Part shown: positions 1 through 64,000 of the stretch, piece by piece
How positions within the stretch are numbered: position 1 is the stretch's first letter
Layout of the letters: each line of letters starts with the position of its first letter
Assembly: GCF_036010505.1 (NCBI RefSeq)
Contig: NZ_CP108569.1
Coordinates: 806,001 to 870,000 of the forward strand
Reading direction: 5' to 3'
From: Streptomyces sp. NBC_01197
GTDB taxonomy: Bacteria; Actinomycetota; Actinomycetes; Streptomycetales; Streptomycetaceae
Length of the DNA stretch: 64,000 nt
Notes under the pieces: generated by a model
The model's database searches: none
What the model saw: only the letters and a program-made list of their open reading frames with translations
Told to the model about the DNA's origin: nothing
Made by a program: the position numbers and the translations under genes

Positions 1-1520
1 TAGATCGCGCCGCCGTCGTGCTGGGCGTCCTTGACCTGCATCACATTGGTGATGCGGTTGTCGGTGATCCTGTTGTCGCGCAGCACCGACTTCTGGGAGT
101 CGGGCTGGTTCCAGCCCCAGCCGACCGAGATGCCGGAGTAGGGAAGCTGGTCGAGGGTGTTGTGGTCGACAGTGAGTCCGGCCTCGTAGCCTGCCCAGAC
201 CGCCGCCGCGTCGGTGTACTCGACTGCTGCGCGAGTGACCGTGTTGTAGGCGAACGTGTTGCGTTCACCGGCCAGTTCGGGGGCCGGCATGGGGTCGGTG
301 TCGCCGATGTACGCGGCGCCCGACGACAGGTCGGTGAAGTCGGAGCGGGTGATCCCGGAGTCCTTCGTACCGGCTTCGAGGATCGCACCGGCTCCGCCGA
401 GGTGGGTGAACGACGCCCCGGCGACGGTGACATGGCGGCCGCCGTGCACGGTGAGCGCGGCCGACGGCTTGGTGTAGTAGCGGCCCGAGTGGTCGACAGG
501 ACCGGTGGCGCCGGTGAGGGTGAGTCCCGCCTGCATCCCGGCGTAGCCCTCGTCGGTGTCCGGCTGGTGGTACGCGGCGTACGCGAAGCCGATCCCCCGG
601 ATGGCGACGTCGTGCGCGCCGTCGACCGTCACCAGTTGCTCGGTGGCGGGAGTGACGGCCGTGGCGTGCCGCATGTTCTCGCCCTTGCGCGGCAGGTACG
701 TGATGGTGTGCGTGGCCGAGCCGTGGACGAACTCGCCCGGCTGGTCGAGGAGTTCGGGCGCGTTCTCGAAGAACGCGACGCCCGAGTAGCGTGTGGAGTC
801 CACGGCCGTGGAGTCCCAGGCGGGGCCGGTGCGGTTGGTGCCGCTCGCCGAGTTGGTCCAGCAGGGCTGGGCGAAGGTCAGGTTGTCGCCGCTGACCCCG
901 GCGATCCGGCAGTGGTAGTTGCGCCAGCGGACCTTGATGACGGCCTCGGCGTCGGTGGGCCGCTTCCAGTCGGCGATCCCGGTGGCCTTCGCTCCGGTCA
1001 TGCCGGTCTTCGTGGCGTCGCAGACACTGGCGGCGCAGGCTCCGCCGCGGGCGGGGGTGGCCCGGACGCCGTTGACGAAGAGCTGTCGCGGTGTGATGCC
1101 GTCGGGCACCCGGGCGGTCCAGGTCCCGCCGGACGTCCGGGTCCAGCCGGTGACCGTGCGGCCGCCGGAGAGGACGGGGCGGGCGCCGGGCGCCGCGGTC
1201 CAGGTGGTGCCGGAGTCGGCCGCGGTGAGCTTCAGGGCCGCGGTGCGGGTGTACGTACCCCCGGCGAGCTGCACGGTGACGTCATCGCCGTCGAGGGTGC
1301 GGGCCTTGTCGCGGGCGCCGTCCAGGGAGCAGGGGCGGCTGTGGGTGCAGGACGTTCCGGCGCCGTGCGGGGCCGCGTACAGGGTGTCCGTGTGCGTGGG
1401 GCCGGCGGCCTGCGCGAGCGGCGCGGTGGCGAGCATTGCCGCGACGGCGGCGAGTGCGGTGCCGATGCGCCGGGCGGCCGGGCGGTCGGTGGCCGGGCGG
1501 TGGGTGGTGCGGCGGTTCAT
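1..1520 (-). CDS. Secreted right-handed beta-helix protein (3' end outside window)
   Basis: Leftward gene whose C-terminus lies beyond the left edge; about 506 codons are visible. The N-terminus has a basic stretch, then a hydrophobic segment ending APLAQAAG, which looks like a Sec signal peptide. Next comes a stretch (YAAPHGAG, then CSLDGARDKA) typical of the entry strand of secreted parallel beta-helix carbohydrate-active proteins. Later parts carry short G/N/D-rich strand repeats (for example HDVAIRGIGF and HVTVAGASFTHLGGAG), as expected for a right-handed beta-helix. Such proteins are often polysaccharide lyases or glycosidases, but the catalytic family cannot be fixed from the visible part. 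The ATG overlaps the stop of the M1 peptidase gene (ATGA), so it is the last visible gene of the leftward ABC-transporter operon. Confidence 0.8.
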   Translation of the reverse strand, partial: MNRRTTHRPATDRPAARRIGTALAAVAAMLATAPLAQAAGPTHTDTLYAAPHGAGTSCTHSRPCSLDGARDKARTLDGDDVTVQLAGGTYTRTAALKLTAADSGTTWTAAPGARPVLSGGRTVTGWTRTSGGTWTARVPDGITPRQLFVNGVRATPARGGACAASVCDATKTGMTGAKATGIADWKRPTDAEAVIKVRWRNYHCRIAGVSGDNLTFAQPCWTNSASGTNRTGPAWDSTAVDSTRYSGVAFFENAPELLDQPGEFVHGSATHTITYLPRKGENMRHATAVTPATEQLVTVDGAHDVAIRGIGFAYAAYHQPDTDEGYAGMQAGLTLTGATGPVDHSGRYYTKPSAALTVHGGRHVTVAGASFTHLGGAGAILEAGTKDSGITRSDFTDLSSGAAYIGDTDPMPAPELAGERNTFAYNTVTRAAVEYTDAAAVWAGYEAGLTVDHNTLDQLPYSGISVGWGWNQPDSQKSVLRDNRITDNRITNVMQVKDAQHDGGAI

Positions 1521-2977
1521 GCGGCAGCCTTCCAGTCGGGGTGGCCCGGCATCGGCGGGTTGGTGGCGCCGAACAGCCAGTCGCGCAGAAAACGGTCCAG
1601 GGTGCGGTCGCCCGTGACGTCGACGGTGTGCCGGATGAACTGTTCGCTGGTGTACGTCGAGTCCTTGAAGCGCCGGACCCACTCGCGCATGATCCGGTCG
1701 AACGTACGTTGCCCGACCTGCTGGTTGAGCGCGTACAGGACGAGCGCCCCGCCGTCGTAGATGTTGGTGCCGCCGAGCGCCTTGGGCAGTCCCGGCGGGC
1801 CGTCCTTGGCGCGGACCGCGTCCAGTGTCCCGTAGGTGGCCTTCATCTTGTCCGCGACGACCGACCAGCCGCGCTCCTCGCTGTACACGGCGGCGTAGTA
1901 GGTGGCGGGCCCTTCGTTGAGCCAGGCCTGCTGCCAGTCGTGCGGGGTGACGGAGTCGCCGAACCACTGGTGGGTCATCTCGTGGACCATCGTGTTCTCG
2001 TACGTCGGGTTGCCGTCGGCGTTGAGCTTGAACCAGTTGGTGCCCATCAGGGTGAGGGTCTGGTTCTCCAGCGCGTCGGTGTAACCGTCGTAGATGTGGA
2101 GCCCGTAGGTGGAGAACGGGAACCGTCCGAACTTCGCCTCCAGCCAGGCCAGATGGTCAGCGGTGCGCGCGACGATCGGCGCGTAGGTGTCCTCGTGGCC
2201 CTGCGGCACGATGTGGCGCAGCGGCAGGCCCCTGTGGCTGCTGCCGTACAGATAGGTGCCCTTGACGACCGCGATGCCGAGCAGTTCGGTGGGCATCCGT
2301 TCGCGGAGCGCGAAGTGCCAGACCGATGACCCGTCGGCGCGCGGGGTCCGGTGCAGCAACTCGCCGTTGGCGGCGGCCACATAGCCCTTGGCGGCGCTGA
2401 TGTGGAAGGCCCAGGTGGCCTTGGAGGACGGGGTGTCGTTGCAGGGCAGGAAGGTGTCGGCACGGGAGGACTGCACAGCGGACGCGAAGCCGCCCTCGCT
2501 GCCGAACACCCAGCCGTTGAGGCCGAGCCGCTTGGTCTTGCCGTTGCCGTGGTAGCGGATCTCGACGGTGAAGGGCCGTCCGTCGTGCAGCGGGCGCGCC
2601 GGGGTGAGCGTCAGTTCCTGGCCGCTGCTGCCTGCCGACAGCTCCCAGCGGGCTGCGGCGCCGTCGACGGTGACCGCGTCGATGGTGTGGCCGTCGGTGT
2701 CCAGGTTGAAGGCGGACAGATCCTGGGTGGCCCGCGCCGATATCCGTACGGCGGCGGTGAAGTCGTAGGTCACCGGGGTGAAGTCGAAGGTCAGGTCGTA
2801 GTGCGTGACCTGGTAGCCGCCGTTGCCGAGAGTCGGGAAGAGCGGGTCGCCGACACCACTGGAGCCGGGCTCCGGATCGAAGGAACGGGCCAGGGCGGGC
2901 GTGCCGATGACCGGTACGGCCGCGGCGGCGGCCACTGCCGCGCCGCCGAGCTGGAGGACGGTGCGTCTGGTGGTCAC
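1517..2977 (-). CDS. Secreted M1-family metallopeptidase
   Basis: 486 residues. A twin-arginine signal (TTRRTVLQ plus an alanine-rich hydrophobic stretch, cleavage near PALA) predicts export. The zinc site is H332-E333-x2-H336 with the third ligand in NEGPATYY (E355), the HExxH-x18-E pattern of M1 aminopeptidases. A GAMEN-like ALENQ lies upstream. The protein is short for M1: it has the N-terminal beta domain and catalytic domain but lacks the large C-terminal ERAP-like domain, as in many secreted actinobacterial members. GTG start overlapping the upstream stop (GTGA). Its place between a sugar-type binding protein and a beta-helix enzyme suggests it trims peptides from glycoprotein or proteoglycan substrates; that role is inferred. 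Confidence 0.9.
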   Translation of the reverse strand: MTTRRTVLQLGGAAVAAAAAVPVIGTPALARSFDPEPGSSGVGDPLFPTLGNGGYQVTHYDLTFDFTPVTYDFTAAVRISARATQDLSAFNLDTDGHTIDAVTVDGAAARWELSAGSSGQELTLTPARPLHDGRPFTVEIRYHGNGKTKRLGLNGWVFGSEGGFASAVQSSRADTFLPCNDTPSSKATWAFHISAAKGYVAAANGELLHRTPRADGSSVWHFALRERMPTELLGIAVVKGTYLYGSSHRGLPLRHIVPQGHEDTYAPIVARTADHLAWLEAKFGRFPFSTYGLHIYDGYTDALENQTLTLMGTNWFKLNADGNPTYENTMVHEMTHQWFGDSVTPHDWQQAWLNEGPATYYAAVYSEERGWSVVADKMKATYGTLDAVRAKDGPPGLPKALGGTNIYDGGALVLYALNQQVGQRTFDRIMREWVRRFKDSTYTSEQFIRHTVDVTGDRTLDRFLRDWLFGATNPPMPGHPDWKAAA

Positions 2978-4647
2978 TTCTTCCCCTTCTGGACGGCCTC
3001 TTCGAACTCGTGGCGGGCCTGCTCGGCGCCGTGCGCCAGGTACTGCTTCGTCAGCTGGTCGTAGTACGACATGGGCTTGCGGCCGGAGACGATGTCCTTG
3101 AGGCCGTCCAGCTTGAGGGTGTAGAGGCTGCCGTAGCCCTTGGAGTCCCAGGTAGGCGATGAGACCTTGAGGGTCGGGTCCTGCTCCATGACCGGGATCA
3201 TCTTGGCGTACGCCTCGTGGACGTACCGCACACCCTTCTCGGTGTCCGTGCTGAACACGGCCGGGACGGCGGAGGCGAGCATCTTCCAGGGGACGGTGGC
3301 GTCCTGGCTGCCCCGCTTGGTGAGGGTCGGGTTGCCCTTGGCGTCACGGGTGAAGTCGGTGCCCTCCACGCCGTAGTTGATCAGCGTGTACTCCAGGCTG
3401 CCGAACGGCGACGCGGCGAAGTCGGCGAGTGCGAGGAGCTGCTTGACGCGCTCGGTGGACGCCTTCTTGATGTGAGTGTTCTGGAGCGCGACGTTGTCCA
3501 TCCAGGCGATGGCCTTGGGGCTGAACGGGGTGATGGGCCGGGGGTCGAACTTCTTGTTGACGGCCGCCATCGCCGCCACATAACCGGTGCTGGGGGTGTA
3601 GTACGACGGCATCCCGTCGTACACATAGGCACCCTTGCCGTTCTTGAACATGTCGGTGTACTGCGACTTCTGCGCCCCCGACATACCGATCGTGCCCGGG
3701 TAGTAGCAGCCCGCCTTGTACAGCTTGCGGGACGTCTCGACGGCGAGGCGGAACTCGTCGGTCTCCAGGTCCGTCACGAACTTGCCGGTCTTCGCGTCCA
3801 TCCGCCAGTACAACGGCGCGCCCGCCGACATGGCGAGCAGGTTGGTGGCGCTCGCGATGATGGCGTACTGGTCCTTCTTCGGACGGGTCAGCTCCTTGCA
3901 GACCTCGACGAACTTGTCGAGGCTGGTGATCTCGTCCAGGCTGGATATCCCGACCTCGGCGAAGAGATCGTGGCGGTAGAAGCCCGCGCCGCCCGTGCCC
4001 ATCCGGGAGATCGGAACGCCGTAGAGCTTCCCGCCGAAGATGGCGCCCTCCCAGGCCGCCTGCGGTATCGCCGCGAGGTTGGGATAGTCCTTGACCTTGT
4101 CACCGGCCAGGAACGGCGTCAGATCAGCGCACTTGGCCGCGCAGAACGCCGCCTTGTTGTCGACTCCGCCGAGTTCCGGATACATGAAGATGTCCGGCAG
4201 GGTGTCACTCGCGACCATCGTGGTGAACTTGGTCGAGTAGTCGTCGGTCGGGACCGCCGTGACGTCGACCTTCCCGCCGAGCAGCTTCTCGATCGCCTGC
4301 CAGGCCGCGTTCTTCCCGCGCGCCGGGGGCGGCGGGGAGAAGGTCTCCATCGCCGCCGAGATGGGCTTCGCGCCCTTGAGGACCTGCCCCTTGGTGGCGC
4401 GCGGTGTGGAGGCCGGGTACCGGTAGAAGGCCTGCGGCACACCCGCGGCCGTACCCGGCAGGTCGGGCTTCAGGCCGATGTTGCGCACCGTGGTGGTGGG
4501 CAGCAGGCCGGCGCTCTTGGCCTCGGCCTTGGCGGCCGTACCGCCGTCGCCGCAGGCGGCGAGAAGCGGGGTCGCGGCGAGGCCGAGGCCTATGCCGGCT
4601 CCCATGCGGAAGAGAGTTCTGCGGTTCATCGGAGTGGAGCTCGGCAC
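2974..4647 (-). CDS. Extracellular solute-binding lipoprotein of carbohydrate ABC transporter
   Basis: About 557 residues. The N-terminus has a twin-arginine motif (NRRTLFRMG) and a lipobox ending LLAAC, so it is a Tat-exported lipoprotein. The body matches large family 1-type binding proteins of the B. subtilis LipO/Lpl class. I chose the GTG at 4647 because AAGGAG lies 6 nt upstream; the ATG at 4653 abuts that ribosome site and the ATG at 4629 is too far from it. The frame stays open upstream but that part is antisense-like and has no ribosome site. The two permease genes lie immediately upstream. No ATPase is encoded here, so the transporter probably uses a shared MsiK-type ATPase, as is common in Streptomyces. 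Confidence 0.92.
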   Translation of the reverse strand: MPSSTPMNRRTLFRMGAGIGLGLAATPLLAACGDGGTAAKAEAKSAGLLPTTTVRNIGLKPDLPGTAAGVPQAFYRYPASTPRATKGQVLKGAKPISAAMETFSPPPPARGKNAAWQAIEKLLGGKVDVTAVPTDDYSTKFTTMVASDTLPDIFMYPELGGVDNKAAFCAAKCADLTPFLAGDKVKDYPNLAAIPQAAWEGAIFGGKLYGVPISRMGTGGAGFYRHDLFAEVGISSLDEITSLDKFVEVCKELTRPKKDQYAIIASATNLLAMSAGAPLYWRMDAKTGKFVTDLETDEFRLAVETSRKLYKAGCYYPGTIGMSGAQKSQYTDMFKNGKGAYVYDGMPSYYTPSTGYVAAMAAVNKKFDPRPITPFSPKAIAWMDNVALQNTHIKKASTERVKQLLALADFAASPFGSLEYTLINYGVEGTDFTRDAKGNPTLTKRGSQDATVPWKMLASAVPAVFSTDTEKGVRYVHEAYAKMIPVMEQDPTLKVSSPTWDSKGYGSLYTLKLDGLKDIVSGRKPMSYYDQLTKQYLAHGAEQARHEFEEAVQKGKK

Positions 4648-4717
4648 GGACATCTCCTTGAGAGAAGGGAGGGAGGGCCGGGGGGTGGCGTAGGCGGGTT
4701 CAGCCGCAGACGCGGGT

Positions 4718-5677
4718 TCAGCCCTTGATGGCGCCGGTGAGTACGCCCTTGGTGAAGTAGCGCTGGACGAACGGGTAGACGAGCAGGATCGGTACGACGG
4801 CGACCACCAGGACGCCCATCTGCACGGCCTCCTGCGGGGCGACGCTCTCGCCCGCCGCGGCGCCGCTGAGGCTCTGGCCCTGCAGGACGAAGGTCCGCAG
4901 CACCATGGGCAGCGGCCACTTGTCCGAATCCTGGAGGTACAGCAGCGAGTTGAAGAAGGCGTTCCAGTACGCGACGGCATAGAAGAGGCCGACGACCGCG
5001 ATGACCGCCTTGGAGAGCGGCAGGACGACCTGGAGCAGGATGCGGAAGTCCCCGGCGCCGTCGACGCGCGCCGCGTCGTACAGCTCCTCGGGCAGGTTCA
5101 TGAAGAAGGCGCGCAGCACGACCAGGTTGAAGGCGCTCATCAGGGTGGGGATGACGAGGGCGGCGTACGTGTTGTAGAGGCCGAGCTGGTTGACCAGCAG
5201 GAAGTTCGGGATGATGCCGGCGTTGAAGAGCATCGTGAACAGAGCCGTCATCAGGATGAAGCGGGAGCCGGTGACACTGCGGCGGGAGAGGCCGTACGCC
5301 ATGCCGATGGTGGCCAGCAGGCTGGCCGCCGTACCGAACACCGTGATGCCCACACTCACCAGGAGCGCCCGGGTCACGACACCGCCGGTGAAGATGGTGC
5401 GGTACGCGTCGAGCGTCGGGTGGTCGGGCCACAGGACGAGACCGGTGGACTTGATGATGTCGGTCTGCGAGGCGAAGCTCGTGCCGATCACGCCCAGCAG
5501 CGGGTAGGCCACGGCGACCACGACGAGGACCAGCACGACGCCCTTGCCCGTGAGGCCGAGACGGGTAGGCCGCTCCATCCACGGCGGGCGGCCGTCCGAC
5601 GGCCTGATCACAGGCGCCGCGGCCAGGGGCGCCGCGGTGACGGGGGCTTTCGCCGGTGACTTCTCAGCTGTCCGCAC
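4718..5677 (-). CDS. Carbohydrate ABC transporter permease (LplC/MalG type)
   Basis: 319 residues, about six membrane helices, with the EAA-like loop that contacts the ATPase (ELYDAARVDGAGDFR, about residues 197-211). After a proline/alanine-rich cytoplasmic N-terminus the first helix is GVVLVLVVVAVAYPLLG. The GTG start overlaps the end of the upstream permease gene by 14 bp. It is the second membrane subunit of the importer whose binding protein follows 70 bp downstream. Substrate is probably an oligosaccharide released by the lyase and beta-helix enzymes encoded nearby (inferred). Confidence 0.93.
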   Translation of the reverse strand: MRTAEKSPAKAPVTAAPLAAAPVIRPSDGRPPWMERPTRLGLTGKGVVLVLVVVAVAYPLLGVIGTSFASQTDIIKSTGLVLWPDHPTLDAYRTIFTGGVVTRALLVSVGITVFGTAASLLATIGMAYGLSRRSVTGSRFILMTALFTMLFNAGIIPNFLLVNQLGLYNTYAALVIPTLMSAFNLVVLRAFFMNLPEELYDAARVDGAGDFRILLQVVLPLSKAVIAVVGLFYAVAYWNAFFNSLLYLQDSDKWPLPMVLRTFVLQGQSLSGAAAGESVAPQEAVQMGVLVVAVVPILLVYPFVQRYFTKGVLTGAIKG

Positions 5678-6674
5678 CGCGGTACACCCCTTCGTGGCCG
5701 AGACGGTGGGCGAACTTGTTCGCGCCCAGGACGAGGACGGTCCCCACGACTGCCTTCACCAGGCCGACGGCCGCCGAGATGCCCCACTGGTTGTCCTTGA
5801 TGCCGTGGTAGTAGACGTAGGTGTCGAGTACTTCACCGGAGCCGGGGCCGACCGCGTCGCGCTGGAGCAGGATCTGCTCGAAGCCGACGGAGAGGATCTG
5901 GCCGAGGTTGAGGATCAGCAGCAGGATGATCACCGGGGCGATGCCGGGAAGCGTGACGTGCCACAGCCGGCGCCAGCGGCTGGCGCCGTCGATGGCCGCC
6001 GCCTCGTACTGCTGCTTGTCGATCCCGAGCAGCGCGGCGAGGATGATGATCGTCCCCCAGCCCGCGTCCTTCCAGATGGACTGGAGGGCGATCAGCCAGG
6101 GGAAGGCGTTCGGGTCGCTCATCATGTCGTAGCGGGGCAGCCCCAGATCCCCGAGGAGGTCGGGCAGCAGCCCGGCGCCGCCCAGCACCTGCTGGAAGAT
6201 CGAGACGATGATGACCCAGCCGATGAAGTGCGGCAGATAGACCACGCTCTGGATGAACCGGCGGAGCTTGTCGCTGACGATGCTGTTGAGCAGCAGGGCG
6301 AGCGCGATCGGCACGGGGAAGAAGAAGATCAGCTGGACGAAGGCGATCTCCACCGTGTTCGCGGTCGCCGACCAGAAGGCCGGGTCGGCGAACGCGCCGG
6401 AGAAGTTGGCGAAGCCCGTCCACGCGCTGTGCATGTATCCCAGGTACGGCTGGTAGTCCTGGAAGGCGACCATGTAGCCGAGCAGCGGAATGTAGTGGAA
6501 CACCACGAAGTACAGCAGTCCGGGCAGGGTCAGCAGCAACATCACCTTGTCGCGCTTGATCCGCTGCCACAGGGACAGCCGGTGCTGGGCGACCACGGGT
6601 GAGGATGGCGCTGCTGGTGGTTTGGACTTCCTGCGCCGCTTGTCCAGCGGCATTGGAGGTGCTGTTTCAGCCAT
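5664..6674 (-). CDS. Carbohydrate ABC transporter permease (LplB/MalF type)
   Basis: 336 residues. A lysine/arginine-rich N-terminus is followed by helix MLLLTLPGLLYFVVFHYIPL, and the EAA-type loop QYEAAAIDGASRWRRLW is present near residue 230. First gene of the leftward operon (permease, permease, binding protein, M1 peptidase, beta-helix protein). I chose the ATG at 6674, just downstream of a promoter at 6726-6755; longer in-frame starts would lie across that promoter. Expression is predicted to be blocked by the LacI-type regulator encoded at 7998-9158. Confidence 0.93.
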   Translation of the reverse strand: MAETAPPMPLDKRRRKSKPPAAPSSPVVAQHRLSLWQRIKRDKVMLLLTLPGLLYFVVFHYIPLLGYMVAFQDYQPYLGYMHSAWTGFANFSGAFADPAFWSATANTVEIAFVQLIFFFPVPIALALLLNSIVSDKLRRFIQSVVYLPHFIGWVIIVSIFQQVLGGAGLLPDLLGDLGLPRYDMMSDPNAFPWLIALQSIWKDAGWGTIIILAALLGIDKQQYEAAAIDGASRWRRLWHVTLPGIAPVIILLLILNLGQILSVGFEQILLQRDAVGPGSGEVLDTYVYYHGIKDNQWGISAAVGLVKAVVGTVLVLGANKFAHRLGHEGVYRGADS

Positions 6675-6725
6675 GGTGCGGTCCTGTTCGGCTGGGGTGG
6701 CGCAGAGCGAGCCTTCTGCCGCCGC

Positions 6726-6755
6726 AACGTAGTAAGCGGTTAACCCCACCGTCAA
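6726..6755 (-). promoter_or_regulatory. Promoter of the leftward ABC operon
   Basis: On the minus strand TTGACG (6755-6750) is separated by exactly 18 bp from TACGTT (6731-6726), a fair match to the vegetative (HrdB-type) promoter. The start codon at 6674 is about 50 bp downstream. The spacer is occupied by the operator at 6732-6744, the classic arrangement for repression by occlusion. Confidence 0.55.
6732..6744. promoter_or_regulatory. Predicted LacI-family operator O1
   Basis: GTAAGCGGTTAAC, an imperfect palindrome. Its ten-base core GTAAGCGGTT recurs in inverse orientation before the M60 gene (9233-9245). It fills the -35/-10 spacer of the promoter for the ABC operon. The LacI-type repressor gene lies 1.2 kb away on the other arm. 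Confidence 0.6.
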
Positions 6756-6860
6756 GGGATCGGAAGAAACGTCTGCGTTACTCAATGTTTCGACCAGGAA
6801 GATCGCCCGGGAAGGTCCCCAAATAGCGGCGTAAAAAGGGCAGGTGGCCGTGCAGATCGC

Positions 6861-6890
6861 TTGACGTGTGACGCCTGCGCTCCCTAGCGT
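6861..6890 (+). promoter_or_regulatory. Promoter of the rightward hydroxyacid dehydrogenase-repressor operon
   Basis: TTGACG (6861-6866), 18-bp spacer, TAGCGT (6885-6890). The palindrome AACGCGTT (6906-6913) would fall just after the expected transcription start, and the GTG start codon is at 6931. Confidence 0.5.
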
Positions 6891-6904
6891 GCCGCCCATC
6901 AATA

Positions 6905-6916
6905 GAACGCGTTTAC
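6905..6916. promoter_or_regulatory. Predicted LacI-family operator O2
   Basis: GAACGCGTTTAC contains the perfect palindrome AACGCGTT with a central CG step, the usual core of LacI-family operators, and shares the trailing TTTAC/CTTAC edge with the other two sites. It lies between the predicted start of transcription and the ribosome-binding site of the hydroxyacid dehydrogenase gene. Confidence 0.45.
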
Positions 6917-6930
6917 TGTCCGGAGGCAGG

Positions 6931-8001
6931 GTGCGAACCACCGACGAGGCACCGGCCCAGACCGGTACGGACGAGCCGGACCCGCCCCCGCGGCGGCCTC
7001 GCACCGTACTGGCCATGGACCCCGGACTGATCGACGACATCTTCCCGCCACGGGTGCGGGCCCGTCTTGAGGAGTCGGCCGATCTTCATCCGCCCTATGT
7101 CATCAGGGAGTTCAGCTCCCCCGACGCCGCCGCAGCACTGGCCGGCGCCGAGGTGCTGCTCACCGGCTGGGGCTGTCCGCCCATCGACGCCGGCCTGCTG
7201 GAGCGAGCGCCGGAACTGCGGGCCGTCATCCACGCCGCGGGCACCGTCAAGACGTTCCTCGCCCGGGAGGCGTACGAACGCGGGGTCGCCGTGTCGTCGG
7301 CGGCCGACGCCAACGCCGTACCGGTCGCGGAGTTCACCCTGGCGGCGATCATCATGGGCGCCAAGCGCGCCTTCCCGTTCGCCGCGCTCTTCCGCGAGCG
7401 CCGCACCCACCGCACCGCCGCCGACCTCCACCGGCAGCACTGGATCGGTACGCACGGCCTGACCATCGGCGTCATCGGCGCTTCCCGGATCGGCCGCCGG
7501 GTGATCGAACTGCTCCGGGTGCTCGAAGCGGACGTCCTGCTGTACGACCCCTATGTCACCTCCGCCGAAGCCGAGTTGCTGGGAGCCGCCTCCACCGATC
7601 TCGACACACTGATGGCAACCAGCGACGTGGTGACCGTGCACGCACCCGACACACCCGTGACCCGGCATCTGCTCGACGCGCGGCGGATCGGACTGATGCG
7701 CCCGGGCACCCTCCTGGTCAACACGGCGCGCGGCCGCCTGGTCGACACCGAGGCGCTCACCGGGCACCTGGTCAGCGGCCGGCTCGACGCCGTACTCGAT
7801 GTGACCGACCCCGAGCCGCTGCCCCCGGGACACCCGCTGTGGGACCTGCCGAATGTGTTCATCACCCCGCACATGGCGGGCGCGCAGGGCAACGAGGTCG
7901 GCAGGCTCGGCGCGCTCGCCGTGGACGAGCTGTGCCGCTACGCCGACGGGCTGCCGTTCAATCACCCCGTACACCTGGCCGACTTGGAGCGGATCGCATG
8001 A
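6931..8001 (+). CDS. D-isomer-specific 2-hydroxyacid dehydrogenase family protein
   Basis: 356 residues. The Rossmann NAD-binding segment GVIGASRIGRRV lies in the middle, followed by the family signatures NTARGRLVDTEAL and DVTDPEPLPPGHPLW with the catalytic-histidine region ITPHMAG. This is the phosphoglycerate/hydroxypyruvate dehydrogenase superfamily; the substrate cannot be read from sequence. The GTG at 6931 is preceded by GGAGG; a longer start at 6868 would overlap the promoter and operator. The gene is coupled to the repressor gene by an ATGA overlap, so it likely handles an intermediate from breakdown of the imported sugar (inferred). Confidence 0.9.
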   Translation: MRTTDEAPAQTGTDEPDPPPRRPRTVLAMDPGLIDDIFPPRVRARLEESADLHPPYVIREFSSPDAAAALAGAEVLLTGWGCPPIDAGLLERAPELRAVIHAAGTVKTFLAREAYERGVAVSSAADANAVPVAEFTLAAIIMGAKRAFPFAALFRERRTHRTAADLHRQHWIGTHGLTIGVIGASRIGRRVIELLRVLEADVLLYDPYVTSAEAELLGAASTDLDTLMATSDVVTVHAPDTPVTRHLLDARRIGLMRPGTLLVNTARGRLVDTEALTGHLVSGRLDAVLDVTDPEPLPPGHPLWDLPNVFITPHMAGAQGNEVGRLGALAVDELCRYADGLPFNHPVHLADLERIA

Positions 8002-9158
8002 ACAGCCCCGTCCCGCAGGCCATAAGCTCAGCGGCACAGGACGACAACCAGGGGGTGGGACGGATGCGCCGCCAGACCTCGGCAGCCGACGGCCGACGAC
8101 GCGCGACCGTCACGGACGTGGCGCGGCTGGCGGGGGTGTCGACCGCGACCGTCTCCCGCGTACTCAACCGCAACTACCCGGTGGCCACAGCGACCCGGGA
8201 GCGGGTCGAGGAGGCGATGCGCGAGCTGGGTTATGTCGTCAACGCGCACGCCCGCGCGCTGGCCGGGGTGTCGGGACGCACGGTCGGCATCATCGTCAAC
8301 GAGCTGATCGACCCCTTCTACGCCTATATCGCCCGCGGCGTGGAGCGGGAGGCGAGCCTCGGCGGACGGCTCTGCCTGGTCTGCTGCACCCAGGGCGACC
8401 CCGAGCGCGAGCTGGCCTTCATCGAGCTGATGCACGAGCGGCGCGCCGACGCCGTGGTCGTCGTCGGCGGCAGCGTCGCCGACCGCGCGCACACCGCCGA
8501 ACTGGGCCGCCGGGCCCGCGACCTGGAGTCCGGCGGATCGAAGCTGGTGCTGTGCGGGCGGCCGTCGCTCGGCGAGGAGGCGCGCGGCGCGGCCGTCGAG
8601 TACGACAACGAGGGCGGCGCCTTCGCCATCACCGACCATCTGCTGACCCAGGGCCACGAACGCATCCTCTACCTCGGCGGCCCGCCCGGCCTCTCCACCA
8701 CCCGCGACCGGCTCGCCGGGCACCGCCGCGCGCTGGAGCTGCGCGGCGTGGCCCGGGATCCCGAGCTGGAGCAGCTCGGCTCGTTCAGCCGCGCCTTCGG
8801 GCGCCGCCGGATGGCCGAACTCCTGCGGGAAGGACCGGACTTCACCGCTGTCTTCGCGGCGAACGACATCGTGGCGGCCGGGGCGGCCCAGGCCCTGGAG
8901 GAAGCGGGCGTCCGGGTGCCGCAGGACATGTCACTGGCGGGGTACGACGACATTCCGGTGGCACAGGAGCTGCGGCCCCGGCTGACGACCGTGCACATCC
9001 CGCTGGAGGAGATGGGGCGTCAGGCCGTACGGCTCGCGGTGTCCGGCGGCGACGAGGACGAGTGGCGGGAGCCGACCACCGGGACCGTACGGCTCGGCAC
9101 CCATCTCGTGGTACGCGATTCCGTGGCTCCGCCGCCGGCGCGCGGCCGCCGGGCGTGA
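7998..9158 (+). CDS. LacI-family transcriptional repressor
   Basis: 386 residues. The HTH (TVTDVARLAGVSTATVSRVL) spans about residues 36-56, followed by the hinge helix and a periplasmic-binding-type effector domain containing TVGIIVNELIDPFYAYI and AGYDDIPVAQELRPRLTTV. The ATG at 7998 overlaps the preceding stop and has GGAG 8 nt upstream; an internal ATG at 8064 is an alternative that still keeps the whole HTH. It very likely controls both arms of this locus through the operators at 6732-6744, 6905-6916 and 9233-9245. The inducer is presumably a sugar released from the target polymer. Confidence 0.95.
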   Translation: MNSPVPQAISSAAQDDNQGVGRMRRQTSAADGRRRATVTDVARLAGVSTATVSRVLNRNYPVATATRERVEEAMRELGYVVNAHARALAGVSGRTVGIIVNELIDPFYAYIARGVEREASLGGRLCLVCCTQGDPERELAFIELMHERRADAVVVVGGSVADRAHTAELGRRARDLESGGSKLVLCGRPSLGEEARGAAVEYDNEGGAFAITDHLLTQGHERILYLGGPPGLSTTRDRLAGHRRALELRGVARDPELEQLGSFSRAFGRRRMAELLREGPDFTAVFAANDIVAAGAAQALEEAGVRVPQDMSLAGYDDIPVAQELRPRLTTVHIPLEEMGRQAVRLAVSGGDEDEWREPTTGTVRLGTHLVVRDSVAPPPARGRRA

Positions 9159-9232
9159 CCGCTTACTCACGGCCTGTCCCCAGTTGGCCATAGTAAAAGA
9201 CAGTAACTTCCCCGATCCTCTTGCGGGTTGAT

Positions 9233-9245
9233 AGCAACCGCTTAC
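9233..9245. promoter_or_regulatory. Predicted LacI-family operator O3
   Basis: AGCAACCGCTTAC shares AACCGCTTAC with the reverse complement of O1 (6732-6744). A possible promoter TTGCGG (9221-9226) with an 18-bp spacer and CATGCT (9245-9250) would place the operator in the spacer, as for O1. A partial copy, ACCGCTTAC, occurs at 9158-9166 across the repressor stop codon. The start codon of the M60 gene is at 9302. Confidence 0.55.
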
Positions 9246-9301
9246 ATGCTGACGCGCAGTTCGTACGCCACTCCACCACCTCTGCCACCCTGGGAGTCCG
9301 G

Positions 9302-10717
9302 ATGCGCCCTGCCCACCTGCCCCTCACCACCTCCGCGGTCAGCCGCCGCTCCGCGCTCGCCGCGCTGGCGGGTGCCGGAGCCATCACCCTGCTCGGCGGG
9401 GGCAACGCTTCCGCGGTCGGCCCCGCCGCCCGAACCGGCGGTCCGGCGGGCGACCTCTCCCCCGACGGCTCCTCGCTGCTGATCGAGGCCTTCCCGGACG
9501 CGGAGACCGAGCGGCTGCGGCTCGACCGGTCGCTGCGCGCCAGCGAGTTCGTCCCGACCGGCCGCTACGCCGCCCCCGGCGCACAGGTCACCGTGCGGAT
9601 CCGGCCGGGGCACGGGGTGCGGCCCGTCCTGCACATCGGTACCTTCGACGACTACAACACGAACCCCGATCTCAAGGCACCTCGCGTGTTCCCGCTGCGC
9701 CCCGGGCTCAACACCGTGTCCGACGTCTACGGCGGCCCCCTCTATCTGAGCTTCGCAGGACACGGTCAGCAGGCGGCTGTCACCTTCGTCTCCGGCACGG
9801 CGCGGATGGCCGGCTTCGAGCTGGGGCGCACCTCCGAGGCGGACTTCCAGCGGCAGCTGGACACCGTCACCGATGTGCCGTGGGTGGAGCTGACCACCGG
9901 GCACACCATCCTGACGCTGACCCGCGAGGGCGCGCTGCTCTACCGCGGTGAGGACCACGCCGCGCTGCTGGGGCTCTTCGACACCATCATCGACTCGCAC
10001 AACAGAATCAGCGGCCTGGACGGTTCGACGCCGCTGAACCGCCCCAAGGCCGGCCGGTACCACTTCAACGAGGTGAGCGTCGTGCCCAAGGGGGTCGGCG
10101 CCTACGCCTGGCACGGCTTCAACGGCTTCCCCCGCGCCTATATGGACCGCCTCTGCACCGTGCAGGGGCTGCGCACCCGGGGCTGGGGGCTCTACCACGA
10201 GCTGGGCCACCTCAACCAGCAGGCCGCGTACCAGGCGGGCGGGCTCACCGAAGTCACCGTCAACATCTACTCGCTGGCCGCCCAGCGCACCCTGGGCCAG
10301 CCGTCCAACCTGCTCACCAAGGACGCGAAGACCGGACTCAACTGGTTCCAGTCGGCGGCGTCCAAGGTCGGCACGCCGGGCATCGCCTATGAGACGACGT
10401 TCGGCCCGTACGAGCAGCTGGTCCCGCTGCGCCAGCTGGAACTGGCCTTCGGCGACGACTTCTGGCCGAGGCTGCACCAGCTGGTCCGCACCGAGCACCA
10501 GCACGACGCGCCGGTCGAGGACTACGACCACGACCCGGCCGTGGAGGCCAGGCAGTACCGGGCACTGTCCACCTACGCCAGCCGGGTGTCGGGGTACGAC
10601 CTGACGGACTTCTTCGTACGGAAGTGGGCCTTCCCCATCGATGCCACCGGGGTCGCCGAGATCGCAGCGCTGCGGCTGCCGAGTCCGCCCGTCGACCCCA
10701 GTTCGCTGAGCGACTGA
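9302..10717 (+). CDS. Secreted M60-like (enhancin-type) metallopeptidase
   Basis: 471 residues. Twin-arginine-like signal (SRRSALAALAG plus hydrophobic core). The zinc-peptidase motif H299-E300-L-G-H303 lies in GLYHELGHLNQQ and is followed by TEVTVNIYSL, which supplies a glutamate at the distance seen in the M60-like (gluzincin) family. Family members cleave heavily O-glycosylated proteins such as mucins. Start at ATG 9302 with GGGAG upstream; a longer frame would run through operator O3. It is probably co-induced with the polysaccharide lyase that follows 37 bp downstream, together attacking a glycoprotein or proteoglycan (inferred). Confidence 0.85.
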   Translation: MRPAHLPLTTSAVSRRSALAALAGAGAITLLGGGNASAVGPAARTGGPAGDLSPDGSSLLIEAFPDAETERLRLDRSLRASEFVPTGRYAAPGAQVTVRIRPGHGVRPVLHIGTFDDYNTNPDLKAPRVFPLRPGLNTVSDVYGGPLYLSFAGHGQQAAVTFVSGTARMAGFELGRTSEADFQRQLDTVTDVPWVELTTGHTILTLTREGALLYRGEDHAALLGLFDTIIDSHNRISGLDGSTPLNRPKAGRYHFNEVSVVPKGVGAYAWHGFNGFPRAYMDRLCTVQGLRTRGWGLYHELGHLNQQAAYQAGGLTEVTVNIYSLAAQRTLGQPSNLLTKDAKTGLNWFQSAASKVGTPGIAYETTFGPYEQLVPLRQLELAFGDDFWPRLHQLVRTEHQHDAPVEDYDHDPAVEARQYRALSTYASRVSGYDLTDFFVRKWAFPIDATGVAEIAALRLPSPPVDPSSLSD

Positions 10718-10754
10718 CACCGCCCGACCGACTCCGGAACCGAAGGGAACCGCC

Positions 10755-13205
10755 ATGGATCAGCACCGTTCCGCCCTCAGCAGGAGAACGCTCCTGGCTG
10801 CCGGGGCCGCATCGGTCGCCGTCCCGGTCATCGCCGGGGCGGCGGGCTCGGGAACGGCACAGGCCGCCGCCCGGACCACCGCCGCGACCGGGAGTGCAGC
10901 CGATACCACCGGCACCACTGACATGTACGAGGCCGCGCTGGCCCGCGCCGAACAGCTCATCACCGGCGGCGAGTTCGACGCGTCCGACCCGGACTTCGCC
11001 GCCGCGCTGGCCACGCTCGACGCGTCGGCCGCCGACTTCTGGAAGCGGCTCGACCGCACCGCCGCCCGTACCGCGCTCTGGCCGGACTACGTGCCCGTGA
11101 CCGATCCGGGGATGTTCAGCCAGAGCTACACCCGGCTGCGGACCCTCGCCACCGCCTGGGCGACCACCGGCGCCGCGCTGAACGGCAGCGTCGAGGTGGC
11201 GGACGCGCTGGTGTCCGCGCTGCGCTTCCTGCACGACACCGCGTACAACCCGGACAAGCGCGAGAGCGGCAACTGGTGGTTCTGGGAGATCGGAGCGCCG
11301 CGCGCCCTGCTGGACAACTGTGTGCTCCTGCGGACGCGCATCCCCGCCGACGACCTGGCGGCCCATCTGGCGAGCGTGGAGAAGTTCGCGCCGAATCCGG
11401 ACCGCCGCACCAACTCCCCGACGCTGGCCGAGACCGGCGCCAACCGGGCGGACAAGTGTGTGATCACGGCGCTGCACGGGCTGCTCTCCCGTGACTCGGC
11501 GAAGGTCGCGCTGGCCCGCGACGGCCTCTCCGACGTACGCGACAAGGGGCTCAACAGCCTGTTCCAGGAAGTCACTTCGGGCGACGGCTTCTACGCTGAC
11601 GGCTCGTTCATCCAGCACGACGCGGTCGCGTACACCGGCTCGTACGGCACGGTGCTGCTCGGCGGGGCCGCGTACATGAGCGCGCTGCTCGCCGGTTCGC
11701 CCTGGGCGGTGAGCGATCCGCATATCTCCGTGATGTACGAGGCGGTCACCGGGACCTTCTCACCGGTGATCTTCGACGGGCTGATGATGGACGCGGTGCG
11801 CGGGCGGGCGATCTCGCGGGAGCGGGCCGCCGACCACACCGACGGCGCGGCAGCCGTATCGGCCATCCTGCTGCTGGCGAGCGCCGCGCCCGCCTCCGTC
11901 GCCGACAGCTGGCGGGCGACGGTCAAGGGCTGGATCGAGCGCAACCGCACCGACCCCTATCTCGGTCTGGTGGGGATCCCGCAGGTGGCGCTCGCCAAGG
12001 AGCTGCTCGCGGACCGGAGCGTCACCGCGGCGGAGCGGGTGACCGGCCACCATGTCTTCGCGGACATGGACCGGGTGGTGCACCGGCGGCCCGGCTGGTC
12101 CATGGCGCTCTCCCTCTCGTCGAAGCGCATCGCCGCCTACGAGGCGGGCAACGGCGAGAACCTGCACGGCTGGTACACCGGTGACGGTATGGCGTACCTC
12201 TACACCGGCGACGACCTGGGCCAGTTCGGCGACGGCTTCTGGCCGACCGTCGACCCCTACCGGCTGCCCGGCACCACCGTGGACACACGGCGGCGCGCGG
12301 ACATCACAGCGGGCGGGTACTACCTGCCGGGGAACACCGTCGCGGGCGGCGCGGTGCTCGACGGGCGGTACGGCGCGGCGGCCATGGAACTGGCCGCGCA
12401 GGGCAGCACACTGCGGGCCCGCAAGTCGTGGTTCCTCGTCGACAACGCGGTGATCGCGCTCGGCGCCGGCATCACCGCGAGCGACGGCCGCACCATCGAG
12501 ACGGTCGTGGAGAACCGCAATCTGCACACGTCCGGGGAGCCGCGGCTGACCGTCGACGGCCGGCGCCAGCCGTCGGGCCAGGGCTGGAGCGGGACGTTCG
12601 ACGGCGCACACTGGGCCCACTTGGACGGGGTCGGCGGCTATGTGTTCCCGTCCTCGGGGACCTCGCTGAAGGCGCTGCGCGAGGAGCGCACCGGCCGCTG
12701 GAGCGATCTGGACACGGGCGCGGACACCGCCGGTTCCGCCACCCCGGTCACCCGCCGGTACGCGACGCTCTGGCTCGACCACGGGGTCTCCCCCACCGAC
12801 GCCTCGTACGCCTACATCCTGCTGCCCGGCGCGTCCGCGGCCGCCACCGCGGTCCAGGCGCACAGCCGGCCGGTGCGGATCGTGGCCAACAACGCCACCG
12901 CGCAGCTGGTCGAGGTGGGCAGGACCGGGCTGACCGCGGCCACCTTCTGGCAGGCGGGGACCGCGGCGGGTCTCACCGCTTCCGGCCCGGCGTCGGTCCT
13001 GCTGCGCAGGCACGGCGGCGGTTTCTCGGTCGCGGTCGCCGACCCCGGACACGACCAGCACACGCTGACGCTCGAACTGCCCTTCCGTGTACGGGAGGTG
13101 GTCCGGGCCGACGGTACGGTGACCGTCGCCACCGGGCGCCGCCCGGTCCTTACGATCACGGTGGCCGGTTCACGCGGCCATACGCACACCGCCGAACTCC
13201 GCTGA
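10755..13205 (+). CDS. Secreted polysaccharide lyase family 8 enzyme
   Basis: 816 residues, Tat signal (SRRTLLAAGAASVAV). Alpha/alpha-toroid domain with NWWFWEIGAPRALLDN and the catalytic Asn in NRADKC (N230), His in IQHDAVAY (H288) and Tyr in GSYG (Y297). The His-to-Tyr spacing of nine matches hyaluronate, chondroitin and xanthan lyases. A beta-sandwich domain follows from about residue 400. The enzyme cleaves uronic-acid-containing polymers by beta-elimination; whether the substrate is hyaluronan, chondroitin, xanthan or another uronan is not decided by these residues. A strong hairpin follows the stop. Confidence 0.93.
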   Translation: MDQHRSALSRRTLLAAGAASVAVPVIAGAAGSGTAQAAARTTAATGSAADTTGTTDMYEAALARAEQLITGGEFDASDPDFAAALATLDASAADFWKRLDRTAARTALWPDYVPVTDPGMFSQSYTRLRTLATAWATTGAALNGSVEVADALVSALRFLHDTAYNPDKRESGNWWFWEIGAPRALLDNCVLLRTRIPADDLAAHLASVEKFAPNPDRRTNSPTLAETGANRADKCVITALHGLLSRDSAKVALARDGLSDVRDKGLNSLFQEVTSGDGFYADGSFIQHDAVAYTGSYGTVLLGGAAYMSALLAGSPWAVSDPHISVMYEAVTGTFSPVIFDGLMMDAVRGRAISRERAADHTDGAAAVSAILLLASAAPASVADSWRATVKGWIERNRTDPYLGLVGIPQVALAKELLADRSVTAAERVTGHHVFADMDRVVHRRPGWSMALSLSSKRIAAYEAGNGENLHGWYTGDGMAYLYTGDDLGQFGDGFWPTVDPYRLPGTTVDTRRRADITAGGYYLPGNTVAGGAVLDGRYGAAAMELAAQGSTLRARKSWFLVDNAVIALGAGITASDGRTIETVVENRNLHTSGEPRLTVDGRRQPSGQGWSGTFDGAHWAHLDGVGGYVFPSSGTSLKALREERTGRWSDLDTGADTAGSATPVTRRYATLWLDHGVSPTDASYAYILLPGASAAATAVQAHSRPVRIVANNATAQLVEVGRTGLTAATFWQAGTAAGLTASGPASVLLRRHGGGFSVAVADPGHDQHTLTLELPFRVREVVRADGTVTVATGRRPVLTITVAGSRGHTHTAELR

Positions 13206-13213
13206 CGCCGTTG

Positions 13214-13239
13214 CCGGCGGGGCCTGCGGGCCCCGCCGG
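13214..13239 (+). terminator. Stem-loop after the polysaccharide lyase gene
   Basis: Perfect 11-bp inverted repeat (CCGGCGGGGCC / GGCCCCGCCGG) with a TGCG loop, 8 bp after the lyase stop. There is no T-run, as usual in Streptomyces. It may only attenuate, since the DUF2264 gene follows on the same strand. Confidence 0.5.
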
Positions 13240-13279
13240 TACCGGCCCCCACTTCCCACAGCCCAGGAGCACCACCCGG

Positions 13280-15148
13280 ATGACGCCGCCCTTCCTCCAC
13301 CTGCCCCCGACCGACCGGCTCCTCTCCTCGCGCACCGGCTGGACCCGCGCCCACTGGGAGGCGCTGGCCGACCGGATGCTGGACGCGCTCGTGCCGTACG
13401 CCACCCCCGGTTTCGCGCAGTACCGGCTGCCGGGGCGCGGCAGTTGGTCGGGGGTGGTGTCGGACGGTCTCGAAGGGTTCGCGCGCTCCTTCCTGCTCGC
13501 CGCGTTCCGGATCGCGGGGGCGGGCGACGCGGCGGACCCGCGGCTGGTGGAGCGGTACGCGCAGGGCCTGGCCACCGGCACCGATCCGCAGTCGCGCGAG
13601 GTCTGGCCGAGGCTGACCGAGTGCTCCCAGCAGATGGTGGAGGCCGCGTCGGTCGCGGTGGCGCTGCACGAGACCCGCCCCTGGATCTGGGACAAGCTGG
13701 ATACCCGGGTCCAGGAGCGGGTGGTCGACTGGTTCTCCGGATTTGTCGGCAGCCGTACGTGGGACAACAACTGGCGGCTGTTCCAGGTGGTTTCCGAGCA
13801 GTTCCTCGCCTCGGTCGGCGCCCCGTACAGCCAGTCGGACATCGACGGCGGTCTCGACCGGATCGAGGACTGGTACGTCGGCGACGGCTGGTACACCGAC
13901 GGCGACGGGCAGAACTTCGACTACTACATCGGCTGGGCGCTCCATCTGTATCCGCTGCTCTGGTCCCGGATCGCCGGTGAGGACCCGGACGCCGGGCGCA
14001 CCAAGGTCTACCGGGAGCGGCTCCGCCAGTTCCTCGACGGCTACCAGCACTTCTTCGGCGCCGACGGCGCACCCGTGCACCAGGGCCGCTCCCTCACCTA
14101 CCGGTACGCGGCGCTCGCCCCGGTCTGGATGGGCGCGCTGGCGGACTGCACCCCGCTCTCCCCCGGCCGTACCCGCCGCCTCGCGTCGGGCACCATGCGG
14201 CACTTCGCGGAGCGCGGGGTGCCCGACGAGCGCGGGCTGCTCACGCTGGGCTGGTACGACACCTTCCTGCCCGCGACGCAGCCGTACTCGGGGCCCGCTT
14301 CTCCGTACTGGGCGTCGAAGGGCTTCCTCGGGCTGCTGCTGCCGGCCGACCACCCCACCTGGACGGCGCGCGAACAGGCCCTGCCCGTCGAGGAGTCGGA
14401 CCAGTACACCGCGCTGCCCGCACCGGGCTGGCTGCTGCACGGTACCCGCGACGACGGCATCGTCCGGCTCATCAACCACGGCAGCGACCACAACCCGCCG
14501 CAGGGCGAGGCGGAGGACGACCCGCACTACGCCACGTTCGGCTACTCCACGGCGACCGCGCCCGAGTCGGCGCCGCACGCGCGGGAGCGGGCCGTGGACA
14601 ACCATCTCGCGGTGATCGGCCCGGACGGTGTGCCGTCGCGGCGGCGCCGGATCAACCGGCTGGCCTGCGAGGGGCGGACCGCGTCCTCCTGGTACGAGGA
14701 CGCCGGGGCTCGGGTCGGGACGACCAGTGTGCTGCACGGCCCCTGGGAGATCCGGGTGCACCGGGTGGACGCCGCGCAGGGCGTGACCGTACGCGAGGGC
14801 GGCCATCCGGTGGCCGCCGGGGAACGCCCCTGGTCCGATGAGGGCGCCGGGTGGGCGCTGACCCGCACTGCGGAGGGTCTGACGAGTGCACTCGTGGGGC
14901 TGTACGGCTGGGACGGGGCGGAGGCGGCGGTCGCACGCGATGTGCAGGCCAACGCGTACGGCCCGCACTCCTCAACGCCGTGTCTGAGCCTCGGCCAACA
15001 TCCGGGCGGGCGGAGCGTGCACGTCAGTCTGGTCGCCCTCTCGCGGGACGCGGTGCACCCCAGGGCGCTCCAGGAGTCGGTCTCGGTCACGGTCAGGGAC
15101 GGCTCGGTCAAGCTGGAGTTCCCGGACGGCACGACCGTGACCGCCTGA
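13280..15148 (+). CDS. DUF2264 domain-containing protein
   Basis: 622 residues, no signal peptide. The N-terminal part, with WSGVVSDGLEGFARSFLLAAFRIAG, is characteristic of DUF2264, an (alpha/alpha)n-barrel-like family found beside glycoside hydrolases and lyases. The ATG has CAGGAG 11 nt upstream; the frame is open far upstream through the lyase gene, but there it is antisense-like filler. As a cytoplasmic partner of the lyase and importer it may act on the imported oligosaccharide. Its activity is not established. Confidence 0.85.
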   Translation: MTPPFLHLPPTDRLLSSRTGWTRAHWEALADRMLDALVPYATPGFAQYRLPGRGSWSGVVSDGLEGFARSFLLAAFRIAGAGDAADPRLVERYAQGLATGTDPQSREVWPRLTECSQQMVEAASVAVALHETRPWIWDKLDTRVQERVVDWFSGFVGSRTWDNNWRLFQVVSEQFLASVGAPYSQSDIDGGLDRIEDWYVGDGWYTDGDGQNFDYYIGWALHLYPLLWSRIAGEDPDAGRTKVYRERLRQFLDGYQHFFGADGAPVHQGRSLTYRYAALAPVWMGALADCTPLSPGRTRRLASGTMRHFAERGVPDERGLLTLGWYDTFLPATQPYSGPASPYWASKGFLGLLLPADHPTWTAREQALPVEESDQYTALPAPGWLLHGTRDDGIVRLINHGSDHNPPQGEAEDDPHYATFGYSTATAPESAPHARERAVDNHLAVIGPDGVPSRRRRINRLACEGRTASSWYEDAGARVGTTSVLHGPWEIRVHRVDAAQGVTVREGGHPVAAGERPWSDEGAGWALTRTAEGLTSALVGLYGWDGAEAAVARDVQANAYGPHSSTPCLSLGQHPGGRSVHVSLVALSRDAVHPRALQESVSVTVRDGSVKLEFPDGTTVTA

Positions 15149-15181
15149 CCGTCCCGCTGGTCGAGAGCCGGCGACGGCCGA

Positions 15182-15751
15182 TCAGATCCCGCCGTCCTCG
15201 CGATGGTGGATCTGCGCGACCAGCTCAGCCGCCGCCGCTTTGATGGTCGCCAGACCGGCTAGCCCCCACTGCCTCGGCACGGTGTCCACGACACACACCG
15301 CGCCGAGTGCGGTGTCCGTGCGGTCGATGAGGGGCGCGCCCAGATACGAGCGGATGCCGATCTCGTCGACCACCGGATTCCCGGCGAACCGCGGGTAGTC
15401 GCAGACGTCCTCCAGGACGAGCGCCTTGCGGCGGGCGACCACATGCGGGCAGTACCCGTGGTCGCGCGCCATGACGCGGTTGATCCCGAAGGCCGCGGCC
15501 ACCGTGCTCAGATCGCCGCCCGAGTGCGTCCCGGCGGGGGTGTGCAGTCCTGCGAAGAACTGCCGGTTCTCGTCGATGAAGTTGACCAGGGCGTACGGCG
15601 CGCCGGTCGCCTCGGCGAGCCGCCGGGCGAACTCGTCGAAGACCGGGTCGGGGTGCTGCCCCAGGCCGAGCCTGCGCAGCCGCCGGCCCCGGACGGTCGC
15701 GTCCCGGTCGACGGGGGTCAGCAGCAGCCGCCCGGTCGGGTCGTACGTCAT
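15182..15751 (-). CDS. GAF domain protein coupled to a conservon
   Basis: 189 residues made almost entirely of one GAF domain (ALVNFIDENRQFFAGLHTPAG to GAPLIDRTDTALGAVCVVD). The ATG overlaps the stop of the GTPase gene (ATGA), making it the fifth gene of the conservon operon. The conserved cysteine in HGYCPHVV and the R-S-Y-L-G-A-P-L core resemble GAF sensors that respond to redox state or small ligands. Conservons normally end with the GTPase, so this gene may feed a signal into the GTPase switch (inferred). Confidence 0.85.
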   Translation of the reverse strand: MTYDPTGRLLLTPVDRDATVRGRRLRRLGLGQHPDPVFDEFARRLAEATGAPYALVNFIDENRQFFAGLHTPAGTHSGGDLSTVAAAFGINRVMARDHGYCPHVVARRKALVLEDVCDYPRFAGNPVVDEIGIRSYLGAPLIDRTDTALGAVCVVDTVPRQWGLAGLATIKAAAAELVAQIHHREDGGI

Positions 15752-16401
15752 GGGTGGACTCCCTGGGTGGTGACCGCATCCGATACCTGACCGGTAACCG
15801 GGTCTGCTGCCGGGTCTGTTGCCGGACGGGCTTCCGGCGCGGTGTCGAGCAGATGGCCCACGAGGGTGACCAGGGTGCGGATTCCCGAACTGGCGATACG
15901 GGCGTCGCACAGCACCACGGGGATGTCCGCCCGCAGGTCCAGTGCTGCCCTGACCTCGTCAGGGCCGTAGCGGAAGGCGCCGTCGAACTCGTTGACGGCG
16001 ACGACGAATCCGATGCCCCGCTGCTCGAAGAAATCGATCGCGCCGAAGCACTCGGCGAGGCGGCGGGTGTCGGCGAGCACCACGGCGCCGAGCGCGCCGG
16101 CGGAGAGTTCGTCCCACATGAACCAGAAGCGCTCCTGGCCGGGTGTGCCGAACAGGTACAGCACATGCCGCGGGTCGAGGGTGATCCTGCCGAAGTCCAT
16201 GGCGACGGTGGTCGTGGACTTGGACTCGACCCCCTCCAGGCTGTCCGTCTGCTCACCGGCCTGGGTGAGCATCTCCTCCGTGCTCAGCGGCGAGATCTCG
16301 CTGACCGCTCCCACGAAGGTCGTCTTGCCGACCCCGAAACCGCCCGCGACCAGGATCTTGAGTGCGGTGGGGAAGGGATCAGAGCCGTCGTCGTAGGCCA
16401 T
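15748..16401 (-). CDS. Conservon GTPase (CvnD-like)
   Basis: 217 residues. P-loop GGFGVGKTT, a switch region ending MDFGRI, GTPGQERFW (G3) and VNEFDGA (G4, in place of NKxD), as in the actinobacterial CvnD/Mgl-type small GTPases. The ATG at 16401 overlaps the DUF742 gene by 23 bp. In conservons the GTPase forms a membrane-associated complex with the roadblock, DUF742 and kinase proteins, resembling a G-protein-coupled switch that controls morphology or secondary metabolism. Confidence 0.93.
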   Translation of the reverse strand: MAYDDGSDPFPTALKILVAGGFGVGKTTFVGAVSEISPLSTEEMLTQAGEQTDSLEGVESKSTTTVAMDFGRITLDPRHVLYLFGTPGQERFWFMWDELSAGALGAVVLADTRRLAECFGAIDFFEQRGIGFVVAVNEFDGAFRYGPDEVRAALDLRADIPVVLCDARIASSGIRTLVTLVGHLLDTAPEARPATDPAADPVTGQVSDAVTTQGVHP

Positions 16402-16750
16402 CGAGCACTGCCTCCAGCAAGGAAAGGTCGGTGGGGTCTTCGTCGGGGCGGGGCGCACGCGTGGTGACCGCCCCGCTGTCCATCAGGTCGGAGAGCAGTA
16501 CTTTGGCGACGACGACGGGCAGCCGCAGATGGGCCGCGATCTCCGCCACCGAAGTGGGCCGCTCGCTCAGCCCGAGTGTCTGCGCGTGGTCGGGGCCGAA
16601 GTGGGCCGGGAGCGGCACCCCGGTCGCCATCACCTGGGAGAGCAGGTCCAGCTGGGCTGTGGGCCGGGTGCGGCCGTTACTCACGGCGTACGGGCGGATC
16701 AGCCTGCCGGCCGCCTCGTCGAGCCATGGGCTGTCCTGCTGGAACGGCAC
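16379..16750 (-). CDS. DUF742 protein (CvnC-like)
   Basis: 123 residues, GTG start, 2 bp after the roadblock gene. Contains RLIRPYAVSNGRTRP and a winged-helix-like segment (RPTSVAEIAAHLRLPVVVAKVLLSDL) near residues 60-90, typical of DUF742. It is the third component of the conservon complex and might bind DNA or serve as an adaptor. Confidence 0.93.
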   Translation of the reverse strand: MPFQQDSPWLDEAAGRLIRPYAVSNGRTRPTAQLDLLSQVMATGVPLPAHFGPDHAQTLGLSERPTSVAEIAAHLRLPVVVAKVLLSDLMDSGAVTTRAPRPDEDPTDLSLLEAVLDGLRRRL

Positions 16751-16752
16751 GT

Positions 16753-17187
16753 TCAGCGCCCCGTGGCGCTCGATGCGCCGACCCGGCTGCGGGCCGGCGT
16801 CACCAGATAGGGCCGCACGCTCTTCACCAGCATGGCCATCTCGTATCCGAGCACCGCCGCGTCCGTCTCGCGTCCGGCCAGCACGGCGAGACAGGTGCCG
16901 GAACCGGCGGTGGAGACGAACAGCAGGGTGGAGTCCAGCTCGACCACCACCTGCCGGACCTCCCCGCTGTCGCCGAAGCGGGTTCCGGCGCTGCGGCCGA
17001 GCGAGTACAGGCCGGAGGCGAGGGCCGCCATGTGGTCGGCGCTGTCGGCGTCGAGCCCGTGCACGGACTTCACCAGTCCGTCGGCGGAGAGCAGGACGGC
17101 GTTGCGGGTGAATGGGACGCGCTGGACCAGGCCGCTCAGCAGCCAGTCGAGATCGGACACGTGCGCGGTCGGCGCTTCACTCGCCAT
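16753..17187 (-). CDS. Roadblock/LC7 protein (CvnB-like)
   Basis: 144 residues with a single roadblock/LC7 fold (LDWLLSGLVQRVPFTRNAVL to ELDSTLLFVSTAGSGTCLAV). Proteins of this type act as regulators or exchange factors for the partner GTPase. Its start overlaps the end of the kinase gene by 11 bp. Confidence 0.94.
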   Translation of the reverse strand: MASEAPTAHVSDLDWLLSGLVQRVPFTRNAVLLSADGLVKSVHGLDADSADHMAALASGLYSLGRSAGTRFGDSGEVRQVVVELDSTLLFVSTAGSGTCLAVLAGRETDAAVLGYEMAMLVKSVRPYLVTPARSRVGASSATGR

Positions 17188-19114
17188 GGTGCATCTCCTC
17201 CTTGGAGGATTCGTCGGGGAAACCGTCGGGGAAATCGTTGTCGCAGTACGGCGGTTGGCCGTGGTCCGGCCTCTCGGGCTCGGCCTCGGCGAGGCTGATG
17301 CCGCGCTGGAAGGCCGCCATCAGGCCCGGGTCGTGGACGGCGGGGTGCTCCTCGTCGGGCCGGGGGGCCGGCGCGTCCTTGAGCTGGGGGACCAGGTGCT
17401 GCTGGCTTCTGCGCCGGGGCAGATCGGGCCGGTTCGCGGGCGAGAGCAGCGGCAGGGGCCCGGTGGCGTACCGCGCGCTGTCGGTCACGGCTCCGGCGTC
17501 CGGCGGCGGTCCGTGGTGGGCGCCCGGGAGCGCCGCGGCCGGGTTGGGCCGCTCGCCCTCCGCCTTCCGTACGGGCAGCGGCGGGGCGGAACGGCCGGAC
17601 GGGGCCATCAGCTCATCGGGGGCGTGGGGCGAGTGGGGCCCGGCCTGGAGCAGTGCCTCCGTCGACCGCGGTCCCGGTACGAGCGGTGCCTGGTGTGCTG
17701 GAGACTCCTGGTGGGCCTGTGGGGTGTGAGGTGCCGGTGGGGCCTGGGACGCCTGCGGAACCTGGTGTGCTTGCTGGGTCTGCTGGGCCTGGAGTGTCTG
17801 CTGGGCCTGGGGTGTACGTCCGGCCGCCCCCGTCCGGAGCCCGGTCTCGTCGGCGCCGAGCAGGGCGGTGGGCAGGACGAGTACCGCCTGGACCCCGCCG
17901 TAGATATTGGTCTGGAGCCGGACCGAGACACCGTGCCGGCGGGCCAGCGCGGCGACCACGTACAGGCCGATCCGTCCGTCCTGGAGCAGATGGGCGACGT
18001 TGACCTGGTCGGGCTCGGCGAGCAGGGCGTTCATCCGGTCCGTCTCGGTGACGGACATGCCGAGGCCCCGGTCCTCGACCTCGACGGCCAGTCCGGCGGT
18101 GACGTGCTGGGCACGGAGCAGCACTTGGGTGTGCGGGGCGGAGAACACCGTGGCGTTCTCGACCAGTTCCGCCAGCAGATGGATGACGTCGGCGACGGCG
18201 TGGCCGCGCAGTGTTCCGTCGACCGGCGGCACCAGTTTGACGCGGGGGTACTGCTCGACCTCGGCGACGGCGGAGCGCATCACCTCGGTGAGGGAGACCG
18301 GGTTGGACCACTGGCGCCGGGAGATGGCGCCGCCGAGCACCGCGAGGTTCTCCGCGTGTCTGCGGATACGGGTGGCCAGATGGTCAACCTGGAAGAGGCC
18401 CTTGAGCAGTTCGGGGTCCTCGACCTGGTTCTCCAGCTCGTCGAGCAGCTGGATCTCCCGGTGCACCAGCGACTGGAGGCGCCGGGCGAGATTGACGAAG
18501 ACCTCGACCTTCTGCTCGTCGACCGTGGTCACGGCGGGCGGGGCGATCCGCGCGGCCCGGACCACGGACTCAACGGCGGCTTCCTGGGCCCGGTTCAGCT
18601 CAACGGCGAGCAGGTCGAAGGCGTCGCCCCGGGACGGCCCGGCGGTACCGCCCCGTCCGCCGGGCGGGGCCTCCCCCCTGCTGAGCCGGTCGACCACGGC
18701 CCGCAGGTCGGCCTGGCCGCGCGCGCTGGAGCGGCGCAGCCCGTTGCACCGGTCGAGCACCGTCCTGGTGACCCGGTCGGCGCCCAGCGCGGCGGCGGCC
18801 ATGGCGGCTGCCGCGAGCGCTGCGCATCCGGCCAGCACCCCGCGCAGTGCCACCGAGGGGTGGACCCCGGCGGAGTGGATCGTGTAGACGACGGCCGCGG
18901 TGCCGCTCAGGGCCGCTACGACGGTGGGAAGAATGGCGGTACGCAGCAGCTGAGGCCGTATGCGGGCCTCGGGTGTCGGCGGTACGGACCGCGAGCGGCG
19001 GGCGGACGGGGCCGCGGAGGAGCCCGGCCGGGAGGCCGGGCGGTTGCCCGCCCGGCCGTGCCGTCCGCCTTCCGGCCGGTCGTTCCGCGCTTCGGGTGCG
19101 CGAAGTTGAGACAT
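17177..19114 (-). CDS. Conservon sensor histidine kinase (CvnA-like)
   Basis: 645 residues. A proline/arginine-rich N-terminus is followed by two adjacent membrane helices (about residues 58-80 and 90-112) with only a short external loop, a dimerisation region and an HATPase domain with the N-box in LLAELVENATVF and the G-box in VEDRGLGMS. After the kinase core comes a low-complexity Gln/Ala/Pro tail (roughly residues 430-480), then a disordered C-terminus. Unlike canonical kinases there is no linked response regulator; output is expected through the CvnB-C-D proteins. First gene of the operon, divergent from the P450 gene. Confidence 0.92.
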   Translation of the reverse strand: MSQLRAPEARNDRPEGGRHGRAGNRPASRPGSSAAPSARRSRSVPPTPEARIRPQLLRTAILPTVVAALSGTAAVVYTIHSAGVHPSVALRGVLAGCAALAAAAMAAAALGADRVTRTVLDRCNGLRRSSARGQADLRAVVDRLSRGEAPPGGRGGTAGPSRGDAFDLLAVELNRAQEAAVESVVRAARIAPPAVTTVDEQKVEVFVNLARRLQSLVHREIQLLDELENQVEDPELLKGLFQVDHLATRIRRHAENLAVLGGAISRRQWSNPVSLTEVMRSAVAEVEQYPRVKLVPPVDGTLRGHAVADVIHLLAELVENATVFSAPHTQVLLRAQHVTAGLAVEVEDRGLGMSVTETDRMNALLAEPDQVNVAHLLQDGRIGLYVVAALARRHGVSVRLQTNIYGGVQAVLVLPTALLGADETGLRTGAAGRTPQAQQTLQAQQTQQAHQVPQASQAPPAPHTPQAHQESPAHQAPLVPGPRSTEALLQAGPHSPHAPDELMAPSGRSAPPLPVRKAEGERPNPAAALPGAHHGPPPDAGAVTDSARYATGPLPLLSPANRPDLPRRRSQQHLVPQLKDAPAPRPDEEHPAVHDPGLMAAFQRGISLAEAEPERPDHGQPPYCDNDFPDGFPDESSKEEMHHGE

Positions 19115-19377
19115 CAGCGTCCTCGGTACGTGGGATACCAGGGCTCACCGACAGGGAAGGCAACTCACCTGACGCGTCTCCCTGTTGATCAGCAGCCACT
19201 CACAGTAGTCGCCACGCCGTGGGGCTCGATGTCTAGTTGCCGAACTTGCGCGCCGAGCGTCCCGCTCTGGTATGAGGGCTCGTACGCGCGGCCGAAAATT
19301 ATGCTGGTGTCACGGCCCCGATATGGCTGGCGGCGCCGACATGACTGACGGAGCTGACGTGACGGACGGAGCCACCC

Positions 19378-20751
19378 ATGACCAACAGGGCTGACAGAGC
19401 CGAGAGAACCGCCCGTGCCGACCACGCACCGGGCCTGCGGAACGGCTGGGCATATGGTCCGGGCAGTATTGCGCGCATGACGAATATCCGATCACGCATG
19501 ACCACGTGGCTGGGCCGCCGATATATAGCGAATATCCGCAAGAAGGGCTTTGACCTGTCCAGCGCCTCACTGCTTCCCGAGGCGACCCTCATGCCGCTGC
19601 GGCGCACCGGCCTCGACCCGGTCCCCGATCTCGGCGAACTGAGGGAGAGGGAACCGATCAGCAAGCTGTCCGTACCGCTCGGAATGAACGTCTGGCTGGT
19701 CACGGGGTACGAGGAGGCCAAGGCGGTACTGGGCCGAACGAAGGGCTTCAGCAACGACTTCACCAATCTGATAGGCAACGCCGGCGTCACCGAGGGCCAG
19801 CACCCCGGCGGCCTCGGTTTCTCCGACCCGCCCGTCCATACACGTCTGCGCCGTCTGCTCACGCCGGAGTTCACCATGCGCCGGCTCGCCAGGCTCACGC
19901 CGCGCATCCACGAGATCGTCGAGGACCGGCTCGACGAGATGGCGCGGACCCCGGGCCCCGTCGACCTCGTCCAGGCGTTCGCGCTGCCGATACCCTCCCT
20001 CGTCATCTGCGAACTCCTCGGCGTCCCGTACGAGGACCGGGAGGACTTCCAGCGCCTGGGCACCACCCGCTTCGACCTCTTCGCCGGGGCCGACGCCTCG
20101 TTCGGCGCGATATCCGAGTCCCTCTCCTATCTCCGCGACATCGTCAAGAAGCAGCGCGAGAACCCGGGCGACGGCCTGCTCGGCATGCTGATCAAGCAGC
20201 ACGGCGACGCCATCGACGACGAGGAACTGACCGGCCTCGCCGACGGAGTGCTGACCGGCGGCCTGGAGACCACCGCCAGCATGCTCGCCCTGGGCACCCT
20301 GGTACTCCTGCAGAATCCGGACCACTTCGAGACCCTGCGCGACGACGACGCGGCCGTGAGCCCCTTCGTGGAGGAGCTGCTGCGCTATCTCACGGTGGTC
20401 CAGGTCGCCTTCCCGCGCTTCGCCCGCGAGGACATGGAGATCGCCGGTACCCGGATCTCGGCCGGCGACGTGGTGCTGTGCTCCCTCAGCGGCGCCGACC
20501 GGGACGCCTCCCTCGGCCCCGGCATGGACGCCTTCGACCCCACCCGCGCGTCCTCGTCCCACATCGCCTTCGGTTACGGCATCCACCGCTGCATCGGCGC
20601 CGAACTCGCCCGGATGGAGCTCTGCGCGGCCTACCCGGCGCTGCTGCGTCGCTTTCCGGCCATGTCGCTGGCCGTACCGGAGGAGGAACTCGCGTTCCGC
20701 AAGTACTCCGCCGTCTTCGGCGTCGACTCCCTGCCCGTGCACCTGGGCTGA
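19378..20751 (+). CDS. Cytochrome P450
   Basis: 457 residues from the ATG at 19378, which has GGAG 6 nt upstream; ATGs at 19477 and 19498 are possible shorter starts. Heme-binding loop FGYGIHRCIG with C405, ExxR in EELLR, and I-helix GLETTAS. Soluble class I bacterial P450 needing a ferredoxin partner, not encoded here. In Streptomyces, P450 genes often accompany conservons, usually in the same operon; here the gene is divergent with a 263-bp shared upstream region, suggesting co-regulation. Substrate unknown. Confidence 0.93.
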   Translation: MTNRADRAERTARADHAPGLRNGWAYGPGSIARMTNIRSRMTTWLGRRYIANIRKKGFDLSSASLLPEATLMPLRRTGLDPVPDLGELREREPISKLSVPLGMNVWLVTGYEEAKAVLGRTKGFSNDFTNLIGNAGVTEGQHPGGLGFSDPPVHTRLRRLLTPEFTMRRLARLTPRIHEIVEDRLDEMARTPGPVDLVQAFALPIPSLVICELLGVPYEDREDFQRLGTTRFDLFAGADASFGAISESLSYLRDIVKKQRENPGDGLLGMLIKQHGDAIDDEELTGLADGVLTGGLETTASMLALGTLVLLQNPDHFETLRDDDAAVSPFVEELLRYLTVVQVAFPRFAREDMEIAGTRISAGDVVLCSLSGADRDASLGPGMDAFDPTRASSSHIAFGYGIHRCIGAELARMELCAAYPALLRRFPAMSLAVPEEELAFRKYSAVFGVDSLPVHLG

Positions 20752-20920
20752 CCGGCCGGCCGGCGCACGGCCCGGTCCCGCCGGAGCAGGGGCGGGCGGG
20801 GCCGGCGGAGGAGCGGCTCCCCCTGTCCGCCCCCTATGCCTGAGCCATGGCCGGCGCCACGGTGGGTCGGACAGCCTGATGAGGGCGGCCTCACGCGCCT
20901 TGGCAACCGGCGCCCCGCGG

Positions 20921-22195
20921 TCACTCGCTCGGAGGTTCCGGTTCACCCTCGTCGGGGTGGGAGAGCAGGTCGGGGGCCGTGTTCCGGGGGCCTTCGGGGG
21001 CGCAGGGGCCGTGCCATTCGATGAAGAGAACAGTGGCGTCGTCCTGGAGCCGGCCCTGGTGGTAATCGAGGATGTTACGGATCAGACGGCGCAGGGTCTC
21101 CGGGACGGGCAGCCCGTCGGCGTTGTGACGGAGGATGAAGTTCATGAAGCGGTCCAGGCCGAACTCCTCACCGCCCGGTTCGTGGGTTTCGGTGATTCCG
21201 TCGGTATAGAGGACGAGGCGGTCGCCGGGACGGAGCTGTTCCCGGCACTGGGTCGCTTTCACGCCGAGATCGGTACCGAGGGGGGCGCCGGGCGGGCATG
21301 GCAGCAGGCCGGTCCAGCTCCCGTCGCGAATCACGATGGGCGAGTGGTGGCCGTGGCTGATCCAGGTCAGCTCCCCGCTGCGCATGTCGAGGTCGGCCAG
21401 GATCGCGGTGACGTAGCGGGTATGGGCCAGCTGCTCGACCAGAATGCTCTCGATGACCCGGCCCGTCTCGACCAGGTCGGCTCCCTGGCGGCGCGCGTTG
21501 CGGCAGGCGGCCACCGCGAGGTTCGCGGCCAGGCCGGCGGCGATATCGTGCCCCATCGCGTCGAAAATTGCGAGATGAACCTTGTCATCGGCCAGGGCGT
21601 AGTCGAAAGCGTCCCCGCCGACTTCGTAGGCGGGCTCCAGTGCGGCGCCGATCGTCACGCGGCTGTTGGCGAACGCGCGCGGCGGCATCAGATTCCACTG
21701 CATTTCCGCAGTCACGTTCATCGGACGGACGCGTATCCGCCGGGCGAAGGAGTCACTGTGCGGTCGTTTCTCCACCAGCAGCATGGCGACCAGCGACGCC
21801 AGGTGCCGCATCGCATCCATTTCCTGTGCGCTGTCGCCGTCGGTGTCGACACGCAGGACTCCGATGCGCTCGGCGCCGTCCAGTAGCGGCACCCACCACC
21901 GGCCCGTGTCCGCCCCCACCTCGGCCAACGGTTTGATGGTCTCGAAGACCCGGCCGGCCGGCGTGTCGGCAACCGGCAGGTCGTCCGGCAGTCCGTCCGC
22001 TTCGCGGCCCGCGTCCAGGCCGCGCCCGGTCAGTAGCCGCAGCCGGTCTTCTTGCAGGTCAGCGACGTAGATCAGCACATTGGCCAGGCCGGCCTTCGCT
22101 GCATGATCACGCACCGCGCCGGGCAGTTCCTCCATCGACATGGTGTGACAGGCATCGAGCAGTCCGACCAGCATCTGCTCACTGGTACGCGGCAC
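20921..22195 (-). CDS. GAF-PP2C (SpoIIE-type) serine phosphatase
   Basis: About 424 residues. An N-terminal GAF-like sensor (about residues 1-165) is followed by a PP2C/SpoIIE domain with the metal-site motifs VGGDAFDYA, FDAMGHDIAAG, LYTDGITE and DDATVLFIEW. Proteins of this type dephosphorylate anti-anti-sigma factors and so release sigma factors, or act in related partner-switching circuits. GTG at 22195 chosen because AGGTGA lies 5 nt upstream. Confidence 0.9.
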   Translation of the reverse strand: MPRTSEQMLVGLLDACHTMSMEELPGAVRDHAAKAGLANVLIYVADLQEDRLRLLTGRGLDAGREADGLPDDLPVADTPAGRVFETIKPLAEVGADTGRWWVPLLDGAERIGVLRVDTDGDSAQEMDAMRHLASLVAMLLVEKRPHSDSFARRIRVRPMNVTAEMQWNLMPPRAFANSRVTIGAALEPAYEVGGDAFDYALADDKVHLAIFDAMGHDIAAGLAANLAVAACRNARRQGADLVETGRVIESILVEQLAHTRYVTAILADLDMRSGELTWISHGHHSPIVIRDGSWTGLLPCPPGAPLGTDLGVKATQCREQLRPGDRLVLYTDGITETHEPGGEEFGLDRFMNFILRHNADGLPVPETLRRLIRNILDYHQGRLQDDATVLFIEWHGPCAPEGPRNTAPDLLSHPDEGEPEPPSE

Positions 22196-22357
22196 GGCAC
22201 TCACCTGATCCCGCGAGGTGACGACCCGTATCCGTCCGCACCACCCATCAAGGGGAGCACGGGCCGCAAGCGCACGGCAGACGAAGACGAGAAGCCGTTT
22301 GAGGGCTCTCCCCCACCGTACGGCCACTGCCCCACAGGCACGCAAGGACGGGAGGGC

Positions 22358-23494
22358 TCACCGCGGCTTGCCGGCCTTCGCCGGACGCTGTTCCGTACGG
22401 AGGAGTGCGAGTACCGCGCTGACCGGTGGCAGGACCAGTGCCGTCAGGAGCACCAGGCTCACGGCGGCCGGGACGATCTCCATCACGGCGCCGGCGGCAT
22501 ACGGGTTGTCGTTCGTGAGCCACAGCACCGTGAGGCCGACAGGGTGGGCCAGAGGCTCCGCGGCGTACGACAGGGCGGTGTACGCGGCGACGGCGGCGGC
22601 CGTGAGCAGCGCGCAGACGGGCAGCGCCCGCCACCGCCGTGCGCCGCCCGTCAGCGACCAGGACCGGCGTACGGCGGCCCGGGCGGTGGACGCACCGTTC
22701 ACCGCGGCGGCGGTGGCAAGGCTCAGGCGGAGCCATACGAGGAGCGCGATGATGACGACGACGGACGTCAGGCCGTTGGCCAGCAGCCGGTAGCGCGTGC
22801 TGCTCCAGTAGTCGAGCGGCTCGATCTCGATGCCCATCATGCCCCCGTGCCGGAAGAAGCCCGCCACGAGATAGGCCAGCAGCGCCAAGGGCAGCGTGCA
22901 CACGAGCGTCAGTAGCTGCACGCGGAGGGCGAGCCAGATGTACGGGCGGCTGCGCCGCCACAGCTCGCCGGGGCCCGGGCGCCGACCGCCCGCCTCCGCG
23001 TCACGGACTGCCACGGCGTTCGCGACGTGCAGCAGGGCGAGGACGAAGACGGCGAGAATCAGCAGCAGCCCCATGAAAGGGAGGCTCCTGAGGAAGATGG
23101 AGGTGTACTGCTCCGGGAAGTAGCCCACGGGCGGATCCTCGTACGCTATCTCCGAGCGAGCGCCCTTCCAGGTGAGGGCGAAGTTGTGCCAGGAGGCGGC
23201 GAACGCCGCCGTCACCAGCGCGCAGCCCCCAAGCGCGGCGAACAGCGCGACGCCGAACGAAAGGCCGTACAGGCCACGCCAGTTGCCACGGAAAAGTCCC
23301 AGGGCGCCTGCGGTGAGCCCCCGCCGTCGCGGCAACCCGCCCGGGGTTCCCCCTCCCTCCGAGAACTCCCGGTTGTTCTCCGCTCCGTCGGGCAACGCCG
23401 CCTGTCGGTTCTCCCGCGCCACCGCTTGCGCCCCTCTCCGTACCGTGCCGGTGGAGCTGTCTTCCGCCGGCCCCGCGTATGCCCCCAACCACAT
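22358..23494 (-). CDS. Multi-pass membrane protein, family not recognised
   Basis: About 378 residues. A cytoplasmic N-terminus of about 60 residues precedes six or so hydrophobic helices (for example YGLSFGVALFAALGGCALVT, LLLILAVFVLALLHVANAV and LLTALVLPPVSAVLALL). The arrangement recalls the membrane domain of glycerophosphodiester phosphodiesterases, but no catalytic domain is present. The start is uncertain: ATG 23494 is used here, GTG 23518 is possible, and GTG 23422 has the best ribosome site (GGAGAGG), with TTGACT (18-bp gap) CATACG upstream as a possible promoter. Function unknown. Confidence 0.7.
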   Translation of the reverse strand: MWLGAYAGPAEDSSTGTVRRGAQAVARENRQAALPDGAENNREFSEGGGTPGGLPRRRGLTAGALGLFRGNWRGLYGLSFGVALFAALGGCALVTAAFAASWHNFALTWKGARSEIAYEDPPVGYFPEQYTSIFLRSLPFMGLLLILAVFVLALLHVANAVAVRDAEAGGRRPGPGELWRRSRPYIWLALRVQLLTLVCTLPLALLAYLVAGFFRHGGMMGIEIEPLDYWSSTRYRLLANGLTSVVVIIALLVWLRLSLATAAAVNGASTARAAVRRSWSLTGGARRWRALPVCALLTAAAVAAYTALSYAAEPLAHPVGLTVLWLTNDNPYAAGAVMEIVPAAVSLVLLTALVLPPVSAVLALLRTEQRPAKAGKPR

Positions 23495-23547
23495 GACGTT
23501 AGTCAACGCCGCCCTCACCCTGGAGAGGCGACTCCGAGGACGATCGA

Positions 23548-24144
23548 TCAGTGCTTGACCGGGGGGCAGTAGCCGGTGTTCTCGCCGATGCTGTTGATCT
23601 CGGCATTGGAGCGGGAGTCGCCCGCGTAGTCGGTCTGGTTGGTGCAGCTGGTGCCGGGCTTCTTGGGGGTGCCCGCAGGCGTGCTCTTCTTCTCCGGTGC
23701 CGGGCAGTGGCCCGTGTTCTCGCCGATGCTGTTGATCTCGGCATTGGAGCGGGAGTCGCCCGCGTAGTTGATCTGGTTGGTGCAGCTCACCCCGGACTTC
23801 GCGGAGGCGCCGGAGGATGTGCCCGTGGATGTGCCCTTCTTCTCCGGTGCCGGGCAGCGGCCGGTGTCCGCGCCGATGCTGTTGATCTCGGCGTTGGAGC
23901 GGGGGTCACCGGCGTAGTTGATCTGGTTGGTGCAGCTCACCCCGGACTTCGCGGAGGTGCCCGAGGTCGAGCCCTTGGCGGACTTGGATGCGGGAGCGGG
24001 GGACTGCGTAGTCGAGGAGGAGGACGAGCCGGCCTTGGAGGACGAGGCCGCGTCGGTGCCGTTGTTGTCACAGGCCGTGAGCGCCAGACCGGCAGCCACA
24101 GCGGCGAGGGCGAACATCGAGATCTTCTTCTTCCGAACGAGCAT
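23548..24144 (-). CDS. Lipoprotein with three cysteine-pair repeat modules
   Basis: 198 residues. Lipobox LTAC with lipidated C25, then a Ser/Ala/Lys-rich linker (about 30-68) and three nearly identical 28-residue modules at 71-98, 121-148 and 167-194. Each module starts with CTNQ and ends TG-x-CP, with exactly 26 residues between its two cysteines and a conserved core YAGD-x-RSNAEINSIG. Modules are joined by EKK/TSTGT-type linkers. The second of two tandem ATG codons is used, as AGGAG lies 6 nt upstream. I know no characterised protein with this module. One disulfide per module and a surface-displayed binding role are inferred. Confidence 0.85.
   Translation of the reverse strand: MLVRKKKISMFALAAVAAGLALTACDNNGTDAASSSKAGSSSSSTTQSPAPASKSAKGSTSGTSAKSGVSCTNQINYAGDPRSNAEINSIGADTGRCPAPEKKGTSTGTSSGASAKSGVSCTNQINYAGDSRSNAEINSIGENTGHCPAPEKKSTPAGTPKKPGTSCTNQTDYAGDSRSNAEINSIGENTGYCPPVKH
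23563..23934 (-). repeat. Three in-gene repeats encoding the cysteine-pair module
   Basis: Near-identical 84-bp segments at 23851-23934, 23701-23784 and 23563-23646, separated by less conserved linkers. The periods are 150 and 138 bp. High DNA identity implies recent internal duplication. Confidence 0.85.
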
Positions 24145-24336
24145 CATTGTCTCCTCAACGGGTTCCAGCCCCTGGCGGGCAGGCCATCTGACCTTCGGGA
24201 ACATCGGCCGACCGGCCGGTGACCGGGCCTTTTGCCGTGGTTCTGAAAGTTGAGATGCCGGGGTGACCCCCGAAAGTTCCTGGCAAGATCGCCGTATGAC
24301 AGGACCGTGACATTCGGCCCGGCGTTCCATGACGAC

Positions 24337-24374
24337 ACAGCCCCCGCTGACCGGTGCCGGTCGGCGGGGGCTGT
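24337..24374 (-). terminator. Terminator after the DUF397 gene
   Basis: Long stem-loop: ACAGCCCCCGC pairs perfectly with GCGGGGGCTGT and the stem continues to 18 bp through one wobble pair, with a 2-nt loop. It lies 28 bp downstream of the DUF397 stop. Confidence 0.75.
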
Positions 24375-24402
24375 CGGTGACTCAGGGGTATGGCTGCTGC
24401 GG

Positions 24403-24612
24403 TCAGGCCCTCAACTCGCCGTCGCGCAGGGCGGAGACAAACGCCGCCCAGCCGTGCGCGGCGAATGTGACGACGGGGCCGTCGGGCTTCTTACTGTCAC
24501 GTACGGGGACAGCGGCAGCGAAGCCGTCAGCGACCTCCAGGCACTGGCCGCCATCCTGGTTGCTGTAGCTGCTTTTGCGCCAAGTCACTGCAGTCAGGTC
24601 GAGGGATCGCAC
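24403..24612 (-). CDS. DUF397 protein
   Basis: 69 residues forming a single DUF397 domain: TWRKSSYSNQDGGQCLEVAD, then VPVRDSKKPDGPVVTFA and the W-x2-F end. These small proteins are abundant in Streptomyces and nearly always encoded next to an XRE/DUF5753 regulator, as here. BldB and WhiJ-linked relatives act in development. Its start overlaps the end of the upstream regulator gene by 19 bp, so the pair is translationally coupled. Confidence 0.93.
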   Translation of the reverse strand: MRSLDLTAVTWRKSSYSNQDGGQCLEVADGFAAAVPVRDSKKPDGPVVTFAAHGWAAFVSALRDGELRA

Positions 24613-25436
24613 GGTACTTCCTCCAGAATGCGCAGAATGAACTTCCGCGACTCGGCTGGGGACAAAGCCAGGTCGCGTACCGAATCGTACGCACGTTGCA
24701 GCCGTTCAACCGGAGCAATTTCCTCGATGAGTTCACCCCTGTACCCGTTTTCGGCGTAGGCCACGGTACGCCCCTCGGGCAGGCGGAGGAACATCACGTC
24801 CGCGTTGGTGAGACCGTGCAACCCAGCCCCGAACGGCACCACCTGTACGGTCACATCGTCCCGCTCGCCAACTTCCAGTAGATACTCCAACTGCTGCCGC
24901 CACTGCGTCGGGTCCCTCAGCGGCGTCCGCAACACCGCCTCCGACAGGATGGTCCGGAAGTGCGGCGGGTCTTCACCGGCCAGCAACTCCCGGCGCCCCA
25001 TCCGCGCCTCCACCTGCTGCTCCAGCTCATCTCCCTTGAGGCCACCTGCAGCCAGCACCTCTCGCGCATACCCCGGCGTCTGCAACAGTCCCGGCAGCAC
25101 GCTCACCGCAAAATGCCACAGGCTGGTCGCGTCCGACTCCAGAGCCATGTACTGCCGGTACCGCTCCCGGAACTGCGTACGGTCCCCCATGGCCAACTCC
25201 CAGAGGGCGAGCAGCATCCCCGGCGTACCGAAGTACTGGTCCAGCGCCTGGACGACTTCGGGCCCGCCCAGCGTCTCGCCCTTCTCTATCTTGCCGAACA
25301 GCGAGTAGTCCCAGCCGAGCCGGTCACCCAACTGCCGCAGGCTGACACCGCGCAGGGCGCGCAGTTTCCGTAACTCCTCGGCGAACCGCTGACGCGGCTC
25401 CTGGCTGCGGCTGGTGACGAGGCGTCGTTGCGGCAT
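24594..25436 (-). CDS. XRE-family regulator with DUF5753 (WhiJ-like)
   Basis: 280 residues. The HTH (LRALRGVSLRQLGDRLGWDY) spans residues 26-45, followed by the DUF5753 effector domain with LPGLLQTPGYAREVL and ERDDVTVQVVPFG. ATG at 25436 with GGAAGGAG 6 nt upstream. Partner of the DUF397 protein. Target promoter is probably its own; the 292-bp divergent region upstream is the place to look. Confidence 0.93.
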   Translation of the reverse strand: MPQRRLVTSRSQEPRQRFAEELRKLRALRGVSLRQLGDRLGWDYSLFGKIEKGETLGGPEVVQALDQYFGTPGMLLALWELAMGDRTQFRERYRQYMALESDATSLWHFAVSVLPGLLQTPGYAREVLAAGGLKGDELEQQVEARMGRRELLAGEDPPHFRTILSEAVLRTPLRDPTQWRQQLEYLLEVGERDDVTVQVVPFGAGLHGLTNADVMFLRLPEGRTVAYAENGYRGELIEEIAPVERLQRAYDSVRDLALSPAESRKFILRILEEVPCDPST

Positions 25437-25728
25437 GGCGCTCCTTCCAGGGCGCTCCGGCCTGCCCGGAATCCGCCCCCGTACCGGTACACATACACGC
25501 GCGCCCGCCGGTCCCCCGCATTCCATGTGGAAGGTGTGGAACGCGGCGGGCCGCGAGAGAACGAGGGAACGCCATCGATGCACCCCGGCCCACCCGGGCG
25601 GCATTCTCGTAACACCCCCACTACGCACCGTAATTCACCGCTGGTGGGCCCGGCAGCGAAACCGCACAACCCACGGGTCCGGCCCCTCGCCGCTCCCCAG
25701 GACACCGACCGCAAGGAGCCCCCCAGCC

Positions 25729-26019
25729 ATGTCGACGACTCCCCCGCTCCCGCGCCGTATCCCCCGCAACCCCTCCACCGACAGCCCGAAGGTCCAGGAG
25801 GCGCTCGACGCGCGCGACGCGCTCGCCGAGGCTCTGACCCGTGCCGGGATCCAGCTGCCCGCGATGGACGTACGCACGCCCTGGTTCGAGCCCGAGGCCG
25901 AGCCGGAGCGGGACGACGCCCCGGCGAGCACCCGGTACGCGCTGGTGTATCTCGGAGTGTGCTCCGCGCCGGTCGCGCTCGCGCTGGCCGCTGTCATCGC
26001 GAAGGGGGCGGGACAGTGA
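25729..26019 (+). CDS. Small membrane protein, unknown function
   Basis: 96 residues. The N-terminal 70 are hydrophilic (RRIPRNPSTDSPKVQEALDA) and the C-terminus has one membrane helix (YALVYLGVCSAPVALALAAVI). ATG at 25729 with AAGGAG 11 nt upstream. First of four rightward genes; the next start overlaps its stop (GTGA). I do not recognise a family. Confidence 0.7.
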   Translation: MSTTPPLPRRIPRNPSTDSPKVQEALDARDALAEALTRAGIQLPAMDVRTPWFEPEAEPERDDAPASTRYALVYLGVCSAPVALALAAVIAKGAGQ

Positions 26020-26288
26020 GTGCCACCCGGCAACCGGACCCCGACACGGCAACTCCCCGCCCTGGAACGCCCGTTCGCGACGTCGCCAGCAACCGCGTCG
26101 GCATCGTCATGGCGCACGAGGGCCCCTGGCTCCAGCTCCGGCCGCTGGGTGGCGGCCGCGAGTGGGACGCCGACCCGGCCCGGGTACGCCCGGTCGGCCC
26201 GGCCGAACTGCTGCAGGCCCGCGTCGCCGAGGCCAACGCCCGCAGCCGTGCCACAGGAGGAGAAAGTACTTTCCAATCTGGAAAGTAG
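26016..26288 (+). CDS. Small soluble protein, unknown function
   Basis: 90 residues. A Pro/Thr-rich N-terminus, then VGIVMAHEGPWLQLRPLGGGREWDADPARVRPVGPAE, which reads like a compact SH3- or KOW-like beta barrel, then a helix. GTG start overlapping the preceding stop. The last eight codons lie inside a 21-bp palindromic operator (26267-26287), an unusual overlap. Confidence 0.65.
   Translation: MSATRQPDPDTATPRPGTPVRDVASNRVGIVMAHEGPWLQLRPLGGGREWDADPARVRPVGPAELLQARVAEANARSRATGGESTFQSGK
26267..26287. promoter_or_regulatory. Palindromic operator upstream of the membrane protein/regulator pair
   Basis: TACTTTCCA, a 3-bp spacer ATC, then TGGAAAGTA: a perfect 9-bp inverted repeat. An additional half-site-like GGAAAG occurs at 26299-26304. 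It sits 52 bp before the start of a membrane protein gene that is coupled to a winged-helix regulator, so autoregulation is the likely role. AT content is far above the surroundings. Confidence 0.7.
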
Positions 26289-26338
26289 ATGGCACGATGG
26301 AAAGCGTCAGCTCCACCGTGTGCCTCAGAAGGGTCCGT

Positions 26339-26860
26339 GTGCTCATGCCGCCGCAGGAGAACGAGTCCGTACTTCTCAAGGCCGACACCGGCTCGGCGGA
26401 ATACGCGGCAGGCGCCCTGCGGGACGTGGAGAAGGCCCAGGAGCAGGCCCGCCTCCGGGCAGGTCTTGTCCCTGCCTGGTACGGACCGACCGCCGCCGTG
26501 GCCGTGATAGTGCCGAGCGCGGTGCAGGCCTGGAGCGACGACGAGGGCGGCCAGGCGACTCTGGTGGCCCTCGTCGTGTCGCTTCTGGCGCTCGCCGTCA
26601 TCCTCCTGCTCGCCCGGGCAGCGCGCAGGGGAGCCGGGGTTCTCATCGACCGGTCCTGGCCCGCGCGGCTGTGGCGGAGCCGGGTCGCGCTGCCGGCCGT
26701 CTTGCTCGCGGGCGCTCTGGCCGGGGGGCTGTGCTGGGCGTCCGGAGCGAGCCAGGGCGCCGCACAGCTCACGGCGTTCGTCGTGGGCGGGCTCGGTGTG
26801 TGGGTGGCGTTCCTGGCCCGCAACGCCGTGATCAGGCGGTCCCTGGCGGAGTCGGCGTGA
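26339..26860 (+). CDS. Membrane protein co-transcribed with a winged-helix regulator
   Basis: About 173 residues with four predicted membrane segments (WYGPTAAVAVIVPSAVQAW, ATLVALVVSLLALAVILLLA, VALPAVLLAGALAGGLCW and AQLTAFVVGGLGVWVAFLA) and basic C-terminal ends. GTG at 26339 is favoured by AAGGG 5 nt upstream; ATG 26345 and ATG 26297 are in-frame alternatives. The GTGA overlap couples it to the next gene. Membrane protein plus small winged-helix regulator pairs of this kind are widespread in actinobacteria, with roles mostly unknown. Confidence 0.75.
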   Translation: MLMPPQENESVLLKADTGSAEYAAGALRDVEKAQEQARLRAGLVPAWYGPTAAVAVIVPSAVQAWSDDEGGQATLVALVVSLLALAVILLLARAARRGAGVLIDRSWPARLWRSRVALPAVLLAGALAGGLCWASGASQGAAQLTAFVVGGLGVWVAFLARNAVIRRSLAESA

Positions 26861-27207
26861 CGGGCGCTCCCCCGGGACAGGGACGGCCGGCGCTGGACGA
26901 GACGATCCAGCATCCGACCCGGCTGGCCGTCGCCGCCTTCCTCTCGGCGTGCGACGAGGCCGAGTTCGCCGCCGTACGCGACGGCTGCCAGGTGTCCGAC
27001 TCGGTCCTCAGCAAGACCGCCTCCGCGCTGGAGACGGCTGGATATCTGACCATCCGCAAGGGCCATGTGGGCAAGCGTCCCAGGACCTGGCTGTCCCTCT
27101 CCCCCACCGGCCGGCAAGCGCTGGACGACCATCTCACAGCGCTCCAGGACATCGTGGCCGCGGCCCGGCAGGCCAGCGCCCGGGAACGGGCCGGACAGAG
27201 CGGCTGA
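26857..27207 (+). CDS. Winged-helix transcriptional regulator
   Basis: 116 residues. Almost entirely a winged-helix domain: IQHPTRLAVAAFLSACDEAE, recognition region VSDSVLSKTASALETAGYL, wing GHVGKRPRTWLSLSPTGR. This matches the short MarR/ArsR-like winged-helix DNA-binding family. Probably binds the palindrome at 26267-26287 and represses its own unit together with the membrane protein. Confidence 0.9.
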   Translation: MTGAPPGQGRPALDETIQHPTRLAVAAFLSACDEAEFAAVRDGCQVSDSVLSKTASALETAGYLTIRKGHVGKRPRTWLSLSPTGRQALDDHLTALQDIVAAARQASARERAGQSG

Positions 27208-27430
27208 GCCGCCGGGGGTGCCTCGACGGGGGGCGACGGGGGGTGTCTCGATCACGACGGGGACGGCCCGCACGTCGCGCTCGCCCTGAACTCCTTGGTC
27301 GTCTCCCAGACTTCGTCGACGACCCCACTGTCGTACCCGCGGTCCACTGGTGGCTTCCCCGAACCAGGTCCCGGCTCCGGCAGACATCGCGAGGAGGTGA
27401 GAGGGGCCGCGGTCTGCCGACCGCAGCGGG

Positions 27431-28513
27431 TCACCCCGCCTCCGGGACAGCGATGTCTCCGTCGCACCACGGGTCGATGGGCGCGCTTTCCAGACAGCGC
27501 CCCAGTTCGTCGAGAATCCATCCCTGACGCTTCACCGTCCGCAGCACGATGCCGTGGTCGGCGATCTCCAGCGCCGGGCACTCCGCGCCGATCCGCTCCT
27601 CCAGGTCGTGGGCGCTGTCCACGGAGTGCAGCCACGTGGACATGAGGATGTTCGTCTCGCCGCTGGTCGCCGTCAGCAGCCGGACGCCCGGCATCCGGCT
27701 GAGCCGCTCACAGATCTGTCGCCGCTGCGGGACCGCCACCCGCGCCCACATGAGTGAGGTGACCGGCCACCCCGTGATGTGCTGGGCGATCTCGCAGCGG
27801 AACGCGACGGCGCCGGTACGCTCCAGCCGCGCGAGACGGCGACGGGCCGCGGTCTGGCTGGTGCCTGTGCGCTCTGCGAGTTCGGAGACGGGCAGTCGGC
27901 CGTCCGGGGCGAGGGCCAGCAGCAGGTCTCTGTCCGGACCGTCCAGCGTGCCGGGCAGGGCCTGGCGCGGCGCGGTCTCGTCCGCGGCGGCCTGGAGGAG
28001 CAACTGCTCCGAACGAGGGAGCGCGTCCAGCCGCCAGTCGCTTCCGGCGACAAGGATGCGCGTGGTGATCTTGGTACTGACCCGCACCACACCGGGCAGA
28101 CGGCTCACCCGCTCCAGGATGAACCGGGACAGGCCCGGCAGATCCCGGGTCACGGCGTTGATGTGGATGTCCCGTCCGCTGGCCAGCTCCATGACGGACT
28201 TCGTCCGCGGGTCCCTGGCCAGGGCGAGTGCCACCTCGTGCCGGACCGACGGCTCACAGTCCACGTCGATGAAGGCGTTGCACAGGGATCGCCACAGGCC
28301 GGGGCTGCCGGTCGCGGTCACCCAGGCCAAGCCGCGGTCCGAGATCCGGCCCCAGCGGCGCGCGACCGTCACCGCGCTGAGCCCGAGCACCTCGCCGATC
28401 GCCGTCCAGGAGGCCCGTGGCGCGATCTGCAGGGCGTGGGCGATGGCGATATCCGTCTCGTCCAGCTCAGCCTGGAGCGCGACGGCGGAATCCTTCACAC
28501 GAAGACGGTCCAT
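27431..28513 (-). CDS. Lrp/AsnC-family regulator with two HTH-RAM halves
   Basis: 360 residues containing two Lrp/AsnC units. First HTH LDETDIAIAHALQIAPRASW with AIGEVLGLSAVTVARRW (about residues 17-55); second HTH LDGPDRDLLLALAPDGRLPV with SELAERTGTSQTAARRRL (about residues 190-230). Each is followed by a RAM-like ligand domain. Duplicated Lrp regulators usually sense an amino acid or related metabolite. It is divergent from the deacetylase-transporter operon starting at 28668 and is probably its regulator. Confidence 0.92.
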   Translation of the reverse strand: MDRLRVKDSAVALQAELDETDIAIAHALQIAPRASWTAIGEVLGLSAVTVARRWGRISDRGLAWVTATGSPGLWRSLCNAFIDVDCEPSVRHEVALALARDPRTKSVMELASGRDIHINAVTRDLPGLSRFILERVSRLPGVVRVSTKITTRILVAGSDWRLDALPRSEQLLLQAAADETAPRQALPGTLDGPDRDLLLALAPDGRLPVSELAERTGTSQTAARRRLARLERTGAVAFRCEIAQHITGWPVTSLMWARVAVPQRRQICERLSRMPGVRLLTATSGETNILMSTWLHSVDSAHDLEERIGAECPALEIADHGIVLRTVKRQGWILDELGRCLESAPIDPWCDGDIAVPEAG

Positions 28514-28667
28514 GGCGATTCTCTTCGATTTCCTGGGTCGGTGCACGGGAGGTGCCCACGATGGGCCATCAGCAACGGGCCACACAAGAGTGGCGGACGG
28601 AGCGCTGTCTCCTCGGGCGACCCTGGAGAAGACAGAGCGCATATCTCTCACGAAAGGTCGGATTCCG

Positions 28668-29570
28668 ATGGCGCAGAGTGAGCAGCAGCCGTGGGAATGG
28701 GACGAGCCGACCTGGCGCGGCCATGTCGGACACGTACGCGCCGGGCGCCCCCTCGCACCGGACACCTGGCCCGGCGGCGCCCGCTGCGCGGTGGCCGTGT
28801 CCTTCGACTCGGACCACGAGACCCCGGCTCTGCGCGACGGGGAGACGCGCCCGGCGAAGCTCGCCCAGGGCGAGTACGGCGCGCGCGTGGCCGTGCCCAA
28901 GATCCTTGACCTGCTGGAGCGCCACCGCATTCCCGCGAGTTTCTTCATGCCGGCAGTCTGCGCGCTGCTGCGCCCGCAGGAGGCGAGGGCCTACACGGCC
29001 GCAGGCCACGAACTGGCCGTCCACGGCTGGATCCACGAGCGCAACACTCTGCTCACCGCGGGAACCGAACGTGAGCTCCAGTTTCGGTCCGCCGACACCC
29101 TGGAGCGGATCGGCGGCGTACGCCCCGTCGGCATCCGCACGCCGAGCTGGGACTTCTCACCGCACACCCTGGCGATCACCCGTGAGATGGGCCTGCTCTA
29201 CGACTCCTCACTGATGGCTGACGACGAGCCTTACGAGCTGGTCGAGCACGGCGAGGCGACAGGCGTGGTGGAGATCCCCGTGGAGTGGATCCGCGACGAC
29301 GCGCCCTATTTCATGATGGATCGCTTCGCCTCGCTGAGGCCCTACATCGCGCCGCGCGACGTGCTCCGGATCTGGCAGGACGAGTTCGCCGCCGCGTACG
29401 CGGCCGGCGGCCTGTTCCAGCTCACGCTGCACCCGCACATCATCGGCCACCGCTCGCGTCTCGTCGTACTGGACGAGTTGCTCGCACACATCGGTGAGCA
29501 CGACGCGGTGTGGTTCGCCACCCACCGGGAGGTCGCCGAGCACTGCCTCGCGCAACGCCCGGCCCGCTGA
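28668..29570 (+). CDS. Polysaccharide-deacetylase-fold hydrolase
   Basis: 300 residues, cytoplasmic. NodB-type fold with metal-site signatures SFDSDHE (about residue 45) and HGWIHE, plus RTPSWDFSP. This sub-branch of the deacetylase superfamily includes cyclic imide hydrolase and PuuE-type allantoinase, which act on small cyclic amides rather than glycans. With a transporter, dehydrogenases and an M20 amidohydrolase downstream, a cyclic imide or amide substrate is more likely than a polysaccharide (inferred). ATG at 28668. Confidence 0.82.
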   Translation: MAQSEQQPWEWDEPTWRGHVGHVRAGRPLAPDTWPGGARCAVAVSFDSDHETPALRDGETRPAKLAQGEYGARVAVPKILDLLERHRIPASFFMPAVCALLRPQEARAYTAAGHELAVHGWIHERNTLLTAGTERELQFRSADTLERIGGVRPVGIRTPSWDFSPHTLAITREMGLLYDSSLMADDEPYELVEHGEATGVVEIPVEWIRDDAPYFMMDRFASLRPYIAPRDVLRIWQDEFAAAYAAGGLFQLTLHPHIIGHRSRLVVLDELLAHIGEHDAVWFATHREVAEHCLAQRPAR

Positions 29571-29914
29571 CCCAACGACCTCCGTACGACTGACCGCCAC
29601 CGGCGACGGCGCCTCGTCGTTCACCCGGCACCAGACCCCGCATCCGTCACATCCGGACGCACCTCGGCGCCCCGGCTCCCGCTCGCGACCCCCGGGCCCC
29701 GCTTCCACGCCGCCGTGCCCGCTCGCCGGCCCGCGTGGACACATACCGCGCGGCTCTCCCCGGCACATCGATTCCCGTTCCCCCGGGTTCATCCCGCTCG
29801 TCCCCACCCGGCATCACCGCCCGCACACAGGACTCTGCCCGCCCCCACGCTCCCGCCCCCGGTCAGTCCCCGATCCGTCCCCTGTGACGCTCCAAGGAAA
29901 GCGAGGATTTCCTC
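29571..29914. other. Intergenic gap, no gene seen
   Basis: 344 bp between the deacetylase-fold gene and the transporter gene. Rich in proline-type CCG/CCC tracts and lacking a convincing ribosome site until GAGG at 29902. No clear hairpin terminator was found, so read-through into the transporter gene is possible. Confidence 0.4.
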
Positions 29915-31219
29915 GTGCCACTCGACACCGCCGCATCCGGTATCGCCCCATCTCCCAAGCTGACGCCCCGGCAACGCAAGGCCCTCGTCGCCGGAGCCGT
30001 GGGCAACACCGTCGAATGGGTCGACTGGGCCCTCTACGGCATCTTCGTGAAGATCATCGCGGATGTCTTCTTCCCGAAGGCCGACGGCACGGTGGCGCTG
30101 CTCTCCACCCTCGCCGTCTTCGCCGTCGGTTTCGTGATGCGCCCGGTGGGGGCCGCCTTCCTCGGCGCGTACGCCGACCGGCACGGCCGCAAGAAGGGGC
30201 TCGCCCTCACGATCGGCCTGATGGCCGGCGCCGGCTTCGTCATCGCTCTGACCCCGGGCTACGGGACGATCGGCATCGCGGCTCCACTGGTCCTCCTGCT
30301 GTCGCGGCTGGCCCAGGGCTTCTCCGCAGGGGGTGAGTTCGGCTCGTCCTCGGCGTTCCTGGTGGAGTCCGCCTCGCCCGGCAGACGTGCCTTCGCCGGA
30401 TCCTGGCAGCAGGTATCAGTGGCGGGCGGCGTCCTGATCGCGTCTCTGCTCGGCACCACCTTCACCTCGCTGCTCAGCGAGGACGCCCTGCATGCCTGGG
30501 GCTGGCGGGCCGCCTTCGTGATCGGCGCGCTGCTCGGTCTGGCCGGGCTCTGGCTGCGGGTCTCCGTCGAGGACACCGACTCCTTCAACGAGGCCAAGGC
30601 CGAGGGCCAGGCCAGGAAGAACCCGTTGAAGGCAATGCTCGTCGAGCACCCCGCCGCCGCACTCCGGGTCGCGGGCATCACGGTCGCCGGCACGCTGACC
30701 TACTACATCTGGGTCAGCTACCTTCCGACGTACGCCAACCTCACCACGGGTATACCGCTGAAGCGGGCACTGCTCTCCCAGACGCTGTGCCTGATCGTCT
30801 TCCTCGTGCTGCTGCCTTTCGCGGGGCTGCTCTCCGACCGGCTCGGGCGCAAACCCACCATGGCGGGCTTCGCGGCCGGCTTCGTTGTCCTGGCCTGGCC
30901 GATGCTGCACATCCTGAACGACAGCTTCCTCGTGCTGTTCCTGGTACAGCTCACCGGCATGCTGCTGATCCTCGGCTACTCCGCGAACTGCGCGGTGATC
31001 ATGGCCGAGCAGTTCCCGCCGGAGGTACGCGCCACCGGCATCGCCCTCCCGTACGCGCTGGCCGTCGCGGTCTTCGGCGGCACCGCCCCGTACGTCACGA
31101 CCTGGATGAGCGACTCCGGTCACGCCGGCAAGCTCTGGCTGTACGTCTCCGGCTCCGCCCTGATCTCTCTCATCGTCTACCTGACCATGCCCGAGACGAA
31201 GGACAAGGAGTTCGCCTGA
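29915..31219 (+). CDS. MFS transporter, metabolite:H+ symporter (MHS) type
   Basis: 434 residues, twelve helices. The start of helix 1 (GNTVEWVDWALYGIF) and the loop 2-3 signature GAYADRHGRKKGL with RLAQGFSAGGEFGSSSAFLVE are diagnostic of the MHS group (ProP, KgtP and ShiA relatives), which imports carboxylates and betaines with protons. GTG start. Its stop overlaps the ATG of the SDR gene (TGATG), so import and oxidation are coupled. Confidence 0.93.
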   Translation: MPLDTAASGIAPSPKLTPRQRKALVAGAVGNTVEWVDWALYGIFVKIIADVFFPKADGTVALLSTLAVFAVGFVMRPVGAAFLGAYADRHGRKKGLALTIGLMAGAGFVIALTPGYGTIGIAAPLVLLLSRLAQGFSAGGEFGSSSAFLVESASPGRRAFAGSWQQVSVAGGVLIASLLGTTFTSLLSEDALHAWGWRAAFVIGALLGLAGLWLRVSVEDTDSFNEAKAEGQARKNPLKAMLVEHPAAALRVAGITVAGTLTYYIWVSYLPTYANLTTGIPLKRALLSQTLCLIVFLVLLPFAGLLSDRLGRKPTMAGFAAGFVVLAWPMLHILNDSFLVLFLVQLTGMLLILGYSANCAVIMAEQFPPEVRATGIALPYALAVAVFGGTAPYVTTWMSDSGHAGKLWLYVSGSALISLIVYLTMPETKDKEFA

Positions 31220-32058
31220 TGGCGCACGTATTGGTCACCGGTGCCGCGAGTGGCATCGGACGGGCCGTCGCCGAGCACTTCGCCGCCGCCGGCCACCGAC
31301 TGACGCTCGTCGACATCGACGCCGCCCCGCTCGCGGACACGGCGAAAGCACTGGGCGCGGCCCACCAGGTCCGTGACCTCGGCTCGGCCGACGGCCCATC
31401 CGACGCCATCAGCGATGGATGGCAGGCCCACGGGCCGGTGGACGTGCTGGTCAACGCGGCCGGTATCTACCCGTCGCTCGACATGACCGAGGTCACCGCC
31501 GCCGACTGGGACCGCGTCCTCGCCCTCAACACCCGCGCCCCGGTGCTCGCGACGGCCGAACTGGCACGGCGGGCCATCGCCTCGGGCCGGACCTCGTCGG
31601 TGGTCAACATCTCTTCCGGCGCCGCACTGCGCGCCCGGCCCGGCGGCGGCCCGTACGCGGCCTCCAAGGCAGCGCTGGAGATGGCGACCCGCGCAGCGGC
31701 CCTCGAACTGGGCCCGCACGGCATCCGCGTCAACGCCGTCAGCCCCGGCTTCATCGGCGTCGACAGCACCTGCAACCCCGTCACCGACGAGTACGCGACG
31801 GCTGTCTCCGTCAACCCGCTGGGACGGCCGGGTTCCCCGGCTGACATCGCCCGCGCCGTCGTGTGGATCGCCGGCCCTGATGCCTCCTGGGTAACCGGCG
31901 AGATCCTGCGCGTGGACGGCGGCAGCGGCACCGGTGCGACCCACCTGCCCCGGCTGGGGCCCCCGCCGCGCACCTCGTCCACCGGCGGCACGACCGCCAC
32001 CGGTACCCATACGCCGGACGCACGACGCCCGGACTCCACGAAGGGACACACCTCATGA
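31219..32058 (+). CDS. Short-chain dehydrogenase/reductase
   Basis: 279 residues. Glycine-rich NAD(P) motif GAASGIG near residue 8, NAAG at about 75, catalytic Ser (NISSG) and YAASK further on, and the C-terminal PG motif and GEILRVDGG. Aspartate in VDID after beta-2 suggests NAD rather than NADP. A Pro/Thr-rich C-terminal tail of about 40 residues is unusual for the family. Oxidises an alcohol intermediate in the pathway served by this operon (inferred). Confidence 0.92.
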   Translation: MAHVLVTGAASGIGRAVAEHFAAAGHRLTLVDIDAAPLADTAKALGAAHQVRDLGSADGPSDAISDGWQAHGPVDVLVNAAGIYPSLDMTEVTAADWDRVLALNTRAPVLATAELARRAIASGRTSSVVNISSGAALRARPGGGPYAASKAALEMATRAAALELGPHGIRVNAVSPGFIGVDSTCNPVTDEYATAVSVNPLGRPGSPADIARAVVWIAGPDASWVTGEILRVDGGSGTGATHLPRLGPPPRTSSTGGTTATGTHTPDARRPDSTKGHTS

Positions 32059-34301
32059 CCGGCGATGCCTACACCGTTGTCGGAGCGGGCGCCATCGGCG
32101 GCACCCTCGCCCACAGTCTCGCGGCGGCCGGACACCGGGTCACCGTCATCGACACCGACGCCGACCACGTGGCTGCGATCCGGGCGGACGGGCTGACCAT
32201 CCTGCACGGCGGGGAACGCGAGAGCGTCCGCCTCGACGCGGCCACCCCCGACACGTACCAGGGGCCGCCCCTGGCCCGTGTCCTGCTCAGCGTCAAGGCA
32301 CACGCGACCGAGAAGGCCATGCGCTGGATCGCACCGCGCCTCACCCCGGACGGCTACGTCGTCTCCGTGCAGAACGGCTTCAACGAAGAGCTCATAGCCG
32401 AACACATCGGCGCCGAGCGTACCGTCGCCGCCTTCGTCAACATCTTCGCCGACCTCGTCGAACCGGGCGTGGTGCGCGACGGCGGTCCCGGCGCGTTCGT
32501 CATCGGCGAAGTGGGCGGGGCACCGGTCTCCGCCCGGGTGCGCGCCCTTGTCGCCGATCTCCAGGCGTGGGGTCCCGCACGGGCCACCGAGAACGTCGAG
32601 GGCTACCTGTGGGCGAAGGCCGCGTTCGGCGCGATGCTCTCGGCCACCGCGCTGGCCGACGCCCCCATGGCGGACCTCACGGACCGCCACCGCGCCACCA
32701 TGTACGCGCTGGCCGCCGAGGTGTACGCGGTGGCAGACGCGTCCGGTGTACGCCTGGAGTCCTTCGACGCCTTCGAGGCGCCCGCCTTCCGGCCCGACAA
32801 CGACCCCGCCCTGCGCGGTGCCGCGTGCGACCGGCTGACCGCGTGGCTGCGCACCCAGCCTAAGGACCGCAGCGGCATCTGGCGTGACCTGGCCGTCCGC
32901 CACCGTCCGGTGGAGGTGACCACGCACTATGCGCCGGTCCTCCAGCAGGCACGGCGCGCGGGCCTGAACGCTCCGGTGCTACGGGCTGTCCTGGACGGTC
33001 TGCGGGAACTGGAGCAGGACCCGTCCACCATGTCCGAGTCCCGGCTGGACGCCCTCGACCGCCTCGCCGTGTCCGGCGGCCACACGGCCGGGACCGGCGG
33101 ACCCGAGTGCCACGCCCTGCCCGCGGGGCCCGCACTCACCGGGGCGCAGGCCGTCGCCGTCCACGGCTGGCTGGACGAACACCGTGACGCGATGGACGCC
33201 GACCTCGCCGCCTACACCTCCCAGGAGAGCTCCAGCGACGACACCGCCGCCCTCGCCGCCTGCCTCGACTGGCTGCGCGGCTGGCTCGACACCTCCCTCG
33301 GCGCACCCACGAGCGAGGAGGTGCGCCCGCGCGAGGACGCGGGCGACATCCTGATCCGCCGCTACGCCGGCACGGGCCCGTCAACAGAGGCGCCGGTACT
33401 GCTCGTCGGCCACTACGACACCGTCTGGGCCACCGGAAGCCTGCCGGACTGGCCCTACCGCCGGGAGGGGGACCGCATCTCCGGGCCGGGTGTGTTCGAC
33501 ATGAAGGCCGGACTCGTCCAGGCCGTCTGGGCGCTGCGCGCGCTCACGGCGCTCGACTTGCCGCGTCCTGAGTGCACCCTGCTGCTCAACGGGGACGAGG
33601 AGACCGGCAGTAAGGCGTCGAGCGACGTCATCGTCGCCGAGGCGCGGAAGTCCCGGGCGGCGCTGGTCTTCGAGGCGAGCGCGGACGGGGCGGTGAAGAC
33701 GACCCGTAAGGGAGTCGGACTGTTCTCCCTCACCATCACCGGTGAGGCGGCCCACGCCGGCCTCGACCCGACATCCGGTGCCAGCGCGGTCAACGAGATC
33801 GCCCGCCAGGTGCTCGCGCTGGAAGCCCTCGCGGACCCAGCGGCCGGGACCACCCTCAACGTTGGCGTGCTGCGCGGCGGTACCCGCAGCAACGTCACGG
33901 CGGCGGAGGCGACCGCACAGCTGGACATCCGGGTCGCGACCGACGACGAACGCGCCCGCCTGGACGTCGCCCTGGCCGGACTCGCCCCGTCCGACGCCCG
34001 GACCAGCCTGCGGATCGACGGAGGCTGGAACCGTCCTGTCTTCGAGCGCACCGAGGGCGTCGGCCGGGTCTTCGCCCTCGCCAGGTCCTGCGCCGCGCCG
34101 CTCGGCCTGGATCTGCGCGAGACAGCCGTGGGCGGCGCCAGCGACGGGAACTTCGTCCTCGCCGCAGGTACCCCCGTCCTGGACGGACTCGGCGCGGTGG
34201 GAGGCGGCGCCCACGCCCGCAGCGAGCACGTGACGCTCAGCGGCATGGTCGAACGCTCCGCCCTGGCGGCGGGAGTCCTCGCCGCCTTCGCCACCGCCTG
34301 A
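32055..34301 (+). CDS. Fusion of ketopantoate-reductase-like dehydrogenase and M20 metallopeptidase
   Basis: 748 residues. Residues 1-335 form an ApbA/PanE-type protein: nucleotide motif VGAGAIGG, catalytic-lysine region LSVKAHATEKA, and a helical C-domain with NVEGYLWAK. A Gly/Thr linker (about 338-350) leads to an M20 zinc hydrolase with H453 in GHYDTVW, GVFDMKAG, NGDEETGS and EAAHAG, closest in style to CPG2-type carboxypeptidases. The frame is continuous with no frameshift mark, and it starts ATGA-coupled to the SDR gene. Both activities probably act in one amide or hydroxyacid catabolic route; substrate unknown. Confidence 0.85.
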   Translation: MTGDAYTVVGAGAIGGTLAHSLAAAGHRVTVIDTDADHVAAIRADGLTILHGGERESVRLDAATPDTYQGPPLARVLLSVKAHATEKAMRWIAPRLTPDGYVVSVQNGFNEELIAEHIGAERTVAAFVNIFADLVEPGVVRDGGPGAFVIGEVGGAPVSARVRALVADLQAWGPARATENVEGYLWAKAAFGAMLSATALADAPMADLTDRHRATMYALAAEVYAVADASGVRLESFDAFEAPAFRPDNDPALRGAACDRLTAWLRTQPKDRSGIWRDLAVRHRPVEVTTHYAPVLQQARRAGLNAPVLRAVLDGLRELEQDPSTMSESRLDALDRLAVSGGHTAGTGGPECHALPAGPALTGAQAVAVHGWLDEHRDAMDADLAAYTSQESSSDDTAALAACLDWLRGWLDTSLGAPTSEEVRPREDAGDILIRRYAGTGPSTEAPVLLVGHYDTVWATGSLPDWPYRREGDRISGPGVFDMKAGLVQAVWALRALTALDLPRPECTLLLNGDEETGSKASSDVIVAEARKSRAALVFEASADGAVKTTRKGVGLFSLTITGEAAHAGLDPTSGASAVNEIARQVLALEALADPAAGTTLNVGVLRGGTRSNVTAAEATAQLDIRVATDDERARLDVALAGLAPSDARTSLRIDGGWNRPVFERTEGVGRVFALARSCAAPLGLDLRETAVGGASDGNFVLAAGTPVLDGLGAVGGGAHARSEHVTLSGMVERSALAAGVLAAFATA

Positions 34302-34782
34302 CGCGACGCGCCGGCGGGTGACGGTGTGCGGGGGAGGATCGCTGTGTGTTCCGTCCCGGACGGACGTGCCCGGCCCGCAAGGGCAGTACGAGGGCGTCCG
34401 GGCGGAAGGGGCGTCATCTCACCTCCCCGGATGCGTGGGCGGCTGGGGCGTCCGTACTCCGGCCGCGGCGCCCGGCCCGCTCTCGCAGGGCCTTCTTGCC
34501 GGCCTCCCCGGCACCGTTGGCCGGAAGCGTGTCCAGGTATTCGACGCTTTCGGGTGCGTGGATGCGGGGGGGTGACACGGTCCACATCACCGTCCGCGCC
34601 GGCTGCCCCCGGCCTGGCAGAGCCGGACTGACAGGACAAAGGGTGGTGGGCCCCGTCAGAACCGGGGCCCACCACCCCCCTGCGTTCCAGCACGGACTGC
34701 ACCCTGTGAGGGCACGCGGCCGGGCGGCCTCGGCGTCAGAATTCCGCCAGTACCTCCGGGCCGCGCCGCCGACACTGGAGCC
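34302..34782. other. Intergenic gap with one strong terminator
   Basis: 481 bp. No gene with a plausible ribosome site; the only structure is the hairpin at 34641-34677. Open frames here have proline/arginine-rich, non-conserved-looking translations. Confidence 0.5.
34641..34677 (+). terminator. Strong stem-loop terminator of the catabolic operon
   Basis: Perfect 14-bp inverted repeat GGGTGGTGGGCCCC / GGGGCCCACCACCC with a 9-nt loop, followed by a C-run rather than T-run. About 340 bp after the fusion gene. Confidence 0.7.
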
Positions 34783-35301
34783 ATGACCACTTACGCAGCT
34801 CTTCCCATCCCGCCCGCCACCCTGCGGGAACTCCGCGTCACCGACGACTCCGGCAAGCCCCTCCACGCGTACACCGCCGGCGAGGACGGCGTCCCCATCG
34901 ACTCCGTCGGCAGCCCGCTGCGCTGCTGCCTGCGGTCCATCGAGCCCGGGGAGCGGGTGGCCCTTGTCTCGTACGCACCGCTGCGGCGCTGGGCGGCGGC
35001 GACCGGTGCCGCCCCCGGGGCGTACGACGAAGCGGGGCCGGTGTTCATCCACGCCGACGAGTGCGAGGGCCCGGGCGACGCGCACGGCTACCCCTTCGCG
35101 CGGCCGGGGGCACTGCGCACCGTCAGGCGCTACAACGCCGAGGGGCACATCGTCGGCGGCCGTCTCCTGGAGATCCCCGTGGACGCCGGGGCCGGTTTCG
35201 ACCGGGCTTTCGATGAGGCGTTCGCCGTGCCGGAAGTGGCGATGGTGCACGTACGCGCCCTGGAGTACGGCTGCTTCCAGTTCGCGGTGCGGCGGCCGTA
35301 G
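34783..35301 (+). CDS. DUF1203 protein
   Basis: 172 residues. Matches DUF1203 in the segments DSVGSPLRCCLRSIEPGERV, GPVFIHADECEG and VHVRALEYGCFQFAV. A conserved Cys pair (CC) and His/Asp/Glu residues (IHADEC) hint at metal or redox chemistry, but the function of the family is unknown. ATG at 34783, monocistronic, with a terminator right after it. Confidence 0.9.
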   Translation: MTTYAALPIPPATLRELRVTDDSGKPLHAYTAGEDGVPIDSVGSPLRCCLRSIEPGERVALVSYAPLRRWAAATGAAPGAYDEAGPVFIHADECEGPGDAHGYPFARPGALRTVRRYNAEGHIVGGRLLEIPVDAGAGFDRAFDEAFAVPEVAMVHVRALEYGCFQFAVRRP

Positions 35302-35308
35302 TCCGGCA

Positions 35309-35341
35309 CCCCCGCTCACCCGCCGGGGAGGTGAGCGGGGG
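35309..35341. terminator. Bidirectional terminator between convergent genes
   Basis: Perfect 12-bp stem CCCCCGCTCACC / GGTGAGCGGGGG with a 9-nt loop, 8 bp after the DUF1203 stop and 11 bp from the stop of the opposing metallo-hydrolase gene. Confidence 0.8.
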
Positions 35342-35351
35342 ACGCCCGCGC

Positions 35352-36548
35352 TCAGGAGTGCTGCTCCTCCGGGAGGTCGAGACCGCTCGGATCGGCGGCC
35401 GGGGCGGTGTCCGGTCCCACCGAGACGCGCCACGGGCGGTCGATCGGCGGGGACACCGCCCGCCACCAGGGCTCGGACGGGATCTTGCCCGAGGGCTCGA
35501 AGGGCTCGCCTGCCCGGGGCAGCGCCACCGCCTGCCCGGCCTCCCCCGCGGCGTCCCTCGTCCACTCGCCGGGCTCCGCCCACGGGTGCGTGGCCAGGTT
35601 GAAGGTGCCCCAGTGGATGGGCAGCAGCACGCCACCGGGCTCACCGCCCTGGAGATCCAGATGTGCCCGCACGCCTTCAGCCGGGGTCATGTGAATGTCC
35701 GGCCAGAACTCCGAGTAAGCGCCGATCTGGATCATCGTGGCGTCGAAGGGGCCGTGTCCGGCGCCGATGTCCTTGAATCCGGGGAAGTACCCGGTGTCGC
35801 CGCTGTGGTAGATCCGGTGCTCGGGTCCGGCGACGGTCCAGGACGCCCAGAGCGTGTGCTGCTGGTTGCGCAGCCCGCGGCCGCAGAAGTGCCTGGCCGG
35901 CGTGGCGGTGAGCCGGATGCCGGCCACCTCCGCGGTCTCGTTCCAGTCCAGCTCGCGCAGCCGGGCGGCGGGCACACCCCAGCGCTCCAGGTGCGCGCCC
36001 ACGCCGAGCGGTACGGCGAAGACCGTGTCGGTCCCCACGAGTGCCTTGATGGTGGGGAGGTCCAGGTGGTCGTAGTGGTCGTGCGAGATCACCACGACGT
36101 CCACTGGCCCCAGAGCGGCGAGCGGCAGCGGCACGGGGTGCAGGCGCTTCGGCCCCGCGAACGAGAACGGTGAGCAGCGCTTGCCCCAGACCGGGTCGAA
36201 CAGCACCCGCCGGCCGTCGATCTCGGCGAGCACGGTCGAGTGCCCCATCCAGGTGAGCCGCAGCCCCGAGGCCGATGGCTTCGCGAGGTCGGCGACGGTG
36301 GTGGCGTGGACGGGCACGGTGCCTTCGGGGGACCGGAGTACCCGTTCCTCCTTGCGGAAGTAGACCTTCGCGAACTCGGTCATGGAGCCGGCCGGCCGGG
36401 TCCTGGCGCCCACCGGGTTCTGGAACACGCCGTCGGCGAAGTTCGGTGAGCGGCGGATACGTGCCATCCGCTCTCCGGCCGGGTCCGCACCGAAGCCCTC
36501 CGGCCGCAGCGCGCGGAGCCGGGGCGACAGAGAACGGGAATCGGGCAC
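35352..36548 (-). CDS. Metallo-beta-lactamase-fold hydrolase (UlaG/NAPE-PLD type)
   Basis: 398 residues. Zinc motif SHDHYDHLD, preceded by WMGHSTVLAEIDGRRVLFDPVW and followed by YHSGDTGYF and PIHWGTF. This set and the N-terminal extension (RRSPNFADGVFQNP) match the N-acyl-phosphatidylethanolamine phospholipase D-like branch, which acts on phosphodiesters or phospholipids. GTG start with GGAGG upstream. Monocistronic; physiological substrate not known. Confidence 0.9.
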   Translation of the reverse strand: MPDSRSLSPRLRALRPEGFGADPAGERMARIRRSPNFADGVFQNPVGARTRPAGSMTEFAKVYFRKEERVLRSPEGTVPVHATTVADLAKPSASGLRLTWMGHSTVLAEIDGRRVLFDPVWGKRCSPFSFAGPKRLHPVPLPLAALGPVDVVVISHDHYDHLDLPTIKALVGTDTVFAVPLGVGAHLERWGVPAARLRELDWNETAEVAGIRLTATPARHFCGRGLRNQQHTLWASWTVAGPEHRIYHSGDTGYFPGFKDIGAGHGPFDATMIQIGAYSEFWPDIHMTPAEGVRAHLDLQGGEPGGVLLPIHWGTFNLATHPWAEPGEWTRDAAGEAGQAVALPRAGEPFEPSGKIPSEPWWRAVSPPIDRPWRVSVGPDTAPAADPSGLDLPEEQHS

Positions 36549-36689
36549 GGGGACCTCCAGGTGTGCGATGTCGATCCATTATGTGCGTCGGGCACGACCG
36601 TGGAGGAACGGCCTCGTGAACGGTCGCAGCGCCGCCACCGGGGCACGGATCTGTCCCCGCCGGATCCGTGCCGGGCGTACGAAGCTGCC

Positions 36690-37481
36690 TCAGAGCGGCA
36701 GCAGGTCCGGGCGCTTGGCCGCCACGTGGTCGCCGGAGGACTCGCCGCGGAGCCTGCGGCCTATCCAGGGCACCAGGTGTTCGCGGGCCCATTGGATGTT
36801 GTCGCGCCGTACCTCGGCCGAGCCGCGCGGCGGCTCCGGCGGCCACGGCTGGTCCGGGTCTGCGGGTACGTCGAGGCCGAGCACCTGCGCGGCCCGCAGC
36901 GCGACACGTGTGTGGCCCTCGGGCGACAGATGCAGCCGGTCGCCGTCCCAGGCACGCCGGTCCTGGATGGTCTTGAGGGACCACAGGTCAAGCACCGGGG
37001 CGCCGTGCCGTGCGGCGATGACCCGTACGTGCTCGTTGTACGTGGCGATCTTGCCGCGCAGATGGCGCAGGACCGGAACACCTCGGGTGTCGAAGCCGGT
37101 GGTCACCATGACGGTGCCGACCGAACCGGTCAGATCGGCGAGCGCCCGCTCGAAACGCTCGGCCGCGTCGTCCGGGTCGGAGCCCGGCCGGATGATGTCG
37201 TTGCCGCCCGCCGAGAAGCTGACCAGGTCGGGGGCCAGCTCCTTGGCCCGCGGGACCTGCTCGTCGACGATCTGGTCGAGGAGCCGTCCGCGTACCGCGA
37301 GGTTCGCGTAACGGAAGGTGTGTTCGGGGACGCGGTCGTCCAGAAGTACGGCGAGCCGGTCGGCCCAGCCAACGAAGTTCCCGTCAGGTCCGGGGTCCCC
37401 GACTCCCTCGGTGAAGCTGTCGCCGATCGCCGCGTACGACCCGATGATGTCTCTGTTCTTGATTGCCGAATCGTCTGCCAC
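36690..37481 (-). CDS. SGNH/GDSL hydrolase
   Basis: 263 residues with GTG at 37481 (AGGA upstream; TTG 37490 possible). Block I GDSFTEG with nucleophile S22, block II glycine in NLAVRGR, block III GGND, block V D-x2-H in DRLHLS. No signal peptide, so a cytoplasmic esterase, lipase or acyl hydrolase of the SGNH clan. Separate transcription unit. Confidence 0.92.
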   Translation of the reverse strand: MADDSAIKNRDIIGSYAAIGDSFTEGVGDPGPDGNFVGWADRLAVLLDDRVPEHTFRYANLAVRGRLLDQIVDEQVPRAKELAPDLVSFSAGGNDIIRPGSDPDDAAERFERALADLTGSVGTVMVTTGFDTRGVPVLRHLRGKIATYNEHVRVIAARHGAPVLDLWSLKTIQDRRAWDGDRLHLSPEGHTRVALRAAQVLGLDVPADPDQPWPPEPPRGSAEVRRDNIQWAREHLVPWIGRRLRGESSGDHVAAKRPDLLPL

Positions 37482-37751
37482 AACGGCCAATCCTGCACCT
37501 CGCGATGTGACCTACGCGACCGTATTTAGGGGGTGACAGGCCGTGAGAAAGGCCACCTGGTCAGTTTGCCTAAAGGCGGAATAAGGGAGGCCACCGTGGA
37601 TCTCCGGGGCACGATGCCTGCATGACGCACCGATGTCGTATCGTCAAAATCCAGGGCCGTTACGACACGGCCGGCGGCTGGTGCCACGGCACTGGTCCAC
37701 CACGCGCCGACGGCGGCGACCAGCCACGCCGGCCGGACACCGAGGAGCCCC

Positions 37752-38564
37752 GTGACGCAGCATATTCCGCAGGTCCCGTCGGCAGAACCCGATCTTGCCG
37801 GGGTGCGCAACTTCCGTGACGTGGGCGGACTGCCGACCGTGGACGGACGGCGGGTGCGCCGGGGCAGGCTGTTCCGCAGCGGCCACCTCGCGCACGCCAC
37901 CACGGAGGACGCCGTCTTCCTGTCGTCGCTCGGGCTCCACACGATCTTCGACTTCCGTAACGCGGCCGACGTGGCTCTGGACGGGCACGACGTCGAGCTG
38001 GCGGGCGTCCGTAATGTCAATATCCCGCTGACTGACCCGGCGGACGGTTCCGAGTTCTGGCGCATGGTCCGCGACGGCGACCTGGACCAGCTGCGGCGGG
38101 TCCTCTCCGACGCCCGGGCCGCGGGCCGGATGTCCGCCTCGTACCGCTCGATCATCACCACCAAGACCGCCGAGCACAGCCGGGTGCTGCACGCTCTCGC
38201 CGAGGACAGCGTGCCTGCCCTGATGCACTGCGCGGCGGGCAAGGACCGGGCGGGACTCTCGATAGCGGTGACGCTGCTCGCGGTGGGCGTCGAGCGCGAC
38301 GCCGTCGAGGCGGACTACCTCAAGTCGAACGATCCCCGGCGGCGCTACCTGGTCAAGCGCAGCGACGAGTCGGCCGACGCGCACTCCACCGAGGTGATGC
38401 AGCTGCTGAGCCCGCTCTTCGAGGCCCGCGCCGAATATCTGGAGACGGCCTTCGCGACCATCGACGAGACGTGGGGAACCACCGAGCGCTATCTCACCGA
38501 GGGTCTGAAGCTCTCCCCGGAGACGCGCGAGAAACTGCGCGCCCGGCTGCTCGACGACGCCTGA
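37752..38564 (+). CDS. Tyrosine-protein phosphatase (LipA/IphP-like)
   Basis: 270 residues. N-terminal signature GVRNFRDVGGLP with LFRSGHL, P-loop HCAAGKDRAG with nucleophile C160 and R166, matching the CX5R phosphatases that act on phosphotyrosine and, in some bacteria, on phosphoinositides. GTG at 37752 with GAGGAG upstream. Convergent with the small membrane-protein gene at 38566. Confidence 0.92.
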   Translation: MTQHIPQVPSAEPDLAGVRNFRDVGGLPTVDGRRVRRGRLFRSGHLAHATTEDAVFLSSLGLHTIFDFRNAADVALDGHDVELAGVRNVNIPLTDPADGSEFWRMVRDGDLDQLRRVLSDARAAGRMSASYRSIITTKTAEHSRVLHALAEDSVPALMHCAAGKDRAGLSIAVTLLAVGVERDAVEADYLKSNDPRRRYLVKRSDESADAHSTEVMQLLSPLFEARAEYLETAFATIDETWGTTERYLTEGLKLSPETREKLRARLLDDA

Positions 38565-38565
38565 G

Positions 38566-38709
38566 CTACTGCCGGCCGCCGAGCGTGAACAGCAGATAGA
38601 CGAAACCGGCGAAGAGGTGGCCCGCCACCAGGTAGGCGACAAGCCGGATGACGAGTCCGCGGGGGAACTTCTTCTCCTCGTTCGCCTTCACCGGGTTGGT
38701 TTCTGGCAT
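38566..38709 (-). CDS. Small membrane protein, DUF6126-like
   Basis: 47 residues: lysine/glutamate-rich start (NPVKANEEKKFPRG), then one membrane helix (LVAYLVAGHLFAGFVYLLF) and a GGRQ end. The stop is one base beyond the stop of the phosphatase gene. It resembles the DUF6126 family found downstream of XRE-cupin regulators in Streptomyces (recalled, not checked). The regulator gene lies 170 bp upstream on the same strand, separated by a tandem-repeat block. Confidence 0.75.
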   Translation of the reverse strand: MPETNPVKANEEKKFPRGLVIRLVAYLVAGHLFAGFVYLLFTLGGRQ

Positions 38710-38790
38710 GGCCGGGCCTCTCTTCGAACGGATCGCGTACGGGACCGAGCTGAATACGGGACCGGCCTCAACACAGGCCAGGATTCAGCA

Positions 38791-38885
38791 CAGTTGGGAC
38801 TCTGCGCAGTTGGGACTCTGCGCAGTTGGGATTCTGCGCAGTTGGGATTCAGTGCAGCTGGGGGTTCAGCAGCTGGGGTTCAGTG
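38791..38885 (-). repeat. Tandem repeat of a 16-bp unit
   Basis: Six imperfect head-to-tail copies of CAGTTGGGAYTCTGCG: 38791-38806, 38807-38822, 38823-38838, 38839-38854, 38855-38869 and 38870-38885. The first two are identical, and decay increases toward the regulator gene, whose stop codon lies in the last copy. A weaker half-copy precedes at about 38775. Confidence 0.8.
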
Positions 38886-39446
38886 CAGGTCGGGGCTCTG
38901 CAGCAGGGTGTGCATGAAGAGCAGTTCGGTCCCGCTCCGGGTCGCCGCGGCGATCCGGTGCGGGGTGAGCGAGTCGAAGTGGGCGCTGTCCCCGGGGTCG
39001 AGGTCGTGCGCCGCGTCGCCCAGGGTCAGCCGCAGCTTCCCGCTGAGGACGTAGATCCACTCCTCGCCGGGATGGACCCGGACCAGCTCGCCCTGCGCCC
39101 CGTACGGCACCTCCACCCGCAGGGCCTGCATCGCCCGGCCCGGGGAGCCCGCCGTGTGGTACGTCCAGCCGTCGGCCTCGACGGAGCCGAGGCGGTCGCC
39201 CCGGATGACGGGGTCCCGCTCGGGGGGCACCTCGCCGAGCAACTCGGAGACCGACGTACCGTAGATACGGGCCAGCGAGAGCAGCATGGGCAGCGACGGC
39301 TGGCGTGCTCCGGTCTCCAGCCGGGAGAGGTGCGCCGGGGAGAGACCCGCCCTGCGGGCCGCGGCCTCCAGCGTGAGCCGTCCGCGCCGGCGCAGTTCGC
39401 GCAGGCGGGGGGCGACATCGGGAAGATCCTCCGCTGGGGTGCTCAT
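38880..39446 (-). CDS. XRE-cupin transcriptional regulator
   Basis: 188 residues. N-terminal HTH (LTLEAAARRAGLSPAHLSRLE, about residues 24-44) and C-terminal cupin barrel (RVHPGEEWIYVLSGKLRLTLG, then HFDSLTPH) with metal-type His/Glu residues. ATG at 39446; an in-frame ATG at 39455 is less likely. Such regulators control polyamine, amino-acid or membrane-related genes, and usually themselves. Twin palindromes at 39469-39501 lie right upstream. In S. coelicolor an equivalent DNA-binding protein gene flanks the hopanoid cluster. Confidence 0.93.
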   Translation of the reverse strand: MSTPAEDLPDVAPRLRELRRRGRLTLEAAARRAGLSPAHLSRLETGARQPSLPMLLSLARIYGTSVSELLGEVPPERDPVIRGDRLGSVEADGWTYHTAGSPGRAMQALRVEVPYGAQGELVRVHPGEEWIYVLSGKLRLTLGDAAHDLDPGDSAHFDSLTPHRIAAATRSGTELLFMHTLLQSPDLH

Positions 39447-39468
39447 ACACCCCATTGGGACAGCAGAA

Positions 39469-39501
39469 TGCCTCAGAGGCAAATTTCTTGCCTCTGAGGC
39501 A
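39469..39501. promoter_or_regulatory. Twin palindromic operator of the XRE-cupin gene
   Basis: Two 13-bp palindromes, TGCCTCAGAGGCA (39469-39481) and TGCCTCTGAGGCA (39489-39501), each followed by AA, with centres exactly 20 bp apart, two helical turns. The pair also forms one larger perfect inverted repeat. It lies 23 bp upstream of the regulator start codon, ideal for cooperative autoregulation. Confidence 0.75.
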
Positions 39502-39538
39502 AAATCCCGCCTGTCCTTCGGCGGCCCGGTCCGGACTC

Positions 39539-40936
39539 TCAGCGGTTGGCGACCGCCTGCTTCACCAGCGTCCGCCCGAAGTCCCACATGAGTCCGCCAC
39601 CACCGTGCGCGTCGTCCATGACAGCGGTGAAGGCCCCGACGAAGCGGTCCACCTCCGCCTCACCGATGACCAGCGGCGGGATCAGCTTGATCACTTCCAG
39701 ATGGTCCCCGGAGACCTGGGTGAGGATGCGGTGCTTCTGGAGCAGCGGCACGACGACCATCTGCGCGAAGAGCCCCTTGCGGGCCGCCTGGAGCATGGTC
39801 CACCGGCTGCGGAGCTTCAGCGATGTGGGGCGGCCGAACTCGATGCCGATCATCAGCCCCCGGCCGCGTACGTCGTGCAGCAACTCGTACCGGGGAATCA
39901 GCGCGGCCAGCCGTGACTTCAGCAGCTCGCCGGTCGCCCGGGCGTGGGCGACGGTCTCCTCGTCCTCCATCACCGAGAGCACGGCGAGCCCGGCGGCCAT
40001 CGCCTGGGCGTTGGAGCCGAAGCTCGCCGAGTGGACCAGCACCCGGTCCATGGACGAGTAGACCTTCTTGAAGATCCAGTCCTTGCCCAGTGTCGCGCTC
40101 ACCGGTACGTACCCGCCGGAGAGCGACTTGGCCACGCAGACCAGGTCCGGTTCGACGCCCTCCTCGTGCTGGTAGGCGTAGAAGTCGCCGGTCCGCCCGA
40201 GTCCCGTCTGCACCTCGTCGGCGATCAGCAGCGCCTTGTGCCGGTGCAGCAGCTCCTGGGCCGCCCGCAGGAAGCCGGGCGGGGACTCCAGGACCCCCTT
40301 GCCCTGGATGGGCTCGACCACGAAGCCCGCCACGTCCCCGCGCCTCAACTCGCGTTCCAGCGCGGCCAGGTCGCCCATGGTGATGGCCGTGTCGGGCAGC
40401 AGCGGCGCGAATCCGTCCCGGAAGCCGTCCTCGCCGTTGACCGAGAGCGAGCCGGTCGTCAGCCCGTGGAAGGCGTGCGAGCAGTACAGGATCCTGGGCT
40501 TCCCGGTGGCGTACCTGGCGAACTTCAGCGCCGTCTCGACGGCTTCCGTACCGCTGTTGCCGAAGAACACCCGGTCCAGGTGCGGTGAGTGAACCAGCAG
40601 CTTCTCGGCGAGCAGGCCGGGCAGCGGCTGGCAGTCGAAGCGGGTCAGGTCGGCGAGCGAGGCGTCCAGGACGTCGTGCAGCGCCTTGCGGACGACCGGA
40701 TGGTGCCGGCCGAGCCCCATCACCCCGAAGCCCGCGAGCATGTCGAGGTAGTCGTTGCCGTCAGCGTCCCAGAAGTGGGCGCCCTCGGCGCGCTCATAGA
40801 CGTTGTCGAAGCCGATGGTGTGCAGCATTCTCGGCAGCTGGTGGTTGAGGTACCGGGTGTGCAGCTCGTAACGCTCGGCACCTCGCTCGGCCAGCAGGGT
40901 CGTCAGGTCGAAACCCTTGGGTGCGCCTTCCGTCAT
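39539..40936 (-). CDS. hpnO: Class III aminotransferase of the hopanoid cluster (HpnO-like)
   Basis: 465 residues, PLP-dependent fold type [16 protein letters not shown] (D240 holds the cofactor ring nitrogen) and [11 protein letters not shown] with the PLP lysine K270. Related to acetylornithine/GABA aminotransferases. In hopanoid clusters this type converts a bacteriohopanetetrol-type C35 precursor to aminobacteriohopanetriol. The ATG at 40936 overlaps the dxs stop (ATGA); the frame happens to stay open far upstream through dxs, which is antisense-like filler. Last gene of the leftward hopanoid run. Confidence 0.85.
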
Positions 40937-42813
40937 TCCGTCTTCTCCTTGGCTTTCAGGGCGGCGCTGATCCGTCCTGCGATCTCGACGGGCGTGAGCC
41001 CGATGTCGGCCAGCACTTCGGCACGTTTGGCGTGCGGGAGGAACTGCTCGGGGATTCCGAAGATCCGCAGCGGTACGTCGACCCCGGCGTCCCGCAGCGC
41101 CTGGCCGACCGCCGAACCCACGCCGCCGCTGCGGCTGTTGTCCTCGGCGACCGCGACCAGCCGGTGTCCGGCGGCGAGCCCGGGGAGCTCGGCGTCCACG
41201 GGTTTGACCCAGCGCGGGTCGACGACCGTGCAGCCGATTCCGTGGCCTTCGAGCAGCTCTGCCGCCCCGAGGCAGACCGGGGCGAGCACCCCGACGGCGA
41301 CCAGCAGCACCTGGGGGCGGTCGGCCCGGTGCAGTACGTCCATACCGCCGATTCGGCCGACCGCCGGGAGCGGCTCGCCCACCGACTCCTTGGGGAAGCG
41401 CAGTACGGTCGGCGCGTCGTCCACGTCGACCGCCTCCCGCAACTGGGCGCGGAGCTGGTCGGCGTCCCGGGGCGCGGCTATCCGCAGTCCCGGTACGGCC
41501 TGCAGGACGGACATGTCCCACATGCCGTTGTGCGAGGGCCCGTCGACGCCGGTGACCCCGGCCCGGTCGAGGACGAACGTCACCCCGCACCGGTGCAGGG
41601 CCACGTCCATCAGGAGCTGGTCGAGTGCCCGGTTGAGGAAGGTCGCGTACACGGCGACCACCGGGTGCAGACCGCCGGTGGCGAGTCCGGCGGCCGAGAC
41701 GGCCGCGTGCTGTTCGGCGATCCCGACGTCCCAGACGCGGTCGGGGAAGCGCTCGGCGAACTCGGTGAGGCCGACCGGGTGCAGCATCGCCGCCGTGATG
41801 GCGACGACATCGGGCCGCTCGGCGCCGATCGCGGCGATCTCCGCGCCGAACACCGAGGTCCAGGAGGGCCCGCCGGGCGGGGCGAGCGGCGCGCAGGTCA
41901 GCGGGTCCATGCCGCTGATGGTGTGGAAGCGGTCCGCCTCGTCCTCCAGCGCAGGCCGGTAACCGCGCCCCTTCTCGGTGAGGCAGTGCACGAGCACCGG
42001 CCCGTGGAAGCGCTTGGCCCGGTTGAGTGCCGACTGCACGGCCGCCAGGTCGTGCCCGTCGACCGGGCCGACGTACTTGAGCCCCAGGTCCTCGAACATG
42101 CCCTGCGGCGCGAAGGCGTCCTTGAACCCCTTCTTCGCGCCGTGCAGCGACTCGTACAGCGGCTGTCCCACGACGGGTGTCGACCGGAGTACGTCCTTGC
42201 CCCAGGCGAGAGCCCGCTCGTAGCCGTCGGTCGTGCGGAGGGTGGCGAAGTGGTTGGCGAGGCCGCCTGTCGTCGGGCCGTACGAGCGGCCGTTGTCGTT
42301 CACGACGATGATCAGCGGGCGGTCCCTGGCGGCCGCGATGTTGTTGAGCGCCTCCCAGGCCATGCCGCCGGTGAGCGCGCCGTCGCCGGTCACGGCGATC
42401 ACATGACCGGTCCTGCCGAGCACCTCGTTGGCCTTGGCGAGGCCGTCGGCCCAGCCCAGCACCGTGGAGGCGTGCGAGTTCTCGATGACGTCGTGGTCGG
42501 ACTCCTCGCGGGAGGGGTAGCCGGAGAGGCCGCCCTTGCTGCGCAGTTTGGAGAAATCCTGCCGGCCGGTGAGCAGCTTGTGCACATAGCTCTGGTGGCC
42601 CGTGTCCCACAGGATGCGGTCGGCGGGTGAGTCGAAGACCCGGTGCAGTGCGATGGCGAGTTCGACCACCCCCAGGTTCGGCCCCAGGTGTCCCCCTGTC
42701 CTGGCCACCGCCTGGATCAGGAACTCCCTTATTTCAACGGCCAGTTCACCGAGTTCCGCCTCGGCGAGCGCCTTCAGGTCGTGCGGTCCCCGGATATTCT
42801 CCAAGATCGACAC
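40933..42813 (-). CDS. dxs: 1-deoxy-D-xylulose-5-phosphate synthase
   Basis: 626 residues. Thiamine-diphosphate-binding GDGALTGG (residues 143-150) with the NN end of the motif, H42 in GGHLGPNLG, the transketolase-type [10 protein letters not shown] region and a C-terminal domain ending KAKEKTE. First enzyme of the MEP pathway: pyruvate plus glyceraldehyde-3-phosphate to DXP. GTG start with GAGAGGGGG upstream. Likely a second, cluster-specific dxs supplying precursors for hopanoids, next to any housekeeping copy elsewhere (inferred). Preceded by 355 bp with two hairpins, so it may start its own transcript. Confidence 0.96.
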
Positions 42814-42987
42814 GCTCGGGCCCCCTCTCGGATTTCGTTCAGCTCACACATCCGGTGCCGGTCGGTGCCGGACCTATGCCCGGGTCATCGACAGCACCGG
42901 GACCGGCGCGTACGCGCCCAAGGTCCTGTCCGGCCGATCTTCGCGGACCAGGCCGCGGCGTCTGTTGCGGTGCCTCGCAAGGCGGAG

Positions 42988-43019
42988 GATCGCCCCGTAC
43001 TGGACGTACTGGGGCGATC
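42988..43019 (-). terminator. Stem-loop between hpnH and dxs (proximal to dxs)
   Basis: GATCGCCCC / GGGGCGATC, perfect 9-bp stem, with GTAC/GTAC able to extend pairing inside the 14-nt loop. Could attenuate read-through from hpnH or form part of a dxs leader. Confidence 0.45.
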
Positions 43020-43090
43020 TGCGCCAACGCCGGGAGGCGCCGCACCAGGCTCGTCGCGGGCCCACGAGGATCGGCCGGACAGGGCCTACG

Positions 43091-43126
43091 GCCGCCGGCC
43101 CGACCTGGACAGGTCGGGCCGGCGGC
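43091..43126 (-). terminator. Strong terminator after hpnH
   Basis: Perfect 16-bp stem GCCGCCGGCCCGACCT / AGGTCGGGCCGGCGGC with loop GGAC, 43 bp downstream of the hpnH stop. It suggests that the hpnC-to-hpnH operon ends here. Confidence 0.8.
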
Positions 43127-43168
43127 TCGGGGAGCCCGGGTGCGGCAGGCTCTCCTCCGACCGTCACG

Positions 43169-44191
43169 TCACCCGCGGTTTCCTGAAACCGTCTCGCGGG
43201 CGGCGCGGATGGTCTCCTTGAGGGAGCCCATCGTGGCGAGTACGGCAGTCGGTTCGTAACCGCAGTGCGCCATGCAGTTGGCGCAGCGGTCGTCCTTGCC
43301 CCGGCCGTACTTGTCCCAGTCGGTCTTCTCGACCAGCTCCTTGTACGTGGGGACATACCCGTCGTTCATCAGATAGCAGGGACGCTGCCAGCCGAAGAGC
43401 GAGTAGTTGGGGATGGCCCACGCGGTGCAGGGGAAGTCCACCTTGCCTTCCAGGAAGTCCAGGAAGAGCGGCGAGTGGTTCAGACGCCAGCGGCTCCTGT
43501 TCCCGCCGGCGAAGGACTTCTTGAAGAGCTCCCGGGTCTGCTCGACCCCCAGGAAGTGCTCCTGGTCCGGGGCCTTCTCGTAGGCATAGGCGGGCGAGAT
43601 CATCATCTCGTCCACCTCCAGATCGTCATTGAGGTAGTTGAGCACCTCGATGATGTTCTGGGGAGTGTCCGTGTTGAAGAACGTGGAGTTGGTCGTGACG
43701 CGGAAGCCGCGCCGCTTGGCCTCCTTGATGGCCTCCACGGCCTCGTCGAACACCCCCTCCTTCGCCACCGACTCGTCGTGCCGCTCGCGCAGCCCGTCGA
43801 TGTGCACGGTGAAAGCGAAGTAGGGCGACGGCGTGAACTTGTCCATCTTCTTGCGCATCAGCATCGCGTTGGTGCAGAGGAAGACATATTTCTTCTTCGC
43901 CACCAGCTGGCGCACGATTTCATGGATCTGCGGGTGCATGAGGGGCTCACCACCCGCGATGGAAACCATCGGAGCACCCGATTCAAGGACGGCCCCCACT
44001 GCCTGCGCCACCGGCATGCGCTGCTTGAGCACTCCCGCCGGGTGCTGGATCTTCCCGCAGCCCTCACATGCGAGGTTGCACGCGAAGAGCGGCTCCAGCT
44101 CGACGATCAACGGGAACTTCTCACGCTTGCGGAGCTTCTGTTCGAAGAGATACGTCCCGACCCTGATGGTCTGACGGAGCGGCATGGCCAT
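43169..44191 (-). CDS. hpnH: Adenosyl-hopene transferase HpnH (radical SAM)
   Basis: 340 residues. Radical SAM cluster C38-x3-C42-x2-C45 in CNLACEGCGK, GGEPLMHP glycine motif, and a C-terminal cysteine set (KDDRCANCMAHCGYEP) typical of SPASM-like domains in HpnH. It joins the 5'-deoxyadenosyl group of SAM to diploptene, giving adenosylhopane. Ribosome site AGGAGGTGA 6 nt before the ATG overlaps the stop codon of hpnG, so the two are tightly coupled. Confidence 0.96.
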   Translation of the reverse strand: MAMPLRQTIRVGTYLFEQKLRKREKFPLIVELEPLFACNLACEGCGKIQHPAGVLKQRMPVAQAVGAVLESGAPMVSIAGGEPLMHPQIHEIVRQLVAKKKYVFLCTNAMLMRKKMDKFTPSPYFAFTVHIDGLRERHDESVAKEGVFDEAVEAIKEAKRRGFRVTTNSTFFNTDTPQNIIEVLNYLNDDLEVDEMMISPAYAYEKAPDQEHFLGVEQTRELFKKSFAGGNRSRWRLNHSPLFLDFLEGKVDFPCTAWAIPNYSLFGWQRPCYLMNDGYVPTYKELVEKTDWDKYGRGKDDRCANCMAHCGYEPTAVLATMGSLKETIRAARETVSGNRG

Positions 44192-44196
44192 CTAGC

Positions 44197-44841
44197 TCAC
44201 CTCCTGGGGAGCAGCAAAGAACGGTGCCATTCATAGAAAGCTGGAAGGACGGCACGGAGTACGCGGAAGGCCGATATTCCACCGCGCACCGTCCCAATAC
44301 GGACGAGTTCATGTTCTGGAGCGTCCACGACCACTCGTACGGCCGCAACCGGGCGGGGCCCGGTCCGTACGGCACTCCAGAGCGTCGCCGCGGATTCCAT
44401 GTCCACGGCGATCGCCCCTGTGGCACGCAGCTCGGCCCTTTCGTGGCCGCGTACAACATGGTCTGACCCGGTCAGCGGACCGGTGTGCACAGTACGCCCG
44501 GGCAGGGCGGCGGCGAGCGCCTTCGCGAGCACCTCGGTGCCCACGCAGGCGGTGGCGCCCCTGCTGTCCCTGGTCTCATCGGCGACGATCACGTCACCCG
44601 GATGCATTCCGGGTGCGAGACCGGCGCAGAAGCCGGACGCGAGTACGGCGGTCTCCCGCGAGGGGAGCTCGCCGAGTGTGCGGGTGACGGCGTACGCGGC
44701 CGCCTCGGGCCCCATGCCCGTACGGAGTACGGTCACCGGGCCCGGCGCACCGCCGCGGCGGCCGCCCGTGCGCAGGGCGAACCGCTCGATGCCCAGCGCA
44801 CACGCGATCAGCAGCGGGGCGCTGCCCTGAGCCTCTGCCAT
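44197..44841 (-). CDS. hpnG: Adenosylhopane nucleosidase HpnG
   Basis: 214 residues, purine nucleoside phosphorylase/MTAN fold: GMGPEAAAYAV, VLASGFCAGL and the active-site segment AVDMESAA. It removes adenine from adenosylhopane to yield ribosylhopane or its phosphate. The start overlaps the cyclase stop (TGATG). The order cyclase, hpnG, hpnH is the usual one in Streptomyces. Confidence 0.94.
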   Translation of the reverse strand: MAEAQGSAPLLIACALGIERFALRTGGRRGGAPGPVTVLRTGMGPEAAAYAVTRTLGELPSRETAVLASGFCAGLAPGMHPGDVIVADETRDSRGATACVGTEVLAKALAAALPGRTVHTGPLTGSDHVVRGHERAELRATGAIAVDMESAATLWSAVRTGPRPVAAVRVVVDAPEHELVRIGTVRGGISAFRVLRAVLPAFYEWHRSLLLPRR

Positions 44842-46868
44842 CAGCTCCCCTGCCGGGTTCCGGCGAAGGGCTCACCGTGGACGTACCGTCCCAGCGCGGT
44901 CAGCGGGAAGACCTGCCGGTAGAGGTTGTAGTTGATCGAGAAGTCCCAGGGGAAGCCGGTACCGGTGAAGTACGGCTCGTCCCAGGCGCCGTCCTGGCGC
45001 TGCGTCTCGGTGAGCCAGGTGACACCCCGCTCCACGGCCTTGTTCTCCCGCTCCCCCGCCGCGAGCAGCGCGAGCAGCGCCCAGGCGGTCTGGGAGGGCG
45101 TCGAAGCGCCGTGCCCGATCCACTCCTCGTCCTTGTACGAGCGCAGGTCCTCGCCCCAGCCGCCGTCCTCGTTCTGTACGGACTCCAGCCAGGAGACCGC
45201 ACGGCGGATCGCCGGATGGGAGGCGGGCAGCCCGGCCGCGGTGAGGGCCGGGACCACCGACCCGGTGCCGTAGATGTAGTTGACGCCCCAGCGCCCGAAC
45301 CAGGCGCCGGTCGCCTCCTGTTCGGCGAGCAGCCACTCGATGCCGCGCCGGGTGCGCGGGTCGTGGGCCTTGCCCTCGACGGCGAGCATCTCCACGACAT
45401 GGCCGGTGACATCGGCCGACGGCGGGTCGATGACCTCACCGAAGTCGCAGAACGGCAGCCGGTTGGGGAACGGGCTGGTGTTGTCGGCGTCGAAGGCGCC
45501 CCAGCCGCCGTCCTTGGACTGCATACCGAGGTTCCAGCGCACACCGCGTGCGATGGCCCCCTCCAGTCGCGCCGGATCCGGCAGCCGGACCCGGCGCAGT
45601 GCGAGGGCGACCTCGGCGGTGTCGTCGATGTCCGGGTAGTTGTCGTTGTGGAACTCGAACGCCCAGCCACCGGGGGCGAGTCCGGGGCGGCGCACCGCCC
45701 AGTCACCGGGCCGGTCGATCTCCTCGTCAAGCATCCACTCGGCGGCCCTGACGAGCGCCGGGTGGTCGGGGCTCAGGCCCGCGTCGGCCAGCGCGATCGT
45801 GGCCAGACAGGTGTCCCACACCGGGGACTGGCAGGCCTCGATCATGCGGGCGCCGTCCTCGCGCCAGATGGCGAACCGGTCCAGCGACTCCAGGCCCGCC
45901 CGCAGCACGGGGTGGTCGATGTCGTAGCCGAGCAGATGGAGCGCGATGACCGAGTACACGGCGGGCGGCTGGATGCCGCCCCAGCAGCCGTCGTTCTCCT
46001 GCCGCTCGATGATCCACCGGGCCGCCGCGTTCATGGCCACCTTGCGGAGTCTTCGCGGGGCTACCTTGTGGTAGATGTGCAGCGCCTTGTCGAGGTGCTG
46101 GAATGCCCCGTCCCAACTGACCAGCGGGGCGGGCCGCTTGGCCGGATTCGGGTCGGCCGGGTCGGTGTGCAGCTCGTCGAGCGGGAAGGGGGCCGGGCGG
46201 ACCGGGCGCTTCGCGGAGACGACAGTGAGCGGCACGATGGTCTGCCGGGCCCAGCAGCCGAAATCGTAGATGTTCAGCGGGAACCACTTGGGCAGGAAAA
46301 TCATCTCAGGTGGTAGCTCGGGGAGGTCGTCCCATTTCCACCAGCCGAAGAGAGCGAGCCAGATCCTGGTGAACACCCTGCTCGCGGCCACGCCTCCGTT
46401 GGCGCGGATGAAGGCGGACGCCAGCGCCATGTGCGGGGCGTCGGGCTCGTCCCCGGCGAGCCGCAGCGCCACGTACGCCTCGATGGTGGTGGACAGTTCG
46501 CCGGGGCCCTCGAAGAACGTGGCCCAGGTGCCGTCCGCGCGCTGCTCGCCCCGGATGAACTGTCCGGCGGCCTTCGTGGTGCGCTCGTCCTGGATTCCCA
46601 GGAACTGCCGCAACAGCAGGTCCTCGGCGTCCATGGTCACGTTTGTTTCCAGGTCGCCCTTCCACCAGCCCTGGGCGTCCTGGGCTTCAAGCAGGTATGC
46701 GACCGAGCGCTCTGCGGCCCGCTCGGCCGCGTCATGTACCGGATGACCGGCAAGAATCGTTTCGGTAGTTTCGGCAATTTCAGTTGTTGCAGTCGTTTCA
46801 GCTGTTCCGGTTGCCGAGGCTGCGCGGGGCTCCATGGCTCCGGGGCTTCCGTCGGTCGTCGCTGTCAT
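44841..46868 (-). CDS. shc: Squalene-hopene cyclase
   Basis: 675 residues. Catalytic DXDD at 413-416 (DIDDTA), several QW repeats such as QENDGCWGG, QSKDGGWGAFD, QNEDGGWGE and QRQDGAWDE. It cyclises squalene to hopene and hopanol on the inner membrane face. An Ala/Thr-rich N-terminal extension of about 40 residues precedes the first helical repeat. ATG at 46868 with GAAGGGGA upstream; 101 bp after the prenyl synthase gene. Confidence 0.97.
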   Translation of the reverse strand: MTATTDGSPGAMEPRAASATGTAETTATTEIAETTETILAGHPVHDAAERAAERSVAYLLEAQDAQGWWKGDLETNVTMDAEDLLLRQFLGIQDERTTKAAGQFIRGEQRADGTWATFFEGPGELSTTIEAYVALRLAGDEPDAPHMALASAFIRANGGVAASRVFTRIWLALFGWWKWDDLPELPPEMIFLPKWFPLNIYDFGCWARQTIVPLTVVSAKRPVRPAPFPLDELHTDPADPNPAKRPAPLVSWDGAFQHLDKALHIYHKVAPRRLRKVAMNAAARWIIERQENDGCWGGIQPPAVYSVIALHLLGYDIDHPVLRAGLESLDRFAIWREDGARMIEACQSPVWDTCLATIALADAGLSPDHPALVRAAEWMLDEEIDRPGDWAVRRPGLAPGGWAFEFHNDNYPDIDDTAEVALALRRVRLPDPARLEGAIARGVRWNLGMQSKDGGWGAFDADNTSPFPNRLPFCDFGEVIDPPSADVTGHVVEMLAVEGKAHDPRTRRGIEWLLAEQEATGAWFGRWGVNYIYGTGSVVPALTAAGLPASHPAIRRAVSWLESVQNEDGGWGEDLRSYKDEEWIGHGASTPSQTAWALLALLAAGERENKAVERGVTWLTETQRQDGAWDEPYFTGTGFPWDFSINYNLYRQVFPLTALGRYVHGEPFAGTRQGS

Positions 46869-46969
46869 GGCTTCCCCTTCGTGCAGTGCTTCCTCTGCTG
46901 TGCTGGGGTCTCCGTCGGCCGGTGTCCCGGGGACACCGGCCGGCGACGCGAATTATGTGGCGATGGTGA

Positions 46970-48052
46970 TCATCTCTTCCGTACTACGACGAAGTCGGCG
47001 AGCGCGATGAGCTGCGCCCGCACCCTTTCCGGCATGTCGACCCCGGTGAGCGCGTCGATCGCGATCGCGTGCTGCCTGCGGGCCTCCTGTGAGGTCCACT
47101 CCCGGCCACCGGCCTCCTCGATCAGAGCCGCCCGTGCGGCGAACTCCTCCTCGGAGAAGGTGTCGAAGTCACTGCTCTTGGCGTCGGCCGCGAGCAGTTC
47201 GCCCAGCCGTTCGGACGCCGGTCCGCCGGCCGCGAGTGCCGCGACGACGGGCAGGGACTTCTTGCGCTGGCGCAGATCGCTCCAGGTCTGTTTCCCGGTG
47301 GCCTCCGGGTCGCCCCAGATGCCGAGCAGGTCATCGACGGCCTGGAACGCCAGGCCGAGGTGGTAGCCGTACGCCTCCAGCGTGTCGGCCGTGCGGTCGT
47401 CGGCGCCGCCGAGCACCGCGCCGATGGAGACGGCGCAGGCGAGCAGGGCGCCCGTCTTGTTGCCCTCCATCTCCAGGCACTCCTCGACGGTGACCCGTTC
47501 GCGGTGCTCGTAGGAGATGTCCTGGGCCTGACCATCGATCAGTTTCCTGGTGGCGGTGGTCAGCCGGCGCGTGGCGCGGCCGGCCTCGACGGTGCCGAGC
47601 TCCAGCAGGATCTCGTTCGCGAGCGCGAAGAGCGCGTCGCCGACGAGGATCGCCTGGGCGGGGCCGTGCACCTTCCAGACGGTGTCCCGGTGGCGGCGCT
47701 GTTCGTCACCGTCCATCAGGTCGTCGTGCAGCAGCGAGAAGTTGTGCACGAGTTCCACCGCGACGGCGCCGGGGATCCCGGCCTCGGCCGCGGCGCCGGC
47801 CGCCTCCGCCGACAGCAGTGCGAGCGCTGGACGTACGGCCTTGCCGCCGTCCCCGTCGGCAGGGCGCCCCTGGGCGTCGATCCAGCCGAAATGGTAGGCG
47901 GCGACCGTGTCCATGGGCGGTGCGAGCCGGTCAATGGCAGCGCGCAGCACCGGTGAGGACAGGGTCCGTCCGCGCTCCAGGAGCGCGACAATATCGACGG
48001 TGTCTGCGGCCGGGGTCACAGGCTCTCCTCTTGTTCCAGTAACAGTGCTCAT
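46970..48052 (-). CDS. Polyprenyl (farnesyl-type) diphosphate synthase
   Basis: 360 residues. First aspartate-rich motif DDLMD at 110-114 (HNFSLLHDDLMD), second motif QAVDDLLGIWGD, and the GNKTGALLA segment. It presumably makes farnesyl diphosphate, the substrate of the squalene enzymes encoded just upstream; chain length cannot be read with certainty, but bulky residues before the first motif (FS-LL) fit a short product. ATG at 48052 overlaps the hpnE stop (ATGA). Confidence 0.93.
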   Translation of the reverse strand: MSTVTGTRGEPVTPAADTVDIVALLERGRTLSSPVLRAAIDRLAPPMDTVAAYHFGWIDAQGRPADGDGGKAVRPALALLSAEAAGAAAEAGIPGAVAVELVHNFSLLHDDLMDGDEQRRHRDTVWKVHGPAQAILVGDALFALANEILLELGTVEAGRATRRLTTATRKLIDGQAQDISYEHRERVTVEECLEMEGNKTGALLACAVSIGAVLGGADDRTADTLEAYGYHLGLAFQAVDDLLGIWGDPEATGKQTWSDLRQRKKSLPVVAALAAGGPASERLGELLAADAKSSDFDTFSEEEFAARAALIEEAGGREWTSQEARRQHAIAIDALTGVDMPERVRAQLIALADFVVVRKR

Positions 48053-49437
48053 GCCGCCTCCTGAAGCGGATGGTCGTGGGTACGGCCGAGCGTGGTGAGC
48101 ACGGCACCGGCGGCGCTGAGACCGCTGCGCACCGCGCCCTCCATGGTCGCGGGCCAGCCAGTGGCGGTCCACGCCCCGGCCAGGCACAGGCCGGGGATGC
48201 GAGTGCGGGCACCGGGGCGCAGCCGTCCGACGCCGGGGGCGGGCGCGAAGGTCGCGGTCCGCTCACGGGTGACGAAGAAGTCCCGTACACCGGCCCCGCG
48301 CGCCGCGGGCAGCAGGCGCTCCAGCTCCGGGAGGTAGCGCTCCCTGAGAACGGAGACGGGCTGGTCGATGTCGTCGTCGGCGGCGGACTGGGACACCGCG
48401 AGGTACTGGCCGCCGCCCTGCAGTCCCGAGGAGTCCGTACGGTCGAAGACCCACTGGACCGGGGTGCCGAGCGCGGCGAAGAAGGGCCTGCGGAGCACCT
48501 TGCGGTCGTACACGACATGGACGTTGAGGATCGGTGACGTGCCGATCTCCAGGAGCCTGTCCGGTGCGTCGAGCGCTCCTTCGGGGAGCAGCGCATGGGC
48601 CTCGCGCTGCGGTACGGCGAGCACCACGGCGTCGGCCTCCAGCGTCTCGCCGTCCGTCTCCACCCGCCAGCTGCCGTCCGCGGCCCGGAGGGCTCCGGCG
48701 ACCTTGGCGCGCAGTTCGGTACGCACACCGGCCGCGTCGAGGGCCTTGCGGGCGAGCGTGTCGTGCAGGTCGCCGAGCGGCACCTGGGCCCAGCCGATGT
48801 CGGCCGCGCCGGCTTCGGAGAGCAGCCCGGTCTTGAAGACCATCGCGGCGAGACCGAGCGAGGCGTGCGGCGCGGTCGCGTTGAGCGTCGCGACACCCAC
48901 CAGGTCCCAGAGGGCCTCAATGGTGCGGTCGGACTGCCCTTGCGCGCGCAGCCAGCTCGCGAAGTCCGTGTCGTCCAGGGCGGGATCGGTGAGGTCGAGC
49001 CCCTTGAGCGCCAGCGCGGCGCGGCCGACGCTCGCCCGCTCGGCGAGCGAGAGATGGGGGTACGTCGCGAGGCTCCGGGCGAGGTGCAGCGGCACCGGCA
49101 GTCCGCTGCGGCGCAGCCGGCCGAGGCGCGGGCCGTTCGCCGGCGCGATGTCGAGCACGGGTACGTCGAGCCGGTCCTGCAGGGGCGCGAGGGCGGTTCC
49201 GCCGACCCGGTCGAGGAACCAGCGGTACGCGGTGCAGCAGCGCAGGTACACATGCTGGCCGTTGTCCACGGTCAGCTCGCCGCGCTGGAACGAGAAGGCG
49301 AGACCGCCCAGCCGGGGCCGGCCTTCGAGCAGGGTCACGCGTACGCCCGCTTCGGCGAGTTCGAGTGCGGCGGTGATGCCGGCCAGCCCTCCGCCGACCA
49401 CGACCGCGCGCGTCGGCCGTGCCGCGTCGGCTGTCAT
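48049..49437 (-). CDS. hpnE: Hydroxysqualene dehydroxylase HpnE
   Basis: 462 residues. FAD-binding VVVGGGLAGITAALELAEAG at about residues 12-31, LLEGRPRLGG and DNGQHVY typical of HpnE, and a C-terminal FAD motif LCLAGAWTATGWPATMEGAVRSG. It reduces hydroxysqualene to squalene, the last step of the HpnC-D-E route. The start codon overlaps the stop of the 43-residue micro-gene (ATGA). Confidence 0.95.
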   Translation of the reverse strand: MTADAARPTRAVVVGGGLAGITAALELAEAGVRVTLLEGRPRLGGLAFSFQRGELTVDNGQHVYLRCCTAYRWFLDRVGGTALAPLQDRLDVPVLDIAPANGPRLGRLRRSGLPVPLHLARSLATYPHLSLAERASVGRAALALKGLDLTDPALDDTDFASWLRAQGQSDRTIEALWDLVGVATLNATAPHASLGLAAMVFKTGLLSEAGAADIGWAQVPLGDLHDTLARKALDAAGVRTELRAKVAGALRAADGSWRVETDGETLEADAVVLAVPQREAHALLPEGALDAPDRLLEIGTSPILNVHVVYDRKVLRRPFFAALGTPVQWVFDRTDSSGLQGGGQYLAVSQSAADDDIDQPVSVLRERYLPELERLLPAARGAGVRDFFVTRERTATFAPAPGVGRLRPGARTRIPGLCLAGAWTATGWPATMEGAVRSGLSAAGAVLTTLGRTHDHPLQEAA

Positions 49438-49565
49438 ACGCCCCCCTTCCAGGACCGGCCGTCCGCGTGAGGACGGCAGATTGTCGAAGTCAGGGACGCG
49501 TGATCTTCCCCGGAGGTTGAGTGCCGCTCGGCGGACCGTGGCGGAGCGGGTCTGTCGAGGGGCAT
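49434..49565 (-). CDS. 43-residue micro-gene between hpnD and hpnE (DUF6380-like)
   Basis: Begins MPLDRPAPPRSAERH and ends WKGGV. Its ATG overlaps the hpnD stop (TGATG) and its TGA overlaps the hpnE start (ATGA), so it fills the 127-bp space exactly. The central DHASLTSTICRPH resembles the ASLT-x-T-x-CR motif I recall from the DUF6380 family of small Streptomyces proteins. No membrane helix; arginine/proline rich; one cysteine. Either a real small protein or a coupling peptide that carries ribosomes from hpnD to hpnE. Function unknown. Confidence 0.65.
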   Translation of the reverse strand: MPLDRPAPPRSAERHSTSGEDHASLTSTICRPHADGRSWKGGV

Positions 49566-50515
49566 CAGGCGCGCCTCCGGGCGCTCTGCCGTGTGATGTT
49601 CCGGGTGTCGAGACCGGAGAGACCGCGGACCGCGACGTACGCCTTCTCCCGGCCCGGCAGCGAGACACGGCCGCGCAGGACCGCCTCGGGGTCGCGCTCG
49701 ATGCGGTCAAGGAGGCGCCGGTAGATGCCTGCCATCGCGGCGACGCACGCCCCGCTGCGGCGGTCGAGGAAGGGCAGCAGCCGGTAGCCCTCGGCGAACA
49801 GGGTGCGGGCGCGGCGCACCTCGAAGTGCACAAGACCGGCGAAGTCGGATCCCGCGGGCGGTGTCGCGCTGTGGAAGCCGTCCGAGCAGCCGAACTTGGC
49901 GAGGTCATCGGCGGGCAGATAGGTGCGGCCGTTGCCCGCGTCCTCCCGGACGTCCCGGAGGATGTTGGTGAGCTGGAGCGCGAGGCCGAGCGTGTCGGCG
50001 TACTGGGACGCCCGGTCGGCGGCGGCCGCACTCGCGGCGTTGCCGAAGATTCCGAGCGAGAGCCGGCCGATGGCGCCCGCGACGCAACGGCAGTAGACCT
50101 CCAGGTCGTCCCAGGTCTCATAGGTCTCGCCGCGTACGTCCATCAGTACGCCGTCGATGAGTTCGTCGAGCCCGCCGAGCGGGATCGGGAACCGGCGTGC
50201 CGCGTCGGTCAGCGCCACCGCGACCGGGTCCGTGTCGTCCTCCTCCACGGCTCCTTCGCGGATCCGTCCGAGGAGTTCGCGCGTCGACTCCAGCCGCTCC
50301 CGCTTGACGTCGGGTGCCAGCTCCCCGTCGCCGATGTCGTCCACGCGTCGCGAGAAGGCGTACAGCGCGGACATGGCCTGCCGCTTGTCGGCGGGCAGCA
50401 GCCTGATGCCGTACGCGAAATTACGCGCCTGCTGTCCCGTGACGGCCTCGCAGTACGTGTACGCGGCCACCACGGGCCCCGAAACCGGCGTTTGTCCCTC
50501 CACGGTCCGGCTCAC
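49565..50515 (-). CDS. hpnD: Presqualene diphosphate synthase HpnD
   Basis: 316 residues, trans-isoprenyl diphosphate synthase head-to-head fold. Aspartate motifs D59-D60-I-G-D63 (RRVDDIGD) and DVREDAGNGRTYLP. Condenses two farnesyl diphosphates to presqualene diphosphate. GTG start overlapping the hpnC stop (GTGA). Confidence 0.95.
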   Translation of the reverse strand: MSRTVEGQTPVSGPVVAAYTYCEAVTGQQARNFAYGIRLLPADKRQAMSALYAFSRRVDDIGDGELAPDVKRERLESTRELLGRIREGAVEEDDTDPVAVALTDAARRFPIPLGGLDELIDGVLMDVRGETYETWDDLEVYCRCVAGAIGRLSLGIFGNAASAAAADRASQYADTLGLALQLTNILRDVREDAGNGRTYLPADDLAKFGCSDGFHSATPPAGSDFAGLVHFEVRRARTLFAEGYRLLPFLDRRSGACVAAMAGIYRRLLDRIERDPEAVLRGRVSLPGREKAYVAVRGLSGLDTRNITRQSARRRA

Positions 50516-51441
50516 CCCTCTCTACGCGTTCCTCGCAAGACGGCTCCCGTTTCGCGCAACAGGCCGAACTTGGTGGCTTTCGGCGGTCCGGGAAGCACGT
50601 CGAATCCGGCGGCGGAGACCGCCTGGAGAGCGGCGCTTCCACCTGCCACGAACCCGGCGAGCAGCAGCTTGAGCCTGCCATGGACGCTACCCACCAGCGG
50701 GGCGCCTTCATTCAGCAGACCCCGGGCGCGTTCGGCTTCGTAGGCGATGAGCGCGCGCACCGATGCGCCCGCGCTCGGGACCGCCAGATCCGCCTCCTGG
50801 ACGTGGAACTCCTTCATGTCCTGGGCGGGAAGGTAGATGCGGTCGCGGCCGAGGTCCTCGGCGACGTCCTGGAGGTGCTCGGCGATCTGCAGCGCCGTGC
50901 AGATCGCGTCGGACCGCCGGATGCGTTCGGGGCTCGCCGTGTCCGTGATCTGCAGGACGAGACGGCCGACGGGGTTGGCCGAGAGCTCGCAGTACGCGAC
51001 GAGGTCCTCGTAGGTCTCGTAGCGCCGGACCGTCTGGTCCTGGCGGTTGGCCGCGATCAGCCCGAGGAACGGCTCGGGGGTCAGGGCGCACCGGCGGACG
51101 GTCGGCCGGAGTGTGCGCAGGATGGGGTGGCGCGGCTGCTCGGCCGGTCCGGCGGATCCGCCGAAAACACGGTGGAGGTCGGCCTCGAACGCGTCGAGCA
51201 TCGCGAGGCGGTCGTCGGCGCGCGCGGGGTCGAGCCCCAGCAGCCGGGCCTCGGTCGCGGGGGACGCGAGGTCCCCGTCGCCGATGTCGTCGACGAGCCG
51301 GGCGTAGCCGTAGACCGCCATCAGGTCGTCGCGCCACGCGCGCGGCAGGAAGAACGGCGCGACCGCGAAGTTCTCCCCGGACGCCTTGTCGAGTGTGGTG
51401 CGCGCATGGCTGTCGGTGCCCGCGTCCCGGACGCCCGTCAC
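50512..51441 (-). CDS. hpnC: Hydroxysqualene synthase HpnC
   Basis: 309 residues. KASGENFAVAPFFLPR, DDIGD at 51-55 and QIAEHLQDVAEDLGRDRIYLP identify HpnC, which converts presqualene diphosphate to hydroxysqualene. First enzyme gene of the operon. The GTG at 51441 has no good ribosome site of its own, but overlaps the stop of a 21-codon leader frame (51438-51503), suggesting translational coupling. Confidence 0.93.
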   Translation of the reverse strand: MTGVRDAGTDSHARTTLDKASGENFAVAPFFLPRAWRDDLMAVYGYARLVDDIGDGDLASPATEARLLGLDPARADDRLAMLDAFEADLHRVFGGSAGPAEQPRHPILRTLRPTVRRCALTPEPFLGLIAANRQDQTVRRYETYEDLVAYCELSANPVGRLVLQITDTASPERIRRSDAICTALQIAEHLQDVAEDLGRDRIYLPAQDMKEFHVQEADLAVPSAGASVRALIAYEAERARGLLNEGAPLVGSVHGRLKLLLAGFVAGGSAALQAVSAAGFDVLPGPPKATKFGLLRETGAVLRGTRREG

Positions 51442-51503
51442 CGCATACTGCCAGGCGCGGGAACGGCGGAACCATCGCGGAGCTGGGACACGTCCGTTGC
51501 CAT
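51438..51503 (-). CDS. Possible leader peptide upstream of hpnC
   Basis: 21 codons (starts MATDVSQLRD, ends GSMR) with the TGA overlapping the hpnC GTG (GTGA). GGGAG lies about 11 nt upstream of the ATG. It may load ribosomes for hpnC or be chance. Confidence 0.3.
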   Translation of the reverse strand: MATDVSQLRDGSAVPAPGSMR

Positions 51504-51646
51504 TGCCGTCACATCTCCCGTTCTACACTGCTGACTCAATACAACCCATTTCGGACACGCCGCGCAGACCGTCAGGCAAGGCGACGCCGGGCTGGCGACG
51601 CGGGGTGATGGCCCCGCTTGCCGTGAATCAGCACCGGTACAGCTTA

Positions 51647-51658
51647 CGTTGTACAACG
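51647..51658. promoter_or_regulatory. 12-bp palindrome upstream of the hopanoid operon
   Basis: CGTTGTACAACG, perfect, about 205 bp before hpnC in the 484-bp region shared with the end of the exporter operon. It is AT-richer than its surroundings and is a candidate regulator-binding site for the hopanoid promoter. Confidence 0.4.
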
Positions 51659-51846
51659 ACTGGCACGTCAGCGGGGTGCAGTGTGCATCACAAGAACACT
51701 CCAATCCTCCGCAACCTTCCCCGCAGGCACAGTACTTGACGATCACTTGACTCGCCCGGACCTGTGGACGACGGTCCGTCATTGGCCTGAACACCCTGCT
51801 CGACACGGCGTGTCGGGATGTTGGGCCCGGCGGGTGTGACCACCGG

Positions 51847-51885
51847 GCAGAGGCCCCCGCCGGAGGTTCCGGCGGGGGCCTCTGC
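51847..51885 (-). terminator. Strong terminator of the envelope-polymer operon
   Basis: Perfect 17-bp stem GCAGAGGCCCCCGCCGG / CCGGCGGGGGCCTCTGC with a 5-nt loop, 41 bp after the exporter ATPase stop. It isolates the exporter operon from the hopanoid operon. Confidence 0.85.
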
Positions 51886-51925
51886 TGCGCTGTGGGAAGG
51901 CGGGAAGGGCCGTCGACCTGGGCGG

Positions 51926-52711
51926 CTACTTGCCGGTCTCCTTCTCGTACGCCTTGACGACCTCCTCGGTCGGGCCGTCCATCAGCAGTTCGCCCTTCTC
52001 CAGCCACAGGACGCGGTCGCAGGTGTCCCTGATCGACTTGTTGCTGTGGCTGACGAGGAAGACCGTGCCGGCCTCCTTGCGCAGTTCGCGGATGCGCTCT
52101 TCCGAACGGATCTGGAACTTGCGGTCACCGGTGGCCAGCGCCTCGTCGATCATGAGGACGTCGTGGTTCTTGGCGGCCGCGATGGAGAACCGGAGCCTCG
52201 CCGCCATGCCCGACGAGTACGTCCGCATCGGCAGGGTGATGAAGTCGCCCTTCTCGTTGATGCCGGAGAAGTCGACGATCCCCTGGTACCGCTCGCGGAT
52301 CTCCTCGCGCGACATGCCCATGGCCAGACCGCCGAGGATGACGTTGCGCTCGCCGGTCAGGTCGTTCATCAGAGCCGCGTTGACACCCAGCAGCGACGGC
52401 TGGCCGTCGGTGTAGACCTTGCCGCTCTCCGTCGGCAGCAGTCCCGCGATGGCCCGCAGCAGGGTGGACTTGCCGGAGCCGTTGGAGCCGATGAGGCCGA
52501 TGGCCTCGCCGCGGTAGGCCGTGAAGGTCACCCCGCGTACGGCGTGCACCTTGCGGACACCGCGCGCGGCGCTCCTGTCCTTGCCCACGATGCGGCTGAG
52601 CGCGGCGGTGGCCGCGCCCTTGCCGCCGCCGCCGGCGTTGACGCGGTACACGATGTGCACGTTGTCCGCGATGACCGTGGGGATGTACCCCTGATTGGTT
52701 TCCTCAGCCAC
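51926..52711 (-). CDS. Polysaccharide/teichoic-acid-type ABC exporter ATPase (TagH/Wzt-like)
   Basis: 261 residues. Walker A GSNGSGKST, signature YSSGMAARL, Walker B VLMIDEALATGD and H-loop VSHS. The YRVNAG-type N-terminus, the EALATGD sequence and the absence of other domains place it with ATPases that export teichoic acid or O-antigen across the membrane. GTG start, 8-bp overlap with the permease gene. Last gene of the operon, before a strong terminator. Confidence 0.93.
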   Translation of the reverse strand: MAEETNQGYIPTVIADNVHIVYRVNAGGGGKGAATAALSRIVGKDRSAARGVRKVHAVRGVTFTAYRGEAIGLIGSNGSGKSTLLRAIAGLLPTESGKVYTDGQPSLLGVNAALMNDLTGERNVILGGLAMGMSREEIRERYQGIVDFSGINEKGDFITLPMRTYSSGMAARLRFSIAAAKNHDVLMIDEALATGDRKFQIRSEERIRELRKEAGTVFLVSHSNKSIRDTCDRVLWLEKGELLMDGPTEEVVKAYEKETGK

Positions 52712-53633
52712 GGCCGTACCGCTCCTCAGCCTTCCAGAAGAACACGAAGCCCACGACGCCCAGCAGAACCGCCCAGGCCGCTGCCGCCGCCCAGACGTGC
52801 GGAGGCAGGTTCTTGGCGCCGTAACCGTCGATCAGGGCGAACCGGACCAGGTCCATGTAGACGGTGGCCGGATTCCACTGCAGCACATGCGCGATCCACG
52901 GCGGCTTGCCCTTGAGCATGACCGTGATGGAGAACATCACGCCCGACGTGTACATCCAGGTACGCATGATGAACGGCATCAGCTGCGCGAGGTCGGGCGT
53001 CTTGCTGCCGAGCCTGGCCATGATCAGGGCCAGGCCCGTGTTGAACACGAACTGCATCGCGAGGATGGGGATGACCAGGAGCCAGGACAGCGAGGGATAG
53101 CTGTGGAAGCAGACGGCGACCACGATCAGCACGATCATCGAGTAGAGCAGCTGCTGGAGCTGCTGGAGCGCGAACGAGACGGGCAGCGAGGCCCGCGGGA
53201 AGTGCAGCGCCCTCACCAGCCCGAGGTTCCCCGAGATCGCCCGGACACCGGCCATCACCGAGCTCTGCGTGAAGGTGAAGACGAAGACCCCGGTCACCAG
53301 GAACGGGATGAAGACGTCGTGCGGCAGCCCCCGCCTGGTGTTGAGGAGCAGGCCGAAGATGAAGTAGTAAACCGCAGCGTTGAGCAGCGGGGTCGCCACC
53401 TGCCAGACCTGGCCCAGCTTGGCCTGGCTGTACTGGGCCGACAGTTTCGCGGATGAGAAGGCCAGGATGAAGTGGCGCCGTCCCCAGATCTGGCGGACGT
53501 ACTCCATGAGTCCAGGCCGGGCACCGCTCACCGACAGGCCGTACTTCCCGGCCAGCTCGGCCGAGGACAGACCGTCGTCGGGAGACGGGCGGTCGCTCAG
53601 CGCGACTGCTCCGTCATGGGTTGTGTCACTCAC
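52704..53633 (-). CDS. ABC-2-type exporter permease (TagG/Wzm-like)
   Basis: 309 residues, six helices. WGRRHFILAFSSAKLSAQYSQ and the AKLGQVWQVATPLLNAAVYYFIFG segment are typical of TagG/Wzm-type polysaccharide export permeases. With the ATPase it should flip a lipid-linked polymer to the outer face. GTG start, first of the pair; 101 bp separate it from the glycosyltransferase gene. Confidence 0.93.
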   Translation of the reverse strand: MSDTTHDGAVALSDRPSPDDGLSSAELAGKYGLSVSGARPGLMEYVRQIWGRRHFILAFSSAKLSAQYSQAKLGQVWQVATPLLNAAVYYFIFGLLLNTRRGLPHDVFIPFLVTGVFVFTFTQSSVMAGVRAISGNLGLVRALHFPRASLPVSFALQQLQQLLYSMIVLIVVAVCFHSYPSLSWLLVIPILAMQFVFNTGLALIMARLGSKTPDLAQLMPFIMRTWMYTSGVMFSITVMLKGKPPWIAHVLQWNPATVYMDLVRFALIDGYGAKNLPPHVWAAAAAWAVLLGVVGFVFFWKAEERYGRG

Positions 53634-53734
53634 AAGTTGAAACTTTCGTGTTCAAGATGCGCTGCCGGATCGGGACCGGGCTCGGATGCCGGGTCCCGGA
53701 GTACGTCCGATGCTCTCAGAATCAGTCGAGCTTC

Positions 53735-54634
53735 TCAGATCACCGGAGGCCGGCCCAGTCGGGTCAGCCGCCAGACCGTACGCCATTTCATCGGTCGGCG
53801 TGGTCCGCAGGGAGTGGTCCAGCCCTCCTTGAACCCGCCGAACCAGGCCTTGAGCGCGGCTCCGGAGGGGCGGCGGACCAGCGTGAGCAGCATCCACACC
53901 CCCAGGTAGACCGGCACCAGCGGTGCGGGCAGATTCCGGCGGGCCAGCCAGACGCGGTTGCGGGCCACCATGCGGTGGTAGACCGCGTGCCGGGACGGGG
54001 CCGTGGTGGGGTGGTGCAGCACCATGTCGGACCGGTAGTCGATCATCCAGCCGGCGTCGAGGGCCCGCCACGCCAGGTCGGTCTCCTCGTGTGCGTAGAA
54101 GAACTCGCCGGGGAGCGGTCCTGCCTCGGCGATGACCTTGGACCGTACGGCGTTGGCCCCGCCGAGGAAGGTCGTGACCCGCGAGGAGTGCATGGGGTCG
54201 GAGGCTCGCAGCCGGGGGACGTGGCGGCGCGCGGTGACCCCGGTGTCGGGGTCGGCGATCCGGAAGCTGATGATGCCCAGCTCCGGGTCGGCCGCGAAGG
54301 CCTGGCGGCACAGCTCGGCCGTGTCGGTGTTGGGCAGCAGCCCGTCGTCGTCGAGGAAGAGCAGGATGTCCACGTCGGTGCCGGCCGGGCCGAAGGCCTC
54401 GATGCCGACGTTGCGGCCGCCGGGGATGCCCAGGTTCTCGGGCAGCTCGACGGTCCGTACGCCCTCGGGGACGTCCGGCACGGGTGCGCCGTTGCCGACG
54501 ACGACCGTCTGGACCGGGTCGCCGTCCTGCTTGGCCACGGAGTCCAGCAGTGCGCGCAGCTCGTCGGGGCGGTTGCCCATCGTGATGATGACCGCGCCGA
54601 CCTTCGCGGAGCCGCCCGCGCCGGGGGCCGTCAC
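53735..54634 (-). CDS. Glycosyltransferase family 2
   Basis: 299 residues. GT-A fold: VGAVIITMGNRPDELRALL, NLGIPGGRNVGI, DxD-type LFLDDDG and an acceptor-site HEETDLAWR (ED/ExD-like). C-terminal hydrophobic segment (VPVYLGVWMLLTLVRR) for membrane contact. The family uses nucleotide sugars to extend glycans. Start overlaps the CDP-alcohol transferase stop (GTGA), so it is part of the polymer operon. Confidence 0.92.
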   Translation of the reverse strand: MTAPGAGGSAKVGAVIITMGNRPDELRALLDSVAKQDGDPVQTVVVGNGAPVPDVPEGVRTVELPENLGIPGGRNVGIEAFGPAGTDVDILLFLDDDGLLPNTDTAELCRQAFAADPELGIISFRIADPDTGVTARRHVPRLRASDPMHSSRVTTFLGGANAVRSKVIAEAGPLPGEFFYAHEETDLAWRALDAGWMIDYRSDMVLHHPTTAPSRHAVYHRMVARNRVWLARRNLPAPLVPVYLGVWMLLTLVRRPSGAALKAWFGGFKEGWTTPCGPRRPMKWRTVWRLTRLGRPPVI

Positions 54635-55410
54635 TTGAGCCTGCTCGAAGCGAGGATGGACACGAGGTGGAGCAGGCTCTGCAGGAGCGCGATTCCGGCC
54701 AGCACGGCCACGCCGAGCCGGGAGAAGAACAGGTCACCCCTGATCTGGTCGACGATCGCAAGCACCAGGATCAGCAGCGACGCCTCGATCCCGAGGACGA
54801 GCCGGTGGAACTTGAGCGCCCCGGCCGCCCTGCGGGCCAGCGCCATGCCGGAGGAGCGCGGCTCGGAAGCCGTCTCCTTGACCGGCGGCAGCCCCTGCTG
54901 GTGACGGGCGACGCCGACGAGGTCGGTCTCGGACTTGATCATGACGGCGCCGAGGGCGGCGAGGGTGCCGAGGAAGGCCCAGAGCCAGTCGATCCGCCCG
55001 GAGCCCCAGAGGTCCGCCGCGCGCAGACCGAAGCCGACCAGGACCGCGGCGTCGCACACATAGGCGGCGACCCGGTCCACATAGACCCCGACCATCGAGT
55101 ACTGCTTCTTCCAGCGGGCGACCTCGCCGTCGACGCAGTCGATGAGCAGGTAGAGCTGGACCATCACCACGCCGAGCACGGCGCCCCAGACACCCGGCAC
55201 CAGGAGCGCCGGAGCGGCGAGGGCCGCGGCGACGGTCATCACGTAGGTCAGCTGGTTGGGCGTGATCCGCGTGTTCACCAGGTGCCGGTCCACGCGCAGC
55301 GATACCTCGCGCATGTAGAGCCGGCCGCCCCAGTGCTCGCCGCTCCGCCGGTCCTTGACGCCCGGAGGATGAACGACCGGTCGGAGTTCAGCTACCGATG
55401 GCTTTTGCAT
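54631..55410 (-). CDS. CDP-alcohol phosphatidyltransferase-fold protein with altered motif
   Basis: 259 residues, about six helices. The family motif is D91-x2-D94-G95-x2-A98-R99-x8-G108-x3-D112-x3-, but the final position, normally the fourth aspartate thought to be the catalytic base, is alanine (A116). Metal-binding aspartates are kept. It may be a modified or partner subunit rather than a classic transferase. ATG at 55410. It overlaps the preceding dehydrogenase gene by 23 bp. Confidence 0.88.
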   Translation of the reverse strand: MQKPSVAELRPVVHPPGVKDRRSGEHWGGRLYMREVSLRVDRHLVNTRITPNQLTYVMTVAAALAAPALLVPGVWGAVLGVVMVQLYLLIDCVDGEVARWKKQYSMVGVYVDRVAAYVCDAAVLVGFGLRAADLWGSGRIDWLWAFLGTLAALGAVMIKSETDLVGVARHQQGLPPVKETASEPRSSGMALARRAAGALKFHRLVLGIEASLLILVLAIVDQIRGDLFFSRLGVAVLAGIALLQSLLHLVSILASSRLK

Positions 55411-56449
55411 AGTCGGCGTAAGCGTCCTTGATCTGGTCTGCGGACAGGTTGAGGTGTTCCAGGATGGTGAAGCGCCCGGGGCGGGTCTGCGGGGCGTACT
55501 GGACGGCCTGGACGAACTCGTCCACGCTGAAGCCGAGTTCGCCGGGCAGTACCGGCAGGCCGTGCCGGCGCAGGACGTCCGCGAAGAGCGCGGACTCGTC
55601 GGCCGCCCCGCGCAGGTGCATCGCGAAGGCGGCGCCGAGACCGACCTGTTCGCCGTGGCTGCCGGCCCGCCGGGGGAAGAGCAGGTCGAAGGCGTGGCAG
55701 ATCTCGTGGCAGGCGCCGGACGAGGGCCTGGTGTCGCCACTGATCGAGATCGCGATGCCGGAGAGGACGAGCCCCTCGGCGAGCACCATCAGGAACTCGT
55801 CGTCGCCGACCCCGCCGGGGTGGCGCAGGACCGCCTCGCCCGCGGTGCGGGCCATGGCCGCCGCCAGCCCGTCGACCGCTTCGCCGTTCACCTTGTGGGA
55901 CAGCTCCCAGTCGGCGATGGCCGAGATGTTGGAGATGGCGTCGCCGACGCCGGAGCGGATGAAGCGGGGCGGTGCCTCGCGGATCACATCGAGGTCGACG
56001 ACGATCGCGATGGGGGTCGGGACCCCGTACGAGCCGCGTCCGTTGTCGTTGTCGAGGGTCGACACCGGCGAGCAGATGCCGTCGTGCGAGAGGTTCGTCG
56101 CGACGGCGACCATCGGAAGGCCCACCCGGGCCGCCGCGTACTTCGTCACGTCGATGATCTTGCCGCCGCCGAGACCGACCACCGCGTCGTACCGCTTGCC
56201 CTTGATCCCGTCGGCCAGCCGCACTGCGGAGTCGATGGTGCCGTCGGCGACCGAGTACCAGTCGGCGCCGGGCAGTACCGGTGCGAGCCGCTCGCGCAGC
56301 GCCCGGCCCGATCCGTCACTGACGGCGAGGGCGAGCTTGCCCGAGGCCGAGATCCGCTGGTCGGCGAGGAGGCCCGCCAGGTCGTCGAGGGCGCCGCTGC
56401 TGATGTCGACGACGACCGGGGACGGGATGAGCCTCGTCAGTACTGGCAC
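55388..56449 (-). CDS. Glycerol-1-phosphate dehydrogenase-like (iron-containing ADH fold)
   Basis: 353 residues. NAD-binding GLGGGKIIDVTKYAA, VATNLSHDGICSPVS and metal-ligand region with CHEICHAFD and AGSHGEQVGLG. This set matches the sn-glycerol-1-phosphate dehydrogenase branch (EgsA/AraM) rather than glycerol dehydrogenase. Expected reaction: reduction of dihydroxyacetone phosphate to sn-glycerol-1-phosphate, the archaeal enantiomer. Overlaps the nucleotidyltransferase gene by 13 bp, implying that the product is activated with a nucleotide (inferred). Confidence 0.9.
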   Translation of the reverse strand: MPVLTRLIPSPVVVDISSGALDDLAGLLADQRISASGKLALAVSDGSGRALRERLAPVLPGADWYSVADGTIDSAVRLADGIKGKRYDAVVGLGGGKIIDVTKYAAARVGLPMVAVATNLSHDGICSPVSTLDNDNGRGSYGVPTPIAIVVDLDVIREAPPRFIRSGVGDAISNISAIADWELSHKVNGEAVDGLAAAMARTAGEAVLRHPGGVGDDEFLMVLAEGLVLSGIAISISGDTRPSSGACHEICHAFDLLFPRRAGSHGEQVGLGAAFAMHLRGAADESALFADVLRRHGLPVLPGELGFSVDEFVQAVQYAPQTRPGRFTILEHLNLSADQIKDAYADYAKAIGS

Positions 56450-57189
56450 GCGATGCCACGGCCCTTCGCGAGGTCGTCGTGGTTGTCGATCTCGACCCAG
56501 GCGACATCGCCTATCGGGGCCACGTCGATACGGAAGCCGCGGTTCACCAGCTCCTGGTAGCCGTCCTCGTAGTAGAGGTCGGGGTCGCGCTCGAAGGTGA
56601 CCTTGAGCGCGTCCGCGAGCTCTTCGGCGGCCTCGGGCTCGATGAGGGTGACCCCGATGTACTCGCCGGTGGCCGTCGAGGGGTCCATCAGCTTGGTGAT
56701 CCTGGTCACGGCGTCGGTGCCGTCCGTGATGACCTTCATCTCCTCGTCGGCGAGGTGCTTCACCGTGTCGAGGGCGAGGACGATCCGCCGGCCGTCACCG
56801 CGCGCGGCGAGCAGCGTCTTCTCGACGGAGACCGGGTGCACGGTGTCGCCGTTGGCGAGGATCACACCCTGCTTGAGCACTTCGCGGGCGCACCAGAGGG
56901 AGTAGGCGTTGTTCCACTCCTCGGCCTTGTCGTTGTCGATCAGCGTGATCGTGACGCCGTACTTGGCCTCGAACTCCGCACGGCGGGCGTACACCGCTTC
57001 CTTGCGGTAGCCGACGACGACCGCGACCTCGGTGAGTCCGACCTCGGCGAAGTTGCTCAGCGCGATGTCGAGAACGGTGGTCGGCTCGCCCTCCCCCTCG
57101 GGGCCGACGGGCACGAGGGCCTTGGGCAGCGTGTCGGTGTAGGGGCGCAGACGCCTGCCTGCGCCGGCCGCCAGTACGAGGCCGATCAT
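56437..57189 (-). CDS. Sugar/polyol-phosphate nucleotidyltransferase
   Basis: 250 residues. N-terminal nucleotide motif LVLAAGAGRRLRPYTDTLPK, NGDTVH, and EIDNHDDLAKG at the C-terminus, the pattern of phosphocholine or inositol-1-phosphate cytidylyltransferases. Given a polyol-phosphate dehydrogenase downstream and two CDP-alcohol transferases around it, CTP is the likely nucleotide, giving CDP-glycerol or CDP-inositol (inferred). Overlaps the next gene by 4 bp. Confidence 0.9.
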   Translation of the reverse strand: MIGLVLAAGAGRRLRPYTDTLPKALVPVGPEGEGEPTTVLDIALSNFAEVGLTEVAVVVGYRKEAVYARRAEFEAKYGVTITLIDNDKAEEWNNAYSLWCAREVLKQGVILANGDTVHPVSVEKTLLAARGDGRRIVLALDTVKHLADEEMKVITDGTDAVTRITKLMDPSTATGEYIGVTLIEPEAAEELADALKVTFERDPDLYYEDGYQELVNRGFRIDVAPIGDVAWVEIDNHDDLAKGRGIACQY

Positions 57190-58961
57190 GCGGGTTCTCC
57201 TTCGTCATGTACAGCGGGTGCTCCGGAGGACACCCAGAAGCGGATGCTCTCCGCGAGCACCACGATCGCCACGGCCACGGCGAGCACCGTGAGCGCGACG
57301 GCGAAACCGCCACCGGCGGTGTGCCGTGTCGTCAGCACGGCGGCGAGTACGGCGACCACCAGGGTCCGGCCTTCGTGACCGCCGATCGTACGCACGAGCC
57401 ACCGGGGCGGCGCGCCAGTGCCGCCCTTGATGCGGTACACCGTGTCGTAGTGATGGTAGGCGACGGCGCCGACCAGGCCGAAGGCCGCGGGCAGCGCCTC
57501 GTGGACATCGGAGCGGGCCGCCAGCACGAGGATGGTGACGTATTCGGCGGCCCGGAAGACCGGGGGCACCAGCCAGTCGAGGGCGCCCTTGAGCGGTCGC
57601 GAGACGGCCGTTCCGGAGAGTACGCAGTACAGGGCGGCTCCCGCGGCGGGCCACCAGCTGCCGACCGGCGCGAAGAGTGACACGGCCACCACGAGGGCGC
57701 CGCCCACGAACGCGATCACCGGCAGGGCGCCGCGCGGTCCCCTGAGGAACCGTGCGAAGAGCTGGGCGAGCGGGCCGGAGTCAGCGAGATCGGCGAGTGC
57801 CTGGGCGGCGCGGTCGGTACGGGTGGCCCGGCGGGTCAGCGAGCGCAGGATCCGGCCGGCCGTGGTGTAGCAGGCGGCCAGGGCGCAGCCGACGAGCAGC
57901 GCGTAGAAGACGATCCGGGGGGTGGTCACCGCGGTGAGCACAGCGATCATGGCCCAGCGTTCACCGATCGGGAGCACGATCATGCGGCGCACCCAGACCG
58001 TCCAGCCGACGCTGTCGAGCTTGTCGGAGAGGGCGGCGGTGGGACTGGTGTTGCCCGTCGCGTCGTGGTTCGCCTCGTTGAAGGAGAAGTCCACGACGTG
58101 GCGGCAGGTCTGGAGGACCATCGCGCCGAGGGCCAGCACCCAGACGTCGTCGCCGTTGCGGGCCGCGCCCAGCGCGAGCCCCGCGTAGTAGGCGTACTCC
58201 TTGGCCCGGTCGAAGGTCGCGTCCAGCCAGGCGCCGAGCGTCGAGTACTGGAGCGAGTACCGGGCGAGCTGACCGTCCGTGCAGTCCAGCACGAAGGAGC
58301 AGATCAGCAGCACTCCGGCGGCGATGTATCCGCCGCGGGTGCCGGTCGCCGCGCAGGCCGCCGCTATCAGCGCGGTGATCAGCGAGGCGGTGGTGACCTG
58401 GTTCGGGGTCAGCCCGTGGCGGGCGCACCAGCGCGCGATGTACCGCGAGTAGGGGCTGATGCAGTACGTCGTGAAGAAGCCGTCCCGGGACTTCACCGCC
58501 GTACGGAGCCGCACGGCCTCGTCATCGATGGCGGCGACAGCGGCCCTGGCCTCGTGGCGGGACTGCGGGCCCTGCGGGACCGAGGCGATCAAGGTGCCCA
58601 GTTCGGGGCGGTGTACGGGGGTCCCGGCGCCGTCCAGCGCCGCGGCCAGGGCATCGGGACGCGGTTCCGCACCGGCCAGTACGCGGTTGAGCGCGGGGCG
58701 CGCCTCGGGCTGGACGGTGAGCGCACCGGGGACAGCGGCCGCCGCGAAGCGGGGATCGGTCAGCCCGAGGCGGAGCGAGTGGAGGTGGCCGACGAAACGG
58801 GTGTCGACGACCGCCACGCGCTCGTCGGCGGGTGCGGCGGTGAGCAGCTTCGCGGTCTCTGCCGCGTCGGCTGCGACGCGTACATCGAAGCCCAGCGACC
58901 GCAGATCGCCCTCCAGCGACGATCCGGGTACCGGCGCACCGGCGAGGATGGCGGTCGACAG
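57186..58961 (-). CDS. Two-domain CDP-alcohol phosphatidyltransferase (possible CTG start)
   Basis: 591 residues if it begins at the CTG of 58961; 543 if at GTG 58817. The upstream 48 codons are in frame, bounded by a TGA and preceded by AAGGAG 9 nt from the CTG, and their translation (STAILAGAPVPGSSLEGDLR) is protein-like and hydrophobic at the start. The first ~160 residues form a Rossmann-like region, then a complete CDP-alcohol motif D226-x2-D229-G-x2-A-R...G243-x3-D247-x3-D251, then about ten helices. I recall a DUF5941 label for Streptomyces proteins of this shape. First gene of the operon. Confidence 0.85.
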   Translation of the reverse strand: MSTAILAGAPVPGSSLEGDLRSLGFDVRVAADAAETAKLLTAAPADERVAVVDTRFVGHLHSLRLGLTDPRFAAAAVPGALTVQPEARPALNRVLAGAEPRPDALAAALDGAGTPVHRPELGTLIASVPQGPQSRHEARAAVAAIDDEAVRLRTAVKSRDGFFTTYCISPYSRYIARWCARHGLTPNQVTTASLITALIAAACAATGTRGGYIAAGVLLICSFVLDCTDGQLARYSLQYSTLGAWLDATFDRAKEYAYYAGLALGAARNGDDVWVLALGAMVLQTCRHVVDFSFNEANHDATGNTSPTAALSDKLDSVGWTVWVRRMIVLPIGERWAMIAVLTAVTTPRIVFYALLVGCALAACYTTAGRILRSLTRRATRTDRAAQALADLADSGPLAQLFARFLRGPRGALPVIAFVGGALVVAVSLFAPVGSWWPAAGAALYCVLSGTAVSRPLKGALDWLVPPVFRAAEYVTILVLAARSDVHEALPAAFGLVGAVAYHHYDTVYRIKGGTGAPPRWLVRTIGGHEGRTLVVAVLAAVLTTRHTAGGGFAVALTVLAVAVAIVVLAESIRFWVSSGAPAVHDEGEPA

Positions 58962-59224
58962 ACGAACTCACTCCTTGGAGCTGGCGTGACACACGCGGAG
59001 ACGGCCCGCTCCCGGCAGGGACGGGCGGCATGTCGGCAGAGGCTATCGGATGGACTGAAGCAGGAGTTCACGGGCTGTTTACGTCCCGATCCGACCGGGC
59101 ATGACCCCGCGCCACCTGCTGCGGTCATCATGATCGATCCATGCCTCGCCCCACAAACCGTGTCCCCGCTCCGCCCGGAAGCGGCGGGGCCTGGGTGTCT
59201 CAGGGGTGTCTTAGGGTGGCCGGT

Positions 59225-60208
59225 ATGACGTGGCTGATCACAGGCGGGGCGGGGTACATCGGAGCGCATGTGGCGCGGGCGATGGTCGCGGACGGCGAGC
59301 GGGTGGTCGTGCTGGACGACCTGTCGAGCGGGCTCGCCGAGCGCCTTCCGGCCGGAGTCGAGCTGGTGCGCGGCTCGGTGCTCGACCGCGGGCTCCTGGA
59401 CGCCACCCTGGCCGGCCACGACGTCACGGGGGTGGTGCATCTCGCGGGCAAGAAGCAGGTCGGGGAGTCCGTCGAGCACCCGCTGAGCTACTACCGGGAC
59501 AATGTGCACGGCCTGACCGTGGTGCTGGAGGCCGTGGTCGCTGCCGGGGTGCGGCGCTTCCTCTTCTCGTCTTCGGCCGCCGTCTACGGCGTCCCCGATG
59601 TGGAGCTGATCACCGAGTCGACGCCCTGCGCGCCGATCAATCCGTACGGCGAGACGAAGCTGGCCGGCGAGTGGCTGGTACGGGCGGCGGGCAAGGCGCA
59701 CGGGCTGTCCACCGCCTGCCTGCGCTACTTCAACGTGGCGGGTGCGGCCGCGCCCGGGCTGGCCGACATCGGGGTCCACAACGTCATCCCGATGTTCTTC
59801 GACCGGCTGACCCGCGGTGAGGACCCGCGGATCTTCGGCGCCGACTACGCCACACCCGACGGCACCTGTATCCGTGACTACATCCATGTCGCCGATCTCG
59901 CCGACGCCCATGTCGCCGTGGCCCGCAAACTGTCTCCCGACGGCGGTGCGGGGGATCTCACACTCAATGTCGGCCGGGGTACGGGCGTATCGGTACGCGA
60001 ACTGGCCGACCTCGTCGCCTCGGTCACCGGGCTGCCGACGTCCCCCGTGGTCGAGCCGCGCCGCCCGGGCGACGCGGCGAAGGCCGTCGCTTCGGGCGAG
60101 CTGATCGCCAGGGAGCTCGGCTGGAAAGCCTCGCGCGGGGTGCGCGAGATGGTCGGGTCGGCCTGGGATGGCTGGTGTCTGCGACACCCCGGCGCGCGCC
60201 GCAAATGA
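59225..60208 (+). CDS. galE: UDP-glucose 4-epimerase-like (GalE)
   Basis: 327 residues. NAD-binding GGAGYIG at 7-13, catalytic YxxxK at 141-145 (NPYGETK), SSAAVYG serine loop, and RDYIHVADLADAH. Extended SDR, UDP-glucose/UDP-galactose epimerase type; could also act on UDP-GlcNAc. Divergent from the polymer operon across 263 bp, so it may supply the sugar nucleotide for the glycosyltransferase. ATG at 59225. Confidence 0.93.
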   Translation: MTWLITGGAGYIGAHVARAMVADGERVVVLDDLSSGLAERLPAGVELVRGSVLDRGLLDATLAGHDVTGVVHLAGKKQVGESVEHPLSYYRDNVHGLTVVLEAVVAAGVRRFLFSSSAAVYGVPDVELITESTPCAPINPYGETKLAGEWLVRAAGKAHGLSTACLRYFNVAGAAAPGLADIGVHNVIPMFFDRLTRGEDPRIFGADYATPDGTCIRDYIHVADLADAHVAVARKLSPDGGAGDLTLNVGRGTGVSVRELADLVASVTGLPTSPVVEPRRPGDAAKAVASGELIARELGWKASRGVREMVGSAWDGWCLRHPGARRK

Positions 60209-60223
60209 TCTCGCGCCCCATCT

Positions 60224-60249
60224 TGACCTGCCATTATTTCCGCAGGTCA
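60224..60249. promoter_or_regulatory. Inverted repeat between galE-like gene and CDF gene
   Basis: TGACCTGC / GCAGGTCA, perfect 8-bp arms with an AT-rich 10-nt centre (contains TTATTT), followed by GTCAG/CTGAC. Either a weak terminator for the epimerase gene or an operator for the metal exporter. Confidence 0.35.
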
Positions 60250-60350
60250 GAGTAGCTGACAATGGTGTTCGGTCTCGTGTTGCCCGATACCCCTGCCCCG
60301 TAGTTGGCTGACCTCTCGGACCGGCACGCTCACGATCGGGAGGCGCTCTC

Positions 60351-61292
60351 ATGGGGGCTGGGCACGACCACGGGCATGCGCACGGCGGACCGCCGCCGAC
60401 CGGGACCGCCGGGGCCGCTCACCGGGTCCGCCTGCGCATCGCGCTCTGCATCACGCTGACCGTGATGGTGGTGGAGATCGCCGGCGGCCTGCTGGCCGAC
60501 TCGCTGGCGCTGCTCGCGGACGCGACGCATATGGCGACGGACGCGCTCGGCCTGGCGATGGCACTCCTGGCGATCCACTTCGCCAACCTCCCCGCCAGCG
60601 GGAACCGGACCTTCGGCTATGCGCGGGCGGAGATCCTGGCCGCGCTCGCCAACTGCCTTCTACTGCTGGGCGTGGGCGGTTATGTCCTGTACGAGGCGAT
60701 TCAGCGCTTCATCACGCCGACCGAGACGGCGGGCGGCCTGACGATCGTTTTCGGCCTCATCGGGCTGGCCGCCAACATGATCTCGCTCTCCGTCCTCGTC
60801 CGCGGACAGCAGGAGAGCATCAATGTCCGCGGCGCCTATCTGGAGGTGATGGCCGACGCGCTCGGCTCGGTCGCCGTGCTGATCTCGGCCACCCTCATCC
60901 TGACGACCGGCTGGCAGGCGGCCGACCCGCTGGCCTCGATCGTCATCGGCCTCATGATCGTTCCGCGTACGGTCAAGCTGCTGCGCGAGACGCTCGACGT
61001 ACTGCTGGAAGCGGCCCCGAAGAACGTCGACATGGGCGAGGTCCGGGCCCATATCCTGGGCCTTCCCGGGGTGGCCGACGTCCATGATCTGCATGCGTGG
61101 ACGATCACTTCGGGGATGCCGGTCCTCTCCGCGCACGTGGTGGTCAGCCCCGGCACCCTGGACGCGATCGGCCACGAGAAGATGCTGCACGACCTGCAGG
61201 GCTGCCTAGGCGCCCACTTCGACGTCGCGCACTGCACCTTCCAGCTGGAGCCGGGCGGCCACGCGGAGCACGAGGCGAAGCTCTGCCACTGA
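60351..61292 (+). CDS. Cation diffusion facilitator (zinc/cobalt exporter)
   Basis: 313 residues. His-rich N-terminus (GHDHGHAHGG), six helices, zinc-site motifs LLADATHMATD (helix 2) and EVMADALGS (helix 5), and a C-terminal cytoplasmic domain with DVHDLHAWTITS. Proton-coupled efflux of Zn(II), Co(II) or Cd(II) (CzcD/ZitB type). Own transcription unit. Confidence 0.95.
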   Translation: MGAGHDHGHAHGGPPPTGTAGAAHRVRLRIALCITLTVMVVEIAGGLLADSLALLADATHMATDALGLAMALLAIHFANLPASGNRTFGYARAEILAALANCLLLLGVGGYVLYEAIQRFITPTETAGGLTIVFGLIGLAANMISLSVLVRGQQESINVRGAYLEVMADALGSVAVLISATLILTTGWQAADPLASIVIGLMIVPRTVKLLRETLDVLLEAAPKNVDMGEVRAHILGLPGVADVHDLHAWTITSGMPVLSAHVVVSPGTLDAIGHEKMLHDLQGCLGAHFDVAHCTFQLEPGGHAEHEAKLCH

Positions 61293-61589
61293 GGCTTTCT
61301 TCGTCCTGCTGACCGAACACCCCCTCGGCGGCGGCGTGTTCAGTCCCACCCGGGCGGAAGGCACGTGGACCACCGCGCGTACGGCGACGCATACGGATTG
61401 TGCAGCATATGCGCCGCACCCGAGCCACGGGGCCGGTTTCCCGGCAGCCGCCGAATTCTGATATTCCGGTCGGTGGCTCTGCCACGCAGTGTGGCGGGGG
61501 CACCGACACGTCCCGCGCTCCGAAGTGCGGACAAGCCGCTTTTGTACGGCAGACTGAGGAGCCGGTGACGCCCGATGCGAAGGATGGTT
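61293..61589. other. Intergenic gap before idi
   Basis: 297 bp with no gene or strong hairpin. Lower in GC near 61380-61470. It should contain the idi promoter, but no -35/-10 pair stands out. Confidence 0.4.
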
Positions 61590-62150
61590 ATGTCGAACGG
61601 CGCAGCAGAAGCGATCATGCTCGAACTGGTCGATGAGAGCGGCAGGACCATCGGAACGGCGGAGAAGCTCGCCGCCCACCAGGCACCCGGTCAGCTGCAC
61701 CGGGCCTTCTCGGTGTTCCTCTTCGACGGGGCGGGGCGACTGCTGATCCAGCGTCGGGCACTGGGCAAGTACCACTCCCCAGGCGTGTGGTCCAACACCT
61801 GTTGCGGGCATCCTTATCCCGGCGAATCCCCCTTCGCGGCGGCGGCCCGGCGCACCTATGAGGAGTTGGGTATCTCCCCGGCACTGCTCGCCGAGGCCGG
61901 CACAGTGCGTTACAACCACCCGGACCCCGACTCGGGCCTGGTGGAGCAGGAGTTCAATCACCTGTTCGTCGGACTCGCCCAGGCGGAACTGCGGCCGGAC
62001 CCGGACGAGGTGGACGACACGGCGTTCGTCACCGCCGCCGAACTGGGCGAGCGGCACTCCTCCGCGCCGTTCTCCTCGTGGTTCATGACGGTGCTCGACG
62101 CCGCGCGCCCCGCCGTCAGAGAGCTGACGGGGCCGAACGGGGGCTGGTAA
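61590..62150 (+). CDS. idi: Isopentenyl-diphosphate isomerase, type 1
   Basis: 186 residues. Nudix-type fold: HRAFSVFLFDGAGRLLIQRR, WSNTCCGHPYPGE with catalytic C72 and H74, and RRTYEELGI. Interconverts IPP and DMAPP, feeding the prenyl synthase and hopanoid genes about 10 kb away. ATG 61590 chosen for AAGGA 5 nt upstream; in-frame ATG 61575 is an alternative. Its 3' end overlaps the convergent anti-sigma gene by 35 bp. Confidence 0.96.
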   Translation: MSNGAAEAIMLELVDESGRTIGTAEKLAAHQAPGQLHRAFSVFLFDGAGRLLIQRRALGKYHSPGVWSNTCCGHPYPGESPFAAAARRTYEELGISPALLAEAGTVRYNHPDPDSGLVEQEFNHLFVGLAQAELRPDPDEVDDTAFVTAAELGERHSSAPFSSWFMTVLDAARPAVRELTGPNGGW

Positions 62151-62619
62151 CGACAGGGGCGAGCGGCAGTGCGGACCAGATGACCTTGCCGCCGCTCGCC
62201 GTCTGCTCGACACCGCAGGTCCCGCCGGCCTCGGCGGTGACCTCACGCACGAGCATCAGACCACGCCCTCCGGTCTGCCCCTGGTCCGCGTCCAGCGCCT
62301 TCGGACGGTAGGGGTGGTTGTCCTCGACCGACACCCGGATCCAGGAGGCCCCGACGGCGACCTCCACGGCCACCTCCGGGGAGAGCAGCGCGGCATGGCG
62401 TACGGCGTTGGTGACGAGCTCGGAGACGATCAGCAGCAGGCCCTGGACGGTGTCGCCGCCGACCGGGACCTGCTGGCGCGACAGAAGATCGCGTACGGCG
62501 TGCCGGGCCTGCGGTACGGAGATGTCGACCGCCGGGGCGGTGAACCGCCAGACGCCTTCGTAGGGCAGGGAGCCGGCGACCGCCGGGTCGGGCGGGCTGT
62601 TGCTCCCGCGGCTCTCCAT
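62116..62619 (-). CDS. RsbW-like ATP-binding protein (anti-sigma kinase type)
   Basis: 167 residues. HATPase domain with N-box LIVSELVTNAVRHA, G1 box VSVEDNHPYRP and GGRGLMLVREVTAEAG. Typical of the many stand-alone Streptomyces kinases that phosphorylate anti-sigma antagonists or regulate BldN-type pathways. ATG 62619 has GGGAG 7 nt upstream; GTG 62712 would add a non-conserved-looking head. Confidence 0.85.
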   Translation of the reverse strand: MESRGSNSPPDPAVAGSLPYEGVWRFTAPAVDISVPQARHAVRDLLSRQQVPVGGDTVQGLLLIVSELVTNAVRHAALLSPEVAVEVAVGASWIRVSVEDNHPYRPKALDADQGQTGGRGLMLVREVTAEAGGTCGVEQTASGGKVIWSALPLAPVVTSPRSAPSAL

Positions 62620-62765
62620 ATTCCGGCTCCCGCCCTCGCGCTCGATGGTGACCACGCATTGAGTGTTGGGAATGAGCTGGTCCGCACCGAGCGGCTGAAC
62701 AGAAGTCAGCACCAATCGGCGCTATTCGAGGGAATGCGACCGGCCCTGTTAAAAGCGTGACAACT

Positions 62766-62822
62766 TCTGGTCTTCTGATTCCGGTCTCTTGATTCTGGTT
62801 TCCTGTCTTCCGGTCTCGAAGA
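62766..62822 (+). repeat. Four imperfect 14-bp pyrimidine-rich repeats
   Basis: Units TCTGGTCTTCTGAT (62766), TCCGGTCTCTTGAT (62780), TCTGGTTTCCTGTC (62794) and TCCGGTCTCGAAGA (62809), in the gap between the anti-sigma gene and the hydratase gene. The last unit can fold as a short hairpin CGGTCT/AGACCG. Confidence 0.55.
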
Positions 62823-62877
62823 CCGTCGGCACGGTCCGTCCGATCACCGCCCGGCCGGGCCGGATAGCATCCGGCCC

Positions 62878-63642
62878 ATGGAGCCGCAGCTGCAGCACAC
62901 CGTCGCCGACGGGGTCGCCACCGTCGTGATCAGCAACCCCGCCAAGCGCAATGCCATGACGGCTGCCATGTGGCGGGCCCTGCCGGTGCTGCTCGACCGG
63001 CTGGCAGACGATCCCGCCGTCCGCGTCCTGGTCCTGACCGGAGCCGGGAACACCTTCTGCGCCGGCGCCGACATATCGACACTCCGGGACCCCGGTGAGG
63101 ACCCCCAGCGGCTCGCGGTCCGGGCCGAGGAGACCCTGGCCGCCTTCCCCAAGCCGACGCTCGCCGCCGTGCGCGGGTACTGCGTGGGCGGGGGCTGCCA
63201 GCTGGCGGCAGCGTGCGACCTGCGGTTCGCTGAGGAAGGGGCCTTGTTCGGGGTGACTCCGGCGAAGCTCGGGATCGTCTATCCGGCGGCCTCCACCGCG
63301 CGGCTGGCCTCCCTGGTGGGCCCGGCGACCGCCAAGTACCTGCTGTTCTCAGCCGAGTTGATCGGCACTGACCACGCACTGCGGTCCGGCCTGCTGGACG
63401 AGGTGCTGCCCATGGGGCTGCTCGGCCAGCGGGTGGCGGAGTTCAGCCGGGTGCTGGTGTCCCGCTCGCAGCTGACGCAGACGGCGGCCAAGGAGTTCGT
63501 CGCAGGGCGGGGTGACCGGGGCGCGTACTGGCGGGCGGCGGCGCGGGACTCCGACGACCCGGCGGAGGGGGTGGCGGCGTTCCTGGAGCGGCGGGAGCCC
63601 CGCTTCACCTGGACCCCCAGCTCCGGGGTGGCTCCGCGATAA
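62878..63642 (+). CDS. Enoyl-CoA hydratase/isomerase family protein
   Basis: 254 residues, crotonase fold. Oxyanion-hole region CAGADIS and AVRGYCVGGGCQLAAACDLRFA, and GVTPAKLGIVYP. One expected catalytic glutamate position (GxE-type in the hydratase loop) reads AKLGI, so it could be an isomerase or hydrolase variant rather than a true hydratase. ATG at 62878; separate unit. Confidence 0.92.
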   Translation: MEPQLQHTVADGVATVVISNPAKRNAMTAAMWRALPVLLDRLADDPAVRVLVLTGAGNTFCAGADISTLRDPGEDPQRLAVRAEETLAAFPKPTLAAVRGYCVGGGCQLAAACDLRFAEEGALFGVTPAKLGIVYPAASTARLASLVGPATAKYLLFSAELIGTDHALRSGLLDEVLPMGLLGQRVAEFSRVLVSRSQLTQTAAKEFVAGRGDRGAYWRAAARDSDDPAEGVAAFLERREPRFTWTPSSGVAPR

Positions 63643-63744
63643 CGAATGCCCCGCGTTCCCGCCATCCGCGCCATCCACCTCTCCCGTCATCAGCTTTCCT
63701 GCCGTCCCTTCCTCCCGTACCAACCAGTCGGTAACATCCAGGCC

Positions 63745-64000
63745 ATGACCTCGCTCCAGCCGCACGCCGGCCGTCGCTGCCACAATTCCGTCAACCCGCT
63801 GCACTCGACGCTGTACTTCTCCCCCGACTTCACCGAGCAGCTCGCCGGTGTCGGGATCGACGACGCGGGCGCCGCCTACTTCGCCGGGCGCAGTGCGGCG
63901 ATGGGGGCCGTGGGCCCCGGCACGATCGCCGCCACGTTCTACAACTTCAACCCCGAGCTGATCGCACGGCACGTTCCCGCCGTCTGGGAGACGGCCGCAC
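63745..64000 (+). CDS. SCO6745-like protein, truncated by window end
   Basis: 85 codons visible, frame open to the edge. HNSVNPLHSTLYFSPDFTEQL with YFAGRSAAMGAVGPG is what I recall of the SCO6745 family, of unknown function (possibly a helix-rich ligand-binding protein). ATG at 63745; GC-rich codon use like its neighbours. Confidence 0.6.
   Translation, partial: MTSLQPHAGRRCHNSVNPLHSTLYFSPDFTEQLAGVGIDDAGAAYFAGRSAAMGAVGPGTIAATFYNFNPELIARHVPAVWETAA

Follow-up and report, generated by a model that had tools for sequence, protein, structure and literature searches.

A window of 64,000 nucleotides from Streptomyces sp. NBC_01197 contains seven leftward genes (positions 51926 to 58961) that encode TagH, TagG, a GT2 glycosyltransferase, CdpB, a glycerol-1-phosphate (G1P)-dehydrogenase-like protein, a cytidylyltransferase, and CdpA. 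This gene set occurs together beyond chance, since the G1P dehydrogenase was present in all 41 sampled Streptomyces genomes and the order cdpA-ntt-g1p-cdpB-GT2-tagG-tagH, on the same strand, was found in 78 of 80 Streptomyces loci. These 80 loci are the best of at least 577 encoding a cdpA relative, and the two exceptions (L016 and L074) end at or near a contig end. From the predicted functions, we consider the chances evenly balanced that the set encodes a CDP-glycerol pathway devoted to the cell envelope, leading from DHAP to an exported phosphoglycerol product. Its steps would be the following. (i) The G1P dehydrogenase is predicted to convert DHAP into sn-glycerol-1-phosphate. (ii) The LicC-like enzyme is predicted to form CDP-glycerol from sn-glycerol-1-phosphate and CTP, in the enantiomer opposite to the product of TagD. 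(iii) A membrane CDP-alcohol phosphotransferase would move phosphoglycerol onto a lipid or polyprenyl-linked acceptor; in the window strain, CdpA is the likeliest candidate for this role, and CdpB would be either its partner or a second, weakened enzyme. (iv) GT2 would add a sugar, and the TagGH-type ABC transporter would export the product, possibly a phosphoglycerol-bearing glycolipid or a short teichoic-acid-like polymer.

Layout and distribution of the gene block

The coordinates agree with the near-universal overlaps of 4 to 23 bp described in an earlier note on this DNA: they amount to 4 bp (cdpA/ntt), 13 bp (ntt/g1p), 23 bp (g1p/cdpB, with the cdpB ATG at 55410), 4 bp (cdpB/GT2), and 8 bp (tagG/tagH), and the sole gap, of 101 bp, lies between GT2 and tagG. 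An eighth, divergent gene, galE (59141 to 60208, forward strand), encodes a UDP-glucose 4-epimerase that scores above the curated cut-off. All eight genes were located at the positions and belong to the families given in that note, with a single correction: cdpA likely starts at a CTG at 58961, preceded by AAGGAG, and not at the GTG at 58817, upstream of which the frame stays open for ~144 bp. A search for sigma-70 promoters at the cluster gave no promoter-like site, and 2 terminator-like sites were observed against 1.8 expected. Since galE was found in only 56 of the 80 Streptomyces loci (best of at least 577), it was rejected as a core member and is regarded as an optional neighbor.

The core of the cluster is also found in further actinobacterial families and classes. 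This was assessed in 40 non-Streptomyces loci of 9 to 20 kb each, namely, a phylum set (threshold, 1e-25), to which 19 of the 24 genomes with a match contributed 20 loci, and a class set (threshold, 1e-40) of 20 loci from 20 of the 44 matching genomes outside the genus; these loci are not independent, as many of the phylum loci come from one family (f9) and 11 of the class loci from another (f84). The cdpB gene was present in 4 of the 20 phylum loci (L112 to L115) and in 14 of the 20 class loci, and a PF01066 protein was absent from the g1p contig in 8 of the 24 phylum genomes, where some contigs are short. The lists of related proteins comprise the most similar 120 of 2,777, 2,902, and 1,646 matches. 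Outside Streptomyces, the protein records of relatives name Nitriliruptorales, Egibacteraceae, Euzebyales, Pseudonocardiaceae, Haloechinothrix, Thermocrispum, Carbonactinosporaceae, and Capillimicrobium. The earlier note would have abandoned its reading if the genes did not co-occur elsewhere; they were found together well outside Streptomyces, so this objection falls away.

Predicted synthesis of the CDP-alcohol

The product of g1p (55388 to 56449, reverse strand; Fe-ADH_2) resembles AraM/EgsA sn-glycerol-1-phosphate dehydrogenases, with which it shares the family by profile, and its earlier assignment as G1P-dehydrogenase-like thus appears sound. Its profile matched solved chains deposited as G1P dehydrogenases with values of 1.5e-70 (4rgq), 1e-67 (5fb3), and 4.9e-45 (9h4x), whereas most glycerol dehydrogenases gave 1e-25 to 1e-29. 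The best row was 3ce9 (1.3e-77), deposited as "glycerol dehydrogenase," and 3ce9 and 4rgq tied when the single window sequence served as the query. With 232.9 bits, the window protein differs from AraM/EgsA in scoring below the curated cut-off of 413 of the NCBI G1P dehydrogenase equivalog NF002022, which was still its best NCBIfam match. In alignments, an RPxSGxxH stretch (R241 to H248 in the window) and H265 are common to g1p and the G1P dehydrogenase chains; Asp170, His248, and His265 are presumably the metal ligands.

The protein encoded by ntt (56437 to 57189, reverse strand) is a predicted CTP-type alcohol-phosphate cytidylyltransferase. Its best profile matches among solved proteins were the CTP:alcohol-phosphate cytidylyltransferases LicC, IPCT, and PntC of COG1213, in support of the cytidylyltransferase-like identity proposed earlier. 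The likeness extends to the catalytic residues: R13, K23, and D115, invariant in all 22 sequences, align with R16, K26, and D112 of TmIPCT. To our knowledge, no COG1213 member makes CDP-glycerol from G1P. The catalytic function of the three TmIPCT residues is given in PMC12275187, which also states that CpgD, a characterized COG1213 enzyme, yielded no product with glycerol-1-phosphate.

The nature of the activated alcohol may be questioned, given that COG1213 enzymes vary widely in substrate and accept choline phosphate, phosphosugars, phosphoglutamine, or phosphoglycerate (PMC12275187). A dehydrogenase acting on another phosphorylated ketone, followed by CTP activation of its product and attachment to an envelope glycan by the phosphotransferases, would fit the g1p score below the G1P dehydrogenase cut-off, the deposition of the best solved relative 3ce9 as a glycerol dehydrogenase, and the matches across the N-terminal and phosphotransferase domains of CdpA, which include inositol-linked enzymes (IPCT-DIPPS and PIP synthase entries). 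We nevertheless regard this different CDP-alcohol as unlikely: 3ce9 aside, the g1p profile is far closer to G1P dehydrogenase chains than to other Fe-ADH chains, and in a distant genome (G121) ntt and g1p adjoin a TagF-type CDP-glycerol glycerophosphotransferase.

Two further readings concern the fate of G1P and the type of head group. PcrB makes the ether lipid of Bacillus subtilis from G1P. Ether lipid is the destination of G1P described for this species (PMC4244643), and Streptomyces has been counted among the genera with species holding all three archaeal-type lipid genes (Coleman 2019; PMC6431249); in addition, PlsY and PlsC take both glycerol phosphate enantiomers (PMC13400652), which would allow heterochiral phospholipids. 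Yet PcrB/GGGPS (PF01884) was found in none of the 41 Streptomyces genomes, including the window strain, while the control recovered the B. subtilis and archaeal copies. The PcrB sink was therefore rejected, and ether lipids are an unlikely fate; since G1P-derived lipid backbones in general would also leave the close pairing of g1p with a cytidylyltransferase unexplained, we judge them quite improbable. Phosphonate clusters composed of a reductase, a cytidylyltransferase, and a CDP-alcohol phosphotransferase exist. A phosphonate head group, with g1p as phosphonoacetaldehyde reductase and ntt as phosphonate cytidylyltransferase, would agree with the presence of PntC among the best solved relatives of ntt; we rejected this route as highly improbable, because phosphoenolpyruvate (PEP) mutase exceeded its curated cut-off in only 1 of 41 Streptomyces genomes (six more matches, of 277 to 306 bits in five genomes, were below) versus 41 of 41 for g1p.

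Predicted transfer and export

CdpA (57186 to 58961, reverse strand) consists of an NTP-transferase-like domain (residues ~1 to 145), a CDP-alcohol phosphotransferase domain, and a C-terminal DUF5941. The motif D1xxD2GxxAR..GxxxD3xxxD4 is intact in the window, in 80 of 80 Streptomyces loci (best 80 of at least 577), and in all of the best 120 relatives listed, and it was lost in 5 of the 11 fetched loci of family f84. A GxGxR-type nucleotide-binding loop occurs in 22 of 22 ntt-family sequences yet is in place in none of the best 120 CdpA relatives listed; six such matches elsewhere in these proteins are attributable to chance. Judged by this loss of the nucleotide-binding loop, the fused cytidylyltransferase-like domain is degenerate.

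CdpB (54631 to 55410, reverse strand) has the fold of the CDP-alcohol phosphotransferase family. The earlier note had counted two CDP-alcohol transferases; both belong to this family, but they are not equivalent, because CdpB in the window strain lacks the fourth Asp (D4) of the catalytic motif and has Ala instead. At this position, the 80 Streptomyces loci (best of at least 577) contain Ala in 76 cases and His in 2; one truncated gene was unreadable, and cdpB was missing once. His was found in all 14 class loci that carry cdpB and in 120 of 120 relatives, a list of the best 120 that is biased towards its His-bearing query. The losses of motif residues in CdpA and CdpB are thus reciprocal, each protein being affected in different genomes. 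The accessible parts of the literature searched contained no earlier description of this reciprocal loss or of an IPCT-DIPPS-like layout with a degenerate domain such as that of CdpA.

The GT2 glycosyltransferase (53735 to 54634, reverse strand) matched solved enzymes weakly and partially, and its gene adjoins cdpB in all 18 fetched non-Streptomyces loci carrying cdpB. The ABC-2 permease TagG (52704 to 53633, reverse strand) has permeases of TagH/TarH complexes as its nearest solved relatives (9cfl, 9cfp, and 6jbh); the best rows were 9cfp, 9cfl (solved with a TagH), and TarG. The ABC ATPase TagH (51926 to 52711, reverse strand) is closest to solved TagH/TarH proteins, and its 171.2 bits lie below the cut-off of 320 of the NCBIfam TagH equivalog, its best NCBIfam match nonetheless. 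These relationships to TagGH/TarGH suggest that the exporter is, as proposed earlier, of the teichoic acid type.

Phosphoglycerol might instead be placed on a single diacylglycerol, glycolipid, or possibly hopanoid without formation of a polymer, and TagGH would then move the lipid or be unrelated. The modeled cholinephosphotransferase-like fold of CdpA and the adjacent hopanoid genes hpnC and hpnD, present in 76 of the 80 Streptomyces loci (best of at least 577), are consistent with such a lipid head group. We consider it improbable in view of the association of GT2 with cdpB and of the TagA-type and LCP genes that neighbor the cluster elsewhere; moreover, hpnC and hpnD had no match in the 40 fetched non-Streptomyces loci, so that in our sample only Streptomyces loci connect the cluster with hopanoid genes. 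The two-domain layout shared by CdpA and IPCT-DIPPS could also point to a soluble compatible solute resembling di-myo-inositol phosphate or diglycerol phosphate, the exporter being incidental. This is very improbable, considering the missing nucleotide-binding loop in CdpA and the fact that GT2 and the exporter belong to the gene block in 78 of the 80 Streptomyces loci, with GT2 also in the 18 others with cdpB.

Relation to teichoic acid synthesis and other known systems

The preferred CDP-glycerol pathway was compared with the canonical TagD/TagF route, which was rejected for this strain. No match to the TagD equivalog (TIGR01518) exceeded the cut-off of 165 in the 41 Streptomyces genomes; weaker TagD-like matches occurred in 27, of which 14, including the window strain, reached at least 58 bits. 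TagF (PF04464) was present in 37 of 41 genomes and absent from that of the window strain, and the link to TagF therefore rests on other genomes; TagF adjoins g1p in 1 of the 4 TagF-bearing genomes among the 24 of the phylum set. Among the 36 sampled genomes in which TagF scored strongly, none had a TagD over the cut-off, and 24 had no TagD-like match of at least 58 bits, so that these searches leave their CDP-glycerol source unassigned. The genus-wide cluster is a concrete candidate for this source.

The view that a surface polymer built on this enantiomer would be unusual in bacteria was overstated: sn-glycerol-1-phosphate is common in lipoteichoic acid, with phosphatidylglycerol as its source (PMC5974469). 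The unusual part would be a route that starts from DHAP and proceeds through CDP activation. Streptomyces species produce a polyglycerolphosphate lipoteichoic acid, although the actinobacterial genomes examined in PMC3196553 lack a clear LtaS orthologue. A broader and rather doubtful proposal is that Streptomyces and many further Actinomycetota draw envelope glycerol phosphate of the archaeal enantiomer from a cytosolic pool of CDP-glycerol, which G1P dehydrogenase and a LicC-type cytidylyltransferase would fill, and that this pool serves a CdpA/CdpB heterodimer with lineage-reciprocal loss of catalysis, plus TagF in strains without TagD. If true, this would be the missing supply of glycerol phosphate from which both lipoteichoic acid and wall teichoic acid are built in a phylum that lacks a clear LtaS, and bacterial G1P dehydrogenase genes, often taken as signs of archaea-like lipids, would serve the cell wall. 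The cluster also offers bacterial G1P a destination other than ether lipids, which bears on the counting of Streptomyces G1P dehydrogenase genes in the "lipid divide" (PMC6431249).

The earlier note had presented the cluster as a candidate new system, but it is not entirely new. A study of 929 Streptomyces genomes reported the synteny of a CDP-alcohol transferase, GT2, a nucleotidyltransferase, tagG, tagH, and araM and associated it with teichoic acid biosynthesis (PMC13118837). That block (clusters 14531, 14532, and 14538 with tagG, tagH, araM, and crtB) is evidently the same locus; it is named by annotation, and the accessible parts of the study contain no pathway, distribution beyond the genus, or motif analysis. 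In our search of the accessible literature, we found no paper that assigns a tested function to the cluster and none on DUF5941. We take SCO6753-6758 to be the Streptomyces coelicolor copy. For these loci, the accessible sources yielded only a network-inference paper (PMC4173021).

The model of CdpA matches IPCT-DIPPS and AF2299 over residues 1 to 375, covering the NTP-transferase-like and phosphotransferase domains. CdpA differs from IPCT-DIPPS in its degenerate N-terminal domain, in the encoding of the predicted active cytidylyltransferase by a separate gene (ntt), and in the added DUF5941, a half of the protein for which AlphaFold confidence was moderate. The model also resembles four CEPT1/CHPT1 entries (304 to 307 residues at 3.2 to 3.6 Å, three of them across residues 157 to 582) at a low identity of 10 to 12%. 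The extra TM7-10 of CEPT1 has been suggested to be a former catalytic unit that lost activity and now serves as a dimerization domain (PMC10156783); a further difference from CEPT1/CHPT1 is that DUF5941 is a separate protein in the CdpA relatives L152 and L166 and fused in L155. As a whole, the cluster resembles the TagD-TagB-TagF-TagGH pathway in its predicted CDP-alcohol intermediate, predicted membrane transfer, and TagGH exporter. It differs in the lack of a TagD over the cut-off in the 41 genomes and of TagF in the window strain, in the predicted use of the opposite glycerol phosphate enantiomer, and in the CDP-alcohol phosphotransferase fold that would take the place of TagF.

Organization and conservation of the gene block

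The earlier note had described seven leftward genes, nearly all with overlaps of 4-23 bp, and a divergent galE, and this gene set was borne out, with the genes where it had placed them. Read from right to left on the reverse strand, the block contains cdpA (57186-58961), ntt (56437-57189), g1p (55388-56449), cdpB (54631-55410), GT2 (53735-54634), tagG (52704-53633), and tagH (51926-52711); the sole adjacent pair that does not overlap is GT2/tagG, separated by 101 bp. The galE gene (59141-60208) is on the forward strand. cdpA likely starts at an apparent CTG codon (58959-58961) preceded by AAGGAG; in the 57 of 80 Streptomyces loci that show this pattern, the equivalent codon is CTG (32) or TTG (25), and at least two loci (L003 and L005) contain an additional in-frame GTG farther upstream. 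The block is followed downstream by the hopanoid genes hpnC and hpnD (49565-51441), each above its NCBI cut-off, and preceded upstream by a NUDIX gene identified with Pfam (61575-62150; idi), which we take to encode an isopentenyl-diphosphate isomerase-like protein.

These gene families and their conservation are established at the sequence level, as are the catalytic motifs, the changes in CdpA and CdpB, and the lack of PcrB and of above-cut-off TagD among the sampled genomes. All seven genes were found in the same order and on the same strand in 78 of the 80 Streptomyces loci (the best 80 of at least 577, fetched via cdpA), and the two loci lacking the full block end at or near a contig end. 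hpnC, hpnD, and idi were each present in 76 of these 80 loci, and no match to hpnC or hpnD was found in the 40 fetched non-Streptomyces loci. The g1p dehydrogenase and DUF5941 were present in all 41 sampled genus genomes, and g1p matches were retrieved from 33 of 296 genomes of the phylum sample (threshold, 1e-25) and 72 of 296 of the class sample (threshold, 1e-40). Among the fetched non-Streptomyces loci, ntt and g1p were no more than about 3 kb apart in 18/20 phylum and 19/20 class loci; cdpB, accompanied every time by GT2, was found in 4/20 and 14/20, respectively. For the 24 non-Streptomyces genomes of the phylum sample, a CDP-alcohol phosphotransferase was located less than 400 bp from g1p (8 genomes), 4-12 kb from it (another 8), or nowhere on the g1p contig (8). 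Since there are only 3-8 family matches per genome, chance adjacency is improbable; the cases are not independent, because many genomes are related.

Predicted activities of the dehydrogenase and the cytidylyltransferase

The g1p family profile matched chains deposited as sn-glycerol-1-phosphate (G1P) dehydrogenase (G1PDH) at 1.5e-70, 1e-67, and 4.9e-45, versus 1e-25 to 1e-29 for most glycerol dehydrogenases. Two observations count against G1PDH identity, namely, that the top match was 3ce9 (1.3e-77), deposited as a glycerol dehydrogenase, and that the protein falls below the NCBI G1PDH equivalog cut-off. Its closest named relatives are from Streptomyces, and a Streptomyces sequence served as G1PDH in an alignment in PMC5059525.

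The best solved relatives of Ntt are LicC, Thermotoga maritima IPCT, PntC, and two IPCT entries. LicC, IPCT, and PntC are all CTP enzymes acting on alcohol phosphates or phosphonates, and they rank above sugar-1-phosphate enzymes. The three catalytic residues named for T. maritima IPCT in PMC12275187 are invariant in 22 Ntt sequences. As substrates vary within this family and CpgD is reported not to use glycerol-1-phosphate (PMC12275187), gene context is what suggests G1P as the substrate of Ntt. All reaction products, the acceptor, the role of GT2, export, and any polymeric nature of the product are inferred.

Motif losses in CdpA and CdpB

Changes to the catalytic motif D1xxD2GxxAR..GxxxD3xxxD4 are evident in both phosphotransferases. 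CdpB retains D1-D3; in the best 80 of at least 577 Streptomyces loci, its D4 position is Ala in 76 and His in 2, with one unreadable and one gene missing. His occupies this position in 14/14 class loci with cdpB and in 120/120 relatives among the matches listed, a set biased by the query. In the Mycobacterium tuberculosis PIP synthase, D4 is proposed to act as the catalytic base, and the enzyme is inactive without it (PMC9385802); the CEPT1 variant D158A is reported to keep about 15% activity (PMC10156783), and from the motif we read D158 as D4. The opposite pattern was seen in family f84, where 5 of the 11 loci fetched encode a CdpA that lacks the entire motif and a CdpB that has D1-D3 plus His. 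Because the losses are thus reciprocal, either protein can be the intact member. We read them as a pair working together, possibly a heterodimer; the data are also compatible with two enzymes whose roles overlap.

Possible fate of glycerol phosphate and known systems

TagF-type enzymes were present in 37 of 41 sampled genus genomes, 36 strongly. TagD over its cut-off was found in none of the 41 and weaker TagD-like matches in 27; no TagD-like match of at least 58 bits was detected in 24 of the 36 strong-TagF genomes. In contrast to those 37 genomes, the whole 7.7-Mb genome of the window strain contains no PF04464 (TagF) match, so that transfer of glycerol phosphate there would have to be performed by CdpA/CdpB. 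In genome G121 (L129:6648-10329), genes for GDPD, TagF, the cytidylyltransferase, and G1PDH are neighbors within less than 4 kb. Other contexts include WecG/TagA, LytR-CpsA-Psr, and TarGH-like exporters, and these point to cell-wall glycopolymers.

Several further arrangements were observed. (i) The window strain has a second pair (L172:8022-9189, at about 708 kb on contig C1), in which a TagD-like gene (67 bits, below the TagD cut-off) is convergent with another CDP-alcohol phosphotransferase gene, in surroundings that by eye resemble an exopolysaccharide cluster; an additional TagD-like match lies at about 1186 kb on the same contig. (ii) PF01663 phosphodiesterase genes adjoin g1p in two f9 loci, L117 (G211) and L118 (G135). 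In L118, a CDP-alcohol phosphotransferase and GT2 follow about 7 kb beyond, and a sub-threshold match (10132-11802) concerns the sulfatase family, the superfamily of LtaS. (iii) Two distant genomes have sulfotransferase-like genes close to the core (L112:6267-8531 and L123:7643-8644), and one might guess at a sulfated product there.

PcrB ether lipids were rejected as a G1P sink in the sampled genus, since PcrB was found in 0/41 genomes. This differs from PMC6431249, in which Streptomyces is said to include species holding all three archaeal lipid genes; such species may lie outside the 41-genome sample. The seven-gene locus is mentioned via synteny in PMC13118837, and the tagO deletion is described as not achievable in Streptomyces coelicolor (PMC7300013). 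sn-Gro-1-P is common in lipoteichoic acid, its source there being phosphatidylglycerol (PMC5974469). According to PMC3196553, Streptomyces hygroscopicus has a polyglycerolphosphate lipoteichoic acid, a clear LtaS orthologue is absent from the actinobacterial genomes examined there, and its authors pointed to TagB/TagF homologues.
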